This document shows, in pieces, positions 1-64,000 of a stretch of 64,000 nt of DNA. This DNA comes from an uncultured Roseburia sp. (GTDB lineage Bacteria; Bacillota; Clostridia; Lachnospirales; Lachnospiraceae). Below the pieces are notes generated by a model. It was not told the origin of the DNA, ran no database searches, and saw nothing but the letters and a program-made list of their open reading frames with translations. The position numbers and the translations under genes are program-made. The stretch covers positions 1 to 64,000 of the forward strand of contig CANDCP010000004.1 in NCBI GenBank assembly GCA_947383215.1. Direction: 5' to 3'. Every line of letters begins with the position of its first letter. Within the stretch, counting starts at the first letter, position 1.

Positions 1-3059
<3,059 letters not shown>

Positions 3060-3061
3060 CT

Positions 3062-3090
3062 ATTATATTGGGGCAGGCGCGGTATTTCCA
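3062..3090 (-). promoter_or_regulatory. Sigma-A promoter of the beta-galactosidase gene
   Basis: On the minus strand a -35 TGGAAA (3085-3090) and a perfect -10 TATAAT (3062-3067) are separated by 17 bp, about 30 bp before the lacZ start codon. The weak -35 fits a promoter that needs an activator. Confidence 0.6.
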
Positions 3091-3100
3091 TATTCCGTAT

Positions 3101-3129
3101 TAGACAAAACATGCACAAAATGATACAAT
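3101..3129 (+). promoter_or_regulatory. Promoter of the AraC-family regulator
   Basis: TAGACA (3101-3106), a 17-bp spacer and TACAAT (3124-3129) lie just upstream of the AAGGAGG ribosome-binding site at 3138-3144. The untranslated leader would be very short (about 16 nt). Confidence 0.5.
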
Positions 3130-3151
3130 ACAATTGCAAGGAGGATTTCAG

Positions 3152-4027
3152 ATGTATACGAACAGCGCCTACTGGCACAACACAATGCGAGATTTCAAAG
3201 ACAGAAAACACCCTCTGTTTGTCGGAAGCTGCGGAACCTACCGTCTATATACAAAGCCAAAGCTGCCGACATACCGCCCCCGCGGAAGACTTGACTTCCA
3301 GCTTCTCTATATTGCTTCCGGCAAAACACATTTCTTTTTTAACGGCAGGGAAGAAATCGTAACCGCCGGACACATGGTCATATACCGTCCCAAAGAAGAA
3401 CAGAAATATTACTATTACGGCGCGGACCAGCCGGAAGTATACTGGGTGCACTTTACCGGAAACGACGTCAAAAATATCCTGCGGCAATACGGCGTCGCAG
3501 ACTCCGTACATGTCATTTACACCGGCACGTCGCTGGAATATAAACGTATTTTTACTCAGATGATTCAGGAATTACAGATGTGCAGGGAAAATTACGAAGA
3601 ATACCTAAGCCTTTTACTGCGCCAGATCTTCATTATGATCCGGCGGCAGTCCGCCGGCCGGCCCAAACCCTCTTTCAGTTATCTGGAACAGGAAATGGAA
3701 GCAGCCGTGGCTTATTTTCAGGAACACTATAATACGTCTTTTCGCATCGAGAACTATGCCGCTTCCCGCGGCATGAGCACAAGCTGGTTTATACGCAGCT
3801 TTAAAGAATTTATCGGTTCCACGCCCATGCAGTATATCCTTTCGATGCGGATTGCCAACGCGCAAAGCCTGCTGGAAACTACGGAATATAACGTGACGGA
3901 AATCGCCGATATTGTCGGATACGACAATCCGCTCTATTTTAGCCGCCTGTTTAAAAAACAAAGCGGCCTGTCCCCATCCGAGTTCCGCAAAAAAATACGT
4001 CAGAGAGACGGCGACGCATTGCGCTAA
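3152..4027 (+). CDS. AraC/XylS-family transcriptional regulator
   Basis: 291-residue DNA-binding regulator. The N-terminal half is a cupin-like sugar-sensing domain, with the stretch HMVIYRPKEEQKYYYYGADQ typical of AraC-type arabinose-binding folds. The C-terminal ~100 residues hold two helix-turn-helix motifs; the second contains the family signature region VTEIADIVGYDNPLYFSRLF followed by KKQSGLSPSEFRKK. The ATG at 3152 was chosen because AAGGAGG ends 7 nt upstream; a TTG at 3134 would lie before that site. It is transcribed divergently from lacZ with about 120 bp between the starts, so it most likely controls lacZ. The effector is inferred to be a galactoside or related sugar. Confidence 0.9.
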   Translation: MYTNSAYWHNTMRDFKDRKHPLFVGSCGTYRLYTKPKLPTYRPRGRLDFQLLYIASGKTHFFFNGREEIVTAGHMVIYRPKEEQKYYYYGADQPEVYWVHFTGNDVKNILRQYGVADSVHVIYTGTSLEYKRIFTQMIQELQMCRENYEEYLSLLLRQIFIMIRRQSAGRPKPSFSYLEQEMEAAVAYFQEHYNTSFRIENYAASRGMSTSWFIRSFKEFIGSTPMQYILSMRIANAQSLLETTEYNVTEIADIVGYDNPLYFSRLFKKQSGLSPSEFRKKIRQRDGDALR

Positions 4028-4138
4028 CTACTTTGAATCCGAGAGACTTTTTTGAAGAACAAAATCAATATCTTCCAAGTCTGCATCCGAAACGGGTTTA
4101 TCCTCAAAAAATATTTCTCCTTTATCATACATCGGCAT
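4028..4138 (-). CDS. Possible 36-residue acidic small protein
   Basis: A short minus-strand frame begins MPMYDKGEIFFEDKPVSDAD and ends QKSLSDSK. It is rich in Asp and Glu and has codon use like its neighbours. It lies 47 bp downstream of the last cassette A gene and abuts the convergent araC stop codon. The ribosome-binding site is weak (AGG about 10 nt upstream). I do not recognise a family. It could be a real small protein at the end of the operon or the remnant of a longer gene. Confidence 0.35.
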   Translation of the reverse strand: MPMYDKGEIFFEDKPVSDADLEDIDFVLQKSLSDSK

Positions 4139-4185
4139 TCATTTGAACCTGTATGTAACATCCTTTTCCAGAACAAAAAAACTGC

Positions 4186-4992
4186 TTAGCTGCACAAATC
4201 CACGCTGCGCCACATCACCCACGCCCCCACAAAACAGACTGCCGCGACAGCTAGTCCATAACTCATTCTAACCAGCTTCAGCTCCTGCACATACGCATCC
4301 TTTTGCAGCTCGCCGGTATTCTCGACTGTAAATCCTGTCCGCTGCAGACTGTTTGCCGTTTTTTGATCCATCTCCCGCTTTTTTGCAAGAACTCTTACAA
4401 GCGTACTCTTTCCATAATCTACGCTGTCTCCGCCGCAAAACATTACGGGTTCCCCGTCAGCGCGAATGTCTGTAAGAAGTACGACATTCGCGCTTCCCTT
4501 TCTTCCCTCTTCCGCCTCTTCCAACGCTTCTATGGTATACGTTACGCGTGCAATATTTTCTTCGCCATTTCCTTCGTAATCGCTTCCCCGCTTCAACTGC
4601 TCATATGCCGCCCTGTTGGCATAAAACGTCTTTGTCGCCCCTGATTCCACAATTCCGTATGCCAGTTTCAGATATTCTTTCGACAGGCAGATACAGGAGC
4701 ACGATATTTCTTCCGCCGTCTGATATTTCATGGTAACTTCCATCTCCCCCTGCATGCTAAACGCTTTCACATTTTCCAGTTCCGCAATCTCCCTAAGCTT
4801 CGCCCCAGGCACGCCGCCCGACGCATTTCCCGCCAACACATACTCTATCGGACTTTGAAGAAACCGATACAGCAAAACGCCGTTATAAATGACGTTTACC
4901 AAAAAACAGGCTCCGATCACAAGATAGAGCAGCATCATTTTTACGGTATCGTTCTGCTTTCTAAGCCTCCAAAAACGTTTCCACCGCCTCAT
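4186..4992 (-). CDS. Membrane protein with extracellular domain, cassette A accessory
   Basis: 268 residues. A membrane helix near residues 20-42 (MMLLYLVIGACFLVNVIYNG) is followed by an extracytoplasmic domain of about 190 residues and a second helix near the C-terminus (YGLAVAAVCFVGAWVMW). The two-helix layout with a large external loop resembles the periplasmic part of MacB/FtsX permeases, but the FtsX transmembrane bundle is absent. The start at 4992 overlaps the upstream stop as ATGA and has AAGGAAG upstream; an ATG at 5022 would overlap the upstream gene by 34 bp. It is last in the cassette A operon. Function unknown; a partner of the ABC transporter is inferred from position. Confidence 0.8.
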   Translation of the reverse strand: MRRWKRFWRLRKQNDTVKMMLLYLVIGACFLVNVIYNGVLLYRFLQSPIEYVLAGNASGGVPGAKLREIAELENVKAFSMQGEMEVTMKYQTAEEISCSCICLSKEYLKLAYGIVESGATKTFYANRAAYEQLKRGSDYEGNGEENIARVTYTIEALEEAEEGRKGSANVVLLTDIRADGEPVMFCGGDSVDYGKSTLVRVLAKKREMDQKTANSLQRTGFTVENTGELQKDAYVQELKLVRMSYGLAVAAVCFVGAWVMWRSVDLCS

Positions 4993-6425
4993 ACACTTTT
5001 CTTCCTTATCTTTTCCACACAAAATACGACCGCAAAGATACTAAGTATCCCTCCAATTATCGCCATAATGATCCACCACTGGCCGCTCTCATCCTCCGGC
5101 TCGCTCCCGCTTCCCAAAAACGGCGACGCGATCGCAGTCTGAAAACTTGTGACCTCGCTTAATTCTTCTCCGGCTTCGTTCTCATAATAAAACGTAAGCG
5201 TTCCCTCTGTCTCTCCGTACAAACTTCCTCCCCCGGACAGTCCGCTGACAGTAATCTGCGCAGACGCCTGGCCCTGCGCTCCCGGCTCAATATCCCCGAT
5301 AAAAATCGTGCCCGCAGCCGTCAGCCCGTCCGCCTCTAAAACGGCCCTCACATTGTAAACCTTGCTCCTGCCCAAATTCATCGCAAAAGCCTGCGCCTCG
5401 ACTACATCCGACACGGTAAGCTCCGACGGAATTGAAAGCGGATCAAACTGCATTTTCACAGGCTGGTTTACCGAACACTTTACTCTGCCCTCCCCGGTAT
5501 ATACGTTCCCCTTTGCATCGGCATAATCCATGGCAAGCGTAAAATGATACTGTCCCGCGGGAACCGCCGCTCCAATCCTGTATGTGTACGAAAGAACGTG
5601 CGTCTCTTTTGCGCCGAGCGCCTCTATATATTTTGTATCGGATTCGTCCATCAGCGTAAACTGCTCTGTGGGCGCGCTGACGCTTACCGTCATATTTTTT
5701 ACGGAATCCGCGCCGCTTGTATTTACGAGCGTAATTTCCGCCGTCACCTCGTCTCCCGCCAGAATTTCATCTTTCGAAAATTTATAGGACGCAACAAGCA
5801 CCTTCGGGGCAAACACGGGAGGCTCTTCGGGTTCCGCGGCCGGCTCCGCCGGCTGGGGCTCCTCCCCCGGATTCTTGCCGTCCGTAATCGTTACAAACAC
5901 GGTAAACGTCTGCTCTACCGGATTCCCGGCCTTATCCTCCGCCACGGCCGTAAGCGTAACCGGATAACTGCCGTTGACGCGGTCCCCTTTCAGCTCCAGC
6001 CAGAACGCCACCACATAACTCTTTACTTTTTTGCCGCCGTCGTTTACCTTTGCCTTCCGGTATTTTACATTTTTCTCATAATTCTTATGAACAAACGGCG
6101 CGCTCTGCGCGTCCCCCAAATCAAGCGAAACCTTTATCGTGTTGTCCTTTAAATTTTTGCTGCTCAAAATCGGGGCTACCAGATATACGCTTCCGTTTTC
6201 CACTTTCGGGACATACCCCTCGGAATACGTCTTATCCATCCCGTCATAGCGGTTCTCGCTGTCGAGGGTAAGCCGCGCAGCCGCGCCCGTCCCTATGTCT
6301 TCCGGCGTATCCCCGTCTTTTGAGACGTCCGCTCCGCTATCCGGCTGCGCGGCATACAAGATCTGTCCCCCGGTCAATAATCCAAGTAATATCAAAACAA
6401 CCGCCAACTTCTTTACAAATTTCAT
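4989..6425 (-). CDS. Secreted, membrane-anchored Ig-like-domain protein, cassette A accessory
   Basis: About 478 residues. An N-terminal signal peptide (MKFVKKLAVVLILLGLLTGG) is followed by a region rich in Asp and Ser, an Ig-like segment, a Pro/Glu-rich linker near residue 190 (EEPQPAEPAAEPEEPP) and two beta-rich domains resembling CARDB/NEW3 modules. A C-terminal membrane helix (WWIIMAIIGGILSIFAVVF) and basic tail KIRKK anchor it. Start at 6425 overlaps the ATPase stop as ATGA with GGAGG 10 nt upstream; an ATG at 6431 is possible. Such proteins often accompany ABC exporters and may present or receive a substrate outside the membrane, but that role is inferred. Confidence 0.82.
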   Translation of the reverse strand: MKFVKKLAVVLILLGLLTGGQILYAAQPDSGADVSKDGDTPEDIGTGAAARLTLDSENRYDGMDKTYSEGYVPKVENGSVYLVAPILSSKNLKDNTIKVSLDLGDAQSAPFVHKNYEKNVKYRKAKVNDGGKKVKSYVVAFWLELKGDRVNGSYPVTLTAVAEDKAGNPVEQTFTVFVTITDGKNPGEEPQPAEPAAEPEEPPVFAPKVLVASYKFSKDEILAGDEVTAEITLVNTSGADSVKNMTVSVSAPTEQFTLMDESDTKYIEALGAKETHVLSYTYRIGAAVPAGQYHFTLAMDYADAKGNVYTGEGRVKCSVNQPVKMQFDPLSIPSELTVSDVVEAQAFAMNLGRSKVYNVRAVLEADGLTAAGTIFIGDIEPGAQGQASAQITVSGLSGGGSLYGETEGTLTFYYENEAGEELSEVTSFQTAIASPFLGSGSEPEDESGQWWIIMAIIGGILSIFAVVFCVEKIRKKSV

Positions 6426-7057
6426 TCCCATCTGTCCTCCATCTCATGAACCGCGTCACATAATACTTCTATGTCCTGCGCATTGTGGCTCGCAAGCAAT
6501 ATTGATTTTCCCTGCGCCTTTAATTCCTTCAGCAGCTCGCGCATCTTGGCAACGCCCGCCTTATCCAGCCCGTTAAACGGCTCATCCAAAATCAATACGT
6601 CAGGGTCTTCCATAATAGCCTGTGCGATCCCAAGTCTCTGGCGCATTCCGAGCGAATACTTTGAAACGGGCTTTTTCATTCCGGCGTCAAGTCCGACGCG
6701 TTTCAGGCTTTCTACGATCTCCCGCTTTCCGATCCGCGCTTTCAGGGACGAGAGAATTTTTAAATTCTTATATCCGCTCAAATTCGGAATAAACCCCGGC
6801 GTCTCGATAATGACGCCCAGACCGTCCGGAAAATCGCACTCCCTCCCGACCTGTTTTCCGTTTACAATAATCGTTCCGCTATCCGGCTTTAAAAAACCGC
6901 AGATACATTTCATCAGCACCGTCTTTCCGCTTCCGTTATTTCCGACTATCCCGTATATCTCCCCCGCGGAAATTTTGAAGTTTACGTCTCTTAAAATCTT
7001 TTCCCTGCCAAACGCTTTATTTACATGTTCTACAATTACTCCCGCCGGCCTTTCCAT
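6422..7057 (-). CDS. ABC transporter ATP-binding protein, cassette A
   Basis: 211-residue nucleotide-binding subunit. Walker A is GNNGSGKT at residues 39-46, the ABC signature SLGMRQ near 135, Walker B VLILDEP near 154-160 and the H-loop His at 191. The segment IETPGFIPNLSGYKNLKIL between Walker A and the signature is shared with the two other ATPases in this window (12581-13210 and 24310-24948), marking them as paralogs in the BcrA/NatA-like export group. The ATG at 7057 has AGGAAGGAGG 9 nt upstream; longer starts would run into the upstream permease. It energises the two permeases encoded just upstream. Substrate unknown. Confidence 0.92.
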   Translation of the reverse strand: MERPAGVIVEHVNKAFGREKILRDVNFKISAGEIYGIVGNNGSGKTVLMKCICGFLKPDSGTIIVNGKQVGRECDFPDGLGVIIETPGFIPNLSGYKNLKILSSLKARIGKREIVESLKRVGLDAGMKKPVSKYSLGMRQRLGIAQAIMEDPDVLILDEPFNGLDKAGVAKMRELLKELKAQGKSILLASHNAQDIEVLCDAVHEMEDRWE

Positions 7058-7076
7058 GCGCCGCGCCTCCTTCCTC

Positions 7077-7973
7077 TCACCGCTTCTGCGTGCCCGTAAA
7101 ATGAAAACTGTAATTTCGGATTCTGTGCAAAGACATGCCAAACAATACCATACTTCCCGCCACAAAAAAGGTATAGGACACCCAAAGCTTCGGCAGATTG
7201 TCATAACCGAAATTGTGCATATAGTACGTCGCATGATTTAACGGCGACAGCCATCCGAACGCGATATTCGCAAGCTTCATCCGCTCTATCGGAATCTCAA
7301 ACCACTCCGCAATCACTTCCGGATTCAGCAAAAAACCGTAACCTCCAAATACAATTCCGCCGATCATGCCGCCGTTTTCCTTCCACAAATTCAGATACAA
7401 GATCAATGCCGCCATAAAAACGGAATATCCAAGCATAAGGCAAAAAATGTGCAGCATGCATTCGTACGGAAACGACAGCTCCAGCACCTTTACAAACGCC
7501 GGAATTGCAATCTCTTTTCCGATATCCGAATATCCCAGGATCGCAGCCGTGTTGCTCCATAAATTTGCCGGGTATGACTTTGCCCCCGCGAGAATACAAG
7601 TGGATAATAAAATAAAGCACGTCAGCGCAAGGGTCGAAAGCACAAGATACACAATCTGCCCGAGCATCCAGGTCCTTCGGTTGATACGAAGCAAAAACAG
7701 CGGAACCTCATTTCCAAGATTCGGCATGTCCGCAAACAGCAACAGCAGCAGCAGCGATATCAACAGCACGGAATTGGCGTCCCCAAACGTCCAGATAAAC
7801 GGCTCCGCAAGCTGCAGCAGCGTATTATGCTCCGCGGCGAACGTCACCGCCTTATCCGATAAGAGAAAGCACAGGATAAATGCCAGGCAAAAAGCCAGAA
7901 AGACCCTCGGATTTTTTCTCCACCCGTAAAAATTCGCAGACGATACCCGCCATACCTGCCTGACTCTATACAC
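7077..7973 (-). CDS. ABC-2-like permease 1, cassette A
   Basis: 298 residues with about six hydrophobic segments. The conserved block EPFIWTFGDANSVLL...FADMPNLG...RTWMLGQI matches the pattern EPF-NS-SDFP-GR-W-LG found in the permeases at 13207 and 24972, so these three are orthologous members of one family. A GTG start at 7973 overlaps the preceding gene by 8 bp and has GGAGG upstream, implying translational coupling. It should form the membrane channel together with the second permease at 7966-8589. Confidence 0.86.
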   Translation of the reverse strand: MYRVRQVWRVSSANFYGWRKNPRVFLAFCLAFILCFLLSDKAVTFAAEHNTLLQLAEPFIWTFGDANSVLLISLLLLLLFADMPNLGNEVPLFLLRINRRTWMLGQIVYLVLSTLALTCFILLSTCILAGAKSYPANLWSNTAAILGYSDIGKEIAIPAFVKVLELSFPYECMLHIFCLMLGYSVFMAALILYLNLWKENGGMIGGIVFGGYGFLLNPEVIAEWFEIPIERMKLANIAFGWLSPLNHATYYMHNFGYDNLPKLWVSYTFFVAGSMVLFGMSLHRIRNYSFHFTGTQKR

Positions 7974-8589
7974 GCTCCATACACCTCCTTAAAATCCGGT
8001 AATACATTGCAAGCAGCATAAACATCACGCCCGAAAGCATTATCACAATTCCCCAATCCCCAAATATCCACGTATGCTTTGGATAAACCCACTCGCACGG
8101 ATACAGGCAATAGAGCGCTCCAAAATACCTCTCATAGAGAATAATCAGCAGATAATATATGACAAAAGCGCCGCCATACGCAATATAGCGGCTTTTTGAC
8201 CATGCCGCCAGCGTCGCCGAGAATACCGCCCACATCATTCCCGACACGAAAATCAACATCAGGCTGATCTCTTCCGCCTCTTCGCGCGCGATTTTATATA
8301 CCAGGCATCCGAACGTCCCGGGAAGTCCGCCACAGATTCCGCAGGCAAAAAATTTCCCGAAAATATACGGCGTTATACCACACCTTGGAAGAGAGGCTTT
8401 GAGAAATCCGCTCTTATATTCCACAAGCCAGGCGGCAGCGTACGGAAACGCCGCCGCAATCGGCAGACTCATCCGAAACAAGTCAGAATCAAATCCCGCC
8501 TGAAATAAGATAAACACTTCTACAATCAGGCTTGCCGCAAAGCCTTTGGAGCAAAGCCCTCTTTTTAAATCCGACTCAAAGCCGTTCAT
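7966..8589 (-). CDS. ABC-2-like permease 2, cassette A
   Basis: 207 residues, hydrophobic, about six membrane segments. The region SLPIAAAFPYAAAWLVEYKS then a K-F segment corresponds to LPIAVSFP in the 14108 gene and LPIIVAFP in the 25848 gene, so it is the cassette A version of that second permease type. It is shorter than its paralogs (237 and 289 residues). The ATG at 8589 lies one base past the lipoprotein stop codon, so it is probably coupled to it; no strong separate ribosome-binding site is visible. Confidence 0.84.
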   Translation of the reverse strand: MNGFESDLKRGLCSKGFAASLIVEVFILFQAGFDSDLFRMSLPIAAAFPYAAAWLVEYKSGFLKASLPRCGITPYIFGKFFACGICGGLPGTFGCLVYKIAREEAEEISLMLIFVSGMMWAVFSATLAAWSKSRYIAYGGAFVIYYLLIILYERYFGALYCLYPCEWVYPKHTWIFGDWGIVIMLSGVMFMLLAMYYRILRRCMERV

Positions 8590-8590
8590 C

Positions 8591-10123
8591 CTAATAACCC
8601 AGCGTCCGGTCGATAATCGAGCCGTCGATCGCATTGATTGTCATAATGCACGCATTCTGGTCAACCGCTTCCTTTTCCCCGTAAGCATCCGTACGTTTTC
8701 CTATAAAATCCCATACCGGAACGAGAAGCCCCGTATCAAAGCTGTCGGCCTCGCTGATTCTTGTATAGCGGAGAACCACGCTGTGTACGTCTATGGAAAC
8801 GCGGTCCTCCTCGTCTTTGCCTTCTCCTCTCGCATTCGCAACGGTAACCATCTGCTCAAAAATCTGCTTTATCTCATCAAAGCTTTTCATGCTGGATTTA
8901 TCTACAACCGTTTCTGTGATTTCCACCGGCGAATTGTAATAAAACCCTACAATTCCGCTATCGTTGACTACGACTTCTATATTCTCCCCGGCCCATTCTC
9001 TCTTGACATAGTCGTCTCCCTGCCATCCGTCGGTATACTTAGAGCCCCCTTCATTGTCGACAAACACACCGTCAATATTCCTTAAATATTTAAAAATGTA
9101 CACCTTGCGGTATCCGGTCTTCTCCCCGCCGTCCAATACGCCGCACGCCTGACCGTACAGTCCTCCTTCGCTGCACTCAAAATCGTCAAGTCCCAGACTG
9201 CGCAAAAGCTCCCCGGCCTTCGCCTGCGCCTCTTCCTGCGTTATAGTTGTCGGCATATCCGTATACTCCTGCAGATAGTTTTCCGTCTCTCCCCCCTCTA
9301 CCAGCAGGTGATCCTTGGGATCCTCCTCCCCGATCTTCCACCTTCCAAGATCGCTGGTCTCGCCCACAACGACCTGACTAATCTTCATATCTCCGTGACT
9401 GTCGCTGTCATATCGAAGACAGTTCCCATAATCCTCATTGTTCTGTACATACAAGGCGGTGTACTTCCCGTTTTTTCCGTCGCTGACCCCATAGTACACG
9501 TCGCCGGAAGCGTTCAGCGAGTACTCCCAGGAATAAAAATCGTTCTGCTTATCTTTCTCATACAGCTCTGCCACGCTGTGCAGCAGGCCGTCCGACGGGT
9601 AATCCGCATATTCTATTTCGTCCTTAGTGCTCTCATATTCCGCCTGAAGCTCGTCGATCATCCGCTGCGTCTCGTCTTTCATATCCGGAAATTCATCCAG
9701 CTGCTGCCGAAGCATCTGGATTTCCTGTTCGATCATCGCTCTCGTTTTCATCTCTTTTACGCTTCCGTCATAAAGCGTCTCATCCTGCACGAGCACCTCC
9801 TTTACTTTATTCAGAAAGTCCTGATCCATCTTCTTTTGCTTCACACGCATAACGGACATCTGACCGGTTCCCGGAATATCGACCTTCGCGTCTACGTTTA
9901 CCGAGACCTTCAGCGATTCGTCGTCGATTGTCGTCTGATAATTATCGTAATTTTTTGCAACGTCCGTCACGCTCTTGAAACCGCCCTCCGTATTCTGCGC
10001 TTCGTCGATCATGTTGTCAAAATCCTTGTTCTTTACGATTGAGGAATCCGGACTGTTCTGACAGGCAGAAAACACGACTGTCATTGCCAGGCCAAACGCA
10101 AGTAAATTTTTATTTTTTCTCAT
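8591..10123 (-). CDS. Large lipoprotein of unknown function, cassette A
   Basis: 510 residues with a lipoprotein signal peptide; the lipobox VFSAC places the lipidated Cys at residue 21. A charged, partly helical region near residues 120-190 (Glu/Gln/Lys rich) is followed by a mixed domain. The C-terminus, LLVPVWDFIGKR...IMTINAIDGSIIDRT, resembles PepSY/YycI-like ends and is echoed by the lipoproteins of cassettes B and C. From memory it resembles a Lachnospiraceae domain of unknown function (DUF6034-type), unverified. Start at 10123 has AAAGGAG 7 nt upstream. It sits first in the transporter operon, so it is probably an external sensor or binding partner of the ABC transporter. Confidence 0.85.
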   Translation of the reverse strand: MRKNKNLLAFGLAMTVVFSACQNSPDSSIVKNKDFDNMIDEAQNTEGGFKSVTDVAKNYDNYQTTIDDESLKVSVNVDAKVDIPGTGQMSVMRVKQKKMDQDFLNKVKEVLVQDETLYDGSVKEMKTRAMIEQEIQMLRQQLDEFPDMKDETQRMIDELQAEYESTKDEIEYADYPSDGLLHSVAELYEKDKQNDFYSWEYSLNASGDVYYGVSDGKNGKYTALYVQNNEDYGNCLRYDSDSHGDMKISQVVVGETSDLGRWKIGEEDPKDHLLVEGGETENYLQEYTDMPTTITQEEAQAKAGELLRSLGLDDFECSEGGLYGQACGVLDGGEKTGYRKVYIFKYLRNIDGVFVDNEGGSKYTDGWQGDDYVKREWAGENIEVVVNDSGIVGFYYNSPVEITETVVDKSSMKSFDEIKQIFEQMVTVANARGEGKDEEDRVSIDVHSVVLRYTRISEADSFDTGLLVPVWDFIGKRTDAYGEKEAVDQNACIMTINAIDGSIIDRTLGY

Positions 10124-10163
10124 ATCTATTCTCCTTTCGATGCGTAACAAAATGGTGTCGCAT

Positions 10164-10213
10164 AAAAAATCCATGCCAAAACAACCTTACGAGATTATCC
10201 TAGCATGGATTCT
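10164..10213 (-). terminator. Terminator after the histidine kinase gene
   Basis: AATCCATGC (10168-10176) pairs with GCATGGATT (10203-10211) and on the minus strand is followed by a run of T. It separates the two-component operon from the cassette A operon, so the latter should have its own promoter within 10124-10235. Confidence 0.65.
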
Positions 10214-10235
10214 TACATCAAGTATTCATCATTTT

Positions 10236-11618
10236 TTAAACAAATTGTAAAATCATTCTTGTTCCCTTTTGCGGTTCGCTCTCTATCGCAAGCGTGACAT
10301 TATGCCGCTTTGCAATCGTCGCGGTAAGCGCGAGTCCAAGTCCCGCGCCGCCTTTCCTGCGGCTCCTGGATTTATCGATCATATAGAACGGCTCTAAAAT
10401 TTTATCCTGTTCCTCTCTCGGTATTCCCTGCCCGAAATCGCACACCTCGATATATCTTCCGTACGCCTTTAAGAGAACTGTCCCTCCCGGCTCGCTGGCC
10501 CAGATCGCATTGTCGACCAAGTTAATCACAACATCCGTCATCAGATCCGCATCCATTAAAAAATGCTCTCCATGCTCTGTGATTTCAAGCTTTATCCGCC
10601 TCTCCCGCAGCGTACGCCCGCAGGATTTTGCCGCCGCCTCAAAAATGACTTTGACCGGCGTATCTGAAAATTCCAGTTCTCCGTCGCAGTCAAGCTCCAA
10701 AAGCTTCATCATTTTCTTAGACAGACGCTCCAGCCTGGTACATTCCTCATAAATATACAGCAATGCCTCTTCCCGCTGCTCCTCGCTAAGCTTCACGGTC
10801 AGAAGGGTCTGGGCATAGCCTGAAATCGCAGTCATCGGCGTCTTCAGCTCATGCGTCAGATTTCCCATAAACAACGTTTTTTTCGCCTCGGACTCCTCTA
10901 AGCTTTTTGTTCTCGCCTCTACCGCCTCCGCCATTTTGTTAAAGCTCTCCTGCAGCTGACCGATCTCATCCCGGCGTCTCACCTCGAATCTCCAGTCGTA
11001 CTGCCCCGCCGCCATATGCCTCGTCGTATCATTCAGCTCCTGCAGCGGCCTTAACGCGCGCTTTAACAAAACAGCCAGCAAGATTAGCGTTACCGCCGCA
11101 ACCGCCAACGTAATCATTCCCATACACACGGTCAGCCATTCCATTTTATTCCGGACATAAGAAATATCCTCAAACCGATAAAACACAATCTCATTTTTTA
11201 TATCCTTGCAAAAAACAAGATAGCGCTTTCCTTCCCATTTCACCGACGCATAACTGAGCGATTCGTAAGTCTCATACTCCAGTTTATCAAGTTCCTCCCC
11301 CTCAAACACCGTATGATTGTAAATTTCTTCAAACTGTGTTTCCCCGTTCTTATGAATCTTTCGCACGGCAATATTGTACTCGTCCCATTTTGTCTTAAAA
11401 TAATAATCGACAAAGACATCTTCATCCGCCGCATACCCGGCGGATTCCAGCCGCTCGGAAAATTCGGCGGCAATGAGGTATGAATTCTGATACGCCTTGA
11501 TAAACGCCTCATTCCAAAAGCTTCTTTTCGTCAAAATCCAGATGACGGCGTCTGTGAGCAAAGACGCCGCGATAACCGCCGCACAGCTAATCAGCGTAAT
11601 CCGCGTTCTCAGTTTCAA
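10236..11618 (-). CDS. Sensor histidine kinase
   Basis: 460-residue membrane sensor. Membrane helices near residues 9-29 and 163-186 bracket a ~130-residue extracellular sensor domain; a HAMP linker follows (residues ~187-240). The phosphoacceptor His is 256 in the H-box NLTHELKTPMTAISGYAQ. The ATPase domain has the N-box VVINLVDNAIWAS near 363-375, the G1 box CDFGQGIP and the G2 box GAGLGLAL. The start is a TTG at 11618, 4 bp after the response regulator stop, with GGAGG 11 nt upstream. It phosphorylates the regulator encoded upstream. Its position before cassette A suggests that it senses envelope stress or the cassette A ligand. Confidence 0.93.
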   Translation of the reverse strand: MKLRTRITLISCAAVIAASLLTDAVIWILTKRSFWNEAFIKAYQNSYLIAAEFSERLESAGYAADEDVFVDYYFKTKWDEYNIAVRKIHKNGETQFEEIYNHTVFEGEELDKLEYETYESLSYASVKWEGKRYLVFCKDIKNEIVFYRFEDISYVRNKMEWLTVCMGMITLAVAAVTLILLAVLLKRALRPLQELNDTTRHMAAGQYDWRFEVRRRDEIGQLQESFNKMAEAVEARTKSLEESEAKKTLFMGNLTHELKTPMTAISGYAQTLLTVKLSEEQREEALLYIYEECTRLERLSKKMMKLLELDCDGELEFSDTPVKVIFEAAAKSCGRTLRERRIKLEITEHGEHFLMDADLMTDVVINLVDNAIWASEPGGTVLLKAYGRYIEVCDFGQGIPREEQDKILEPFYMIDKSRSRRKGGAGLGLALTATIAKRHNVTLAIESEPQKGTRMILQFV

Positions 11619-11622
11619 TTCC

Positions 11623-12285
11623 CTATTCCTCCAAACGATATCCGAGCTTCGAGATGGTCTTTATCTGATCCGCAAGGCCAAGCTTTTTTCGAAGCTGCCC
11701 GATATGTACGTCCACGGTTCGCGTCTCGCCCACATAATCGACGCCCCACACCATCCGCAAAAGGTTCTCCCTTGAAATCGCTATATTCTTGTTCTTCGCC
11801 AGCACAGCCAACAGCTCAAATTCCATCGGTTTCAGCGGCACCTCCTCGCCGTTCTGACGGACCGTATGCTCTTCAAAATTGATTTCCATGTTGAGAATTT
11901 TAATCACATGATTCAGCTTATTGGAGCGATTTAACACTTTCTCAATTCGGACAAGCAGCTCTAACACTTCAAACGGTTTGACGATATAATCCTCGGCCCC
12001 GCCTTTTAATCCCTGAATCTTAGAGGCAAGATCGTCCTTCGCCGTCAGAAAAATAACCGGTATCCCGTAACGCTTCATCACGTCCAACAGTTCAAACCCG
12101 TCCATCCCCGGAAGCATCACATCCAAAAGCGCCAGGTCATACGCATGATCCTCCTCTAACGCGAAAGCCGCCTCCTTCCCGTCAAAATAAACCTGCGTCT
12201 CATAATTTGAGACGCCAAGATTCATCGCTATCATTTTCGCAATAGCCGCCTCATCTTCTACAATTAAAATTCTGTTTTTTGACAT
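11623..12285 (-). CDS. OmpR-family response regulator
   Basis: 220 residues. An N-terminal receiver domain has acidic residues in VEDE, the phosphoacceptor Asp55 in LALLDVMLPGMDG, a Thr in FLTAKDD and Lys in IVKPFE. The C-terminal winged-helix DNA-binding domain contains RTVDVHIGQLRKKLG. It is the partner of the histidine kinase that follows directly. Candidate targets are its own operon and cassette A, which lies downstream on the same strand. The gene is first in its operon and has a good promoter upstream. Confidence 0.95.
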   Translation of the reverse strand: MSKNRILIVEDEAAIAKMIAMNLGVSNYETQVYFDGKEAAFALEEDHAYDLALLDVMLPGMDGFELLDVMKRYGIPVIFLTAKDDLASKIQGLKGGAEDYIVKPFEVLELLVRIEKVLNRSNKLNHVIKILNMEINFEEHTVRQNGEEVPLKPMEFELLAVLAKNKNIAISRENLLRMVWGVDYVGETRTVDVHIGQLRKKLGLADQIKTISKLGYRLEE

Positions 12286-12323
12286 TTTTATTCCCTCATA
12301 TTCTGTATTGATGAATTATGTTC

Positions 12324-12351
12324 AGTATAGCACAGCACAGATACATTTCAA
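12324..12351 (-). promoter_or_regulatory. Promoter of the two-component operon
   Basis: Minus-strand TTGAAA (12346-12351), 16-bp spacer and TATACT (12324-12329), about 40 bp upstream of the response regulator start. Confidence 0.6.
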
Positions 12352-12377
12352 CAGTTTCAATTTTTTTCATTTTTTAT

Positions 12378-12406
12378 TTGACTTTTCCTATTTATGCCAG
12401 TATAAT
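12378..12406 (+). promoter_or_regulatory. Strong sigma-A promoter with no protein gene downstream
   Basis: TTGACT (12378-12383), exactly 17 bp, then TATAAT (12401-12406) on the plus strand. The next plus-strand coding gene is 9 kb away and a terminator follows within 150 bp, so it most likely drives a small RNA. Confidence 0.7.
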
Positions 12407-12412
12407 AGAAAT

Positions 12413-12555
12413 TGGCTAATCGATTAAGCTAATTTTCATAACTCAAGTGCACCTAGAAATAGGTGCACACTCCCCGAAAACAATTGGATCATTTCTTTCT
12501 TTAATATATAATAAAAATCCCGCAAATTTTCTGATCCGCGGGATTTTTGTTTTAT
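12413..12555 (+). ncRNA. Candidate intergenic small RNA
   Basis: The predicted transcript of about 140 nt begins 7 bp after the -10 box and ends at a Rho-independent terminator. An 8-bp stem may form between AATTGGCT (12410-12417) and AGCTAATT (12427-12434), with one G-U pair. A perfect 8-bp hairpin follows, GTGCACCT (12447-12454) with AGGTGCAC (12461-12468). Next come an unpaired CACTCCCCGAAAAC segment and a pyrimidine-rich stretch. The unpaired UCCCC resembles the seed of small RNAs that bind Shine-Dalgarno sequences. No Rfam family was recognised, and no start codon with ribosome-binding site is present. Confidence 0.55.
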
Positions 12556-12560
12556 TTTTT
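12513..12560. terminator. Bidirectional terminator
   Basis: AAAAATCCCGC (12513-12523) pairs perfectly with GCGGGATTTTT (12538-12548). T-rich tails on both strands let it end the plus-strand small RNA and the minus-strand cassette B operon. Confidence 0.85.
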
Positions 12561-12580
12561 TCATTTATTTCACCGAACGG

Positions 12581-13210
12581 CTAACAAGGATTTAACCCGC
12601 CCATTTCCATCTCATACACCCGGTCGCATAACACCTCGATATCGTAGGAGTTGTGCGATGATATCAGAATACACTTCCCTCTCTTTTTTTCCTCCAAAAG
12701 AAGCGAACGGACCTTCGCAGACATCTGCTTATCCAGACCGTTAAACGGCTCGTCCAGGACAAAGATCGGGGGATTTTCCATTAACGCCTGTGCGATTCCG
12801 AGACGCTGGCGCATTCCAAGCGAGTATTTTCTGACCGGCAATCTCAATTTCCAATCAAGCCCAACCAAATCCATGCTGCTTTTAATCTGCTCCTCATCAA
12901 TCGTCTTGCGCAGGTCCGCCAATATTTTCAAATTCTTATATCCGCTGTAATACGGCATAAATCCCGGCGTCTCAATCATCAATCCGATATCGTTTGGAAA
13001 ATCAATTTCCTTTCCCAGCTCCTTTCCATTTACCTGAATTAATCCCGTAAACGCAGTCTGGAATCCGCAGATGCACTTCATCAGCATGGTCTTTCCCGAA
13101 CCGTTGCAACCGACCAGACCGACAATCTCCCCGGCGTCTACCCGAAGATTAATATCGTTCAATAATTTATGCTTTTTTAATTCTAACGCGACATGCTCCA
13201 CATGAATCAT
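12581..13210 (-). CDS. ABC transporter ATP-binding protein, cassette B
   Basis: 209 residues. Walker A GCNGSGKT at residues 34-41, signature SLGMRQ, Walker B IFVLDEP, and a switch His in LISSHNSYD. The IETPGFMPYYSGYKNLKIL block is nearly identical to those of the other two cassette ATPases. The ATG at 13210 overlaps the upstream permease stop as ATGA, with GGGAGGAG upstream. It is the last gene of the ECF-sigma operon and ends just before the terminator at 12513. It powers export or immunity by the two permeases encoded upstream; the substrate is unknown. Confidence 0.92.
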   Translation of the reverse strand: MIHVEHVALELKKHKLLNDINLRVDAGEIVGLVGCNGSGKTMLMKCICGFQTAFTGLIQVNGKELGKEIDFPNDIGLMIETPGFMPYYSGYKNLKILADLRKTIDEEQIKSSMDLVGLDWKLRLPVRKYSLGMRQRLGIAQALMENPPIFVLDEPFNGLDKQMSAKVRSLLLEEKKRGKCILISSHNSYDIEVLCDRVYEMEMGGLNPC

Positions 13211-14118
13211 TCTGTTTTCTCCTCCCATAAAACGTCTAACGATACCGCCCCGGCCCGCCTGTAAATCAAGATATGCATCATAATAAGGCCTCCAAGAAAG
13301 AAAAGTATCGAACCCCATATCGGAAACACATACTGTCTGTAATAATTCTGGTAATGCAGCCACACAATCGTATGCCCCGACGGAAACAACCAGACAAGAG
13401 GGCTCCTTAACGCGGCAAACGCCGTCCCAGCTGCAATCAACGCAACCTCAATCCACAACGTTAGTTTCTTCTTCGCATACAGGGAGGCAAACAAAATAAG
13501 CGAACCCCAAAACCAAAGATAGAGCAGCAAAAGCCCATATGTAAGCGCAAACGCCTGAAACGGCGGCATCTGATTGTACAGCTGACCGGGAATCAAAGAA
13601 TTCATCGATACGACGGCGTCCTGTCCTTTTCGCATGTAATCGTAATGGGTCGTGACAATACTCCATCCGTTGATAAAATAAGCGTCGCGAAAAACCTGCG
13701 CACAGCTTGCGACAATCAGCGCCAAAAGATATGTTGCCGCGCTGACAAGCGAAAACAGCAATTCCCCCAGAACCCAGTTGATTCTGCCCGCCCGCGGCAG
13801 TAAATAATATAAGTTAGAACCGACGCGCGGAAAGTCAGACGTCAAAAGCAAATAAAAAAGCGGTAAAAGCAGTAAAATGACGCCTGAATTGCCGACTGCA
13901 ACGGCCGGTTCGATCAGATTGATAATCTGGTCGATATCCCCGGCCGCCGCTAACATCGGACAAATGATCAGCTCTCTCATCAGCACCAGCAGTATCACTA
14001 AAACAAGCCACTTTGAATTGAGAATCCATCTCAGATATTCGTCTTTAAAAATGCGAAGCGCTATTTTTCCTGAAATTATTCCGCTGTTTTTCAATTGTTC
14101 TTTCATATCATGCTCCAT
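13207..14118 (-). CDS. ABC-2-like permease 1, cassette B
   Basis: About 303 residues with six to seven membrane segments. The block LIEPAVAVGNSGVILLLLP then SDFPRVGSN and RINWVLGEL matches the cassette A and C type 1 permeases. The start at 14118 has GGGGAGG 4 nt upstream and overlaps the preceding gene by 11 bp; an ATG at 14106 with GGAG 6 nt upstream is an alternative. It is expected to pair with the 14108 permease and the 12581 ATPase. Confidence 0.86.
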   Translation of the reverse strand: MEHDMKEQLKNSGIISGKIALRIFKDEYLRWILNSKWLVLVILLVLMRELIICPMLAAAGDIDQIINLIEPAVAVGNSGVILLLLPLFYLLLTSDFPRVGSNLYYLLPRAGRINWVLGELLFSLVSAATYLLALIVASCAQVFRDAYFINGWSIVTTHYDYMRKGQDAVVSMNSLIPGQLYNQMPPFQAFALTYGLLLLYLWFWGSLILFASLYAKKKLTLWIEVALIAAGTAFAALRSPLVWLFPSGHTIVWLHYQNYYRQYVFPIWGSILFFLGGLIMMHILIYRRAGAVSLDVLWEEKTE

Positions 14119-14821
14119 ACATCCTCCCCTTATATTTCCATATTTGAGCGGAAACGCCATACGTCAACAAAATCGTAAGCGCCGCCCACATCAACACGTT
14201 CTGCTCCACATAATTAAACAAAATGTAATTAAACAAAAACGGCATCGTAACATTTACATAAATATTATTTCCTATGCTCGCAAAGAGATACGCCACGCCT
14301 GTAACCGCGCCCGCCCATAAAACATAAGAAACAGTGATAACGACCGCGCTCCAAAGCTCCGCGCCCAGTATATCTTTTTCCCTCCCGACTATCTGTATAT
14401 TTCCGAAATCCGCCCGGAGCGGAAATTGCGTCCCTATAACGAGCGCATATAAAAGCAATGCGCTCACAACCAGCAGCATTCCGCACCCTAAGGCCGCCCA
14501 AAAACTTTTTCTCACATATCTGCGAAGACCTATTCTGTTCAATATAAAGAAATCATATTGATAGATATGCTCGTCACAAAACAGGGAAATTGTCGGAAAC
14601 GACACCGCAATCGGCAGGAGCATTACAAACCACTGATTAAATCCCCTCGTATACACCGACGGGCTGCTGTTCTGCAATTGGAACGTCCTGCTCGCTTTTG
14701 TCATAGCGCTCCACACGGATATCTCCTGTCCGTTTACTTGTCCAAGTCCTCCGATAAAACATAAGAAAAAGAGGCCCAGCATGCCTAACAAAAAATATCT
14801 TCCAATTACGCGGTTTTTCAA
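14108..14821 (-). CDS. ABC-2-like permease 2, cassette B
   Basis: 237 residues, about six membrane segments. The shared type 2 permease motif appears as LLPIAVSFPTISLFCDEHIY followed by NRIGLRRYVRKSFW. The start is a TTG at 14821 (product begins MKNRVIGRYFLLG) with GGGGGG 6 nt upstream, 12 bp after the lipoprotein stop. A short relic of this start is found downstream of the second lipoprotein copy (16413-16430), showing that the duplication extended into this gene. Confidence 0.84.
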   Translation of the reverse strand: MKNRVIGRYFLLGMLGLFFLCFIGGLGQVNGQEISVWSAMTKASRTFQLQNSSPSVYTRGFNQWFVMLLPIAVSFPTISLFCDEHIYQYDFFILNRIGLRRYVRKSFWAALGCGMLLVVSALLLYALVIGTQFPLRADFGNIQIVGREKDILGAELWSAVVITVSYVLWAGAVTGVAYLFASIGNNIYVNVTMPFLFNYILFNYVEQNVLMWAALTILLTYGVSAQIWKYKGRMYGA

Positions 14822-14833
14822 ATAATCCCCCCT

Positions 14834-16039
14834 TTAATTCACATAATGCTTTGCTTCCAGATTGCTTGTCACTTCCCCTGTAAGCATATCCACATTCACG
14901 TAACATACAGAATCGCCAATCCAAGATTGTGAAAGATCCTTCCTGTATTCAATAATAAAAGAGTAAACTGGCCTGGTCAAAACCTCGTTTCCCGCTTTTG
15001 CATAATACTCCTTGCCGGATTCATAATCATAAATCGGTTCTAACGTATAAATCACATTGATTTCCCGGACAGTAACTGCCTTGAATCCCGATAACTCCTT
15101 TGATACCAGAGAAACCGCCGACGGGAAATCAAGGATTTTATTTTCTTTTTCGTATTCCCTCACCTGAAACTGCCCGTTATTATTACAACATAATGCCGCG
15201 TTCGGCTTATCCATTTCGATTGTTACAGCACTATCTGTCCTGCCAACCAAGAATACTCCGTCCCGCTCTACCGCAGCCCCGCCAAAATAATCGAGAGCCA
15301 CGCCGTGATACTGTATCTGCGCCAGCAGACATAAACGATTTTTATTGCCGCCAAACCGCCGGATATACACCGTTCCAACACGATAGGTAAATGTATCGTC
15401 AAAAAGAACGCTGCCATTTAGACGCTCCTCCACCCAGTTTATCTGATCCTTTAGCCGAATCTGTTCCCCTCCTAATACGAAGGAAATATTCATATCATCT
15501 CCGGTTCCCCGAAACAGGCGCGTGGTATTTGCGTACAACTCTTCTAATTCCGCCTCGCTCATCTCTTCCTGCTCATAGCATTCTCCCGATAACCATGCAA
15601 ACGATCCGTTATCCATCACCCAAAGATATTCCCTATCCTCCGCGTTATCGTAAAGCAGGCACTCGTCGCCTTCAAATGTTCCCCGTAACTTCTGCCATTC
15701 CGGCGGCTGCGTCTGAAAGAACTTCGCCAGTGCATCCTTATTTTTTGTATAATCCTCAACAAACGCAAGACGGAGATCTCCAACATCCTCAATATTTGAA
15801 AAATCAACTGTCCTGGGCAGAATCAAATTCTCGGGTACTGTCGGCAGATCATCGACGGACGCCTGATTTAACTCTTTAACGGTACAATAGTTCAATTCGG
15901 CCTCAACCGTATGTTCATTCTTTTGATACCGCTCCATCTGCTCTCGAACTTCCTGCGGCGCCTGCTGGCATCCTGCCAGCAGACCAACCGCAGAGAAAAG
16001 CAAAATCCATAATATGTACGGATGTTTCCTCTCTGCCAT
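14834..16039 (-). CDS. Lipoprotein, cassette B copy 1
   Basis: 401 residues. The signal peptide ends in the lipobox LLAGC with Cys24. Residues 1-85 are identical to the second copy at 16441-17652; the central part diverges, and the last ~110 residues are again almost identical. The C-terminal pattern VYSFIIEYRKD...CYVNVDMLTGEVTSN resembles PepSY-like ends and the other lipoproteins in this window. An AGGAGG site precedes the ATG. It is probably an outer-face binding or sensing component for the ABC transporter encoded immediately downstream; the ligand is unknown. Confidence 0.86.
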   Translation of the reverse strand: MAERKHPYILWILLFSAVGLLAGCQQAPQEVREQMERYQKNEHTVEAELNYCTVKELNQASVDDLPTVPENLILPRTVDFSNIEDVGDLRLAFVEDYTKNKDALAKFFQTQPPEWQKLRGTFEGDECLLYDNAEDREYLWVMDNGSFAWLSGECYEQEEMSEAELEELYANTTRLFRGTGDDMNISFVLGGEQIRLKDQINWVEERLNGSVLFDDTFTYRVGTVYIRRFGGNKNRLCLLAQIQYHGVALDYFGGAAVERDGVFLVGRTDSAVTIEMDKPNAALCCNNNGQFQVREYEKENKILDFPSAVSLVSKELSGFKAVTVREINVIYTLEPIYDYESGKEYYAKAGNEVLTRPVYSFIIEYRKDLSQSWIGDSVCYVNVDMLTGEVTSNLEAKHYVN

Positions 16040-16080
16040 AACTCCTCCTAATACGTTAACGAACCTGCCGGAAGCGCGGT
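14834..16080. repeat. Direct repeat copy 1 (lipoprotein unit)
   Basis: The lipoprotein gene plus about 40 bp upstream is repeated at 16441-17695. Ends are near-identical and the centre has diverged. The intergenic promoter block recurs at 16240-16320 and 17720-17800; copy 1 carries about 150 bp of extra AT-rich sequence (16100-16240) between that block and the gene. Confidence 0.85.
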
Positions 16081-16248
16081 TCCCATCAAAAACGCTATTG
16101 CAAACGCAGTCGCTTTTTTGTTAATTTCATCATAACATCATTCTTCTTTGTCTTTTACTTGTTAACGGGCTGCTTTTATATTAATTGCGCGCTAATTAAT
16201 ATCTAATAATATCTTAATTAGAAACTTCAATAATGAATCTTCTATATA

Positions 16249-16277
16249 TAAGACAATTGAACGCTCCGTTTGGTTCC
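16249..16277 (-). promoter_or_regulatory. Candidate ECF-type promoter, lipoprotein copy 1
   Basis: On the minus strand GGAACC (16272-16277) and GTCTTA (16249-16254) are separated by 17 bp. The same elements with the same spacing recur before copy 2. GGAAC with a GTC-type -10 is common for ECF sigma factors, and an ECF sigma gene heads this operon. Assignment to that sigma is inference. Confidence 0.4.
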
Positions 16278-16341
16278 ATAAAAATGCAAATTTTTTCATT
16301 GTTAACATTTTGTTCATATTTTTGTCATCATACCCTGCGCA

Positions 16342-16430
16342 AAGCCGCTCTCTTTTTGTCTTCCTTCTCTGTTGTTTTTCTGCCGTTTCTATGATCTGCT
16401 GTTTTTCTTACAGATTACACGATTTCTCAA
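16342..16430 (-). pseudogene. Relic of the anti-sigma-like gene fused to the start of a permease gene
   Basis: Reading the minus strand from 16430, TTGAGAAATCGTGTAATC mimics the first 18 bases of the permease gene at 14821. It runs directly into a stretch matching the anti-sigma gene near 18300-18485 (CTGTAAGAAAAA, then AACAGAGAAGGAAG and AAAAAGAGAGCGGC), with about 130 bp deleted between the two matching parts. It has in-frame stops and no coding capacity. It is the scar of a tandem duplication of an anti-sigma/lipoprotein unit. Confidence 0.7.
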
Positions 16431-16440
16431 ATAATCCCCC

Positions 16441-17652
16441 TTAATTTACATAATGCTTTGCTTCCAGATTGCTTGTTACTTCCCCTGTAAGCATATCCAC
16501 ATTCACGTAACATACGGCATTTGCATCGCCAACCCAATAGTTGGAAAGATCCTTTCCATATTCAATCATGAAAGAATAAACCGGTCTTGTCCTCACCTCA
16601 TTTCCCGCTTTTGCATAATACTCCTTGCCAGATTCGTAATCATAAATCGGTTCTAACGTATAAATCACATTGATTTCCCGGACAGTAACTGCCTTGAATC
16701 CCGATAACTCCTTCGATACCAGAGAAACGGCCGACGGAAAATCAAGGATTTTATTTTCTTTCTCGTATTCCCTCACCTGAAACTGTCCGTTATTGTTGCA
16801 GCACAATATCGTATTCGGCCTATTCATATCCATCCCCACAAAATTATCCATCCTTCCAACTCTATATATGCCCCCTTTTTCTACGATACCCCCGCCAAAA
16901 TAATCGAGAGCCACGCCGTGATACTGTATCTGCGCCAGCAGGGATAAGCGGTTTTTATTCTCACCAAAATGCCGGATATACACGGTTCCAACATAATAGG
17001 TGAATGTATCATCGAAAATATCATTTTGATTCAACTGTTCTTCCGCCCAGCGTATCTGATCCTTTAGCCAAACCTCCTCATCTCCCAATATAAACGATAG
17101 TTCCATATCATCTCCGGCTCCCCGGAACAGACGCGTCGTATTCTCATACAATTCCTCTAACTCCGCCTCACTCATCGCTTCCTTTTCATATGCCTCTCCT
17201 GACGACCATGCAAAAGTCCCGTTATCCATCACCCAGAAATATTCTTTATCCTCGGCGTTATCGTAAATCACAGCATCATCGCCCTCAAGCTCTCCCTTAG
17301 ATTCCTGCCACTCTGTCGGATGAACCTGAAAAAATTCGGCTAACGCCTCCTTATTCTTTTGGAAATCCTCAACAAACGCAAGACGAAGGTTTCCTATATC
17401 CTCAATATTTGAAAAATCAACTGTCCTGGGCAGAATCAAATTCTCCGGCACTGTCGGCAGATCATCGACGGACGCCTGATTTAACTCTTTAACGGTACAA
17501 TAGTTCAATTCGGCCTCAACCGTATGTTCATTCTTTTGATACCGCTCCATCTGCTCTCGAACTTCCTGCGGCGCCTGCTGGCATCCTGCCAGCAGACCAA
17601 CCGCAGAGAAAAGCAAAATCCATAATATGTACGGATGTTTCCTCTCTGCCAT
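16441..17652 (-). CDS. Lipoprotein, cassette B copy 2
   Basis: 403 residues, paralog of the 14834 gene with the same signal peptide and lipobox Cys24. Differences cluster between residues ~86 and ~290, for example the loop after DDMELSFILGDEEVW. The C-terminal end has two inserted residues (GDANAVCYVNVDM). It follows the anti-sigma-like gene after ~170 bp. Retention of two full-length copies with a variable centre suggests different ligands or dosage; this is inference. Confidence 0.86.
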   Translation of the reverse strand: MAERKHPYILWILLFSAVGLLAGCQQAPQEVREQMERYQKNEHTVEAELNYCTVKELNQASVDDLPTVPENLILPRTVDFSNIEDIGNLRLAFVEDFQKNKEALAEFFQVHPTEWQESKGELEGDDAVIYDNAEDKEYFWVMDNGTFAWSSGEAYEKEAMSEAELEELYENTTRLFRGAGDDMELSFILGDEEVWLKDQIRWAEEQLNQNDIFDDTFTYYVGTVYIRHFGENKNRLSLLAQIQYHGVALDYFGGGIVEKGGIYRVGRMDNFVGMDMNRPNTILCCNNNGQFQVREYEKENKILDFPSAVSLVSKELSGFKAVTVREINVIYTLEPIYDYESGKEYYAKAGNEVRTRPVYSFMIEYGKDLSNYWVGDANAVCYVNVDMLTGEVTSNLEAKHYVN

Positions 17653-17695
17653 AACTCCTCCTAATACGTTAACGAACCCGCCGGAAGCGCGGTTC
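16441..17695. repeat. Direct repeat copy 2 (lipoprotein unit)
   Basis: Partner of the repeat at 14834-16080. Both copies end with the same segment downstream of the stop codon, including the GGGGGATTATTTG that serves as ribosome-binding site and start of the permease gene in copy 1. Confidence 0.85.
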
Positions 17696-17731
17696 CCATC
17701 AAAGTTGCTTTTATAATAAATCCTCTATATA

Positions 17732-17760
17732 TAAGACAATTGAACACACCGTTTGGTTCC
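17732..17760 (-). promoter_or_regulatory. Candidate ECF-type promoter, lipoprotein copy 2
   Basis: GGAACC (17755-17760), 17-bp spacer, GTCTTA (17732-17737) on the minus strand, identical in layout to the copy 1 site at 16249-16277. Confidence 0.4.
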
Positions 17761-17824
17761 ATAAAAATGCAAATTTTTTCATTTTTAACATTTTGTTCAT
17801 ATTTTCCCCGCAGAATACGCCATC

Positions 17825-18574
17825 TTATTCCAGCCTCTCGGCCTGATAAATGCCTTCTTTCTGTTCTCTTATGACAATGATTACCCTCTCTTTCTCGTTT
17901 CCCTCCGCAGACATTGTTATTTTTGTTTCGGAGCAGATAGCGTCCTCTGACAGAGGCGACCAATACAGATTTTCCTCCTCCGTAAAATATCCTGCTTTTC
18001 CGTGCCCTACAACCTCTCCCGTCTGCTTATCCCAGCTTAAAATCTCTCCTCTCTCTGTTTCAACCCGAATCCTGCTTTTGCCCGTCCCCGACTCTTCTGA
18101 TTTTCCCGACACAAGCAGCGGATAACCCGGCACGGAGCTGTCAAGCGGAGAATACTTGCCTAAAACAACCGCTTCGCCTTTCTTCACCTCCGTCACATTC
18201 TTATCCTCATACACCGCGCAAAGCTGCTGCGACGGACTCGTAGCAGCATAGACTTTAACCACAAAATTCTCCTCTAAGGGGAATACAGTCTCGCTCTCAT
18301 CCACAGCCGCTCTCTTTTTGCCTTCCTTCTCTGTTGTATCTGACAGAGAATAGGCTGATATTCCCAAACATAACGCCAGAAGCGCATAAAACGCATATCG
18401 AACCATTCTACGATGAGCCGTCTTTGTTTTCGGTACAAACGGCTTTTCTGCAATCTCTAAAGTCTGCAGTCTTTTTCTTACAGATTTGTATGTACGCTTA
18501 ATTTCCCTGCCCGTACTTTCCCGATACGTTGTTTCAACCGATGCAATTTCATCAAAAAAACGATCTTCCATCAT
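17825..18574 (-). CDS. Single-pass membrane protein, probable anti-sigma factor
   Basis: About 249 residues: a ~65-residue cytoplasmic N-terminus, one membrane helix (YAFYALLALCLGISAYSL) and an extracellular C-terminal domain of ~160 residues. The gene overlaps the end of an ECF sigma gene, the usual position of its anti-sigma partner, which binds the sigma factor inside and senses a signal outside. No zinc-finger anti-sigma motif (HxxxCxxC) is visible, so the assignment rests on position and topology. Three consecutive ATG codons follow AAGGAGGGA; 18574 or 18571 gives normal spacing. The sequence VRKRLQTLEIAEKP is partly preserved in the relic at 16342. Confidence 0.72.
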   Translation of the reverse strand: MMEDRFFDEIASVETTYRESTGREIKRTYKSVRKRLQTLEIAEKPFVPKTKTAHRRMVRYAFYALLALCLGISAYSLSDTTEKEGKKRAAVDESETVFPLEENFVVKVYAATSPSQQLCAVYEDKNVTEVKKGEAVVLGKYSPLDSSVPGYPLLVSGKSEESGTGKSRIRVETERGEILSWDKQTGEVVGHGKAGYFTEEENLYWSPLSEDAICSETKITMSAEGNEKERVIIVIREQKEGIYQAERLE

Positions 18575-19106
18575 CATTCCCTCCTTGTTTTTGTGATTTG
18601 CGAAGCTTTTGTTTACTTCTGTACAGACTGTTTCTGACACTTCGCTCGTCCATTTTCATCTCATCCGAAATTTCCTTTACAGATTCCATCAAGACATGCC
18701 TTCTCAAAAAAATTTCCCTGTGCTCCCGCTTTAAATCTTTCAAAATGAATTCAACCGCTTCGCTCTGATAAATATTTTCAATCAAACTCGCAATCTCATC
18801 ATCGGCTGTAAGACTTTCGCACTCCGGAGCAATCGACGCTTCCCGTTTCAGACGGCGATACCTATTAATCGCCGTATTTCTTGCAATGCAGGCAATAAAA
18901 CCTTTTATACTAACGTCTCTTAAATTTCCCCGCTTTTCCCAGACGGAGAGAAATGTATCTTCTACGCATTCCTCGATATCCTGCCTGCGGTTTATAAGCA
19001 CTCTGCCGATAATGCTTCTTACGTAAGCCTCATATTTTGCAATCAGTTCATATAACCCGCGCTCAGCATCCGTATCTAACAGCCTGCAAATCTCCTTATC
19101 CGTCAT
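18552..19106 (-). CDS. ECF-family RNA polymerase sigma factor
   Basis: 184 residues. Region 2 contains RRQDIEECVEDTFLSVWEKR followed by IKGFIACIARNTAINRYRRL; region 4 has the helix-turn-helix VKEISDEMKMDERSVRNSLY then RSKQKLRK. Start at 19106 chosen because AAGGAG lies 6 nt upstream (an ATG at 19124 is possible). The 3' end overlaps the anti-sigma-like gene by about 20 bp. It probably directs transcription of cassette B, perhaps from the GGAACC/GTCTTA sites before each lipoprotein. Confidence 0.92.
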   Translation of the reverse strand: MTDKEICRLLDTDAERGLYELIAKYEAYVRSIIGRVLINRRQDIEECVEDTFLSVWEKRGNLRDVSIKGFIACIARNTAINRYRRLKREASIAPECESLTADDEIASLIENIYQSEAVEFILKDLKREHREIFLRRHVLMESVKEISDEMKMDERSVRNSLYRSKQKLRKSQKQGGNDDGRSFF

Positions 19107-19169
19107 TTTCCGCTCCTTTCCCATTTTATTCCTTTATTTATATATACAAATAACAGAGACGCTTTGTCT

Positions 19170-19205
19170 CACAAAAAACAAAAGACGACAAAGCCTCGCT
19201 TTGCC
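19170..19205 (-). terminator. Terminator after fbp
   Basis: GCAAAGC and GCTTTGT form a short stem (19187-19205 as GACAAAGC-CTC-GCTTTGCC) followed on the minus strand by TCTTTTGTTTTTTG. A second small hairpin GAGAC-GCTTT-GTCTC sits at 19156-19170, just before the sigma gene. The rest of 19206-19322 shows nothing recognisable. Confidence 0.55.
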
Positions 19206-19322
19206 GCCCGTTACCGCTTCAATAATCGAATCTATATATTCTGGCGCTTCCTTAATCCGATATCCCGGACATCAGTTATATGCATAATCATTACTTTATA
19301 TTTTCTGTTTATTATACGCTTC

Positions 19323-21188
19323 TCAACGACTGTATTCCAGAAGCATTTCCAAGTCCTCAATCTGCTCCCTGATACTCTTCCCGATATCCGTATCCTTTAC
19401 CCGGATACGCTTTTCCTCCGTCTCAAAAATATCCGTGCTCGACTCGATATCCACATTCTCTTCCAGCACTTTTTTAATACTCTCAAACGGCTGATGCGCT
19501 TTTAACCGCATACCGTGCGAATTGTAAATCAGCGTATATCCCGCGATCCCCGTCTTCTTGTGGTACGCCCGGCAAAATCCGCCGTCAATAATAATCAGCT
19601 TCCCGTTGGCGCGCACAGGCGCCTCTCCGTCGCGCACCTTTACCGGCGTATGGCCGTTGATAATATGGGATATCGGAGAAAACAACCCAAATTCGCGCAA
19701 TATCATATTGCAGATATATTCTTTGTGATAATACTCGTAATACGGATTCCGCTCTTCCTCCGTTACCTCTTGATCCGAAAGATACATTTTCTCGAAAGTT
19801 TTTATTCTTCTTCCCGAAAGCGGCGACTTTTCTCCCGCCCAAAGATACCACAAAAAATCTTTCTCCGAATTTGTAGAAATATCAAGACATACCTTGCGCA
19901 CGATCCGGTCTGCATAATCGAGATATTCCTTTCCCTTGTAAACCGTATCCCCAATCCGGATCCCCTCAAAATTTCCCTGCTCGTCAAGCGGAATACAGCC
20001 GTGATACAAAAGATTATCATTGTGACACTTATACATGCTGCCCTTCGAACACAAAAAACGGATATGCCGATGCAGCCTTTCGCTGTTCAAAAACGAACGG
20101 CGCAGTTCCGCGATCACAGCGGTCTCCTCCCGCGTCAGCTCATACGGGTGCGCCCTGTCCACAGTCGGAAAATCCTTTCGGTTCATCGCATATTCCGTTC
20201 CGTCTATCACAACCGTCCCCTTGTCGTAATCTATTTTCTCTAGCATCCGTCTCTCATCCATCTGATACTCCGGATGCCTGCCGATCAGCTGCCCTTCTAA
20301 TTTAAATAAGATCACAGAGATCGCCTGCAGCGCCGAATCCGTCACGTCCTCCATTCCATACTGCTTTTGCGCAAACAAAACGAGCTCGCGGAGACTGATT
20401 CCATATCCGCTCTCAAGAACTCTGATGTTTCCGTAACGGAGATTGTTTCTGACAACCATTGCTACGCAAGGCTCGCAGCCTGCCGCGGCTCCCATCCACA
20501 GCACATCGTGATTTCCCCATTCGATATCAAGCGCGTGGTACGTCATCAAAAGGTCCATAATTTTATCGGGATACGCGCCCCTGTCATAAATATCCCCCAC
20601 AATATGAAGATAATCCACCGCAAGACGCTTAATCAGCTCTGCGAGCGCAACGATAAATTCATCCGCGGCCTGAATGCGAATAATCGTTTTCATAATCTGT
20701 CTGTGATACTCAATCTGATTATTGTCCTCGTCCACCTGCATATGCAAAAGCTCGTCGATAATATACGCGAACTCCTCCGGCATCGCCTTTCGCACCTTTG
20801 ATCTGGTATATTTTGACGAGAGATCGCGCGCAACCGCAATCAGATTCTGCAGATTCAGCTTATACCAGTCTTCCGTAATCACGCCCTGCTCAAAAAGCGC
20901 GTTCAGCTTCTCTTTTGGGTAGTAGATCAGCGTACATAACTCTTTTCTCTCCTGCCCGCTCATCTGTTCCGCAAAAATACGGTCAACCTTCTCCTTTATG
21001 ACGCCCGAACAATTATTGATAATATGACAGAACGCCTCATACTCACCGTGCAGATCGCTCATAAAATGTTCCGTCCCCTTTGGGAGATTAAGAATTGCGC
21101 TTAAATTAATCATTTCACGGCATACCGCCTGTTTTGTGGGATATTCTTTTGCCAGTAATTCCAGATATTTTTTCTTTTCCTTTTCCAT
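19323..21188 (-). CDS. fbp: Fructose-1,6-bisphosphatase, class III
   Basis: 621 residues, the usual length of the Firmicutes class III enzyme, which hydrolyses fructose-1,6-bisphosphate to fructose-6-phosphate in gluconeogenesis. The metallophosphatase motifs are visible: GDIYDRG, then IEWGNHDVLWMG, and the C-terminal ISHIINGHTPVK. Start at 21188 has GGGAGG upstream; a start at 21227 would lack one. It faces away from the glmS gene, which uses the product fructose-6-phosphate. It stands alone as a transcription unit. Confidence 0.96.
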   Translation of the reverse strand: MEKEKKKYLELLAKEYPTKQAVCREMINLSAILNLPKGTEHFMSDLHGEYEAFCHIINNCSGVIKEKVDRIFAEQMSGQERKELCTLIYYPKEKLNALFEQGVITEDWYKLNLQNLIAVARDLSSKYTRSKVRKAMPEEFAYIIDELLHMQVDEDNNQIEYHRQIMKTIIRIQAADEFIVALAELIKRLAVDYLHIVGDIYDRGAYPDKIMDLLMTYHALDIEWGNHDVLWMGAAAGCEPCVAMVVRNNLRYGNIRVLESGYGISLRELVLFAQKQYGMEDVTDSALQAISVILFKLEGQLIGRHPEYQMDERRMLEKIDYDKGTVVIDGTEYAMNRKDFPTVDRAHPYELTREETAVIAELRRSFLNSERLHRHIRFLCSKGSMYKCHNDNLLYHGCIPLDEQGNFEGIRIGDTVYKGKEYLDYADRIVRKVCLDISTNSEKDFLWYLWAGEKSPLSGRRIKTFEKMYLSDQEVTEEERNPYYEYYHKEYICNMILREFGLFSPISHIINGHTPVKVRDGEAPVRANGKLIIIDGGFCRAYHKKTGIAGYTLIYNSHGMRLKAHQPFESIKKVLEENVDIESSTDIFETEEKRIRVKDTDIGKSIREQIEDLEMLLEYSR

Positions 21189-21314
21189 CCGTGCCTCCCG
21201 ATTTCTTCCTTTTTTATCATACTGCATTTACAGTCCATGCACAAGTAAAAAAGTCAACTCACGGATTCAAACCTGCGCCGTCCGGCTAACGGATCTTTGC
21301 CTTTATCGCATGAA

Positions 21315-21490
21315 GTAACAGTTCAGACCGCGCCCCTTGAAACAAGCCACAGACCGCCTGCAAAGCAGGCTATACGCCGCCCAGGCGGCTCCTGTCTGAG
21401 GCTTGAGGGGCGCTCCGCTCATGGCGTATAAGAGATGCTCATTCATGCAAGCATGATTCGCCTCTCTTATAGCCATTGCTGAACTGTTAC
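21315..21490. repeat. 176-bp inverted-repeat element (MITE-like or structured RNA)
   Basis: The element is bounded by a perfect 12-bp inverted repeat, GTAACAGTTCAG (21315-21326) and CTGAACTGTTAC (21479-21490). Inside it is almost fully self-complementary. GCGCCCCT/AGGGGCGC (21330-21337 with 21406-21413) and CAAGCC/GGCTTG form one arm carrying two small GC-rich hairpins (21356-21370 and 21376-21389). ATGGC plus TATAAGAGA (21421-21435) pairs with 21463-21476 to form a second arm. No transposase and no clear target duplication are present. Flanks 21189-21314 and 21491-21545 hold nothing else recognisable. Confidence 0.75.
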
Positions 21491-21545
21491 GCAATATCCA
21501 CAATTTTACCCCCTTTATCCGCGATAAAATCTATCTCTCGTTCCA

Positions 21546-21573
21546 TTGACATATCCTATTCTTATGGTAAACT
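21546..21573 (+). promoter_or_regulatory. Promoter of the glmS transcript
   Basis: TTGACA (21546-21551), 16-bp spacer, TAAACT (21568-21573) with a TG extended -10, about 50 bp before the ribozyme cleavage site. Confidence 0.7.
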
Positions 21574-21619
21574 GAATATATTCATTTTAGGAGGAAATGA
21601 ATTTCGAAAAGTTAAAAAC

Positions 21620-21775
21620 TTTAGCGCTATGTATCAATGGCGGTCGGTATGCCATTGGTTCACGAGGAGCCGGGTTGTCGAATTTTCAGCGGATGCCCGG
21701 ACGCAGATACGGCTGTGAAATATGGTAACAAATATGGCGGCAACGCCAAAACAAAAAGTCCATAACCGTATACCC
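21620..21775 (+). ncRNA. glmS ribozyme (glucosamine-6-phosphate-activated self-cleaving RNA)
   Basis: The 5' UTR of glmS contains the expected cleavage context A|GCGC with predicted scission between 21623 and 21624, then CACGAGGAGCCGGGTTGTCG and AATTTTCAGCGGATGCCCGG. These match the conserved core of the known ribozyme (GACGAGG...TTATCGAATTTTCGGCGGATGCC). Binding of glucosamine-6-phosphate causes cleavage and mRNA decay, giving feedback control of glmS. The sequence to about 21775 completes the pseudoknotted core; 21776-21825 contains a small CCCGG/CCGGG hairpin. Confidence 0.9.
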
Positions 21776-21839
21776 GGATGCCGGGACTGCGAAATCCGCG
21801 GCATCATACCATAAAATAATAAAAATAAGGAGATTTTAT

Positions 21840-23657
21840 ATGTGCGGAATTATTGGTTTTACCGGTAAACTGGAAGCCCAGGATATCTTGTTAGACGGTC
21901 TTGAAAAGTTGGAGTACAGAGGATACGACAGCGCAGGTATCGCCTATTTTAAGGAAAACCGGGAAAAAATTTCCACCCGCAAGACGGCCGGAAAAGTAAA
22001 GGATTTGCGGGCGATCTGCGACGACAACGAATCCACCTGCGGAATCGGGCATACGCGGTGGGCGACGCACGGCGGCGTCACCAACGCGAACGCCCATCCC
22101 CACAAATGCGGCAACGTGGCGTTGATCCACAACGGAATTATCGAAAACTATCACGAGCTTGTCTCTTCCTACGATTTGGAAAAGGATTTGATTTCAGAGA
22201 CGGACACGGAGGTTGCGGCCGCTCTTTTTAACAAAATGTATGACGGTGAAAATCCGATCGATGCAATTAAAAAGGCCGTTCCGCTTTTTAAGGGTTCGTT
22301 TGCCTTCTGTATTATGTTTAAAAACAAACCCGGCACAATTTATGCGGTCAGAAACGTAAGCCCAATGGTTGCGGCCACCTGTGAGGACGGCTCTTTTATC
22401 GCCTCCGACCTGACCGCTTTCATCCAATACAGCAAAAAATATTTTATTGTACCGGAGTACACAATTCTGACTATGACAGAATCCGGCATTGCGCTCACCG
22501 ATTTGGAAGGAACGGATGTCGAGCCGGAATTTTTAGAGGTAAACTGGGATATCACGGCCGCCCAAAAAGACGGCTACCCAACTTTTATGTTAAAGGAAAT
22601 CCATGAGCAGCCGGAGGCTATCACAAGAACGATTACTCCGAGAATTACAGACGGGCTTCCGGATTTTTCAGCCGACGACATTTCGGATTCGCTTTTTGCA
22701 GATTGCCGGGATATCACAATTGTCGCCTGCGGCACTGCAATGTACGCGGGCATGGTCGGCAAATCGCTGATCCAGGAGATGCTCGGTATTCCGGTGACGG
22801 TCGCTATCGCTTCGGAGTTCCGCTATGAGCATCCCGTCATCACAGATAAAAGCCTGGTAATTGTCGTTTCCCAGTCCGGAGAAACCATTGACACCTTAGA
22901 GGCGCTGCGTCTCGCAAAAACGAGAACGAAAAAAACGCTTGCCATCGTTAATGTCAAGGGCTCCACGATTGCGAGAGAAAGCGACTATGTGCTTTACACA
23001 CACGCCGGCCCTGAGATTGCCGTGGCAAGTACAAAAGCCTACACCGTTCAGACGGCGGCTTTCTATCTGATTGCCTGCAAGCTCGGACTGATCCAGGATA
23101 AGATATCAAAAGACGAAGCCCGGGAGTTTATCGGAAATCTTCAGGATGTCAGCGGCCATATTTCGGAAGTCCTGAAATTGTCCGACAACGTAGAGCGCCT
23201 TACAAAACGTATGCTCAACGCCTCCAACACATTTTTTATCGGCCGTGGTATCGACTACACGCTGTCCATGGAAGGCGCGCTGAAATTAAAAGAGATTTCT
23301 TATATCCACGCGGAGGCATACGCAGCCGGAGAATTAAAGCACGGAACGATCGCGCTGATCAGCGAGGGCGTACCTGTGATTGCGCTTGCCACTCAAAGTC
23401 ATGTGTACAGCAAGGTAATCTCCAACATCCGCGAGGTAAAGGCGAGAGGCGCCTATGTCATTTTGCTGAGCATGGATGAAAATATCAAGGATAATTCCAT
23501 CTGCGATACGTTTATTTCACTTCCGAAGGCGCCGGATCGTTTCGCCATCTTCGAGGCGGTCGTGATTTTGCAGATGATCGCATATTTCACTTCGGTCGGA
23601 AAAGGCTTAAATGCGGACCAGCCAAGAAATCTTGCAAAATCGGTTACGGTAGAGTAA
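21840..23657 (+). CDS. glmS: Glutamine-fructose-6-phosphate aminotransferase (isomerizing)
   Basis: 605 residues, full length. Makes glucosamine-6-phosphate from fructose-6-phosphate and glutamine, the first step toward UDP-GlcNAc for peptidoglycan. The N-terminal glutaminase domain begins MCGIIGF with Cys2 as nucleophile (after Met removal) and contains LEYRGYDSAG and GHTRWATHG. Two SIS sugar-isomerase domains follow, with VSQSGETIDTLEALR, and the C-terminus ends LAKSVTVE. AAGGAG lies just upstream of the ATG. Expression is controlled by the ribozyme in its leader. Confidence 0.98.
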   Translation: MCGIIGFTGKLEAQDILLDGLEKLEYRGYDSAGIAYFKENREKISTRKTAGKVKDLRAICDDNESTCGIGHTRWATHGGVTNANAHPHKCGNVALIHNGIIENYHELVSSYDLEKDLISETDTEVAAALFNKMYDGENPIDAIKKAVPLFKGSFAFCIMFKNKPGTIYAVRNVSPMVAATCEDGSFIASDLTAFIQYSKKYFIVPEYTILTMTESGIALTDLEGTDVEPEFLEVNWDITAAQKDGYPTFMLKEIHEQPEAITRTITPRITDGLPDFSADDISDSLFADCRDITIVACGTAMYAGMVGKSLIQEMLGIPVTVAIASEFRYEHPVITDKSLVIVVSQSGETIDTLEALRLAKTRTKKTLAIVNVKGSTIARESDYVLYTHAGPEIAVASTKAYTVQTAAFYLIACKLGLIQDKISKDEAREFIGNLQDVSGHISEVLKLSDNVERLTKRMLNASNTFFIGRGIDYTLSMEGALKLKEISYIHAEAYAAGELKHGTIALISEGVPVIALATQSHVYSKVISNIREVKARGAYVILLSMDENIKDNSICDTFISLPKAPDRFAIFEAVVILQMIAYFTSVGKGLNADQPRNLAKSVTVE

Positions 23658-23679
23658 AAATATATTAGCGGATAAATAA

Positions 23680-23712
23680 AAGAGGGGCTGTCAAACGACG
23701 GCCTCTTCTTTT
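23680..23712 (+). terminator. Terminator after glmS
   Basis: AAGAGG (23680-23685) pairs with CCTCTT (23702-23707), with an inner GTC/GAC pair, followed by TTCTTTT. Confidence 0.65.
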
Positions 23713-23747
23713 AGAATTAAAATATCCGATTCCATATGATAAATCCA

Positions 23748-24095
23748 TTAAAACATTCTCTCTCCCAAATATTTGTCATGCGGAACAATTAAGCACCTTT
23801 CGATCGACTTCCAATAACTGTCGTAAAGATATTTTTGCGCCGCCCCGTAGCTTTCTTTCGTATCAAATTCCCAGTAAAGCATATACTTAACGCTTTTTAC
23901 AATACGGGTGATTTTAAGAGGCGGAAGCCCCTCCTTAATCTGCTCCATATCTATGTGATACCCTCTTTTGGCGAACCGAAGCAGAAGCAATCCCTCCTGT
24001 TTCTCCAAAAAGCTTTTGGCTTCAAGCATCAGCGCTTCAAATTCCTCTACCTTATGCGGCTTTACCTGATAAATACATATTTCCGTAAACGACAT
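23748..24095 (-). CDS. Small protein, probable dimeric alpha/beta-barrel fold
   Basis: 115 residues. The layout (FTEICIYQVKPHKVEEFEAL near the N-terminus, an aromatic-rich YMLYWEFDTKESYGAAQKYL near the middle) resembles the antibiotic-biosynthesis-monooxygenase/ABM-like ferredoxin fold. No catalytic residues can be assigned. Start at 24095 (MSFTEI) is favoured by GGAGGAG 9 nt upstream; an ATG at 24113 lacks a good site. It is convergent with glmS and not obviously linked to its neighbours. The 24140-24309 gap after cassette C holds only small GC-rich hairpins. Confidence 0.7.
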   Translation of the reverse strand: MSFTEICIYQVKPHKVEEFEALMLEAKSFLEKQEGLLLLRFAKRGYHIDMEQIKEGLPPLKITRIVKSVKYMLYWEFDTKESYGAAQKYLYDSYWKSIERCLIVPHDKYLGERMF

Positions 24096-24309
24096 ATTTC
24101 GGTTCTCCTCCATTCTCACTCTATCGCCCCGCACTTATATACTCACATACATCACCGCCCTTCTCCTCCGAGCGAGGGAGGCTCGCCACCTTGCAGCACG
24201 GCTGCTCCTACGGAAGATTATAGCATACCCAAAGTTATCCGGCAATCTGTTTCCCAGCCCAGCCAGACACAAAAAAGCCAATGAATCTGTCAATTTGTTA
24301 CGGTTCGTT

Positions 24310-24948
24310 TTACCTGACTTTACACAATCTGCCTTTCTCCATCTCGCACACCGTATCGCAAAGCGCCGATATGTCCTCCGCGGAATGAGACGAAAGTAAA
24401 ATCGTCTTCCCCTGCTGCCTATAGCCCAGTAAATACTCCCGCATCTCCTCTACGCCTTCCTTATCCAGCCCGTTAAACGGCTCGTCCATAATCAGGATTT
24501 TCGGTTCCTCCATCATCGCCTGCGCCAGTCCGAGCCTCTGGCGCATACCCAGGCTGTATTTTCGGACATGCCGCTTCAACTTCGGATCGAGTCCCACTTG
24601 TCTCATGGTCTCCGAAATTTTATCTTTGTCTATTTTATGATTCAGGCCCGCTATCAATTTCAGATTCTTAAATCCGCTGTAATAGGGAATAAACCCGGGC
24701 GTTTCGATAATGATCCCCATATCGTCCGGGAAATCGACATCTTTTCCCACACGCTTCCCGTCCACGAAAACCTCTCCGTCCGTCACACCCACAAACCCGC
24801 AGATGCACTTCATCAGCATTGTCTTCCCGCTCCCGTTTCTGCCGATCAGCCCATGAATTTTGCCCGCCTCAAACGAAACGGAGACATCCTTCAAAATATG
24901 ATTTTTCGAGAGCGTCAAATTTACGTTATTTACCGTTATCATATCCAT
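24310..24948 (-). CDS. ABC transporter ATP-binding protein, cassette C
   Basis: 212 residues. Walker A GRNGSGKT at residues 36-43, signature SLGMRQ, Walker B ILIMDEP, and LLSSHSAED around the switch His. It shares IETPGFIPYYSGFKNLKLI with the ATPases of cassettes A and B. AGGAGG lies 6 nt before the ATG at 24948 (further ATGs at 24954 and 24942). It is the last gene of the cassette C series. It energises the two permeases at 24972 and 25848. Confidence 0.92.
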   Translation of the reverse strand: MDMITVNNVNLTLSKNHILKDVSVSFEAGKIHGLIGRNGSGKTMLMKCICGFVGVTDGEVFVDGKRVGKDVDFPDDMGIIIETPGFIPYYSGFKNLKLIAGLNHKIDKDKISETMRQVGLDPKLKRHVRKYSLGMRQRLGLAQAMMEEPKILIMDEPFNGLDKEGVEEMREYLLGYRQQGKTILLSSHSAEDISALCDTVCEMEKGRLCKVR

Positions 24949-24971
24949 TTTCATCCTCCTGCTTCCCGATT

Positions 24972-25844
24972 CTAACTTAAAATCTCCGTCACCGAATCAT
25001 AATCAAACCTTCTGACCGCAAAAATACAAAACAGCAAGAGCGCCGCTATCACAATCAGAAAATAGAAAACCGAAAACGTGACGGAGACAATCGGCTGCTT
25101 AAAATATTTGGTGTAATGAAGCCAGATCAACGCGTTTGCCATCGGCATTGTCCACATAAGCTGCGTGTTTACCGAGCAAAACGCCGTCCCCAGCGATATC
25201 ACACATGCCGTAAATACAAATCCCGCATTTTTCCTCCTTGCAAGGGAAAAGGCAAGCATAAGCAATCCGATTGTCAACAGATACACAAAAACCAACAGAT
25301 AGCTTTGCACCGCGGCCTCCGCCACGGACATCTGATTATAGAGATTGACCGGCAGAAGCCGCACACCGAAATTTTGCGCTCTTTCAGGAAATTCAAGCAC
25401 GAAATCTGTCGCCACCTTGCTCCAGTTCTCGCTGACAAAACCGCTTCCAAGCATCGGCAAAACCGCTCCCAAAAAAATTACGGCTAAAAACGACGCCGCC
25501 ATAAAGACAAGCTTTAAGATCTGTCCCAACAGCCAGCTGCTTCTTCCCGTCCTCGAAATATAAAAGACCGTGTTCGTGTCAATCTTTGGAAAATCCGAAA
25601 TCAGCGTCATAAACACAAGCGGAATGATCAAAAGAATCGCTCCGGAATTTGCAACGGCTATAAACGGCTCGAATAGATTTAAAGGCTCGCCCATCAATCT
25701 TGCATTTTCGCGCAGCGGCTCAATTGCAAACGAATGAATAAATATAAGAAGAACCGCAAGGATGATCATGCGCGCATCGCACACCCACTTGATATATTCC
25801 ACCTTTGCGCACGCAAAACTTTTTTTCAAATTAATTCCTTTCAT
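24972..25844 (-). CDS. ABC-2-like permease 1, cassette C
   Basis: 290 residues, six to seven membrane segments. LFEPFIAVANSGAILLIIPL followed by SDFPKIDTN and GRSSWLLGQI matches the type 1 permeases of cassettes A and B. GGGGGTG precedes the ATG, which lies 3 bp after the stop codon of the upstream permease gene. Confidence 0.87.
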   Translation of the reverse strand: MKGINLKKSFACAKVEYIKWVCDARMIILAVLLIFIHSFAIEPLRENARLMGEPLNLFEPFIAVANSGAILLIIPLVFMTLISDFPKIDTNTVFYISRTGRSSWLLGQILKLVFMAASFLAVIFLGAVLPMLGSGFVSENWSKVATDFVLEFPERAQNFGVRLLPVNLYNQMSVAEAAVQSYLLVFVYLLTIGLLMLAFSLARRKNAGFVFTACVISLGTAFCSVNTQLMWTMPMANALIWLHYTKYFKQPIVSVTFSVFYFLIVIAALLLFCIFAVRRFDYDSVTEILS

Positions 25845-25847
25845 AGC

Positions 25848-26717
25848 TTACACCCCCTTATCTGTCCTTCGACATATCACAATACAAAATCCCGCAAACC
25901 CCAACAAAAAATAAACGCCGTTAAACAAAAGCGTCGTCTTCGCCCTGGTATTCCACTCCGCCATATTGACGATATCAGCCATTCCGTAAGGAAAAAAAGG
26001 ACCGATTTTATCGTAAATATCAAAGTCCAAGTTTTCGATTCCTTTTGCCCCGAGTTTCATAAGCGCCGTATCCCATATATAGACGATTAAAAACGGAAGG
26101 CAGGTGATCAGATACGGGTTCCTGCAAAAAGAACCGATAAAAAACGCCGGTACCGTCGTCACCGCCCCGTAGAGAAACGACGCAAGCAATGTTTTCATTA
26201 CTCTCCCCGTTATTCCATGAGACAAAATTGTCATAAGCTCTTCTTCCGGGATTTGATACGAAGAAATATCCGGAAAAACATTCCACACAATTATCCCGTA
26301 CAGCAGTACGCCAAAAAGAGTGACAAGACCTCCGCTCAAAAAGGAAGCCATAAATTTAGAAGCGCAGTATCTTATCTGCCCGGTTCTGGTAATCGTATAC
26401 CGCATAAACCCACTGTTGCGCTCGGCGCAGAACGAAACCATAAACGGAAACGCCACGATAATCGGAAGAAACATTGTAATGTAGCCGGAAAGCGCATACG
26501 AAAAAACTTCAACATTGGAAAGCGTATAATCCGCCTGTATCACCCCTCTGTCAAGATTAAAAATCGCTTCAAATACAGAATATGTCTTGCCTGTCTCTAC
26601 GTCGCTGTATGCCGACGCAGTAAAGCATAAAACAGATATCAAAATAACCGCGCCAAGAAATCCCGGATTCACAATCGTTTTTCCCAAATCGCACCGAAGC
26701 GTCCTTAAAAATTTCAT
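25848..26717 (-). CDS. ABC-2-like permease 2, cassette C
   Basis: 289 residues, about six membrane segments, the longest of the type 2 permeases here. FLPIIVAFPFMVSFCAERNS then TITRTGQIRYCASKF is the family motif. GGGGG precedes the ATG at 26717, 12 bp after the lipoprotein stop. It forms the second half of the cassette C channel. Confidence 0.87.
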   Translation of the reverse strand: MKFLRTLRCDLGKTIVNPGFLGAVILISVLCFTASAYSDVETGKTYSVFEAIFNLDRGVIQADYTLSNVEVFSYALSGYITMFLPIIVAFPFMVSFCAERNSGFMRYTITRTGQIRYCASKFMASFLSGGLVTLFGVLLYGIIVWNVFPDISSYQIPEEELMTILSHGITGRVMKTLLASFLYGAVTTVPAFFIGSFCRNPYLITCLPFLIVYIWDTALMKLGAKGIENLDFDIYDKIGPFFPYGMADIVNMAEWNTRAKTTLLFNGVYFLLGFAGFCIVICRRTDKGV

Positions 26718-26729
26718 TCTATCATCCCC

Positions 26730-27929
26730 CTACCTCTGGTTGTTGACGAACTCCAACTCTCCCGTCACACAGTCTACCAGGCCGTATATTTCCTTTCCCC
26801 ACGTCACGTCTATGTAAATCGCCCAGTACGGTGTGAGCTCTAAAATCCTGCCGGCGTACATTGCATTTTCTGCTTCCAAAAGCGCGTCTTCCGCTTGGTT
26901 TGCATTTAAATCATCCTTTCCCATCATTACCGGACAATACACAAGCTCCATTCCAAGCACATCGTATTCCGCATATTCGGAAAGCATATTATCCAACAGA
27001 CGAACGGCACATTTCGGCGTCACAATGCCGTCATATGTCTCAACCGTTTCATGATCCTCAAAAGCATATTGTACTGTAAACGAATTGATCTTCCCCTTTT
27101 CCTCCAAATAAGACACCGCTGAAGAAAATGAGTACATGTCAAAACCGGTATCTTTCAAACGAGACGGCGTTGCACAAATCGGAAGTCCCATATAACTGCT
27201 GCTAAAGCGGACCTCCATAACCGTATTTTCACTTTCATCCTGATATACCGTTGCAACGGACGGCATCAATTTCTGCGGGTATTCCGAAACTTTTGTAAAT
27301 TCGGAAGCAAATTCGAATGCCGTCTCCGCCGCTTCGCTGATCAAAACGTTTTCTCCCTTTAACTTATAGACATCATCAGAATAATCGCTGCTTAAAAGAT
27401 AGCTTTTTATGTCTCTGAAATGAAAACTCTCCTCATTAAATATAATACTGTCTATCATTTCAGATTTCTTTTGCACATATCGAAAAAAACCGATATTCCC
27501 CGTCCCAAGCTCTGCACCGCTCTTTTCATCGTAAAAATCCGGTCCAACCGGCAAATAGCGTTCGTCAATAGTCACTTTATTTTCATCATAAATTTCTTCG
27601 GGAATATACCGGCTTGAAAGTACATCCCATTTATCTTGAAAGTTGTCCATACATACAATCTGATATTTTCCGATTTCCTCCGGAACGTCAAATGAGAAAT
27701 TGTTGACAAAATGCAGATTCTTGTAATCGTAAGACATAATCTCTTTCATATCCTGCTGCTTATGGTGAGCAAGATCATCCATAGACATCTTTTGAATTTC
27801 TTCTCCGTCCGGTGATTCTTCTGTAAAACTGCCGGAATGTGCTTCATCTAATCGTGGCGATGTATCATTCGCACACGCAGTAGTTATTAAAAATAATGCC
27901 ATACATGCAATTATATATTTTCACTTCAC
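26730..27929 (-). pseudogene. Lipoprotein of cassette C with a stop codon at codon 3
   Basis: A diverged paralog of the lipoproteins at 28071 and 30161, with the same ending YWAIYIDVTWGKEIYGLVDC then VNNQR. A strong site GGAGGTG lies 7-8 nt before a GTG at 27927-27929. The frame then reads GTG AAG TGA, after which KYIIACMALFLITTACAN would be a normal lipoprotein signal. The next ATG (27902) would give a 390-residue product with a truncated, uncharged signal peptide. The gene is therefore probably inactivated by one nonsense change, or survives poorly by reinitiation. The body of the frame is intact, so the event looks recent. Confidence 0.65.
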
Positions 27930-28070
27930 GATTTTTCACCTCCATCATGCAAACAATAGACAGTTATACTGAAGTCGCAGTATATTCTCTGACAGTAAGA
28001 TTGCTTGTAGACGGCGCCCCCGCTTTTCTTTCAAAAAATTGCTGCTCCTCTTTCCAATATACTCATCTCC

Positions 28071-29213
28071 CTATCTCTGGTTATTGACGAACTCCAACTC
28101 TCCCGTCACGCAGTTTACCAGGCCGTAAATTTCCCTTGCCCACGTCATGTCTATGTAAATCGCCCAGTATGGTGTAAGTTCCAAAATATCTTTCTCACTT
28201 ACCCAGCCAATTGTCAATTCTTCCGCTTCCTCCGTATCAAGCTGCTCCGCTTTTATGTCATGGCACTTTACGGGGCAATATATAAGCTCCATACCGATCA
28301 CATCATATTCCGTACGCTCTGCGAGCGACGCCTGCAGCGTCTCCACGGCGCGCTTTGGTGTGACTATACTCGTATATGTCTCCAACGTCTCATAATCTTC
28401 AAACGCATACTGTTCCGCAAAAAAGCCGATACTGTCCTTTTCATCGGCGCCGGTTATACCCGCCGGCGCTCCAAGCAATTCAAAACTCAGATCCCCCAGG
28501 CAGGACTGCACGATGCAGAGCGGAAGCCCCTTATACACGTTTCCAAATTCCACTTTTATTGCCGCATTCTTGTTTTCATCCTGTTTTGCTACCGCAACAA
28601 CCGGAACAAAATCCTGCGGGAAATCCGAAACCTGTATAAATCTGTCCACAAACTTCTCCGCCGTCTTCACCGCTTCGGCAATCGACACCTCTTCCCCGTT
28701 TAACGTATAGATATCATTGTCATAAGCGCCGTTTAAATAATAGTACTTTTCTTCTCCGTCATTATCAGATCCAGATATCACGCTATTGACCAGCCCGGAT
28801 CTTTTTGACTCATAAACAAACGTACCGTTGCCGGCAGTAAAAAGATATCTCCCGCTTTCTTCATCGCGAAACGTCGGACCATAAGGCTCATAGTTTTTAT
28901 CAATGACCACTTTACTTTCATCATAAATATCCTCCGGAATATACTCGGCTGCAAGCGTATCCCACTTGTCCTGAAACGGATCTTTACATATCACCCTGTA
29001 TTTTCCGATCTCTGTCGGCACTTCAAAATCAAAATCTCTGACAATATGCAGATTATCGTAATCCAGCTTTCTGATCTCCTCTATTGCCTGACGTTTATTT
29101 TTTGCAAGCTCCTCCAGCGTAACCGTCTCTATTTCACTTTTACTGCTGCCCGCGCAGGCAGTAAGCAGCGCAAATGATAAGCTGATTCCCGCAAATACCA
29201 TTCTTTGTTTCAT
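28071..29213 (-). CDS. Lipoprotein, cassette C copy 1
   Basis: 380 residues. Signal peptide with lipobox LLTAC, Cys20. Beyond the signal peptide it differs from the 30161 copy at only two residues (VKCHDIK versus VRCHDIE). The C-terminal block ELTPYWAIYIDMTWAREIYG then VNCVTGELEF resembles PepSY-like domains. GGAGG lies 6 nt before the ATG. It is 69 bp downstream of the secreted-protein gene, separated by a perfect hairpin. It is probably an external partner of the ABC transporter or an immunity-type lipoprotein; the function is not proven. Confidence 0.87.
   Translation of the reverse strand: MKQRMVFAGISLSFALLTACAGSSKSEIETVTLEELAKNKRQAIEEIRKLDYDNLHIVRDFDFEVPTEIGKYRVICKDPFQDKWDTLAAEYIPEDIYDESKVVIDKNYEPYGPTFRDEESGRYLFTAGNGTFVYESKRSGLVNSVISGSDNDGEEKYYYLNGAYDNDIYTLNGEEVSIAEAVKTAEKFVDRFIQVSDFPQDFVPVVAVAKQDENKNAAIKVEFGNVYKGLPLCIVQSCLGDLSFELLGAPAGITGADEKDSIGFFAEQYAFEDYETLETYTSIVTPKRAVETLQASLAERTEYDVIGMELIYCPVKCHDIKAEQLDTEEAEELTIGWVSEKDILELTPYWAIYIDMTWAREIYGLVNCVTGELEFVNNQR
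28071..29213. repeat. Near-identical 1.1-kb direct repeat, copy 1
   Basis: Repeated at 30161-31303 with a fixed offset of 2090 bp. From about 28385 to 29160 I see no base difference from the partner; the few differences lie near the 3' end and in the signal peptide. Confidence 0.9.
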
Positions 29214-29233
29214 ATATTTCCTCCCTCCTATTT

Positions 29234-29273
29234 GGAAAAATGTAAGGCAACATTCATTGCCTTACATTTTTCC
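29234..29273. terminator. Perfect 17-bp hairpin between secreted protein and lipoprotein genes
   Basis: GGAAAAATGTAAGGCAA (29234-29250) pairs without mismatch with 29257-29273 across a CATTCA loop. On the minus strand the stem ends in ATTTTTCC, so it can act as a partial terminator or mRNA stabiliser between a highly expressed small gene and the lipoprotein gene downstream. Confidence 0.7.
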
Positions 29274-29282
29274 ATTCACATT

Positions 29283-29690
29283 TTACGGTGAAGTCGTTCC
29301 ATTCGCTCCAACAGACCTGCTGGCATTATAATCTTTCAGTTTGGCTGTAACTGTAAAATAAGTACCCTTTGCCGGTTTTTTTCCCGTCAAAAAATTAGCC
29401 GTAAAAGAACCAGTGCTCTTAATTGTTTTAACTGTAGTTAGCTTTGCATTGTCACGTTCCCCCCACACCTGACAGGATGCGCCGGCGACAGCCGCTGAAA
29501 AATGTGTGGAATTTATAGCGATGCCATTCGATTCGGTTACCATAGCAATAGAGGACTGGCTTGTAACATTACCTGTCGCCCCTGCTGTATAATGCAGGGT
29601 ATAATTCAGGGCATTTACATTACTGCTCATCACCCCAACCGCCATAACCGTCGCCATACACATAGACGCTATTTTCTTTTTTAGCTTCAT
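29283..29690 (-). CDS. Secreted small protein of unknown function
   Basis: 135 residues. A signal peptide (MKLKKKIASMCMATVMAVGV, then MSSNVNA) gives a mature protein of about 108 residues, rich in Thr, Ser, Ala and Gly, with a single Cys in AGASCQVWGERDN and predicted beta character (TGSFTANFLTGKKPAKGTYF). The layout resembles secreted bacteriocins or cell-surface beta-sandwich proteins, but no family is recognised. AAGGAG lies 9 nt before the ATG at 29690; a GTG at 29714 is less likely. It has its own strong promoter and a long structured leader, and lies between the duplicated lipoproteins and near an exporter. Confidence 0.78.
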   Translation of the reverse strand: MKLKKKIASMCMATVMAVGVMSSNVNALNYTLHYTAGATGNVTSQSSIAMVTESNGIAINSTHFSAAVAGASCQVWGERDNAKLTTVKTIKSTGSFTANFLTGKKPAKGTYFTVTAKLKDYNASRSVGANGTTSP

Positions 29691-29710
29691 ACCAGATTTC
29701 TCCTTTCTTT

Positions 29711-29821
29711 TCACCTAAAAATAAACTTTTTTGACCGCATAAGGCTTCCTACCAGGATAAGTCTTTTCACAAATCGATAGAAAGCCTTATAAAATTGGCG
29801 CTTCTTTTTCCATATCCTCAC
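29711..29821 (-). CDS. Possible 36-residue basic peptide in the leader
   Basis: A GTG-initiated frame begins MRIWKKKRQFYKAFYRFVKR and ends RSKKFIFR, strongly cationic and aromatic. A purine-rich AAGGGG abuts the GTG, which is closer than usual. An alternative ATG at 29813, with GGGGGTGAGG upstream, encodes only eight residues (MEKEAPIL) before a stop. The region also folds into a hairpin, so coding potential may be accidental. It ends 20 bp before the secreted-protein start. Confidence 0.25.
   Translation of the reverse strand: MRIWKKKRQFYKAFYRFVKRLILVGSLMRSKKFIFR
29739..29790 (-). promoter_or_regulatory. Leader hairpin 3 (15-bp stem)
   Basis: ATAAGGCTTCCTACC (29739-29753) pairs along its whole length with GATAGAAAGCCTTAT (29776-29790), using G-U pairs. 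It is homologous to the hairpins at 29914-29965 and 31355-31406, with compensating base changes. Confidence 0.6.
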
Positions 29822-29913
29822 CCCCTTCATTAAATGATTAATTATATTATTAATATAATTTTAATTGTTATATATCTAATCTCACATATAAACACTGTCC
29901 TCTTGTAAATGAC

Positions 29914-29965
29914 AAAGCTTTCTATCAAACGATTAAATGATAAAATCATATTGATAGAAAGCTTT
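29914..29965 (-). promoter_or_regulatory. Leader hairpin 2 (15-bp perfect stem)
   Basis: AAAGCTTTCTATCAA (29914-29928) and TTGATAGAAAGCTTT (29951-29965) are perfectly complementary, with an inner ATGAT/ATCAT stem. No U-run follows on the transcribed strand, so it is not an ordinary terminator. Confidence 0.65.
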
Positions 29966-30020
29966 TTTAGTCAATTATAGATTTTTTCATATACTCGTTC
30001 CCAAATATGCTTATATATTA

Positions 30021-30048
30021 ATTATATATTTTTTATTCTATTTGTCAA
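30021..30048 (-). promoter_or_regulatory. Promoter of the secreted small protein
   Basis: Minus-strand TTGACA (30043-30048), 16-bp spacer and TATAAT (30021-30026), both hexamers perfect. The leader is about 320 nt. Between the hairpins (29822-29913) it is AT-rich with no other recognisable feature. Confidence 0.75.
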
Positions 30049-30160
30049 TATTAATTCCTATTTTTTGATCACACATTTTTATAACCAATAACCAAACGCA
30101 GACAGAAAAGAATCTTGCATATAGATTCTACGATAGCCGACATCTCATCCTACCATCTCC

Positions 30161-31303
30161 CTACCTCTGGTTGTTGACGAACTCCAATTCTCCCGTCACG
30201 CAGTTTACCAGGCCATAAATTTCTCTTGCCCACGTCATGTCTATGTAAATCGCCCAGTACGGTGTAAGTTCCAAAATATCTTTCTCACTTACCCATCCAA
30301 TTGTCAATTCTTCCGCTTCCTCCGTATCAAGCTGCTCCGCCTCTATGTCATGACACCTTACAGGGCAATATATAAGCTCCATGCCGATCACATCATATTC
30401 CGTACGCTCTGCGAGCGACGCTTGCAGCGTCTCCACGGCGCGCTTCGGTGTGACTATACTTGTATATGTCTCCAACGTCTCATAATCTTCAAACGCATAC
30501 TGTTCCGCAAAAAAGCCGATACTGTCCTTTTCATCGGCGCCGGTTATACCCGCCGGCGCTCCAAGCAATTCAAAACTCAGATCCCCCAGGCAGGACTGCA
30601 CGATGCAGAGCGGAAGCCCCTTATACACGTTTCCAAATTCCACTTTTATTGCCGCATTCTTGTTTTCATCCTGTTTTGCTACCGCAACAACCGGAACAAA
30701 ATCCTGCGGGAAATCCGAAACCTGTATAAATCTGTCCACAAACTTCTCCGCCGTCTTCACCGCTTCGGCAATCGACACCTCTTCCCCGTTTAACGTATAG
30801 ATATCATTGTCATAAGCGCCGTTTAAATAATAGTACTTTTCTTCTCCGTCATTATCAGATCCAGATATCACGCTATTGACCAGCCCGGATCTTTTTGACT
30901 CATAAACAAACGTACCGTTGCCGGCAGTAAAAAGATATCTCCCGCTTTCTTCATCGCGAAACGTCGGACCATAAGGCTCATAGTTTTTATCAATGACCAC
31001 TTTACTTTCATCATAAATATCCTCCGGAATATACTCGGCTGCAAGCGTATCCCACTTGTCCTGAAACGGATCTTTACATATCACCCTGTATTTTCCGATC
31101 TCTGTCGGCACTTCAAAATCAAAATCTCTGACAATATGCAGATTATCGTAATCCAGCTTTCTGATCTCCTCTATTGCCTGACGTTTATTTTTTGCAAGCT
31201 CCTCCAGCGTAACCGTCTCTATTTCACTTTTACTGCTGCCCGCGCAGGCAGTAAGCAGCGCAAACGATAAGCTGCTTCCCGCAAGTATCACTCCTTGTTT
31301 CAT
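30161..31303. repeat. Near-identical 1.1-kb direct repeat, copy 2
   Basis: Partner of 28071-29213. The homology ends inside the signal peptide; the upstream leaders are unrelated to copy 1 but related to the leader of the secreted-protein gene. Confidence 0.9.
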
Positions 31304-31312
31304 ATTTTTCAT
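30161..31312 (-). CDS. Lipoprotein, cassette C copy 2
   Basis: 383 residues, near-identical to the 28071 product. Its signal peptide has three extra residues at the start (MKNMKQGVILAG) and lipobox Cys23. GGAGG lies 8 nt before the ATG. It is the first gene after its own strong promoter and a hairpin leader, and lies directly downstream of the exporter operon. The very high identity with copy 1 points to recent duplication or gene conversion. Confidence 0.87.
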   Translation of the reverse strand: MKNMKQGVILAGSSLSFALLTACAGSSKSEIETVTLEELAKNKRQAIEEIRKLDYDNLHIVRDFDFEVPTEIGKYRVICKDPFQDKWDTLAAEYIPEDIYDESKVVIDKNYEPYGPTFRDEESGRYLFTAGNGTFVYESKRSGLVNSVISGSDNDGEEKYYYLNGAYDNDIYTLNGEEVSIAEAVKTAEKFVDRFIQVSDFPQDFVPVVAVAKQDENKNAAIKVEFGNVYKGLPLCIVQSCLGDLSFELLGAPAGITGADEKDSIGFFAEQYAFEDYETLETYTSIVTPKRAVETLQASLAERTEYDVIGMELIYCPVRCHDIEAEQLDTEEAEELTIGWVSEKDILELTPYWAIYIDMTWAREIYGLVNCVTGELEFVNNQR

Positions 31313-31354
31313 TACCTCAACCTCCTCATTTCATATTTTTATCACACGCAAATA

Positions 31355-31406
31355 AAGACTTCTTACCGGATGATTTTATGATAAAATCATACTGATAAAA
31401 AGCCTT
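31355..31406 (-). promoter_or_regulatory. Leader hairpin 1 (13-bp outer, 9-bp inner stem)
   Basis: AAGACTTCTTACC (31355-31367) pairs with GATAAAAAGCCTT (31394-31406); the inner ATGATTTTA/TAAAATCAT stem is perfect. It lies in the leader of the 30161 lipoprotein gene, between promoter and ribosome-binding site. Confidence 0.6.
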
Positions 31407-31460
31407 CTTAAAATCAATTATGAATTTTTCATATACTCATCCCCATATTTCTTTATATTC

Positions 31461-31488
31461 ATTATACATATTTTCCAAGATTTGTCAA
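31461..31488 (-). promoter_or_regulatory. Promoter of lipoprotein copy 2
   Basis: Minus-strand TTGACA (31483-31488), 16-bp spacer and TATAAT (31461-31466). It begins TTGACAAAT like the promoter at 30021-30048, and the downstream sequence GAGTATATGAAAAA is also shared, so the two leaders are homologous. Confidence 0.75.
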
Positions 31489-31498
31489 TCCTATACTT

Positions 31499-32683
31499 TT
31501 ACTCACCCTTTATGTATTGAATAATCTCTACTCTTGTCGACAAAATTGAAAACAGAATGCTGAAAAACAACGCCAAAAACGTACAGCACAGGAAAAATAT
31601 TGTAACCGAATAACCGGTTATATGAATAATCCATTCCTCGCCTAAAACTAAGGTGTGGTACACCTTTATACACGACAACAGCATCATGACCACCGCTACG
31701 GAGACAAGTATATCGATCACAATGACAATAAGTCCCTCGGTCAAAAACTGTAATACAATACTGTGTTTGCCGGCTCCCAATGCCCTTCTGATCGATATTT
31801 CATATTTCCGCTCATTTAGGGCATTCAAAAAACTGCTGAGCATATTGATTCCCAAAATAATCATAAGCGCAATCAGTATCACCTTTTTAATTTCTATCAA
31901 ATTTGTAATTTCCCTGTTCATATCCTGTTTTTCATTATAATGCGAAGAAAACCGCAGCCCGAGATCAGCGGCATACGCTTCTATTTCAGCCACGCTTGCA
32001 GAATATATGACAACCTCGTCATTTACCGTTTCCCTGTTCGTCACACAGGAATCCGAAACAAAGCCATAAAAGAAATATGAAATCTCGCCGTTTTCATCGA
32101 CCGTCTTATGTTCCGCGTCAAAATCAGCGCACACATCGGCCACCTTCAGTTTTTTGTCGTGTGAGAGATTCAAAAACAAATCCCCGTTTTTATCTCTCTG
32201 ATCTTTTATCAGACGATATAAGCTTTCACAGATAATAATCTCGTCGTTCTTTAAATCAAAACTTTTACTGCCGTCTATCAGTTCTGCACGGCAGCCGCTG
32301 TTCCAGTAATACGCCCATACATGATTCGGAACCACCTTTGCCATTAATTTAAAGCTGACGCGCTGATCTTCCTTATCAAACAAGGTGATTCCCTGAACCT
32401 CTGACGCCAGATAGTAATGCGTATCCTCTAACGAGTCCAGCTTTGCCAATAACAAATCCCGCTTGTTCCGTTCATTTTTCTCATACTGGACAAATGCAAT
32501 TTTTGACGACTCTTTCATTGTGTATTTATATGTGTTATAAATTTCAGAGTCATTATAAGTCATATAAAACGCAATAATGGAAAACGTCAATACAATCGTC
32601 ACGGAAAGAAATATATAATTCTTTCTGTTGTTCCATGCCTGACGGCATGCCGTCTTCATTATATTTAAAATATATCTCATCAT
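31499..32683 (-). CDS. FtsX/MacB-type ABC permease
   Basis: 394 residues. One N-terminal helix (NYIFLSVTIVLTFSIIAFYM), an extracellular domain of about 220 residues, then three C-terminal helices. The region NMLSSFLNALNERKYEISIR then RALGAGKHSIVLQF is the MacB/FtsX cytoplasmic motif. Its ATG overlaps the ATPase stop as ATGA. With the ATPase and adaptor genes upstream it makes a YknXYZ-like or MacAB-like tripartite exporter, a type known for peptide export or defence against peptide toxins. Confidence 0.9.
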   Translation of the reverse strand: MMRYILNIMKTACRQAWNNRKNYIFLSVTIVLTFSIIAFYMTYNDSEIYNTYKYTMKESSKIAFVQYEKNERNKRDLLLAKLDSLEDTHYYLASEVQGITLFDKEDQRVSFKLMAKVVPNHVWAYYWNSGCRAELIDGSKSFDLKNDEIIICESLYRLIKDQRDKNGDLFLNLSHDKKLKVADVCADFDAEHKTVDENGEISYFFYGFVSDSCVTNRETVNDEVVIYSASVAEIEAYAADLGLRFSSHYNEKQDMNREITNLIEIKKVILIALMIILGINMLSSFLNALNERKYEISIRRALGAGKHSIVLQFLTEGLIVIVIDILVSVAVVMMLLSCIKVYHTLVLGEEWIIHITGYSVTIFFLCCTFLALFFSILFSILSTRVEIIQYIKGE

Positions 32684-33333
32684 AGTAATTTTCCGTCTCG
32701 GAGAACATATTTTTTCTCCGCCCTTGCGGCCACATCTTCGTCATGCGTGATCACAACAACAGCCCGTCCTTTTTCATGCTCCTCTTTCAATATATCCATA
32801 ACAATACTTTTATTTTCCTCGTCCAGATTTCCGGTCGGTTCGTCTGCTATAATAAGCCCCGGATTCAAAATCAGCGCGCGCGCAATCGCTACCCTCTGTT
32901 TCTCACCGCCGCTCAATACCGACGAATCCTTATCCAACAGCGGCTCTATCTGAAGCTTGTCTACAATCCGGATAAAATCCTGCTTTATATCTTCGATTCT
33001 TACGTTTGCATAAATGAGCGGCATCTGTATGTTTTCACGGCAGGTCATTCGGGGAATCAAATTGTATGACTGGTATATAAATCCGATAGATTCCCTCCGA
33101 ATCTTAAAATAATCCTTATGATTTTTTATATTTTCCCCGTTAAAATAATATTCGCCTTGATCAAATCCCTCGATCAGTCCCAATATATTCATAAACGTAG
33201 ATTTTCCCGCGCCTGATTTTCCGCAAACTGCATAATAACTGTCGTTACTGATATGGACAGACAAATCTTTTAAGACCTGCTGCCCATAATAACTTTTCGA
33301 TATTTTATCAATATTTATTTCAATCGGCTTCAT
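32680..33333 (-). CDS. MacB/LolD-type ABC transporter ATP-binding protein
   Basis: 217 residues. Walker A GKSGAGKST near residue 38, Q-loop in FIYQSYNLIPRMT, signature LSGGEKQRVAIARAL, Walker B LIIADEPTGNLDEEN and H-loop VVVITHDED. This is the lipoprotein/peptide-export class with the EPTGNLD motif and is clearly different from the three cassette ATPases. The start overlaps the adaptor gene by 14 bp. It partners the 31499 permease. Confidence 0.94.
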   Translation of the reverse strand: MKPIEINIDKISKSYYGQQVLKDLSVHISNDSYYAVCGKSGAGKSTFMNILGLIEGFDQGEYYFNGENIKNHKDYFKIRRESIGFIYQSYNLIPRMTCRENIQMPLIYANVRIEDIKQDFIRIVDKLQIEPLLDKDSSVLSGGEKQRVAIARALILNPGLIIADEPTGNLDEENKSIVMDILKEEHEKGRAVVVITHDEDVAARAEKKYVLRDGKLL

Positions 33334-34153
33334 CTGTTATATTCTCATCTTCTTTCCACTTTGAATATCCGGAATCACAGAAATCGCCTTCGCAAATCTC
33401 ATCCCCGGATATGCAAATATACTTTTCGTCAGAAAATCCGACTTTAACCTGATAATCGCCGATAAATACCCCCGACTCATCCACTTTTCTTACGTAATAT
33501 TCCTTGTCATTCTGATACACACAGTCCTTATCCACAACCAGAGCATTGCTGTATTCTACCCCTGTGTACAATTTAAAGCTTTCCAGCTGCTTACCATACA
33601 TGACGTCTGTTCCCTCCGGAACGGATAAGATTACGCGAAACATCCCGTCTTTTAAGATCTTCGACTTCTTTATCAGCGCAATCTTATTTCCGTTTTCGTC
33701 CTGTAAATCCTTAGAAGAAATAAGATCATATTTATCCTCCGGCAGATATGTCTCCAACGCCAGCCTGCTAAAGTCATAATACTTTATGGTAACTGCCTCG
33801 CCATAGCTGATATCCGTAATGATCCCGTCAAAGTCCGCCTTCACTTCCGTGTTCCGATCAAAAGCAATCGCCTGTTCTTTCTCAATCTCATCATTGATAT
33901 TACATAAAACCTTCGCATTCGATCCAAGCTCGATGCTCTGTTCCTCTATTGAGACAACCTCTGCATTTACAACATAATATTCCGAAATGTCCCTTCTTTC
34001 AACCGGCTTCACTTCTCCATATGAAGATATATCGAAATCGAAATCTTCATCTTCTACATACTTCTGCTTTTCCTGATCCGAAATATACACTACCGCACCT
34101 AACGGCAGACAATAAATCAGCACGCAGATGATTGCCAAAAAATACTTTTTCAT
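33320..34153 (-). CDS. Membrane-fusion/adaptor-like protein of the exporter
   Basis: 277 residues. An N-terminal anchor (MKKYFLAIICVLIYCLPLGA) is followed by an extracellular part with lipoyl/barrel-like segments typical of HlyD/YknX adaptors, such as DFDGIITDISYGEAVTIKYY and VDKDCVYQNDKEYYVRKVDE. No long coiled coil is present, so it is shorter than usual. The start at 34153 has GGAG 6 nt upstream. It is encoded between the lipoprotein and ATPase genes and presumably couples the permease to its cargo outside the membrane. Confidence 0.78.
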   Translation of the reverse strand: MKKYFLAIICVLIYCLPLGAVVYISDQEKQKYVEDEDFDFDISSYGEVKPVERRDISEYYVVNAEVVSIEEQSIELGSNAKVLCNINDEIEKEQAIAFDRNTEVKADFDGIITDISYGEAVTIKYYDFSRLALETYLPEDKYDLISSKDLQDENGNKIALIKKSKILKDGMFRVILSVPEGTDVMYGKQLESFKLYTGVEYSNALVVDKDCVYQNDKEYYVRKVDESGVFIGDYQVKVGFSDEKYICISGDEICEGDFCDSGYSKWKEDENITDEAD

Positions 34154-34197
34154 TATCGTCTCCATTTAGCGCCCGACAGATATGCGGGCACGATTTC

Positions 34198-35349
34198 TCA
34201 CCAGCTCATATTTACATCATAATAGCTTATCTTATTTAAATAGAAGTCAAAGATATCAATCCCGTCAACCTGATACGCATAAATTTCATAAGGCGTACGC
34301 ATATAGCCCTTCGCAAGAATCTGATACTGAAAGTCATTCTCCTCACCGTCGATTTTATAACCAACATCCACGGAAACCGAACAGTATCCCCCGATTTTGT
34401 TCTTTAACGAATCCATCTGTCCCAAAATCTTTATACTTGCCAACGTATTTTGCGGAATTGTCAGCTCATCTCCCTCTTTGTATTCCATGTCCATGCTCTG
34501 TTCGTCGTTTGCAAGCCGGATCTGTACCTTCTCTATCCCAATGCCATCCGCATTCGATAACCCGATGGAGGTAATTGTCATTTCTTTTTTCTCTGTAAGC
34601 AAACACTCCGGCAGATCAATCTCAAAAAATCCCTCGCAGGTATTGTCTAACGGAATATAGTTCTGACATGCGGTTTTTACTTTCGCGCTACTCTGTCCTG
34701 CCAAATCTTCGGCAAATTTTTCTTTAAATTCCATTTTCGGTTCAAATTTAATTGTACCGATATCAAAATCATATTCTTTTCCTTTATAGGAAACGGTCAT
34801 TGTATTGATTTCCAAATCATCAAAATTCTCTATCTGCTCTTCTTCGGTTTTTAAATTTACATAAATCTGATATGTATAAAACGCAGGAATTTCTTCATTT
34901 TCAGCAATATTTGCCGTATAATCGTCAAATGAAATGCCGTCCGCCAAATCCCCGTACTTTTCTATACCTTTATCATTGTAGGCACAAAAAAGAGTGTATC
35001 CGAAAGCGTCCCTTTGTATCGCTTCAACCTCCTTTACCTTGACATCATACTTGATATCGCTGTCAAAGGATACCTCAATTTTATCCGCATCGAGATGCTC
35101 GATCGAATAGAGATTCGCCTCAAAATCGTGTCCCATCATACCTTTCATAAATGTGAGATCACAATTACACAGATCCGTCAACAATAGATTCTGATAGACA
35201 GGATACATTAAATCAAGATTCGCTTTCATCTGCTGTTCCGTATTACTCTCATTTCCCGCGACAACCTCTGTCTGCTTGGTTTGTGAACATCCGCAAAGAA
35301 TATACAACAAGAGGACGAACAACATTGATAACTTCGCTACTTTTTTCAT
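34198..35349 (-). CDS. Lipoprotein at the head of the exporter operon
   Basis: 383 residues. Signal peptide with lipobox ILCGC (Cys21). The rest is a soluble extracellular domain rich in Asp, Glu and Tyr with no recognised family; it is not an obvious paralog of the cassette lipoproteins. AAAGGAG lies 5 nt before the ATG at 35349; a GTG at 35355 is less likely. It is first in the order lipoprotein-adaptor-ATPase-permease. A role as immunity or substrate-receptor protein is inferred from position only. Confidence 0.8.
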   Translation of the reverse strand: MKKVAKLSMLFVLLLYILCGCSQTKQTEVVAGNESNTEQQMKANLDLMYPVYQNLLLTDLCNCDLTFMKGMMGHDFEANLYSIEHLDADKIEVSFDSDIKYDVKVKEVEAIQRDAFGYTLFCAYNDKGIEKYGDLADGISFDDYTANIAENEEIPAFYTYQIYVNLKTEEEQIENFDDLEINTMTVSYKGKEYDFDIGTIKFEPKMEFKEKFAEDLAGQSSAKVKTACQNYIPLDNTCEGFFEIDLPECLLTEKKEMTITSIGLSNADGIGIEKVQIRLANDEQSMDMEYKEGDELTIPQNTLASIKILGQMDSLKNKIGGYCSVSVDVGYKIDGEENDFQYQILAKGYMRTPYEIYAYQVDGIDIFDFYLNKISYYDVNMSW

Positions 35350-35416
35350 AAACACTCCTTTTTATATGCCTGTTATATCACGGCTGCTTTGATCATTGTA
35401 TCAATCAAAAAAATTT

Positions 35417-35800
35417 TTAATTAAATAACAAATATAAATCTGTTGGAATAAAATTATTTGTTTTTAATCTTATTATTTGAAAATTATGATATCTTTCAAA
35501 CTCGCGAGCCCAACAGTTGACCATTATATATGTACATCGTATATATATCAAGAAAATATTTTTATATTTATGCAATATTTTATAGCAGTTGCAGTTTGCT
35601 TTATATGCGTGTTCTTCTGTCACCGCATATTTCTCATCATCTTCTGTCGCATCATCATGATGTAAAAGAAGCCATAACTCAAAAAACGAATTACTGATAG
35701 CATATCCATATCCCCTCTCATCACATTTATCCAATGCCTCGTTAAAAGCGCCCGCTTCATGGTCAGATAAATTATCATCAATTTTTTCAACTAATTGCTT
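35417..35800 (-). pseudogene. RloB-like remnant, N-terminus missing
   Basis: The reading frame contains ALDKCDERGYGYAISNSFFE then LWLLLHHDD, the hallmark of RloB-family proteins (partners of the RloA ATPase, found in restriction/defence islands). The N-terminal ~80-100 residues of the usual ~200 are missing, and the frame is fused to the end of the RloA-like remnant. The C-terminal part is still readable to a stop. Non-functional on this evidence. Confidence 0.6.
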
Positions 35801-36230
35801 TGGCTTGCTTCTTCCCAGCATACTCAACTGTTTTGACGTTCTGTTTTTCACAATCAAAATTAGAAAAAGGGTTAAATTTTGATTCTCCCCTTTTATTCTT
35901 TTCTACAAACCAAATTTCATCCTGACCAAAATCATTTAGATTAATCAAATTAATATCGTGCGCCGTAAAAATAATTTGACTGTACGTTTCACCGCATCCA
36001 TTTTCTTTAAACTTTCCGAAATAAACTGTCTGAAATCCACATCTCTATCCATACGCAATGGCAGACCCTGAACCTTCGTGTTTGGAAATATAATCTGTAA
36101 ATGAAGGAATAAAATCCTTCTCTGATAGAATCATCAGCCACTCTTCATACACACGTTCCACTCTCACGGAAAAACCATATTCATACACTTTGTCTTCTAA
36201 GAAAAGAATAAATTGAAACATTGACCTCTC
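35790..36230 (-). pseudogene. RloA-like (AAA_21) ATPase remnant
   Basis: Fragments in shifted frames: FQFILFLEDKVYEYGFSVRV with EEWLM, and IIFTAHDINLI then GQDEIWFVEKNKRGESKF. These match the central and C-terminal (H-loop) regions of RloA-type AAA ATPases. Stop codons, frameshifts and a large internal deletion are evident, and the Walker A region is absent. With the RloB-like remnant it marks a decayed defence locus. The interval 36231-36267 has no other feature. Confidence 0.6.
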
Positions 36231-36267
36231 GCAAATTTGACGGACTCAATAAAGGATGTTTTTAAAA

Positions 36268-36306
36268 CAAAAACGGATTTGGCGCCGACTATTCGCGCCA
36301 AACCCG
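36268..36306 (-). terminator. Terminator after the 36332 gene
   Basis: CGGATTTGGCGC (36274-36285) pairs with GCGCCAAACCCG (36295-36306); on the minus strand it is followed by TTTTTGTTTT. Confidence 0.8.
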
Positions 36307-36331
36307 CTTATCGCATTCCTTATTCGATTGC

Positions 36332-37054
36332 CTAAATACCCATATCAAAGCGACTGCCTAACAGTTTCTCCTCCTCCGTCATCATCGAATCGCTCATACT
36401 CTCATACAATGTATCGTTAATCTTTTTTACAAGCTCATCGACCGAACCGGCCGTCACGGTGACAAGATCCTCTTCCCGGGACGTCTCGCCCCGTTTTGTC
36501 CGAATCTCCTCCAGTTTGTCATTTCGCGCCTCTTTGTCTGCTTTCTTCTTATCTTCCGCTCTCTGCGCCTTCTTATCCGCAATGCGTTCTCTCTGCGCCG
36601 CAAGCGACTTATCGACAACTGCGAAGAAGGAAGCGTTTCCGCCGTCGTCAATCTTCATGCCGTATGACTTAACGCTCGAGCCCTTGTCTAAGAGCTTCTT
36701 CTGCATCTGCTTAATCTGAGACCGCGCGTTGCTGATGATGCCCTCGTATTTTTTGCGATACGATTCGTCCGACGCCATCTTCTCGATTTTCTCTTCATCG
36801 ATCAAGACAACCGTTCTTCCCGGCGCCGCATAGCGTCCGGCATTCGCCTCCGCGTTATCCTTATTCTCCTTGTCCACAAGAATAAAATCCATATCGCCGT
36901 ATTTCTTCTTCAGCTTCTCATAATATTCCTGCGCCTTCTCGCTCAACTCCGGAGATCCTATTGTTCTCCCCTTCACCTTGCTTGTCTTCTTTGCCTCGCC
37001 CGTCGCTGTCGCAGCGCTGCTCTGCGCGGCCTGGCTCACTACATCTGAAATCAT
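36332..37054 (-). CDS. Sigma-D-controlled cytoplasmic protein of unknown function
   Basis: 240 residues, no signal or membrane segment. It contains EKAQEYYEKLKKKYGDMDFI, a central helical region and a long charged Lys/Glu/Arg stretch near residues 150-190 (a probable coiled coil), ending MTEEEKLLGSRFDMGI. From memory it resembles DUF6033 proteins of Lachnospiraceae (unverified). The promoter at 37122-37148 is a perfect flagellar sigma-D type, so the protein is probably made with the motility regulon. AAGGAGG precedes the ATG. It is monocistronic, between corA and the terminator at 36268. Confidence 0.8.
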   Translation of the reverse strand: MISDVVSQAAQSSAATATGEAKKTSKVKGRTIGSPELSEKAQEYYEKLKKKYGDMDFILVDKENKDNAEANAGRYAAPGRTVVLIDEEKIEKMASDESYRKKYEGIISNARSQIKQMQKKLLDKGSSVKSYGMKIDDGGNASFFAVVDKSLAAQRERIADKKAQRAEDKKKADKEARNDKLEEIRTKRGETSREEDLVTVTAGSVDELVKKINDTLYESMSDSMMTEEEKLLGSRFDMGI

Positions 37055-37121
37055 GATATCGTCCTCCTTGAAATGAATTGCGGTAATTCCGTTTACCTAT
37101 TATATTAGTCTCTTACGTAGT

Positions 37122-37148
37122 ATATCGGCATTTTTTTCCTTTTCTTTA
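37122..37148 (-). promoter_or_regulatory. Sigma-D (sigma-28, motility) promoter
   Basis: On the minus strand TAAA (37145-37148), exactly 15 bp, then GCCGATAT (37122-37129), a perfect match to the consensus TAAA-N15-GCCGATAT. It lies about 70 bp before the 36332 gene. Confidence 0.85.
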
Positions 37149-37158
37149 GACATCCGCC

Positions 37159-38103
37159 CTATTTAAACATCTTGAACTTTACAAAAATCAGAGAAGTTAT
37201 CACACTTAAAAGAACCGCAATCCCCACGATAATCCAAAAGCCGTACACGCTCTCCGCAAACGGCATTCCGCGCGTCGCCACATTCATTCCGTAAGCCGAA
37301 AAAATCATTGTCGGTATCGACATAACAATCGTCACGATTGCCAGCACTTTCATAACAATATTCAGATTGTTGGAGATAACGGAGGCAAACGCGTCCATCA
37401 TACCGCTCAAAATTCCGCTGTAAATATTTGCCATCTCAATTGCCTGCTTGTTCTCGACAATAACGTCTTCCAGCAAATCCTCGTCCTCGGGATATTTTTT
37501 TACACTGTCGTTCTTGAAAAGCTTCTCTAACACTACCTCATTCGAGCGGAGAGCGGTCGTAAAATATACAAGGCTCTTCTCCAGCTTCAAAAGCTCTATC
37601 AGCTCTCTGTTCTGCGTCGATTTGTGCAGCTTGTTTTCCACCTGGTCGCTCTGCCTGTCGATAATCCTCAAATACTGCAGAAACAAGGAAGCGCTCCGGT
37701 AAAGGATCTGCAGCACAAAGCGCGATTTCATCGCAGGATCAAAGGAACGCACCGCGCCTGTCACAAACCCTTTTAAGATCGGCGTTTCCTCCAAACAAAC
37801 CGTAATAACCGCTTTTTTCACAAGAAAGATAGAAAGCGGGATCGTATCGTACAGCTCTTTATCGTTATGGGTTTCGATTGTGGGAATATTAACCAGAATC
37901 ATCGTATAATTATCATCTGTCTCGATGCGGGAGCGCTCATCCGTATCCAAAGCGGATTTCATCGCGTCCATATCGATCCCATAACGTTCCCCCGCCGCCG
38001 CGACCTCGGCTTCCGTTGGATTCACAAGTGAAATCCAGCAGTCCTCCATCGGCGATTCAACCGTCGTCAGTTTATTTTCTACGACTCTGTAATAGTTAAT
38101 CAT
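37159..38103 (-). CDS. corA: CorA-family magnesium/cobalt transporter
   Basis: 314 residues. A large cytoplasmic N-terminal domain is followed by two C-terminal membrane helices; the pore signature is YGMNV at the end of the first, and the C-terminus is basic (FVKFKMFK). It carries divalent cations, mainly Mg2+, into the cell. An M-box riboswitch with its own promoter precedes it, giving direct Mg2+ control and supporting magnesium as substrate. The ATG at 38103 has GGGAAG upstream. Confidence 0.94.
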   Translation of the reverse strand: MINYYRVVENKLTTVESPMEDCWISLVNPTEAEVAAAGERYGIDMDAMKSALDTDERSRIETDDNYTMILVNIPTIETHNDKELYDTIPLSIFLVKKAVITVCLEETPILKGFVTGAVRSFDPAMKSRFVLQILYRSASLFLQYLRIIDRQSDQVENKLHKSTQNRELIELLKLEKSLVYFTTALRSNEVVLEKLFKNDSVKKYPEDEDLLEDVIVENKQAIEMANIYSGILSGMMDAFASVISNNLNIVMKVLAIVTIVMSIPTMIFSAYGMNVATRGMPFAESVYGFWIIVGIAVLLSVITSLIFVKFKMFK

Positions 38104-38163
38104 TTTTCCACTTCCCTTCTTGTATCTAAATCAGAAGTCAATCTTTCCTATGATATAAAAAAT

Positions 38164-38191
38164 CCCTGCCACTGCTCAAACAATGACAAGG
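38164..38191 (-). terminator. Riboswitch-controlled terminator before corA
   Basis: CCCTGCCACTG (38164-38174) pairs over 11 bp with CAATGACAAGG (38181-38191), with some G-U pairs, and is followed on the minus strand by ATTTTTTA. It is the expression platform of the M-box. Confidence 0.85.
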
Positions 38192-38204
38192 ACGCCTTTT
38201 CCTA

Positions 38205-38358
38205 TCTTCTTCTCACGTTCAAGCTTTAGCTTCATAGGGCGATGAAATTACATTATTCTATGCCTTAACGACATAGACTGTTGACCTTCTCATAGTGTCT
38301 CCACTACTCCGCGGCAGTAATCCGTATCCCTATGGTAGCCTCACCTACCGAATGTTCC
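38205..38358 (-). ncRNA. M-box (ykoK) magnesium riboswitch
   Basis: The minus strand reads ATTCGGTAGGTGAGGCTACC then ATAGGGATACGGATTACTGC, later GGTCAACAG and CCCTATGAAGCTAAAGCTTG, which follow the M-box consensus closely. High Mg2+ should favour the terminator at 38164 and switch corA off. Confidence 0.92.
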
Positions 38359-38363
38359 ATTTA

Positions 38364-38392
38364 AGTATATTTCCTATCTCCTATTTTGTCAA
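38364..38392 (-). promoter_or_regulatory. Promoter of the M-box/corA transcript
   Basis: TTGACA (38387-38392), 17-bp spacer, TATACT (38364-38369) on the minus strand, overlapping the 3' end of sigF. Confidence 0.75.
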
Positions 38393-39163
38393 CCTGCTTC
38401 GCATACGAAGCAGAAGTTTTTTTTCAAGGCGGCTCACCTGTACCTGGCTGATTCCGAGTTCCGCCGCGATGGCAGTCTGTGTCTTTTCCTGAAAATAACG
38501 CATTTCTATCAATTTCCGTTCTGTCTCCGAAAGCTCCAATAACAATTCCTCTATCAGCATATGATTAATGATTTTCTCCTCCGGCGTCGCCTCGCTTTTT
38601 GCCGCGTTCGCGCCGCGCACGCAGCCTACGCCGCTTTCCGACGCCATCACCTGATCCACCAGATAAATTTCGCTTCCGTCATTCTCATAAACGGACTTGT
38701 AGATGGATTCCACCTCGACTCTGGCATCCATCGCCATGACGACTTCTTCCATTGTCAGCCCAGTTTCCGCGCAAATTTCCTCCAGCGTCGCCTCCCTGCC
38801 GAGTTCCCCCGAAAGCCGGCCGGATGCCTGATGAATCTTATAGCCGTTTTCTTTTAATGTCCGCGATACCTTTATCAGACCGTCGTCCCGCAAAAAACGT
38901 TTTATTTCCCCGCTGATCACCGGGACTGCATAAGTAGAAAACCGCACGTCAAACTTTGTATCAAACTTGTCGATAGCCTTTATCAGACCGACGCTTCCTA
39001 TCTGAAACAATTCCTCTCTGTCATGCCCACGATTTTCAAAACGTTTAACGATACTCCAGACCAGTCCGAGATTTTCCGATACAAGCTGATCTCTGGCCTC
39101 TTTATCCCCGCCGTGCGCCCGTTCAATCATCGCCGTTGTCCGCTCCATCGGTGTCTCAGTCAT
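38381..39163 (-). CDS. sigF: Forespore sigma factor SigF (SpoIIAC)
   Basis: About 260 residues, a sigma-70-type factor with region 2 ([20 protein letters not shown] then [20 protein letters not shown]), region 3 and a region 4 helix-turn-helix ([20 protein letters not shown]). It is the first forespore-specific sigma factor of sporulation, held inactive by SpoIIAB. The last gene of the spoIIA operon, it overlaps spoIIAB. The start is uncertain: TTG 39175, ATG 39163 or ATG 39148. Confidence 0.96.
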
Positions 39164-39590
39164 CCTTCCTGCCAATTTGCTTTCTCATTTTCACTGTCGT
39201 TCCCTTGCCCGGGGCAGACTCTACCTCAACCTCGTCCATAAACGCCTCCATAAACGCAAATCCCATTCCGGAGCGCTCCAACTCCGGTTTCGTCGTAAAA
39301 AACGGTATTTTGGCCTGTTCCACATCCGCAATCCCTCTGCCCGTATCTTCCACGACAATTTCTATCCGATCTTCTTCTATTGTGCAGCTTAAACGTACTT
39401 TTCCGATTTCCTCCTCGTATCCGTGAATAATCGCGTTTGTCACAGCCTCGGAGACCGCTGTCTTTACATCGGCAAGCTCGTCCATCGTCGGGTTTAACTC
39501 CGCAATAAACGCAGCGACCGCCACCCGCGCAAATCCTTCGTTCACAGAACGCGAATCAAATTCCACACGCATTTCATTTCTCTTTTCCAT
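39156..39590 (-). CDS. spoIIAB: Anti-sigma F factor / serine kinase SpoIIAB
   Basis: 144 residues, GHKL-type ATPase fold with N-box [15 protein letters not shown]1 box [14 protein letters not shown] and G2-like [11 protein letters not shown]. It binds and inhibits sigma F and phosphorylates SpoIIAA. The ATG at 39590 overlaps the spoIIAA stop codon (TGATG); the preceding GTG at 39593 is possible. AGGAGG lies upstream. Confidence 0.97.
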
Positions 39591-39916
39591 CACTGACAGT
39601 CCTCCTCTTTTGTATGAATCTTAATAATTTTATGTAATCCTGAAACGACAAATATTTTTTGCACGCGCTCGTTTAAATTTTCCGCAATCACTTCCCCCCC
39701 GCTGTAACTCATACTTTTACAGCGTCCGATTAACACGCCGATCCCCGAGCTGTCCATAAATTCTGTCCCCGAAAAATCAAAAATCAGCTTTCTGACCCGA
39801 TAAGCCTCTATCAAAAGATCCGTCTCCTGCCTAAGCTGCGTTGCCAAATGATGATCCAGCTCCCTTGGAACACAAATTCTCAATGTCCCGTCTTTTAATT
39901 CATAATTACATTCCAT
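39590..39916 (-). CDS. spoIIAA: Anti-anti-sigma factor SpoIIAA
   Basis: 108 residues, STAS domain. The phosphorylated serine lies in [13 protein letters not shown]. Unphosphorylated, it binds SpoIIAB and frees sigma F in the forespore. It is the first gene of the three-gene operon; AGGAAGG lies upstream. No clear sigma-H promoter was recognised in the 90 bp before it, which are mostly filled by a terminator. Confidence 0.97.
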
Positions 39917-39963
39917 TTTTCTTTTCCTTCCTGAATTGAACGCTTCGCTGCGATTTATGAAAA

Positions 39964-39993
39964 AAAAGACATCAAAAAAATTTGATGTCTTTT
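39964..39993. terminator. Terminator between the TPR gene and spoIIAA
   Basis: AAAAGACATCAAA (39964-39976) pairs perfectly with TTTGATGTCTTTT (39981-39993), with a T-run on the minus strand. Confidence 0.85.
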
Positions 39994-40006
39994 GTAATCA
40001 ATGATT

Positions 40007-41449
40007 CTATTCCTGCACATCCGGCGTTTCACCGGCGCCTCCGGCGTCGCTCTCCGGCGTCTGTTCTCCCCCCTGCGGCAAATCCATGGTGTCAAGGTAG
40101 CGCTGAGAAGTCGCCGCGCGCTCTGTCCCGGGATACAGCTCAACCATCTTTCGATAATATTCCGCCGCTTTTTCATTTTCGCCAAGATTTCGGTAAGCCT
40201 GCGCCAGGTAATACAATGCGTACCCGTCGCCGTACTTCTCGTCTACATCAATCACCCTCTGAAGCTTCTCCGCCGCCTCCGTATAATTTTGCTGATTGTA
40301 TGCGCTGCGCCCGTCGTTATATGCCGTCTGGATATACTGCTCATTGACAGTCGCATTGATACTCTCATAAGCAACCTTTGCCGCGCCTGACAAATACTGC
40401 GCGTTCACATGGGAGAGCGCGTCCCCGGCCCCCGTAACGTCGCTTGCCACAAACGCAACGTAAGCGTTTATAAGCTGTTCGTACGCGGCAATCTTCGCCT
40501 GTGTCTCCTTTGTCTCATCCGCCGCGCTGTCCACCTGACCCATCAGATCGTCAAGCTGATTCTGCAACGACTCGATCGCCTGATTTTTCGTGGCAATCGT
40601 ATCATTCGCTTCGCTTTCCGCCGCCTTTGCCTCAGCCTGCGCCGCATGGCGTACTCCCGGCACAATTAAAAATCCTGTCACACAGGCGCCGATCGCCACC
40701 CCGATTATAATATTTACGATGGTAGAAACCGCCGAGTTATCTTTAAAATGCGTCGGCTGAATGATCGTCTCGTTTCCGCTCTTATACGCAATTAAATCGC
40801 TCTTTTTCTCGCTTTTCTTTTCTTTGACGCCGCCCTTTTTCTCTGCGGAAATTTCCTTCATGTAGCGGAGTGTCTGCGTGTTTCCGGCGTCAATCTCAAA
40901 CGCTGCCTGCAGAGATTTTCTCGCAAGCTCATACTTTTCTTCCTGTATATAAAGCAGCGCGATAAGCTGGTGTCCTTTGACAAGCTTCGGATTCAAAGAC
41001 AACACTTTTTTTAACTGTATCAGCGCCAGATCCCTGCTGTTTTGCCTGCAGTAGAGAAGCGCCTGGTTATATTTCTTAATGGTCTGATTTATCGCCTCCA
41101 GCTTCGACGGATTCTTCTGAATGGCGTTGAGATAGCGCTCCGCATCATTGTTCTCACTCTGAAAATTGCGGCTGATAACCCACTCGCTCAATGCGGATAC
41201 CGTCTCGCCCACCTCAAAATATACGAGTCCCAGCAGATTCCTCGCCTGAATGTTCATTTTATTATAGCGCAGGCTCTTATTCAGATCCTCTATCGAGCCG
41301 GACAAATCCCTGACAGAAGCCTTTGAAAGACCCTGGTTATAATAATAATTTGACGTCATAATGATCTTTTTATATATTCCCACGTCTGCCGAACAATTCG
41401 GACAGTAATCGTCTCCGGTCAGCTGGGCTCCACAATACATGCATTTCAT
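40007..41449 (-). CDS. Zinc-ribbon/TPR membrane protein
   Basis: 480 residues. An N-terminal zinc ribbon (MKCMYCGAQLTGDDYCPNCS) is followed by tetratricopeptide repeats in the cytoplasm (residues ~40-205), one membrane helix (VSTIVNIIIGVAIGACVTGF), an external Gln/Glu-rich coiled coil and a second TPR block near the C-terminus (YTEAAEKLQRVIDVDEKYGD, then GENEKAAEYYRKMVELYPGT). It is probably a scaffold at the membrane; partners are unknown. It lies between folC and the spoIIA operon. Confidence 0.85.
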   Translation of the reverse strand: MKCMYCGAQLTGDDYCPNCSADVGIYKKIIMTSNYYYNQGLSKASVRDLSGSIEDLNKSLRYNKMNIQARNLLGLVYFEVGETVSALSEWVISRNFQSENNDAERYLNAIQKNPSKLEAINQTIKKYNQALLYCRQNSRDLALIQLKKVLSLNPKLVKGHQLIALLYIQEEKYELARKSLQAAFEIDAGNTQTLRYMKEISAEKKGGVKEKKSEKKSDLIAYKSGNETIIQPTHFKDNSAVSTIVNIIIGVAIGACVTGFLIVPGVRHAAQAEAKAAESEANDTIATKNQAIESLQNQLDDLMGQVDSAADETKETQAKIAAYEQLINAYVAFVASDVTGAGDALSHVNAQYLSGAAKVAYESINATVNEQYIQTAYNDGRSAYNQQNYTEAAEKLQRVIDVDEKYGDGYALYYLAQAYRNLGENEKAAEYYRKMVELYPGTERAATSQRYLDTMDLPQGGEQTPESDAGGAGETPDVQE

Positions 41450-41469
41450 ATAAATACCTCGCTTATTTT

Positions 41470-41610
41470 TTAACCGTTCCTTTTCTCTTTGAGCATTTCT
41501 CTCAAAATATCGGTCATGTCCGTTAAGTCATGGTTATATATCGCGTCCTCCGCCTCTTCCACTTCCAGGCTCGGCTGAAATTTTTTCAGCTCTTCCTCAA
41601 AATCTATCAT
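41470..41610 (-). CDS. 46-residue acidic small protein
   Basis: The product begins MIDFEEELKKFQPSLEVEEA and ends REMLKEKRNG. AGGAGGG lies 7 nt before the ATG. It sits 12 bp after the folC stop and 20 bp before the TPR gene, so the three genes are probably co-transcribed. Composition is helical and acidic with no Cys and no membrane segment. I believe similar small proteins follow folC in related bacteria (from memory). Function unknown. Confidence 0.75.
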   Translation of the reverse strand: MIDFEEELKKFQPSLEVEEAEDAIYNHDLTDMTDILREMLKEKRNG

Positions 41611-41622
41611 ATTCCTACCCTC

Positions 41623-42903
41623 CTAAATTTGATCCTGCTTTTCCAGCTCTCCGATCAGATACAGCGAACCGGAGCAGAAAAGATACTGACCTTTCGCTTT
41701 TTTCGAAACGGCATACGCATATGCGTCCTTGCAATCATAAATTACCGTCGTCTCTCTTCCAAATAAAGAAAACTCTTCCCGCAAAAGCTCTGGCTCCAAT
41801 CCCCGTTCATCCGGTATTTTCGTCAGAACTACTTCTCCCCAGTCGACGTCTCCTGCCAACAGGTGCACAACGCTGTGATAGTCCTTCTCCCTTACCATTG
41901 AAAACAAAAGCATCGGCCTCTCTCCACCAATTTCTTTTACTGTCTGTAAAAAAAGTCTGATTCCGTCCATATTATGCGCGCCGTCAAAATATATACGCTC
42001 CGCCGCTTCCTGCATACGTCCCGGCCAGCGGGTCTTTGCAAGTCCCCGCTCTCTCTGCGCCTGTGAAATCCCAAGCGCGGCCGGCAGTTCACACGACGCC
42101 GCATACGCAACGGCCGCGTTCATTACCTGATACTCTGCCACAAACGGTATCGAAAGTTCAACAACATCATAACCAGTCCTATAACAAAAATCAATCTTTT
42201 TTCCGGTTATTTCCCGAATCTTTATATTTTTTAGAGTTATTTCACAAAAAGGCGCGCCCATCTGACGCGCCCGCTCCCGTATCACCGCGGAAGCGTCGCT
42301 GTTATTTCCGTCAAATATAACCGGAACGCGCTCCTTTATAATCCCCGCCTTCTCGGCGGCAATTTTCTCTATCGTATCTCCAAGGATTTCCGTATGCTCC
42401 AGGCTTATCGATGTGATAACGGTAAGAAGCGGTTTGGAAAAAATGTTCGTGGCATCCAGTCTCCCTCCCAATCCTGTCTCCAAGACCAGATACTTTACCC
42501 CCTTCTTTTTAAATATTACCATTCCCATCGCAAAAAGATACTCGAAAAACGACGGATGCGCCATTTTCTCTTCCTGCATCTCCGCAACAGCCTGCCGAAC
42601 CTGACCGTACGCCCACACAAAATCTTCTCTGGAACAGTTTTTCCCGTCAATACAGAACCGCTCCTCCATACAGACTAAATGCGGCGATGTAAAAAGCCCT
42701 GTCCGAAATCCCGCCTCGCGCAAAATACTGCTTATAAACGCGCAGACGCTCCCTTTCCCGTTGCTGCCGGCGACATGAATGACCGCAAAGCTATCCTGCG
42801 GATTTTTCAGACGGCGCATCAGCTCCTTTGTATGTGCAAGGCTGTTTTTCTTTGTAAACTTCGGTATCTTATATATATATTCACATATTTCCTCGTATGT
42901 CAT
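41623..42903 (-). CDS. folC: Folylpolyglutamate synthase / dihydrofolate synthase
   Basis: 426 residues. The Mur-ligase-type ATP site is IHVAGSNGKGSVCAFISSIL near residue 40; LVLETGLGGRLDATN and a C-terminal ligase domain (RIYFDGAHNMDGIRLF) follow. It adds glutamates to folates and can make dihydrofolate from dihydropteroate. The ATG at 42903 was preferred over a GTG at 42924. Cytoplasmic. Confidence 0.95.
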   Translation of the reverse strand: MTYEEICEYIYKIPKFTKKNSLAHTKELMRRLKNPQDSFAVIHVAGSNGKGSVCAFISSILREAGFRTGLFTSPHLVCMEERFCIDGKNCSREDFVWAYGQVRQAVAEMQEEKMAHPSFFEYLFAMGMVIFKKKGVKYLVLETGLGGRLDATNIFSKPLLTVITSISLEHTEILGDTIEKIAAEKAGIIKERVPVIFDGNNSDASAVIRERARQMGAPFCEITLKNIKIREITGKKIDFCYRTGYDVVELSIPFVAEYQVMNAAVAYAASCELPAALGISQAQRERGLAKTRWPGRMQEAAERIYFDGAHNMDGIRLFLQTVKEIGGERPMLLFSMVREKDYHSVVHLLAGDVDWGEVVLTKIPDERGLEPELLREEFSLFGRETTVIYDCKDAYAYAVSKKAKGQYLFCSGSLYLIGELEKQDQI

Positions 42904-42997
42904 CTTCTCTGTTCTCCCGACCACAGACGGCGACTGCGCCCCTCATGCCTGAAGAGACGAAACGCTTTCCCGCGATAAGGCCTTCCTCAAATAGAAT

Positions 42998-43039
42998 AAA
43001 AAGTCGCCACTATCAGTATAGAGATAGCGGTGACTTTTT
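42998..43039. terminator. Bidirectional terminator upstream of folC
   Basis: A 17-bp stem (42998-43014 with 43023-43039; two G-U positions) with A- and T-runs on both sides ends the DUF342 transcript and separates it from folC. Confidence 0.85.
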
Positions 43040-43088
43040 TCAAGTACATATCTTTATTCAAACTCATTTTTCGTCGCAGTTTCTGCCG

Positions 43089-44483
43089 TTATCCGACAAT
43101 CTCATCTCCTCTGAGAACAATCTTATCGCCGCGCAAAACGTATTCCACCGCGAATTGCTCGTCTTTTACCAGAATCTTCTGCGTACCGATTACGACAAAC
43201 ACTCCCGGATATATTGTCCGGTTCACCTTTATCGTCGAATCTTTCGACGCGGCGTCCTGCGCTTTCAGCTCCGCAAGCTCTACGCGAAACGCCTTTTCTC
43301 TCGCGCTGTCGCAGATGGAAGAGCGAAGCAGGGCAACGCGGCGCGGATCCTGTTTATAAGAGACCCCCTGCTCCTTCTCCAACTGTTCAAAACGGCTCAG
43401 CGCCTTCGTCACTCTGTCAAGATTCTTGCGCAGCTCCATTATCTGTTCCCTGATGTCAAAAATTTTCTGACGAATCTCTTCTCCGATGCCAACCTCTACC
43501 TGTGTCTTTACTTCCTTCGCATTCCCGATATCATTGACCACAATTCCCTCTATCGCATGCACTCTTCCGCCTACGATAACGCCCTTTTTGCCCTCAAGAC
43601 GAATGCTCTGCTTGCATTCTACCTCGCACTGCAAAAGAGTATCCGCCTGTATCGTCCCGAGCGCTTCCACCTTCGCGTACTCAAAGAAACGCGCCGATAT
43701 ATTCCCCCTGGAAAAAATCTGCGCCCGGTTGTCGCCAAGCACGCCTCCTCTTAACACGATATCCTTTCCGGCCCAAAGGGTGGCCCCCTCGACAACGCCG
43801 TCCACGGTCAGCGTCCCGCCTGCCCGAACTGACATTCCGCTGCAGACATTCCCGTGAATAACCACGTCGCCCGCAAAATCTATATTTCCAAATAAGGAAT
43901 CTACATTTGCAAATATTTCGTGAAAATTGGTGATATTAATCCTGCCGCTGACGAACTCAATCTTACCGTCCGTCGTAGCCACATATGTCAAATTATCATT
44001 GGAACGCACAAAGCCCCGACCCTTTAACGGAGCCATCTCTTTGCCAAGCCTTGCCGGTATCTCTTTTCCCTTTACCGTATAACCCATCTCTCCCTGTACC
44101 GCCGGATTATATATCGCAATGACCTGACCCAACACAACGGTTTCTATCAAATTCATACTCCAGTAATCTACCGTGCCGTCCTCGCGAATCTGCGGCGTCT
44201 TATTCGGATCCTGCTTAAAATTATACTGATAGCTTCCATCCTTGCCGTCTACCGCAGGCTTGCCGGAAGCGACAAGCATCTTCACCTCATAAATGCCCTC
44301 TGAAACCATCTGATTTAAAACGTCTTCCTTTATTCCATAGACCACACCGGACGAGAGCAATGCATCCTTTAACATATCTACCGTGTACGCTTCCCCCGGC
44401 ATCGGCATAGCAAGCAACATATATGCTTCCATTTCATTTGCACTGACTGTTACGTTGATTTCTCGTGTCTCTTCCATTACCAT
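43089..44483 (-). CDS. FapA/DUF342-family protein
   Basis: 464 residues. An N-terminal region is followed by a right-handed parallel beta-helix made of short repeats (FAGDVVIHGNVCSGMSVRAG, GVVEGATLWAGKDIVLRGGV) and a coiled-coil segment (EEIRQKIFDIREQIMELRKN). This is the FapA (flagellar assembly protein A) family, involved in flagellar or cell-surface assembly in several bacteria. AAAGGGGG lies 8 nt before the ATG at 44483. It stands alone between valS and folC, with its own promoter. Confidence 0.85.
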   Translation of the reverse strand: MVMEETREINVTVSANEMEAYMLLAMPMPGEAYTVDMLKDALLSSGVVYGIKEDVLNQMVSEGIYEVKMLVASGKPAVDGKDGSYQYNFKQDPNKTPQIREDGTVDYWSMNLIETVVLGQVIAIYNPAVQGEMGYTVKGKEIPARLGKEMAPLKGRGFVRSNDNLTYVATTDGKIEFVSGRINITNFHEIFANVDSLFGNIDFAGDVVIHGNVCSGMSVRAGGTLTVDGVVEGATLWAGKDIVLRGGVLGDNRAQIFSRGNISARFFEYAKVEALGTIQADTLLQCEVECKQSIRLEGKKGVIVGGRVHAIEGIVVNDIGNAKEVKTQVEVGIGEEIRQKIFDIREQIMELRKNLDRVTKALSRFEQLEKEQGVSYKQDPRRVALLRSSICDSAREKAFRVELAELKAQDAASKDSTIKVNRTIYPGVFVVIGTQKILVKDEQFAVEYVLRGDKIVLRGDEIVG

Positions 44484-44551
44484 ACCGGGCGCCCCCTTTG
44501 TTTTTTCCGCATGACCAACGAACTCGCTCCTCTTAATAATCTCTTACTTTA

Positions 44552-44580
44552 TTTATATCATACCTTGCGCTTTTGCTCAA
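44552..44580 (-). promoter_or_regulatory. Promoter of the DUF342 gene
   Basis: TTGAGC (44575-44580), 17 bp, TATAAA (44552-44557) on the minus strand, in the valS-DUF342 gap. Confidence 0.5.
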
Positions 44581-44598
44581 CTATTGTCCGACATTTTT

Positions 44599-47274
44599 TT
44601 ACTTTTCCGATGTACTTCCTGAGGTACATGCACCTCCCATCTGTGCCAGACGCGCCTCTACCTGCTCCATCATCTGTTCATATTTTGCAAGCTTCTCCTT
44701 TTCCTCCTGAATCTTTGCGGCAGGCGCTTTGCTTACAAATTTTTCATTATTCAGCATACCGTGAGAACGGGCAAGCTCTTTTTCCAGTCTCGCCTTTTCT
44801 TTTTCAAGACGTTCCCGCTCTTTTTCCATATCGACGAGATCCTCTAACGGCATATATACCACTGCCCCCGGAATCACTACCGATACCGCGTCCCCGCCGA
44901 TTCCGTCCTTATCCGCCTGAACGCTCACCTCGCTTGCACTGATCAAGTTACGGTAAGAATTTTTCATCGTCTCAAATACGGCGCGAAGCTTCTCATCCTG
45001 GGAAACCACAAAAACCTTTGCCTTTCTGGAAGGCGGAACGTCCATGTCCGTGCGAAGATTACGAATCGCGCGCACCAGCTCTTTTACGCCCGACATCATT
45101 TCCTCTTCCGCCTCAAAGCGCCATTCCTGTCTATACTCCGGCCACTCTGTGAGCATAATCGTCTCTTCCTGCGGATTCAAAGTACAGTAAATTTCTTCGG
45201 TAATAAACGGCATAAATGGGTGAAGCAGCTTTAAAGCCTGTCCCAATACGGTTTTAAGCGTCCAGAGCGCCGCGTTTGCCGCCGTCTGTTCTTCCTCTCT
45301 TTTGTAGATACGGATTTTCGCAATTTCAATATACCAGTCGCAGAACTCATCCCATATGAAATCATATACTTTTTGTACCGCAATTCCCAACTCGAACTTG
45401 TCCATATTCTCCGTTACGTCTTTTGCAAGCGTATTTACGGCGGATAAAATCCATTTGTCCTCCGGGGCAAGCCGTTTTTCATCCGGCTTTGTAAGCTCTG
45501 CCCCCTCCAGATTCATCATGATAAAACGCGAGGCGTTCCACACTTTATTCGCAAAATTTCTGGAGGCCTCTACGCGTTCCCAATAAAAACGCATATCATT
45601 CCCCGGCGCGTTTCCGGTAATCAGCGTCAGGCGCAGCGCATCGGCTCCGTATTTGTCAATGACCTCCAGCGGATCGATCCCATTCCCGAGCGACTTACTC
45701 ATTTTCCGCCCTTGGGAATCGCGAACAAGACCGTGTATCAAAACCGTGTGAAACGGCGCCGTCCCCGTCTGCTCCAATCCCGAAAACATCATTCGCATAA
45801 CCCAGAACGGAATAATATCATATCCTGTCACAAGCACGCTTGTCGGATAAAAATAATCCATCTCCTCTGTTTTATCCGGCCATCCCAACGTGGAGAACGG
45901 CCACAGCGCGGAAGAAAACCAGGTATCCAGCGTATCCGGATCCTGCCTCATTGGCTTGCCGCATTTCGGGCATACCGCAGATTTTTCTTTCGTAACCGCC
46001 ATCTCCTGACAATCGTCGCAGTAAAACGCCGGTATCTGGTGTCCCCACCAGAGCTGCCGGGAAATACACCAGTCTCTGATATTTTCCAGCCAATGAAAAT
46101 ATGTCTTGTTAAAGTGATCCGGCACAAATTTCGTATCGCCTTTTTTTACCGCGTCGATTGCCGGCTGCGCCAACGGCTTCATCTTTACGAACCACTGCTT
46201 GGAAACCTTCGGCTCTATTGTCGTCTGACAGCGGTAACAGGTTCCTACATTATGCGAGTATTCTTCCGTCTTCACAAGCGCGCCCTCGGCCTTGAGATCC
46301 TCCAAAATCGCCTCCCTCGCCTCATATCTGTCCATTCCCGCGTATTTCGGATAATCCTGCGTAATCTTTGCGTCATCCGTCATGACATCAATGATTTCCA
46401 GGTTATGTCTAAGCCCCACCTCAAAATCGTTCGGGTCGTGCGCCGGCGTAATCTTTACCACACCCGTTCCGAAATCCATCTCTACATACTCGTCCGCAAT
46501 AATCGGAATCTCCCTGTGGACAATCGGAAGAATCACGGTTTTTCCAACCATGTCCTTATATCTCTCGTCGTTCGGGTTTACCGCGACCGCCGTATCGCCG
46601 AGCATTGTCTCCGGTCTTGTCGTCGCCATCTGAATATAACCGCTTCCGTCCGAAAGCGGATATCTCAAATGCCAGAAATGTCCGGCCTGCTCCTCATACT
46701 CAACCTCTGCGTCGGAAATAGATGTCAGGCACTTCGGACACCAGTTAATCATTCTCTTTCCCCGATAAATCAATCCCTTGTCATAAAGCTTGACAAACAC
46801 TTCTTTTACCGCCCTGGAACACCCCTCGTCCATGGTAAAGCGTTCTCTCTCCCAATCCGCGGAGGACCCCATTTTCTTTAACTGACTTACGATACGCCCG
46901 CCGTACTCTTCCTTCCACTTCCAGGCCCGCTCCAGAAAACCGTCTCTTCCGATGTCCTCTTTTGATATTCCCTCTTCGCGCATATTTTCCACAATCTTCG
47001 CCTCTGTCGCGATCGAGGCGTGATCCGTCCCCGGAAGCCATAACGCCGAATACCCCTGCATCCTCTTAAAGCGCGTCAAAATATCCTGCAGCGTGTTATC
47101 GAGCGCATGTCCCATATGAAGCTGCCCCGTAATATTCGGCGGAGGCATTACAATTGTAAACGGTTTTTTATCTCTGTCTATCTGTGCGTGAAAATACCCG
47201 TTATCCTCCCATTTTTTATAAAGTCTGTCTTCAATCCCTTTCGGATCATACGTCTTTGCAAGCTCTTTTCCCAT
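44599..47274 (-). CDS. valS: Valyl-tRNA synthetase
   Basis: 891 residues, full length. Class I signatures: PPPNITGQLHMGHALDNTLQ (HIGH) and GRKMSKSLGNGIDP (KMSKS). A zinc-binding-like CDDCQ...CPKC pair lies near residues 410-440. The C-terminal coiled coil (MEKERERLEKEKARLEKELA) binds tRNA-Val. It charges tRNA-Val with valine, with editing in the CP1 domain. Regulated by a T-box leader. Confidence 0.98.
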   Translation of the reverse strand: MGKELAKTYDPKGIEDRLYKKWEDNGYFHAQIDRDKKPFTIVMPPPNITGQLHMGHALDNTLQDILTRFKRMQGYSALWLPGTDHASIATEAKIVENMREEGISKEDIGRDGFLERAWKWKEEYGGRIVSQLKKMGSSADWERERFTMDEGCSRAVKEVFVKLYDKGLIYRGKRMINWCPKCLTSISDAEVEYEEQAGHFWHLRYPLSDGSGYIQMATTRPETMLGDTAVAVNPNDERYKDMVGKTVILPIVHREIPIIADEYVEMDFGTGVVKITPAHDPNDFEVGLRHNLEIIDVMTDDAKITQDYPKYAGMDRYEAREAILEDLKAEGALVKTEEYSHNVGTCYRCQTTIEPKVSKQWFVKMKPLAQPAIDAVKKGDTKFVPDHFNKTYFHWLENIRDWCISRQLWWGHQIPAFYCDDCQEMAVTKEKSAVCPKCGKPMRQDPDTLDTWFSSALWPFSTLGWPDKTEEMDYFYPTSVLVTGYDIIPFWVMRMMFSGLEQTGTAPFHTVLIHGLVRDSQGRKMSKSLGNGIDPLEVIDKYGADALRLTLITGNAPGNDMRFYWERVEASRNFANKVWNASRFIMMNLEGAELTKPDEKRLAPEDKWILSAVNTLAKDVTENMDKFELGIAVQKVYDFIWDEFCDWYIEIAKIRIYKREEEQTAANAALWTLKTVLGQALKLLHPFMPFITEEIYCTLNPQEETIMLTEWPEYRQEWRFEAEEEMMSGVKELVRAIRNLRTDMDVPPSRKAKVFVVSQDEKLRAVFETMKNSYRNLISASEVSVQADKDGIGGDAVSVVIPGAVVYMPLEDLVDMEKERERLEKEKARLEKELARSHGMLNNEKFVSKAPAAKIQEEKEKLAKYEQMMEQVEARLAQMGGACTSGSTSEK

Positions 47275-47299
47275 ATTGTCTCTCCTTTTGTTTATCGTA

Positions 47300-47595
47300 T
47301 TTTTATAAGTCCGATCATGCGAATACGCCCTTTACAGACCTTGTCTGCAAAGGGCGTATTACCGCGGTACCACCTTTGTTACGGAGACGCAAACGTCGCC
47401 TCCATATCTCTCGTTCTTAACGGGAACTGCGCGTGAGAACTTTTCCCGCATCATACAACTGCGGCTTTCTCGGCCCTCCGGTTCAAAAGCTACCTTCCGC
47501 AAACCGTATTCAGGCAATCTTACAGCCGACGGATTCCCCTCTCTTTGAACCGTATTTGCGTACTCCTCTTTCTCATCACCTTTTCTTATAACTAT
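47300..47595 (-). ncRNA. T-box riboswitch of valS
   Basis: The minus-strand leader ends with the T-box core AAAGGTGGTACCGCGG (around 47362-47377), whose TGGT pairs with the acceptor end of uncharged tRNA. Further upstream GGAAGGTAGC could present a GTA valine specifier codon. A long stem (about 47322-47360, AATACGCCCTTT with AAAGGGCGTATT) follows the T-box. Confidence 0.9.
47322..47360 (-). terminator. T-box stem before valS, lacking a U-run
   Basis: AATACGCCCTTTACAGA pairs with TCTGCAAAGGGCGTATT, a strong stem with one mismatch or wobble. The minus-strand sequence after it is CGCATGATCGG, not a U-run, so classical intrinsic termination is questionable. Confidence 0.5.
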
Positions 47596-47599
47596 TGTC

Positions 47600-47628
47600 A
47601 TAATAATTTCTTCCAGATATTTTGTCAA
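47600..47628 (-). promoter_or_regulatory. Promoter of the valS leader
   Basis: TTGACA (47623-47628), 17 bp, TATTAT (47600-47605) on the minus strand. Confidence 0.7.
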
Positions 47629-47634
47629 GAGATT

Positions 47635-48423
47635 TTATGAAATGTTCATGTTATCCAATCGTGTCTTTAACTCTGAAAAATCCACCTCAAGCCGGCGCCC
47701 ATAAATTCGAACCGGAACCCTGTCCTGAAAACCGTACTTATACGGCATCTCATCCTCCTCAAAATAATAGGTCACCACCGCCTGCCGCTTGGGATCCACA
47801 ATCCAGTATTCCCTGACTCCGGCGTCCGCGTATTTTGACAGCTTCCTTCTGTAATCCAGCTTCCTGCTTCCATCCGAGACAATCTCCACAACCAAATCCG
47901 GCGCCCCGCAGACGCCCTCTCTTCTCACCTTATCCCGGTCGCAGACGATAACAATATCCGGCTGAAGCATCGTCTTATTATTACAGTCCAGCTGCACATC
48001 CAGAGGCGCCGCAAGTACCAGACAATTGCCGTTGTTGTCTCGGACATACCTCTGAAACTCAAATAATAGTTCCGTCAGAAAAAACTGATGCAGCGTGAGC
48101 GGAGCCTGCATGTAAATCAATTCCCCGTCTAACAATTCCACCCTGATATCCTCCGGCAGCGCATAGTAATCGTCCACCGTATACTCTCCCTGCTTTTTCT
48201 GAAAAATCTCACTCTGATACGACGCAGTCTCGCGCACAGTCAAAACGCCGCCCGACCTCTCCAACGCAGCCTCCAACGCACAAAGCGTATCGTACTGCGG
48301 CGACTTTGTCTCCCCGCTTAAAATCTTATTAATTGTTCCCACCGGTACGCCTGATAAATCCGACCACTCCTTCGTCGTGAGCGAAAGCGCCTCCTTACGT
48401 CTCCTCAAATCTTCTCCCAGCAT
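47635..48423 (-). CDS. XRE helix-turn-helix fused to Uma2-type nuclease domain
   Basis: 262 residues. Residues ~1-65 are an XRE/Cro DNA-binding domain (LTTKEWSDLSGVPVGTINKI). The rest is a Uma2/DUF820 domain of the PD-(D/E)XK superfamily: RVELLDGELIYMQAPLTLHQ, the core MLQPDIVIVCD, then GAPDLVVEIVSDGSRKLDYR with the E and later K, and REYWIVDPKRQ. GGGAGGTG lies 7 nt before the ATG at 48423. Its promoter contains two palindromes that probably bind the protein itself. The nuclease target is unknown. Confidence 0.85.
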   Translation of the reverse strand: MLGEDLRRRKEALSLTTKEWSDLSGVPVGTINKILSGETKSPQYDTLCALEAALERSGGVLTVRETASYQSEIFQKKQGEYTVDDYYALPEDIRVELLDGELIYMQAPLTLHQFFLTELLFEFQRYVRDNNGNCLVLAAPLDVQLDCNNKTMLQPDIVIVCDRDKVRREGVCGAPDLVVEIVSDGSRKLDYRRKLSKYADAGVREYWIVDPKRQAVVTYYFEEDEMPYKYGFQDRVPVRIYGRRLEVDFSELKTRLDNMNIS

Positions 48424-48466
48424 AAAAATACACCTCCCGAATTCAGTCCTGCCAATACATACTAAT

Positions 48467-48517
48467 ATAATACACCCGAAAACGGGTATCGTCAACAAAA
48501 AACACCCGTTTTCGGGT
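48467..48517 (-). promoter_or_regulatory. Promoter with two operator palindromes (XRE-Uma2)
   Basis: TTGACG (48490-48495), 17 bp, TATTAT (48467-48472). The spacer is filled by the palindrome ACCCGAAAACGGGT (48474-48487, plus-strand reading). A second one, ACCCGTTTTCGGGT (48504-48517), lies just upstream of the -35. A repressor bound there would block the promoter, as expected for autoregulation. Confidence 0.8.
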
Positions 48518-48544
48518 TGGCGCTTCCTCCGGGAAAGCTTTTAC

Positions 48545-51500
48545 TTAAATTTCCTCCTCGACCATACTTCTGTTCCTGTTAAACGCATCGTAAATACAAG
48601 GCACTACCACAAGCGTGAGCAGCGTTCCGTAAACAAGACCTCCAATAATTACAATCGCCATCGGCTGCATCATCTCAGACCCGCTTCCAACGCCAAGCGC
48701 CATCGTCACCATTGCAAGAATCGTCGTCAGCGCCGTCATCAGGATCGGCCGAAGCCTTGTGCTTCCGGCCTCAATAATAGCCTCTTTCTTGTCGGCCCCT
48801 TTTCTTCTGAGCTGGTTAATATAATCGACCATCACGATACCGTTATTCACGATAATACCTGCCAACATGACAAATCCAATCATGGATATGACACTGATCT
48901 CATTCCCGGTCAGATATAATCCCAGGAATCCGCCGGTAAATGCCAACGGAATGGTAAACATGATAATAAACGGGGACAGCAGAGACTGAAACTGCGCTAC
49001 CATAATAAGATAAATAAATATCACGGCCAAAATCAGCATTAAATAAAGCTGATCGAGCGCGTCATTAATCTGCTCATCCTCCCCCTTCATCTTTATAGAA
49101 TAACCCTCCGGACACTCGTAGCGATCCAACTGCCCCTGAATGTCACGGCTCACCAGTCCTACGTTATATCCGTCCTCGATCATTGCGCTCACGGTAATGT
49201 AACGCGACTGCGCGTCGCGGTTAATCTGACTTAACGCCTCTCCCTCGGTAAACTCTGCAATTTCGGAAAGCAAAATTTCTTCCTCTTCGCCGTCGCCGTT
49301 CGTATAAGTAAACGTTAACTTCTTCAGCTTTTCTCTCGTCATACTCTCCTGCTCACTGGTATCGACAAACACCTCATAATCCTTTCGATCCGTGGATATC
49401 ACAGTCGAAGAAGCCGTGTCTGTCATTTTTCCGAATACGAGTTGATAAACCTGAGCTACCGTCATGTTATATTCGGAAGCTTTATCCTTGTCTACGGTAA
49501 TGACAAGCTGCTCCGTAGTATTTTCCATTCCGTTTGAAACTTCCGTCGTCCCTTTTGTCCCGGATACAATCTCAGCCACATCCGCCGCAATTGTCCGAAG
49601 CTTCTCCAGATCATTTCCCGCAACCTGCACCGCAATGCCGCTTCCGGTAAGCGCGCTCATATCCATCATAGAAGTATCCGATACCACTTCACACCCCATC
49701 CCTTCGGTACGCTTTGCAATTTCATCCGAAAGTTCTTTGTTTGACATGTCAGAATCTTCATCCAAAAGCAGATACATGGAGATACTGTCTTCCTGTCCGC
49801 CGCCCATGCTGGTCATCATTCCGCCGCCGCCCGCCATCGCGCCGATCGTCTCAATCGCCTCGATATCTGAAATACGCGCGATCACCTCGTCCGACATCTG
49901 CGTCAATTCCTCAAATTCCACCTTATCTTTCGGCGTTACCGTGAGCGTCATCTGGGTACTCTCCATCTCCGGCATAAAAGAAGTTCCCTTTGACACCGCG
50001 AGTACCGTGGACAAAACCAGCAAGCCGGCCGACGCAAGAAATACAATCGGTTTAAACCGCAGCGCGGCTCCAAGAAAACGACCGTACCCCCGCTGTATTT
50101 TCTCTAAAAACGGATGCTTCTTCTCGGAACTCTTTTTCAGTACGCCGGACGCCATCATAGGAACAAATGTCAACGCAACAATCAGACTGGCAAGCAGCGC
50201 ATATCCGATCGTGAGCGCCATATCTACAAACAGCTGCCTTGTAATTCCCTCCGTAAAAATAATCGGCGCAAACACGCATACGGTTGTAAGCGTCGACGCC
50301 ACAATTGCGCCGCTGACCTGCTTCGCGCCCTCAATCGCCGCTTTCTTGACCGAAACCCCTTCATTGCGCATCCGGTAAATATTTTCAATCACCACAATCG
50401 AATTGTCCACGAGCATACCGATTCCAAGCGCAAGGCCCGACATAGAAATTATGTTGAGCGTTATTCCCGAAAAATACATAAGCACGATTGCAAAAATAAC
50501 GCTCAGCGGTATGGAACAGGCGATGACAAACGTCGGGCGAATATCCTTCAGGAACAATAACAGGATTAAAATCGCAAGAATCGCACCGTAAATCATATTT
50601 TCCAGCACATTGTCTACAATGAGATCGATATAAACTCCCTGATCCATCAATACCGCAAGATGGAGATTCTCATCGTCATTCATCAGGCTCTCAAAGCGCT
50701 TATGAAGCGCCTTCGTCACATTCCCGGTGGAATAACCCGTCTGTTTTTCCAGCGTCAGCATAATTCCCGGATTCCCGTTTACCTTAGCGTACACCTCCGA
50801 AGCGTTATCCGTCATGGAAATATCGGCAATGTCACACAGCCTGATCGGTTCGATACCGTCCAAATGCATGTCAATGAGAATCATATCGGACAGCTCGCCC
50901 ATATCGGACAGCTCGTCTCCGATCTTTACAAGATATTCGGTCTTATCTTCCGTAATGTACCCCGCCGGCATAGAAAAATTCTGCGCCCTCAAAAGATTGT
51001 TGATCGTATCCATCGACAACACCTGATTCAAATCGGCCGACTCCATAGCCGACCCCTTTGAATCTTCCAGTTTTGTCTGCGCCTCCTCCAGAGACGCTTC
51101 CCCGGACGAAAGCTGCGCCAGGTTACTGCTGATCTCTATTGAGTTTAAAATTTCGTTTCGGTTCAGCTGCTCCAGCGCATCGCTCACGGAAACCTTTCCC
51201 TGCTGCACCTGCGCAATCCCCGATTCCACCGTCGCAATTCCCGTCTTTAAATCCACGAGATTCTTCTCAAGCGCTGCGACTGCCTTCGGAATATCTTTAT
51301 ACGTCTTAAGCTCAATGCCGGCCTTCTGTAAATCTGCGGCGGCTTCGTTGCCCGCAAGCGCGGCGTTAATTGTATTCAGGCCTTCCTGAAGCTGTGCCAG
51401 AGAAGCGTGCAGAGCGACCGGATCCTGTCCCGTCGCCGCAAGCTGTTCATCCGTATATGTATCAAGCAGTGTCTGTATCGGTTTTATCTTTGCCTCAAGC

Positions 51501-52369
51501 CCTTCCGCCGTCTTGTGCGTCTCCTTTAAACCAGATATCGCGGACTCCAAAGACGTCTGCTGCTCCCGGAGCGCGCCAAGCTGCCCTGTCAGATCCTTTT
51601 CGCTCTGAAACAGCTCAATCTGTTTCGTATTCAGATCCTTCCTGGCGCTGCTCACCGAATTGGCAAGCGAATTTTTACCCTCTTCGAGCTTCTTTTTCCC
51701 GGAATCAATCTCGGATTTCGCGTCGTCGATCTCATTCTGCGCATCCGTAAATTGATTGCCGATTACTTCCTGTATCCGCTCATTCAGGCGGTCGATCTTG
51801 TCCTGGTTCAGCGTCACGGCAATATGCTCGCTCGTCTCTCCCGACGCGGTCACTGACGCGACTCCCTCCACGCTCTCAAGCGCCGGAATCAACTCATCCT
51901 CGACATAATCCGTAATCGCGGCGCCATCCATATCATTCACGTCGACGGACGCCACCATTACCGGAATCATATCGGGATCGATCTGCATAATAATCGGCGT
52001 CCCCGCAGAATCCGGAAAATCCCCCTCAAGCTGGTCAAGATCTCCCCGCATCTCAATCATAACAGAATCCATGTTCGCGCTCTGCTCATACTCCAGCACC
52101 ACAACGGAATAACTGTTATATGACATGGAACTGATATTCTTTATATTTGAAGTCGTCGCCATCGACGCCTCAATCTTCGCGGTCAGCTCCTTCTCCACCT
52201 CTTCCGGACTGGCTCCCGGATAAGTTGTAATTACAATCGCATATGGAAAACTCATATCCGGCAGCAAATCCGTCGTCATTTTTGTCAATGACACCACACC
52301 CAACACAATTACGAGCAAAACGCCCACAAACACGGTATAAGGCTTTTTCACACTAAATTTTGAAAACAC
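48545..52369 (-). CDS. RND-superfamily efflux transporter with long coiled-coil insertion
   Basis: 1274 residues. It has the HAE1/AcrB-like plan: an N-terminal helix, an external domain, helices 2-7, a second external domain and helices 8-12. The charged TM4 motif is GIGMLVDNSIVVIENIYRM. Residues ~200-460 of the first external domain are a long coiled-coil-like insertion (EIDDAKSEIDSGKKKLEEGK and many Gln/Glu/Lys heptads) not found in Proteobacterial AcrB. No adaptor or outer-membrane partner gene is adjacent, so the insertion may stand in for the adaptor; that is inference. The start is a GTG at 52369 with GGAGGAAG upstream. Confidence 0.88.
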   Translation of the reverse strand: MFSKFSVKKPYTVFVGVLLVIVLGVVSLTKMTTDLLPDMSFPYAIVITTYPGASPEEVEKELTAKIEASMATTSNIKNISSMSYNSYSVVVLEYEQSANMDSVMIEMRGDLDQLEGDFPDSAGTPIIMQIDPDMIPVMVASVDVNDMDGAAITDYVEDELIPALESVEGVASVTASGETSEHIAVTLNQDKIDRLNERIQEVIGNQFTDAQNEIDDAKSEIDSGKKKLEEGKNSLANSVSSARKDLNTKQIELFQSEKDLTGQLGALREQQTSLESAISGLKETHKTAEGLEAKIKPIQTLLDTYTDEQLAATGQDPVALHASLAQLQEGLNTINAALAGNEAAADLQKAGIELKTYKDIPKAVAALEKNLVDLKTGIATVESGIAQVQQGKVSVSDALEQLNRNEILNSIEISSNLAQLSSGEASLEEAQTKLEDSKGSAMESADLNQVLSMDTINNLLRAQNFSMPAGYITEDKTEYLVKIGDELSDMGELSDMILIDMHLDGIEPIRLCDIADISMTDNASEVYAKVNGNPGIMLTLEKQTGYSTGNVTKALHKRFESLMNDDENLHLAVLMDQGVYIDLIVDNVLENMIYGAILAILILLLFLKDIRPTFVIACSIPLSVIFAIVLMYFSGITLNIISMSGLALGIGMLVDNSIVVIENIYRMRNEGVSVKKAAIEGAKQVSGAIVASTLTTVCVFAPIIFTEGITRQLFVDMALTIGYALLASLIVALTFVPMMASGVLKKSSEKKHPFLEKIQRGYGRFLGAALRFKPIVFLASAGLLVLSTVLAVSKGTSFMPEMESTQMTLTVTPKDKVEFEELTQMSDEVIARISDIEAIETIGAMAGGGGMMTSMGGGQEDSISMYLLLDEDSDMSNKELSDEIAKRTEGMGCEVVSDTSMMDMSALTGSGIAVQVAGNDLEKLRTIAADVAEIVSGTKGTTEVSNGMENTTEQLVITVDKDKASEYNMTVAQVYQLVFGKMTDTASSTVISTDRKDYEVFVDTSEQESMTREKLKKLTFTYTNGDGEEEEILLSEIAEFTEGEALSQINRDAQSRYITVSAMIEDGYNVGLVSRDIQGQLDRYECPEGYSIKMKGEDEQINDALDQLYLMLILAVIFIYLIMVAQFQSLLSPFIIMFTIPLAFTGGFLGLYLTGNEISVISMIGFVMLAGIIVNNGIVMVDYINQLRRKGADKKEAIIEAGSTRLRPILMTALTTILAMVTMALGVGSGSEMMQPMAIVIIGGLVYGTLLTLVVVPCIYDAFNRNRSMVEEEI

Positions 52370-52422
52370 TGCGCTTCCTCCAAAAATTAATTTTAGTAAT
52401 AGATTTTCTTATGATTTTTTTC

Positions 52423-52451
52423 AGTTTAATCCTTTCTAACCTTTATTTCAA
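52423..52451 (-). promoter_or_regulatory. Promoter of the RND gene
   Basis: TTGAAA (52446-52451), 17 bp, TAAACT (52423-52428) on the minus strand. Confidence 0.55.
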
Positions 52452-52519
52452 TAACCCCGCGCCAAAGTTTATCTTTTTTTTAGATTCTTTCATAAAATTC
52501 ACTTTTTCACCAAAAAACA

Positions 52520-52528
52520 TGCTATAAT
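52520..52528 (+). promoter_or_regulatory. Extended -10 promoter of cheC
   Basis: TGCTATAAT on the plus strand (TATAAT at 52523-52528); only a weak -35 (TTCACT, 19 bp upstream) is seen. Confidence 0.5.
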
Positions 52529-52590
52529 AGAAACGTGCTTTGATGTGCACGCAGATAAAACACATAAAATTTTGCAATGGGGGTTACGAC

Positions 52591-53199
52591 ATGAATGAAT
52601 TAAACGAAATGCATGTAAGTGTACTGACAGAAATCGGCAACATTGGTTCCGGTAATGCCGCAACTGCTTTGGCATCACTGCTAAATACATTTGTAGATAT
52701 TGAAATACCCAATATCCACCTGCCAAACTTCGAAGATGTCCCGGAATTCTTAGGCGGAGCGGATAACCTTGCGCTCGGACTTACCGTCAATCTGACCGGC
52801 GACATACAGGGCATGATGCTCGAAATCATCCAAAAGGATTTCGCAAGCCGGCTGATCAATACATTTTACGAAAAAGAAATTTCTTCTCTCTCGGATATTT
52901 CCGAAATGGATCTGTCCGTGGTTCGTGAAATGGGGAACATCACAACGGCCGCATATGTTAATTCTATCGCCAAAATGACAAATACGTTTATCAATATCAC
53001 TCCTCCGAGGGATTACATCGATACGGTCGGAAATATACTCTCACTCCCGGAACAGCAAATCCATGAGGTCGGAAAAAAGGTATTGTTCATCGACGAACAT
53101 TTCCGCATTGCGGACACGCAAATCCAAAGCAGTATGATACTGATCCTTGAGGTAACCTCCATGGACGTGCTTCTCACAAAACTCGGAATACCTCTCTGA
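52591..53199 (+). CDS. cheC: CheC-family chemotaxis phosphatase
   Basis: 202 residues. Two CheC/FliY phosphatase motifs are present: LTEIGNIGSGNAATALASLL with Glu14 and Asn17, and VVREMGNITTAAYVNSIAKM with Glu113 and Asn116. CheC removes phosphate from CheY-P and works with CheD in adaptation. Start at 52591 (MNELNEMH) has GGGGG upstream; earlier starts are unlikely. It stands alone; no other chemotaxis gene is nearby. It supports a motile organism, as does the sigma-D promoter at 37122. Confidence 0.88.
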   Translation: MNELNEMHVSVLTEIGNIGSGNAATALASLLNTFVDIEIPNIHLPNFEDVPEFLGGADNLALGLTVNLTGDIQGMMLEIIQKDFASRLINTFYEKEISSLSDISEMDLSVVREMGNITTAAYVNSIAKMTNTFINITPPRDYIDTVGNILSLPEQQIHEVGKKVLFIDEHFRIADTQIQSSMILILEVTSMDVLLTKLGIPL

Positions 53200-53228
53200 C
53201 AACCGGCGCACCGGACAGATCAAACGGC

Positions 53229-53276
53229 GCAAAAAGAGCCTGACTTTCACTGCTATATGAAAATCAGGCTTTTTGC
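53229..53276. terminator. Bidirectional terminator between cheC and the small membrane protein
   Basis: GCAAAAAG-CCTGA-TTTCA pairs with TGAAAATCAGGCTTTTTGC across the loop at 53250-53257, with a 2-nt bulge; A- and T-runs flank both sides. Confidence 0.8.
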
Positions 53277-53318
53277 GGGTCCTTTTAAGCACGGCGGACT
53301 GAGCTTAACGCCGTCAAG

Positions 53319-53465
53319 CTACATCTCTTCCGACGAATCTTCATCCGCAATCGCGGCGGCCGCCCCTGAAACAGCCGAAACAACCGCAATTACGGTAACT
53401 ACAACAACCAATAACAGCAATGCCCCTAAAAAAATAAACAGCCCGGTTTCTGTCATACTTTTCAT
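53319..53465 (-). CDS. 48-residue single-pass membrane protein
   Basis: One strong hydrophobic helix (GLFIFLGALLLLVVVVTVIA), a short Ala-rich stretch and an acidic C-terminus DEDSSEEM. Start at 53465 or the in-frame ATG at 53456. A promoter lies at 53505-53534 and a terminator follows, so it is a complete transcription unit. The overlapping plus-strand frame is its shadow. No family is recognised. Small membrane proteins of this kind often modulate a larger membrane complex. Confidence 0.65.
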   Translation of the reverse strand: MKSMTETGLFIFLGALLLLVVVVTVIAVVSAVSGAAAAIADEDSSEEM

Positions 53466-53504
53466 CTCACTTTTCTTATTCTCAAAATTATGTTTCCGCT
53501 ACAT

Positions 53505-53534
53505 AGTATAACACATTTGTCCGCTCTCTATCAA
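53505..53534 (-). promoter_or_regulatory. Promoter of the 48-residue protein
   Basis: TTGATA (53529-53534), 18 bp, TATACT (53505-53510) on the minus strand. Confidence 0.6.
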
Positions 53535-53554
53535 CCGTTTCTTTTGTGTACTAT

Positions 53555-53583
53555 TTGCATATTACAGTAAATACTGCTATAAT
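53555..53583 (+). promoter_or_regulatory. Promoter of the CPBP protease gene
   Basis: TTGCAT (53555-53560), 17 bp, TATAAT (53578-53583) with a TGC extended -10 on the plus strand. Confidence 0.7.
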
Positions 53584-53616
53584 AAATCATATTTTAAATC
53601 ATCGGAGGTCTGTTAT

Positions 53617-54492
53617 ATGAAAAAATTCGGACATATTTTATTCTGCGGCGTTCCAATTTTACTTGCATTTGCAGTGCAGTTTCTCGTGTCAATCCCGGCA
53701 GTCGGGATCCGCTTTCTCTCTGCGCTGATAAACGAAAGCCCGGGCGCCTCTTTTTATAACTTTTACAATGATCTGTTATACTCGTTTATGGACAGCTCGT
53801 TCACTTCGTGGATCAGCCTGTTTTATTCGATCGCGACAATCATTATCTTCAGTCTGTGGTATCAGAAACGCTTTCACGCGCTCGATGTAGCGGCTATCCC
53901 GTCCCATTTTAACGGGAAACTCATTCTGGGTATCGTGCTGCTGACGCCCGGACTGCAATACGCCACAACTTATCTGATTAACTTTATTTCCATGCTCAGG
54001 CCGCAGTGGCTGCGCTCTTACGAATCGTTGATGGAGACCGCGGGGCTGACGGACGTATCGCTGATCCTCGCATGTTACGCGGTTGTGCTCGGCCCCATCA
54101 GCGAAGAATTAATTTACCGCGGCGTTACTTTGTCATACGCAAAAAAAGAGCTGCCTTTCTGGGCGGCCAATCTCACGCAGTCCATTCTGTTCGGCGTGTA
54201 CCATATGAATATCCTGCAGGGGATCTACGCATTTTTTATCGGTCTCTTCCTGGGATTTGTCTGTCATAAAACAAAGAGCATCTTTCCGTCTATGCTTCTG
54301 CATATCTGCTTTAACCTCTGGGGCGTATTTGCGACAAACGAACTCTTTATGTATAAAATCGATACGCCGTTTTTCTTTATTTTTTGGCTGGTTGCGGGGA
54401 TCCTTCTGACGGTCCTTGGCATGTTTTTCATAAAAAGCGGTTCCGGGACACGTAACGTCGTCCGCGAGACGGACGGACCTTTTGACATGTAA
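53617..54492 (+). CDS. CPBP-family intramembrane protease
   Basis: 291 residues, about eight membrane segments. The three Abi/CPBP motifs are present: SEELIYRG (EExxxR) near residue 165, FGVYHMN (FxxxH) near 191 and LHICFNLWG (HxxxN/D) near 226. These residues form the metalloprotease-like active site used in CAAX processing or bacteriocin immunity. GGAGG lies upstream of the ATG. It is monocistronic, convergent with cbiO. The substrate is unknown. Confidence 0.92.
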   Translation: MKKFGHILFCGVPILLAFAVQFLVSIPAVGIRFLSALINESPGASFYNFYNDLLYSFMDSSFTSWISLFYSIATIIIFSLWYQKRFHALDVAAIPSHFNGKLILGIVLLTPGLQYATTYLINFISMLRPQWLRSYESLMETAGLTDVSLILACYAVVLGPISEELIYRGVTLSYAKKELPFWAANLTQSILFGVYHMNILQGIYAFFIGLFLGFVCHKTKSIFPSMLLHICFNLWGVFATNELFMYKIDTPFFFIFWLVAGILLTVLGMFFIKSGSGTRNVVRETDGPFDM

Positions 54493-54501
54493 AAATACCT
54501 T

Positions 54502-55260
54502 TTATGCAGGCGGAGGCAACGCGCCTCCGTCTGCCGAAAATCGAAGCGGCAGTTCAAGGCCGCAGCTTAAAAGCAGCTTTTGATCACGCAGGATTTCTTT
54601 TGTCTTCCCGTCCTTTTGAATCTTTCCTTCATAAAGCAATATTGTCCTCTCGCACGTATCCCATATCATATCCAGATCGTGGCTCGCAATGATTTTCGGA
54701 AACGAAAACCCGTTCAGCAAATGAATCAAGTTTCTCCTGTTTCCGGGATCAAGCGCAACCGTAGGCTCATCCAAGAGCATAAAAGACGGCCGCATAGACA
54801 AAACGCCCGCAATCGCCGCCAGCTTTTTTTCACCGCCCGACATTTTATAAATCTGCTTCTTTCGCAGATGCGGAATATGAACCATTTCAAGCGCCGCCTC
54901 CACGCGTTTTTTCACTTCCTCCTCCCCCAGTCCATAGTTTCTCGGCGCAAACGCGACATCCTCAAATACCGTCGTCAGAAAAAGCTGGCTGTCAGAATCC
55001 TGGAATACATATCCCGTCTTCTCGCGTATCTTCGATAAATTTTGTTTATTTACTAAGAGCCCGTCTATGCAGATTGTTCCCTCCGCGATCGGACACAGTC
55101 CCACCATCAGCTTAAGCAGCGTAGACTTTCCCACACCGTTTGCGCCGATCAAACCGATGCTCTCATTCCCGCTCACCGAAAACGAAATGTGATCCAAAAC
55201 GTTTTCTCCCGCCTCATACGAAAATGAAACATCCCTTAACTCCATCGCATTTTGTCCCAT
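54502..55260 (-). CDS. cbiO: Cobalt ECF transporter ATPase
   Basis: 252 residues. Walker A GANGVGKST, Q-loop GYVFQDSDSQLF (typical of ECF/CbiO ATPases), signature MSGGEKKLAAIAG, Walker B FMLLDEPTVALDP and the switch region IIASHDLDM. It supplies energy for cobalt uptake together with CbiM and CbiQ. It is last in the cbiMQO operon. The ATG at 55260 has AGGAAAAGAAG upstream. Confidence 0.95.
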   Translation of the reverse strand: MGQNAMELRDVSFSYEAGENVLDHISFSVSGNESIGLIGANGVGKSTLLKLMVGLCPIAEGTICIDGLLVNKQNLSKIREKTGYVFQDSDSQLFLTTVFEDVAFAPRNYGLGEEEVKKRVEAALEMVHIPHLRKKQIYKMSGGEKKLAAIAGVLSMRPSFMLLDEPTVALDPGNRRNLIHLLNGFSFPKIIASHDLDMIWDTCERTILLYEGKIQKDGKTKEILRDQKLLLSCGLELPLRFSADGGALPPPA

Positions 55261-55275
55261 CTTCTTTTCCTTTCT

Positions 55276-56043
55276 CTATCCTATCCGCAACGCAACGAAC
55301 GCGGCCAGCCACACAAGCAAGTAACCGATATCCCTTTGCCTGCATTTTGAGACGGCCGCGCAGGAAAACTCGCCCTGATACCCCCGCATAAGCATACTGT
55401 CGTATACCCTCGACGCCCTGTCCGCGCTGCGGAGCAAAAGCTGCCCGGCAAACGAGCCCCACACCTTAAAGTGCACGCCCTTCTGTCCCGGGGACCGCAG
55501 CGCGTACGCCTGCGCCATGCGCTGCGCTTCCTCCAAAAGCACGCTGATATAACGATACGTCAAAAGCAGCTGCGTCACAAAAACAGCCGGCACATGCATT
55601 TTTCTTAGAGAAAAGCAAATCTTTTCGACAGGCGTCGTCGCAATCAGCAGGTAGGAAGCGAGAACGCTATAAACGCCCTTGATCAAAAGCGCGGCCATCG
55701 AAACCATCCCCCCTGTAATTCCGATCTCCCCGGCGTAAAATAGGATCTTGCGGTCAAACAGCGGATTAAAAATTCCAGCCGCGCACACGAACGGCAAAAT
55801 AAAACGCAGCCTTCTCAACGCGTCAAAGAAAGAAAGGTCGCCCAGAATAAAAATCACGATCGGATAAACTCCCATCAGAATTAGCCGCGGTAACTGATAT
55901 TTACCGTAAGACACAACAAACGCGATATAAAAGACTGTCAGAATCAATTTGACCGACGGATAAATACGATGAATCCACCGGTCCGCTCCCGCAATACTGT
56001 CCACCCGATGAAGCTCTCTTACAGCGCCTTCTATTTTACTCAT
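55276..56043 (-). CDS. cbiQ: Cobalt ECF transporter transmembrane subunit
   Basis: 255 residues, about five membrane segments. The EcfT/CbiQ coupling motifs appear as AQRMAQAYALRSPG and SADRASRVYDSMLMRGY, the Ala-Arg-Gly-type helices that dock on the ATPase. The ATG at 56043 overlaps the cbiM stop as ATGA. It links CbiM to CbiO. Confidence 0.94.
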   Translation of the reverse strand: MSKIEGAVRELHRVDSIAGADRWIHRIYPSVKLILTVFYIAFVVSYGKYQLPRLILMGVYPIVIFILGDLSFFDALRRLRFILPFVCAAGIFNPLFDRKILFYAGEIGITGGMVSMAALLIKGVYSVLASYLLIATTPVEKICFSLRKMHVPAVFVTQLLLTYRYISVLLEEAQRMAQAYALRSPGQKGVHFKVWGSFAGQLLLRSADRASRVYDSMLMRGYQGEFSCAAVSKCRQRDIGYLLVWLAAFVALRIG

Positions 56044-57038
56044 TTTATCCTTTTCTTCCCCCAAAACCGAATTGCGTAACACACGCCGACACACAGGGCA
56101 AGTACAAAGACGGCTCCCACAATGCCGGAGCAGGAAGTTCCCATTCTATTCTCCGATTCGGGAAACGCATAGTCCGGCAACAGCGAGGTCGCACTTTGAA
56201 TTCCCTCCGCCGCGGCATATACGCCGCCCCCTTCCGCCTCAATTTCCTCCGCTTTCGCCACCTGTTGTATCGACCACTCCAGCCCGTCCGGGTAAGACGA
56301 GGCCGCAAGAGAAAGGCCGGCCCCGGTTATAACCGCAAACACGCCAAGAACCGCAATCGTCCTCTTATAAGAAAACCTGTTTTGCCTGCCGCTTTTTCCC
56401 TTGTCATCAAGCAGCTCCGGCCGCGCCTGATATACAAATAAAAGCACCGCCGCCGTAATCGCTCCCTCGACAAAGCCGATTGCCAGATGAATCGGCTGCA
56501 TTACCGCAACAAACGCAGAAAAAGGGAGCTTTGTGACGCCTGAGAGCAAGGTCTCGACCGCCACGGAAAACGCGCCCAGCTGAAGCGTAAGCATGCTTGC
56601 GATCAGCGAACCCGCAAGAATCCTTCCGCCGCTTAACCGCCGTCTCGTCATCGGCCGCCAGATCAGATAATATCCGACAAAGCACCCGTAAAACGCCATA
56701 TTCCACACATTACATCCAAGCGCCAGAAGACCGCCGTCCGCAAAAAGCAGGCACTGTATCAACAGCACGCCGATCATGGTCAAAAAACCTGCATAAGGCC
56801 CAAGCAGCGCCGTCGCCATTACTCCACCGCACAGATGACCGGAAGATCCCGTCCCCGGAATCGTAAAATTAATCATCTGCGCCGTAAATACGAACGCCCC
56901 CATCACTCCCATAAGCGGAATTTTCTTTATATCGTCCTCATGTTTTACTCTCTTCACCGAATATGCCGCAGCCGCCGTCGACGCGGCGTACATCGCCCCC
57001 GCCACAGCCGGCGAGACAAGCGCGTCTGCCATATGCAT
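56040..57038 (-). CDS. cbiM: Cobalt ECF transporter substrate-binding subunit with PDGLE domain
   Basis: 332 residues. It begins MHMADALVSPAVAG, where the N-terminal Met-His is part of the metal site, so the start at 57038 (AAGGAGGG 7 nt upstream) is well supported. GSSGHLCGGVMATALLGPYA is the conserved CbiM core. A C-terminal extension contains SYPDGLEWSIQQ (PDGLE/CbiN-like) and a final helix, so the CbiN function is fused here. It brings cobalt in for cobalamin synthesis or cobalt enzymes. Confidence 0.95.
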   Translation of the reverse strand: MHMADALVSPAVAGAMYAASTAAAAYSVKRVKHEDDIKKIPLMGVMGAFVFTAQMINFTIPGTGSSGHLCGGVMATALLGPYAGFLTMIGVLLIQCLLFADGGLLALGCNVWNMAFYGCFVGYYLIWRPMTRRRLSGGRILAGSLIASMLTLQLGAFSVAVETLLSGVTKLPFSAFVAVMQPIHLAIGFVEGAITAAVLLFVYQARPELLDDKGKSGRQNRFSYKRTIAVLGVFAVITGAGLSLAASSYPDGLEWSIQQVAKAEEIEAEGGGVYAAAEGIQSATSLLPDYAFPESENRMGTSCSGIVGAVFVLALCVGVCYAIRFWGKKRIK

Positions 57039-57069
57039 AAAATATCCCTCCTTCCGGCTCATACGCCTT

Positions 57070-57098
57070 ATCTTAACACTGTAAAAAGGCATATACAA
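57070..57098 (-). promoter_or_regulatory. Promoter of cbiMQO
   Basis: TTGTAT (57093-57098), 17 bp, TAAGAT (57070-57075) on the minus strand. The gap to glgP is only 124 bp; no cobalamin riboswitch fits there. Confidence 0.45.
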
Positions 57099-57162
57099 GC
57101 CACCCGGGGGGATATTTATAAACACAGAATTATTATTTAAGATTCGATATACAAAAGGTTTT

Positions 57163-59634
57163 TTACTCTTCCTCTTTCATCTCCACCGTAATTTTCTTCA
57201 GTTTCCAGATATCGTCTACATATTCCTGAATCGTACGGTCAGAGGAAAACTTCCCTGATTTTGCCACATTTAAAATCGCGCTTCTCGCCCATCTCTTCTC
57301 ATCCTTATACGCTTCCATTACACGCTTCTGCGCCTCGGCGTAGGAACGGAAATCTGCCAAAATGAAATACATATCCGCACGGCTTGTACACTGCGTATTC
57401 AACAGAGAATTGTACAGGTCACGGAACATTTCGGAATCGTTGCGGGAATATGCGCCGTTGATCAGCTGCATTAATACTGTGCGGACATCCTGATCACTGT
57501 TAAAGATCTGCATCGGATCGTAATCGCGATTCTGCTCATGCGCGATAACCTCGTCGGAACTCATACCAAAGATAAACGCGTGCTCCTCGCCTACTTCCTC
57601 CACAATTTCTACATTGGCGCCGTCCATCGTTCCAAGCGTTAACGCGCCGTTTAACATAAATTTCATATTTCCCGTACCGGAAGCCTCTTTGCTCGCCGTC
57701 GAGATCTGCTCGCTGACATCCGCCGCGGCAAAAATTATTTCTGCGTTCGATACGCGGTAATCCTCGATAAAAACGACCTTAATTTTTCCGTCGATGCTCT
57801 TATCATTATTGACGACATCCGCAACGGAGTTAATCAGCTTAATGGTCAGCTTCGCATTCTTATATCCGGCCGCCGCCTTTGCGCCGAAAATAAATGTTCT
57901 CGGAATAAATTCCATTTCCGGATGCTCTTTTAACTGATTATATAAATACATGACATGCAGAATATTCAAAAGCTGACGCTTGTACTCATGCAGACGCTTT
58001 ACCTGCACGTCAAAGATCGAGCGCGGATTTACCTCTATACCGTTGTGTTCTAAGATATATTTTGCAAGACGCAGCTTATTCTGATATTTGATATTCATAA
58101 ATTCCTGCTGGGCCTTCTCGTCGTCCGCATAGATTGCAAGCTTGTCAATATGGGCCAGATTCGTAATCCAGTCGTTTCCGATATGATCCGTCACCCATTT
58201 TGCAAGCAGCGGATTTCCGTGAAGCAGGAACCGACGCTGTGTGATACCGTTTGTCTTGTTGTTGAATTTTTCCGGGAACATCTGATAAAACTCTTTCAGT
58301 TCCTGATTCTTTAAAATTTCCGTGTGCAGACGCGCCACGCCGTTCACCGAATACCCGGCGCAAATTGCAAGATGCGCCATCTTTACCTGCCCGTCATAGA
58401 CAATGGACATCTTCTGCACTTTGTTGTAATCCCCCGGGAATTTCTTCTGAATATCGAGAACAAACCGGCGGTTAATCTCCTCCACAATCTGATAGATTCT
58501 CGGAAGAAGTCTTGAGAAAATTTCAATCGGCCATTTTTCCAATGCCTCTGCCATGATCGTATGATTTGTATACGCGCACGTCTTCGTTGTAAGATTCCAT
58601 GCGTCGTCCCAATCTAAGCCTTCCTCGTCTACAAGGATACGCATCAGCTCTGCAACCGCAACCGTCGGATGCGTATCGTTCATCTGAATCGTCACCTTCT
58701 CCGGCAGCATATGAATGTCGGAGTGCGCCTTTTTGAACCTCGCAATCGCGCGCTGCAAGCTTGCGGAGACAAAGAAATACTGCTGTTTTAAACGCAGCTC
58801 CTTTCCCGCAATGTGATTGTCGTTCGGATACAAAACCTCCACCAGGTTTTTCGCAAGATTCTGCTGCTCTACGGCTTTGTGGTAATCTCCCTTATCAAAC
58901 GAATCGAGCTGGAACACCTCCACCGGCTGCGCGTCCCAGATCATCAGCGTATTTACCACATTGTTATCATATCCCACAATCGGCATATCGTACGGCACCG
59001 CAAGAATGGACTGGTAATCCTTCTGCACAAACTTTGTTCTGCCGTCCCCCTGTACTTCCGCGGTTACATACCCTCCGAATTTAACCTCAAAGGAATGCTC
59101 CGGTCTGCGCAATTCAAACGGATATCCGTTTTTCAGCCAGTTATCCGGCACCTCCACCTGATAACCGTCCTCAATCTTTTGCTTAAACATGCCGAAACGG
59201 TAACGAATCCCGCACCCGTACGCCGGATATCCAAGCGTTGCAAGCGACTCCATAAAGCAGGCCGCAAGTCGTCCAAGGCCGCCGTTTCCAAGCGCCGGAT
59301 CCGGCTCCTGATCCTCAATAATATCCAGGTTCAGCCCCATCTCCTTAAGCGCCTCCCGAATCTCTTCATCGGCTGTCAGATTAATAAGGTTATTGCCCAG
59401 GGCACGTCCCATCAAAAACTCCATAGACATATAATAAACGAACTTCGGGTCTTCCTTGTCAAACGCCTGCTGTGTCGCGAGCCACTCGTCAATAATCACG
59501 TCCTTCACCGCATATGAAACCGCCTGAAAGATCTCCTGCTGCGTCGCCTCGTCCAGCGTTTTTCTGAAAAGAATTTTTACACTCTCTGTCACACTTTTTT
59601 TGAAAGCTTCTTTTTCAAACATTTTGCTTTTCAT
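57163..59634 (-). CDS. glgP: Glycogen/starch alpha-glucan phosphorylase
   Basis: 823 residues. Releases glucose-1-phosphate from glycogen or maltodextrin using phosphate. The pyridoxal-phosphate lysine lies in EASGTGNMKFMLNGALTLGT; NNKTNGITQRRFLLHGNPLL and PALGNGGLGRLAACFMESLA are further family motifs. Start at 59634 (MKSKMFEKEAF) has AAAGGAGGAG 6 nt upstream; the in-frame extension to 59760 would overlap ileS and is rejected. Confidence 0.96.
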   Translation of the reverse strand: MKSKMFEKEAFKKSVTESVKILFRKTLDEATQQEIFQAVSYAVKDVIIDEWLATQQAFDKEDPKFVYYMSMEFLMGRALGNNLINLTADEEIREALKEMGLNLDIIEDQEPDPALGNGGLGRLAACFMESLATLGYPAYGCGIRYRFGMFKQKIEDGYQVEVPDNWLKNGYPFELRRPEHSFEVKFGGYVTAEVQGDGRTKFVQKDYQSILAVPYDMPIVGYDNNVVNTLMIWDAQPVEVFQLDSFDKGDYHKAVEQQNLAKNLVEVLYPNDNHIAGKELRLKQQYFFVSASLQRAIARFKKAHSDIHMLPEKVTIQMNDTHPTVAVAELMRILVDEEGLDWDDAWNLTTKTCAYTNHTIMAEALEKWPIEIFSRLLPRIYQIVEEINRRFVLDIQKKFPGDYNKVQKMSIVYDGQVKMAHLAICAGYSVNGVARLHTEILKNQELKEFYQMFPEKFNNKTNGITQRRFLLHGNPLLAKWVTDHIGNDWITNLAHIDKLAIYADDEKAQQEFMNIKYQNKLRLAKYILEHNGIEVNPRSIFDVQVKRLHEYKRQLLNILHVMYLYNQLKEHPEMEFIPRTFIFGAKAAAGYKNAKLTIKLINSVADVVNNDKSIDGKIKVVFIEDYRVSNAEIIFAAADVSEQISTASKEASGTGNMKFMLNGALTLGTMDGANVEIVEEVGEEHAFIFGMSSDEVIAHEQNRDYDPMQIFNSDQDVRTVLMQLINGAYSRNDSEMFRDLYNSLLNTQCTSRADMYFILADFRSYAEAQKRVMEAYKDEKRWARSAILNVAKSGKFSSDRTIQEYVDDIWKLKKITVEMKEEE

Positions 59635-59672
59635 TGCTTGCTCCTCCTTTGGATTCTCTCCCTGTTTCAGAA

Positions 59673-59695
59673 AAAAAGGAGAGCGGGCTCTCCTT
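59673..59695 (-). terminator. Terminator after ileS
   Basis: AAGGAGAG and CTCTCCTT form an 8-bp stem with a 4-nt loop, followed by TTTTTTTC on the minus strand. Confidence 0.75.
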
Positions 59696-59722
59696 ACTCC
59701 TGCTCCTCTTTTTCCGTTTTTC

Positions 59723-62700
59723 TTACTTTTTTTCAACACCGAGTAATACTTTTTCGCCATTAATATTCCATTCCTTCTGATATCCGGTTACACTGCCAAA
59801 AATAATTTCCTCTGCAAGTACGTCGTGGCAGATTTCACCGCCAAACTTTTCAAAGACTGCCTTCACCTTCTGCTCTGCCGTATAGGATACGCCGATCTTA
59901 TCCGTCACCTCAAATCCGGCTTCTTTCCTCATAGTCTGAATTTTGCTTATGATTTCGCGTACGAATCCCTCTTCTAGCAATTCCGGCGTCAAATTTGTGT
60001 CGAGAACGACGGTTATCTCATTGTCGCTTTCCGTCATATAGCCTTCCGTCTGTGTCACGGTGACAAGCAAATCCTCTTCACATAATACTACGTCTTCATT
60101 TACACTGTCAAGCTTCAACGCGCCGTTCTTTTTTAATTCCGTCATCGCCGCGTTGCCGTCAAGCTGTGAAAGCGCCTTCTGAATCTGTCCGAGATATCTG
60201 CCGTACTTCGGCCCCACGGTGCGCAGCTGCGGTTTAAAGGTATAGCTTGTATATTTGCTGACGTCATCCGTAAAAGCGACTTCTTTGACGTTCAGCTCGT
60301 CTTCAATAATCTCTGTAAAATACTCGGAAAGCTTATACGGCGTTTTTACGTGCATACATCCGATCGGCTGGCGGTTTTTAATATTCGCCGCGTTGCGGCA
60401 TGCTCTTCCCAGAACGACGATCTTTAAAACTTCCCGCATGTTTTTCTCTAATTCTTCGTCGACCGCAGTCTCGTCCGCAGTCGGGAAATCGCACAGATGA
60501 ACGCTCTGCGGCGCTTCTTTGTCAACGCTGCACACCAGATTGCGGTAAATTTCTTCGGTCATAAACGGAATCATCGGCGCGGCCGCTTTACATACCGTCA
60601 CAAGAGCCGTATACAGCGTCATATACGCGTTGATTTTGTCCTGTTCCATTCCTTTCGCCCAGAAACGCTCCCGGCTGCGCCTCACATACCAGTTGCTCAT
60701 CTCGTCGACAAACTCGTCGAGCGCCCTCGCCGCCTCCGGTATCTTGTAGCTTCCGAGATTTTCGTCCACAGTAGAAACCAGCGTGTTCATTTTAGAGAGA
60801 AGCCATTTATCCATAACGGAAAGCTTTTCGTAATCTAACGTATATTTAGTCGCGTCAAAGCCGTCGATATTTGCATAGAGCACGAAAAACGCATACGTAT
60901 TCCACAGCGTGCCCAAAAACTTGCGCTGCCCTTCCTGCACTGCCTTGCCATGGAAACGGTTCGGAAGCCACGGCGCTGAGTTGATATAAAAATACCAGCG
61001 GATTGCGTCCGCGCCGTACGTCTCTAAGGCTTCAAACGGATCCACGGCATTTCCCTTGGATTTGCTCATCTTCTGTCCGTTCTCGTCCTGCACATGGCCA
61101 AGCACAATTACATTTTCATATGGCGCTTTATTAAATAAAAGCGTGGATTCCGCCATCAGCGAATAGAACCAGCCGCGCGTCTGATCCACCGCCTCGGAAA
61201 TAAACTGCGCCGGGAACTGCCGCTCAAACAGCTCTTTATTTTCAAACGGATAGTGGTGCTGCGCAAACGGCATCGCGCCCGAATCAAACCAGCAGTCAAT
61301 TACCTCCGGCACCCTGTGCATGAGTTTTCCGCAATCCGGACATTTTATCGTCACTTCGTCAATATACGGTCTGTGGAGCTCTACCTTCTCAACATCCGGA
61401 TTCCCGCTTCTTTGCGCAAGCTCCCTGCGGCTTCCGACAGCCTCCTGGCGTCCGCATTCGCACTCCCATACGTTTAACGGGGTTCCCCAGTAACGGTTGC
61501 GGGAAATTCCCCAATCCTGGATATTTTCCAGCCAGTCGCCAAAGCGCCCTTTCCCGATCGATTCCGGTATCCAGTTAACCGTGTTATTGTTTCGGATCAG
61601 ATCGTCTTTTACGGCCGTCATTTTGATAAACCACGATTCCCTCGCATAATAGATCAGCGGCGTATCGCAGCGCCAGCAGTGCGGATAATCGTGCTCAAAC
61701 TTCGGCGCGTCGAACAACAGCCCTTTCGCGTCCAGGTCTTTTAAGATCATCGGATCGGCCTTCTTTACAAATACCCCCGCATAGCTTGTCTCCTCCGTCA
61801 GCTCTCCCTTGCCGTTTACAAGCTGTACAAACGGAAGCTCATACGCGCGTCCCACCTTTGCGTCGTCCTCTCCGAAGGCCGGCGCGATGTGAACGATACC
61901 GGTACCGTCCGTCATTGTTACATAAGAATCGCACGTAATGTAATGCGCCTTCTTGCGCTGCTTTGCGATTATTTCATCCGCAAAATCAAACAACGGCTCG
62001 TATGCCTTATACTCAAGCTCTTTTCCCTTGTAAGACTCAAGCACCTCGTACGCTTCCTGCGCCCCTTCATCCTTCTTTGAAAGAACGCCGAGCGTTTTAT
62101 CCAACAGGGCCTCTGCCATATAATAAGTATAACCGTCCGCCGCCTTTACCTTACAATAAATTTCGTCCGGATTCACACAGAGCGCGACATTGCTCGGCAG
62201 CGTCCAGGGCGTCGTCGTCCACGCCAGGAAATAGGCATCCTCGTCCGCCACCTTAAAACGCACGATCGCGGAGCGCTCTTTGACGGCCTTATATCCCTGC
62301 GCCACCTCCTGCGACGAGAGCGGCGTCCCGCATCTCGGACAGTACGGCACAATTTTAAAGCCTTTATACAAGAGCTTTTTATCCCAGATTTGCTTTAACG
62401 CCCACCACTCAGATTCGATAAAATTATCGTCGTAGGTCACGTAAGGGTCGTCCATATCCGCCCAAAAACCGACGGTTCCCGAGAAATCCTCCCACATGCC
62501 CTTGTACTTCCAGACGGATTCCTTACACTTTCTGATAAACGGCTCCATGCCGTATTCCTCAATTTGCTCCTTGCCATTTAATCCCAGGAGCTTCTCAACC
62601 TCAAGCTCCACCGGAAGCCCATGCGTATCCCAGCCTGCTTTTCTCGGGACCATTTTCCCTTTCATCGTCTGATAGCGCGGAATCATATCCTTAATTACGC

Positions 62701-62884
62701 GCGTCAAAACGTGCCCGATATGCGGTTTTCCGTTCGCCGTGGGCGGTCCGTCGTAAAACGTGTAAACCTCGCCCTCTTTGCGGTTTTCCATACTCTTTTT
62801 AAAAATATCGTTCTCGCGCCAGAATTTTTCCACTTCTTTTTCTCTGTCTACGAAGTTTAAATTGCTGTCAACCTTCTTATACAT
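59723..62884 (-). CDS. ileS: Isoleucyl-tRNA synthetase
   Basis: 1053 residues. HIGH motif NGKPHIGHVLTRVIKDMIPR, KMSKS motif NGQKMSKSKGNAVDP, and an internal zinc-like pair CPRCG. It is longer than the ~930-residue type 1 enzyme and lacks its C-terminal zinc finger, so it looks like the type 2 (eukaryote-like) form, which in other species is less sensitive to mupirocin; that is inference. Start at 62884 (MYKKVDSN) follows AAGGAGGAG by 4 nt. A T-box controls it. Confidence 0.97.
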   Translation of the reverse strand: MYKKVDSNLNFVDREKEVEKFWRENDIFKKSMENRKEGEVYTFYDGPPTANGKPHIGHVLTRVIKDMIPRYQTMKGKMVPRKAGWDTHGLPVELEVEKLLGLNGKEQIEEYGMEPFIRKCKESVWKYKGMWEDFSGTVGFWADMDDPYVTYDDNFIESEWWALKQIWDKKLLYKGFKIVPYCPRCGTPLSSQEVAQGYKAVKERSAIVRFKVADEDAYFLAWTTTPWTLPSNVALCVNPDEIYCKVKAADGYTYYMAEALLDKTLGVLSKKDEGAQEAYEVLESYKGKELEYKAYEPLFDFADEIIAKQRKKAHYITCDSYVTMTDGTGIVHIAPAFGEDDAKVGRAYELPFVQLVNGKGELTEETSYAGVFVKKADPMILKDLDAKGLLFDAPKFEHDYPHCWRCDTPLIYYARESWFIKMTAVKDDLIRNNNTVNWIPESIGKGRFGDWLENIQDWGISRNRYWGTPLNVWECECGRQEAVGSRRELAQRSGNPDVEKVELHRPYIDEVTIKCPDCGKLMHRVPEVIDCWFDSGAMPFAQHHYPFENKELFERQFPAQFISEAVDQTRGWFYSLMAESTLLFNKAPYENVIVLGHVQDENGQKMSKSKGNAVDPFEALETYGADAIRWYFYINSAPWLPNRFHGKAVQEGQRKFLGTLWNTYAFFVLYANIDGFDATKYTLDYEKLSVMDKWLLSKMNTLVSTVDENLGSYKIPEAARALDEFVDEMSNWYVRRSRERFWAKGMEQDKINAYMTLYTALVTVCKAAAPMIPFMTEEIYRNLVCSVDKEAPQSVHLCDFPTADETAVDEELEKNMREVLKIVVLGRACRNAANIKNRQPIGCMHVKTPYKLSEYFTEIIEDELNVKEVAFTDDVSKYTSYTFKPQLRTVGPKYGRYLGQIQKALSQLDGNAAMTELKKNGALKLDSVNEDVVLCEEDLLVTVTQTEGYMTESDNEITVVLDTNLTPELLEEGFVREIISKIQTMRKEAGFEVTDKIGVSYTAEQKVKAVFEKFGGEICHDVLAEEIIFGSVTGYQKEWNINGEKVLLGVEKK

Positions 62885-62903
62885 GATTCTCCTCCTTAAA
62901 AAA

Positions 62904-62933
62904 AGCTTCCGTCCTGTAAAAAGGACGAAAGCT
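62904..62933 (-). terminator. T-box terminator before ileS
   Basis: AGCTTCCGTCCT (62904-62915) pairs with AGGACGAAAGCT (62922-62933; one wobble) and is followed by a run of T on the minus strand, ending just before the ribosome-binding site. Confidence 0.85.
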
Positions 62934-63205
62934 CGCACGATCTTCGTTCACCACCTAATTACGATGTACTTAGAGGACTCCTCCGCATACATGTCTTCCG
63001 TAACGTGGAAGTATCGTCAGCCTCTACTCGCCTGCCTTTAAAACCCTGTCATGCTTTCGGACTGCAACTTGGAAGTGATCTTCGCCAAAGTCTTACTCAT
63101 ACCGGTTCACACCGTATTCCCGGCTCTCTGTGATTTTCGGACAATGGTTACTGTCTTCGTCATCGTCTTTCGCTGTCTGTTTTGGGGAATTTCCAATTCC
63201 AAAGT
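62934..63205 (-). ncRNA. T-box riboswitch of ileS
   Basis: The minus strand carries GAAGATCACTTCC, presenting an ATC isoleucine specifier, and TTAGGTGGTGAACG as the T-box with TGGT. The terminator at 62904 completes the element. Uncharged tRNA-Ile should allow read-through into ileS. Confidence 0.88.
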
Positions 63206-63211
63206 ATAATC

Positions 63212-63240
63212 AGTATAAAACGATCCGATTTGTTTGTCAA
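63212..63240 (-). promoter_or_regulatory. Promoter of the ileS leader
   Basis: TTGACA (63235-63240), 17 bp, TATACT (63212-63217) on the minus strand. Confidence 0.75.
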
Positions 63241-63277
63241 TAAATTTTTGCCGTCCGTCTTTCCTGTAACGAGACAG

Positions 63278-64000
63278 TCAGGACTCCCCGCCTGCGACTC
63301 CGATTTTCTCTCCAAGCTTTACCGCCGTCTCGATCCCTCTCGAGGAATTTACGAGGATATCCGCATCGATTAAAACCTTCCCCTTCTCAAATGCCAGAAT
63401 CACCGTCGAACCGCCAAATTCAAAACGGCCCTTCTCCTCCCCGCGTTTTACCGCGGCGTCCTGGTGATAATTCACGATTTTTCCGACCAGAAGCGCCCCC
63501 ACCTCCATCATAAGAATATTCCCGAAATGCTCGCTTCTCAGTATGGAGTACTCTCTGGTATTTTCTTTGTAAATCGGGCGGACGTCATTGGCAAGCGGAT
63601 TCACCGTATGGAAGACTCCCCGGATGCGCCGGTTTTTGGACTTGATTCCGTCGTCCACATAACTGTATCTGTGATAATCGTCCACGCACAGACGAAATAC
63701 GAGCAGCGTTCCCCCCTCGTAATGTCCGGCAAGCTTTTTGTCCCTCAAAAGCTGCGCCATCGTATAATGCGTATTCTTTATGCAAAACTTCGCGCCGTCC
63801 GTAATCGCGTACGCGCCAAGCCGACTGTCGCACGGCGCGGCCAGATGCCCGCCCGTCTCGTCGAACCCTCGCCTGTTTTCTTTTATCTTCCTTGTGAAAA
63901 AATCATTGTAGGAACGGTAGTCCCTCGCCTCAAACTCGGACATGTCGATGCGGCTGCGCTTAAGGAACGGAGCGATCAGACACCTTGACGCGCGGCTGTC
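63278..64000 (-). CDS. psd: Phosphatidylserine decarboxylase (N-terminus outside window)
   Basis: The last 240 residues are present; the frame is open to the window edge. The motifs are NDFFTRKIK, then PCDSRLGAY, FRLCVDDYHRYSYVDDG, and FGGST near the C-terminus, where the proenzyme is cut and Ser becomes the pyruvoyl group. The enzyme makes phosphatidylethanolamine from phosphatidylserine at the membrane. No stop or frameshift was seen in the visible part. Confidence 0.93.
   Translation of the reverse strand, partial: DSRASRCLIAPFLKRSRIDMSEFEARDYRSYNDFFTRKIKENRRGFDETGGHLAAPCDSRLGAYAITDGAKFCIKNTHYTMAQLLRDKKLAGHYEGGTLLVFRLCVDDYHRYSYVDDGIKSKNRRIRGVFHTVNPLANDVRPIYKENTREYSILRSEHFGNILMMEVGALLVGKIVNYHQDAAVKRGEEKGRFEFGGSTVILAFEKGKVLIDADILVNSSRGIETAVKLGEKIGVAGGES

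Follow-up and report, generated by a model that had tools for sequence, protein, structure and literature searches.

Comparison with described systems

Among described systems, LanI/LanFEG (NisI, NisFEG) is one of the closest to the locus presented here. In the window, that is, the whole analyzed stretch of 64,000 nucleotides from an uncultured Roseburia sp., and in related loci a lipoprotein and an ABC transporter with two permeases and one ATPase lie beside a putative antimicrobial gene encoding a small secreted protein (SSP), and in NCBIfam the ATPase matches TIGR03740, the family of lantibiotic-protection ATPases, best. It scores, however, 172.4 bits against a cut-off of 309.75, the cassette lipoproteins and permeases that were scanned gave no LanI, LanE or LanG match, and the cassette product is a predicted Sec-exported protein of about 108 residues. 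Neither a lanthipeptide precursor nor LanB, LanC or LanM was seen among the 10 scanned window proteins or in the ORF lists.

The lactococcin 972 family includes mediterrocin of Mediterraneibacter gnavus, which is reported to be a Sec-exported bacteriocin of 89 residues from a Lachnospiraceae species (PMC12345188). A Sec-exported small protein of about 90-108 residues, ABC genes and the occurrence in Lachnospiraceae are common to this family and our cassette. The search against bacteriocin and lactococcin-972-like families proposed in a first-pass annotation of this DNA gave no PF09683 match in the 20 SSPs scanned, nor was there one in the host genome; the family was found in 2 of 200 genomes of the bacterial family. 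An hhalign comparison of the SSP profile with the lactococcin 972 family, for which the template was very shallow (two sequences), gave a probability of 4%, and the seven-helix immunity protein DUF1430 was absent from 10 window proteins and 15 permease-1 proteins.

A YknWXYZ-type pump of Bacillus is reported to protect against a secreted toxin. The operon neighbouring our cassette resembles this YknWXYZ/SDP arrangement in its FtsX-type permease, MacB/Lol-type ATPase and adaptor-like protein, but neither an SdpC-like toxin nor YknW was seen, and in the other loci read the trio is not found at this position. Finally, the cassette ATPase is related to the ABC-2 ATPase of PmtABCD, the exporter of phenol-soluble modulins, as it matches NF047568 and PDB entry 6xjh, which we take to be PmtCD. 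With 131.5 bits it is, however, far under the family cut-off of 375 bits, and the SSP carries a signal peptide, whereas phenol-soluble modulins are not known to have one.

Organization of the locus

The gene set reported by the first-pass annotation for positions 24310-35349 was found completely, with every gene on the minus strand (Table 1). The secreted protein of 135 residues does lie between two near-identical lipoproteins, which are 98% identical, differ by a dS of 0.065 and look like a recent duplication; the pattern is seen again in other cassettes of the host genome. A third lipoprotein, which had not been mentioned before, shows 49% identity to this pair. The SSP gene also has a promoter of its own, as had been claimed for it, with a perfect TTGACA-16-TATAAT sequence, and a second perfect site precedes the upstream lipoprotein copy. 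In total the region contains 35 promoter-like sites, no more than expected from shuffled sequence (mean 32.5). An Rfam scan at the leader returned unconvincing sub-threshold matches only.

By its best matches the ABC ATPase is of the exporter/ABC-2 type, and the permeases gave at most weak ABC-2 matches. PADLOC matches for the two ATPases were generic ABC/AAA only and were rejected. One of 10 lipoproteins matched DUF6034 (E 0.0011). The C-terminus of the lipoproteins may resemble the PepSY fold; a single sub-threshold match (E 0.09) was obtained with the C36 paralogue. An AlphaFold2 model of the lipoprotein from an alignment of five sequences reached a pLDDT of 37, which is insufficient for searching by fold.

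Table 1. Features of the two cassettes and the neighbouring operon in the window
Feature	Position	Strand	Evidence
ABC ATPase	24310-24954	minus	Pfam/NCBIfam scan
ABC permease 2	24972-25844	minus	ORF, family comparison
ABC permease 1	25848-26717	minus	ORF, family comparison
Third, divergent lipoprotein; short N-terminus without normal signal-peptide start	26730-27902	minus	ORF
Partner lipoprotein with the lipobox LTAC, candidate immunity protein	28071-29213	minus	ORF; same family adjoins SSP in relatives
SSP, small secreted protein; putative bacteriocin	29286-29690 (ORF 29283-29690)	minus	ORF, family alignment
Second, tandem leader copy before SSP	29737-29828	minus	
Leader element (Shine-Dalgarno-like GGG..GAG, very short ORF, hairpin)	29911-30005	minus	
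SSP promoter, perfect TTGACA-16-TATAAT	30021-30048	minus	Motif scan
Lipoprotein copy upstream of SSP, own promoter and leader	30161-31312	minus	ORF, promoter, dS
Leader element before upstream lipoprotein copy	31351-31447	minus	
Second perfect promoter site, before upstream lipoprotein copy	31461-31488	minus	Motif scan
FtsX-type permease	31499-32683	minus	PF02687, E 6.9e-11
MacB/Lol-type ATPase	32680-33333	minus	ORF, Pfam/NCBIfam
Adaptor-like protein	33320-34165	minus	Weak TIGR01730 match, E 2.4e-4
Lipoprotein	34198-35355	minus	ORF
Second cassette, permease 1, permease 2, ATPase	12581-14821	minus	
Second cassette, lipoprotein copy 2	14834-16039	minus	
Intergenic before lipoprotein copy 2: leader, signal-peptide start and last codons of internally deleted SSP	16040-16440	minus	
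Second cassette, lipoprotein copy 1, preceded by an SSP remnant	16441-17652	minus	

The small secreted protein

Counted from the ATG the SSP is 135 residues long; its N-terminus is signal-peptide-like, and cleavage after VNA would leave the mature part of about 108 residues. Its calculated pI is 9.7, and the mature SSPs, delimited with crude cut sites, have a pI above 8.5 in 18 of 21 cases. Sec-type signal peptides on the small secreted SSPs were judged by eye and with a simple hydrophobicity rule. No anchor motif was seen on the SSP, its sequence pattern in the family alignment is extended-looking, and an AlphaFold2 model from the single sequence reached a pLDDT of 33, again insufficient for searching by fold. 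For the SSP orthologues of host contig C36 and G685:C3 dN/dS across the mature part is 0.17, which argues that the SSP is a real protein gene; all dN/dS values given here are Nei-Gojobori estimates from single pairs, calculated with a purpose-written script, and some dS values exceed 1.

Scanning the SSPs and lipoproteins gave no convincing Pfam or NCBIfam match, in line with the earlier statement that the small protein is of no recognised class, and profile and family searches revealed no sequence link to any known bacteriocin. A dehydrogenase-domain match of one SSP (L105, E 1e-4) was below cut-off and taken as chance. Viral contigs contained no relatives of the SSP or of the lipoprotein, and single-sequence tblastn detected none on plasmids.

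Recurrence of the cassette

The order SSP, lipoprotein of about 400 residues, two ABC permeases and ATPase recurs across other genera and on the host contigs C73, C36 and C3. In 23 genomes we examined 37 loci of the lipoprotein by hand, with a partial check by six-frame search. The SSP adjoining the lipoprotein was intact in 20 loci, broken in 4 and not found in 9, where it was absent from a six-frame search of 2.5 kb upstream of the lipoprotein; the remaining 4 loci are truncated by contig ends. The sample comprises 21 of the 23 genomes with a lipoprotein match at E 1e-10 (all but G083 and G092), within which not every further lipoprotein match was read, together with G624 and G557. Sixteen of the intact SSPs match an SSP profile at E <=1e-3, and the other four (L105, L109, L110, L112) were assigned by position and resemblance. 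At least five cassettes are present in the host genome, whose four intact SSPs share only 20-27% identity with each other.

Searching with the SSP profile gave 12 matches in 9 of 397 genomes. Six of these are the rows used to build the profile, which had been picked beside lipoproteins; among the remaining six, a lipoprotein adjoins four, and for the other two the contig ends no more than 420 nt away. The lipoprotein search, in which four candidates were scored per genome, matched at least 112 of the 397 genomes at E 1e-3, most of the weak matches spanning signal peptide and lipobox only, and at least 23 at E 1e-10. In 20 loci obtained by lipoprotein search a small secreted ORF is located directly upstream of 9 of 19 lipoprotein genes compared with 3 of 168 other ORFs of these loci (Fisher p 2.7e-8), where a crude signal-peptide rule and mechanical ORFs were used and lipoproteins less than 400 nt from a contig end were left out. 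One of the three other ORFs is itself an SSP-like gene. A broader count (18 of 37 lipoprotein genes versus 8 of 318 other ORFs) takes in SSP-found loci, and the former is the cleaner test.

Across eight cassettes the mean identity is 21% for the SSP, 20% for the lipoprotein, 23% for permease 1, 31% for permease 2 and 58% for the ATPase. Only the ATPase is conserved, and SSP and lipoprotein share their low identity with the permeases. The divergence of the SSP correlates best with that of the lipoprotein (r 0.70); the permease pairs show a higher value (0.92). In six loci agr-type regulator genes are found upstream of the cassette, and L104 has an AgrD (TIGR04223, 29.1 bits, cut-off 19). The titles and opening lines of abstracts listed by literature searches, with most subscription papers and bioRxiv outside the scope, contained no description of the cassette.

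Loss of the SSP

In the second cassette of the window (12581-17652) the SSP is internally deleted and most of the gene is gone, while the orthologue in G685:C8 is intact. The identical deletion junction precedes both lipoprotein copies, which suggests that the deletion came before the duplication and that there was one SSP deletion, afterwards duplicated or spread. Since the duplication these copies have diverged with a dN/dS of 0.20. The other retained genes give 0.07-0.13 in comparison with G685, part of which may reflect selection predating the loss of the SSP. Lipoproteins and transporter have thus remained under purifying selection, which would be expected of orphan immunity; this is consistent with an immunity function but no proof of it. 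Immunity-type genes are retained without SSP in this cassette and in nine further loci, where the lipoprotein and ABC module could have a function of its own.

A putative bacteriocin and its proposed immunity

Judged from sequence, the SSP is probably a cationic protein bacteriocin exported by Sec, and immunity would come from the lipoprotein and the ABC transporter. Its signal peptide points to export via the Sec pathway, after which it would act on competing, probably related, bacteria. Going by the architecture, the lipoprotein or lipoproteins on the outer face of the producer membrane would bind the cognate SSP and the transporter of two permeases and one ATPase would expel it from the membrane, and through both steps the producer would be immune. 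By analogy, the module is best read as working like NisI/NisFEG without being a member of this family. For this reading speak the recurring cassette order, the strong differences among SSPs, the retention of lipoprotein and ABC genes after SSP loss, the basic mature SSPs, the nearby agr-type genes and mediterrocin as a precedent. Against it stand the missing sequence link to known bacteriocins, the nine loci with lipoprotein and ABC genes but no SSP, and the divergence that is seen in the permeases too. Of the peptide system proposed in the first-pass annotation this retains SSP, lipoproteins and ABC-2 genes, which are best explained as bacteriocin and immunity, but not the two exporters: an exporter role of the ABC-2 module is unsupported. 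A Sec-type signal is present on the SSP itself, and loss of the SSP has left the ABC genes in place. More likely, this module provides immunity.

A lipoprotein together with an ABC transporter would also fit a layout for uptake or sensing, and the SSP could then be an extracellular signal with the lipoprotein as its receptor and the transporter sensing or importing it. The agr-type regulators adjoining some cassettes would suit such a role, but full agr sets bring their own signal, as the AgrD in L104, the best matches of the ATPase are of exporter/ABC-2 type, and retention and even duplication of a receptor after loss of its signal are unexpected. We therefore regard a signalling function as unlikely. 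A role of the SSP at the surface, in a matrix or in host interaction, with its assembly or secretion aided by lipoprotein and transporter, would agree with the signal peptide and with the extended-looking pattern (the sole structure model, with a pLDDT of 33, being of no help). The lack of a visible anchor motif, the patchy distribution (the SSP profile matched in 9 of 397 genomes) and the accessory genes kept without SSP make this quite unlikely.

Lipoprotein and transporter might finally be a stand-alone, BcrAB/LanFEG-like detoxification system for foreign envelope-active peptides, with the SSP as a secreted helper or decoy. Absence of the SSP at 9 of 37 loci and the lantibiotic-protection family as top NCBIfam match of the ATPase speak for it, but a lipoprotein adjoins 10 of the 12 profile-found SSPs (2 being undecidable and 6 of the 10 due to construction of the profile), and the SSPs within one genome are very dissimilar, which renders this explanation distinctly improbable.

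We give an even chance to the broader picture of widespread, hypervariable and unannotated Sec-secreted protein bacteriocins in gut Lachnospiraceae. Each would have a lipoprotein and an ABC transporter of its own for immunity, agr quorum sensing would control some of them, a single genome would carry at least five such cassettes, and frequent toxin loss would lead to orphan immunity. If right, a large share of the protein warfare among gut Firmicutes has so far been unannotated, orphan cassettes would predict toxin resistance strain by strain, and the agr link would predict density-dependent production.

The neighbouring operon

The MacB/YknXYZ-like trio had also been regarded as part of the peptide system. 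In the other loci read it is not at the corresponding place, between SSP cassette and flank, and therefore the trio (31499-34165) probably lies outside the cassette: FtsX permease, ATPase and adaptor-like protein would be a separate neighbour and not a conserved part, although this neighbour may share a promoter/leader motif with the SSP cassette. Different ABC sets that include FtsX-type or Lol/MacB-type components do occur close to two of the loci, downstream in G685:C57 and on the other strand in host contig C3. The lipoprotein (34198-35355) of the neighbouring operon (31499-35355) is conserved next to the orthologous cassette of G685:C57, with 84% over 243 aa.

Recurrence of the cassette

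Searches of the own genome and of up to 397 genomes of the family, conducted separately with the small secreted protein (SSP, a putative bacteriocin) and with the lipoprotein, converged on the same places, and in the relatives the order SSP, lipoprotein, permease 1, permease 2 and ATPase recurs. We read 37 loci from 23 genomes, the own genome among them; 22 of these genomes belong to the family of the window and one (G557) to another family of the same order. An intact SSP gene adjoins the lipoprotein gene at 20 loci, at four the SSP is broken, at nine it was not found, also when sought in three frames up to 2.5 kb upstream, and four loci are cut by contig ends. Among the broken copies the one on G278:C27 has no standard start codon, that of G602 carries a frame break, that of G276 lacks an in-frame start from which the full protein could be read, and the fourth, in the second cassette of the window, has suffered a deletion. 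On G017:C22 and G278:C38 SSP and lipoprotein stand without adjoining permeases. SSP matches in G146 and G679, at most 420 nt from a contig end, were left out of this tally. For the 20 loci fetched through the lipoprotein search alone, a small secreted ORF lies directly upstream of 9 of 19 lipoprotein genes as against 3 of 168 other ORFs (p = 2.7e-8). At locus L112 the window's sandwich is turned round, with a single lipoprotein between two similar SSP-like genes (6344-6736 and 8296-8697).

In the own genome we count at least five cassettes: two in the window, one on contig C36 that repeats the sandwich of the main cassette (lipoprotein, SSP, lipoprotein, permeases, ATPase), one on C3 (SSP, two lipoproteins, permeases, ATPase) and a complete one on C73. 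A further lipoprotein lies beside a contig end on C60. The four intact SSPs of this genome are pairwise 20-27% identical. G685, a MAG of the same genus (Roseburia, Lachnospiraceae), has four cassettes; G056, also of this genus, gave no match in the SSP profile search or the lipoprotein search of the family genomes. The window also contains a further ABC set of cassette type: the profiles detect its ATPase and its two permeases, and its 527-aa lipoprotein-like ORF falls outside the cassette lipoprotein family; the set lies downstream of a response regulator and kinase, putative by appearance.

Agr-type genes were found upstream in six loci: a GHKL kinase and AgrB in L038, where an ORF judged AgrD-like by eye had no Pfam match; a LytTR regulator and kinase in L039; a LytTR regulator in L054 (contig end, lipoprotein not seen); a regulator and kinase in L099; these two with AgrD above and an AgrB-like protein below the cut-off in L104; and a regulator, kinase and AgrB in L105. 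L099 and L104 are without SSP.

Features of the window
Feature	Position	Strand
Further ABC set	6422-10174	
Putative response regulator and kinase	10236-12285	
Second cassette	12581-17652	-
GGAACC-N17-GTCT sites	16251-16277, 17734-17760	
Gene resembling an ECF sigma factor	18552-19124	
glmS ribozyme	21612-21774	
Main cassette	24310-31312	-
Third lipoprotein	26730-27902	
SSP	29286-29690	-
Leader copies before SSP	29737-29828, 29911-30005	
Promoter of SSP	30048	
Leader copy before upstream lipoprotein	31351-31447	
Promoter of upstream lipoprotein	31488	
MacB-like operon	31499-35355	
Permease, ATPase and adaptor-like trio	31499-34165	
Short ORF, low-GC flank	35417-35857	
M-box magnesium riboswitch	38203-38359	

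The main cassette

All genes claimed by the first-pass annotation are present on one strand. Counted from its ATG the SSP has 135 aa with a signal-peptide-like N-terminus, and cleavage after VNA would leave a mature protein of 108 residues with a calculated pI of 9.7. The flanking lipoproteins, described as near-identical, share 98% identity, and a third one downstream of the pair is 49% identical. Before the SSP, to which a strong promoter had been ascribed, lies a perfect TTGACA-16-TATAAT, and the upstream lipoprotein is preceded by another. The third lipoprotein is without a normal signal-peptide start, its N-terminal part likely lying in another frame. The region's low-GC flank contains a short ORF that may be a fragment of an RloB-like gene.

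The SSP had been said to match no recognised class, and this holds. Pfam was queried with 20 SSPs, 13 lipoproteins, 15 first permeases and one second permease, and NCBIfam with 6 SSPs, 3 lipoproteins, 15 second permeases and one first permease. The searches gave no matches or weak ones, of which the strongest were those of one permease to ABC2_membrane_2 (E 1.8e-4) and of one lipoprotein to DUF6034 (E 0.0011). A PDB sequence search gave nothing significant for SSP, lipoprotein or permease 2. The best NCBIfam match of the cassette ATPase, TIGR03740 (lantibiotic-protection ATPase), is below the cut-off.

Compared pairwise among eight complete cassettes, the SSP has a mean identity of 21%, the lipoprotein of 20%, permeases 1 and 2 of 23% and 31%, and the ATPase of 58%. 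SSP divergence correlates best with that of the lipoprotein (r 0.70; permeases 0.51 and 0.62, ATPase 0.53). Stronger correlations exist between other pairs of components, so that this value does not demonstrate specific co-evolution.

Loss of the small protein

In the second cassette of the window an SSP remnant precedes each of the two lipoproteins, while lipoproteins, permeases and ATPase are intact. Upstream of 16039 the leader and the signal-peptide start run directly into the last SSP codons, with about 295 bases absent relative to the intact orthologue on G685:C8; before 17652 more sequence is missing. Because the junction is the same in both copies, the loss probably goes back to a single deletion which was afterwards duplicated or spread by conversion. 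The lipoprotein copies compared with each other give a dN/dS of 0.20 (dS 0.52), and the retained genes compared with G685 give 0.07-0.13. The G685 orthologue of the main cassette likewise has lipoprotein, permeases and ATPase and no SSP. A toxin accompanied by its immunity would be expected to behave in this way, the SSP being dropped and the rest kept and duplicated. Where the SSP is retained in the orthologous pair C36 and G685:C3 it is under purifying selection (dN/dS 0.17 in the mature part).

Both lipoproteins of the second cassette are preceded by a GGAACC-N17-GTCT site, which we take to be ECF-sigma-like; the site is shared by the G685 orthologue, and a gene that by appearance resembles an ECF sigma factor lies in the same window.

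Proposed working

Beside the observed recurrence, loss pattern and selection of the cassette stands an inferred working: most likely the SSP is a cationic protein toxin from which the producer protects itself by lipoprotein and ABC transporter. The SSP would leave the cell by Sec export and kill, and the lipoprotein would bind it and the transporter expel it. The same working is found for nisin, where according to PMC4828448 the binding lipoprotein NisI and the expelling ABC transporter NisFEG confer self-protection. We tested the cassette for defining features of lantibiotic immunity systems and the SSP for defining features of lactococcin 972 members; these were not found, and for this reason we assign them to neither group. 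Mediterrocin of Mediterraneibacter gnavus is, according to PMC12345188, a Sec-exported lactococcin 972-like bacteriocin of 89 residues, so that Sec-exported protein bacteriocins do occur in the bacterial family of the window.

The neighbouring MacB-like operon

The first-pass annotation had also counted the MacB-like operon to the system. Its genes are present on one strand: an FtsX-type permease (PF02687), an ATPase (nearest TIGR03608, at 208.6 bits below the cut-off of 254.85), a weakly adaptor-like protein and a lipoprotein. At the orthologous locus G685:C57 the counterpart of this lipoprotein (84% identical) lies directly before the cassette and the other three genes are missing in between; we regard this trio as a probable separate neighbour, which may be co-regulated with the cassette. 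YknWXYZ is, according to PMC4887032, an SDP efflux pump. The promoter region at 35551 has, by eye, a short GGGC..GCGAGT.TGAAA start in common with the leaders, and the leader model R1 did not report it. Comparable sets lie close by at two loci. Downstream of the G685:C57 cassette a Lol/MacB-type ATPase and permeases follow a small secreted ORF with interrupted frame; on the fetched locus (L007) this ORF lies at 5239-5532, followed by an anchored protein, the ATPase and permease-like ORFs, and together they may form a second kind of small-protein system. Near the C3 cassette an ATPase with an 892-aa protein is found on the opposite strand. In the 20 lipoprotein-search loci the neighbourhood was viewed over four ORFs on each side.

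The leader element

The leader consists of a Shine-Dalgarno-like block, a very short ORF and a hairpin of 13-15 pairs. It stands twice before the SSP and once before the upstream lipoprotein, and further copies precede the C73 cassette, the C60 lipoprotein (twice) and the G685:C57 lipoprotein; the cassettes on C36 and C3 gave no match. The hairpin shows both-sided changes at two or three pairs, a weak covariation among few and related copies, and no Rfam family matches at gathering score. The element may serve in attenuation, stabilise the mRNA or act as an operator. Two further RNA elements of the window are a glmS ribozyme, upstream of the gene at 21840, and a magnesium riboswitch of the M-box type.
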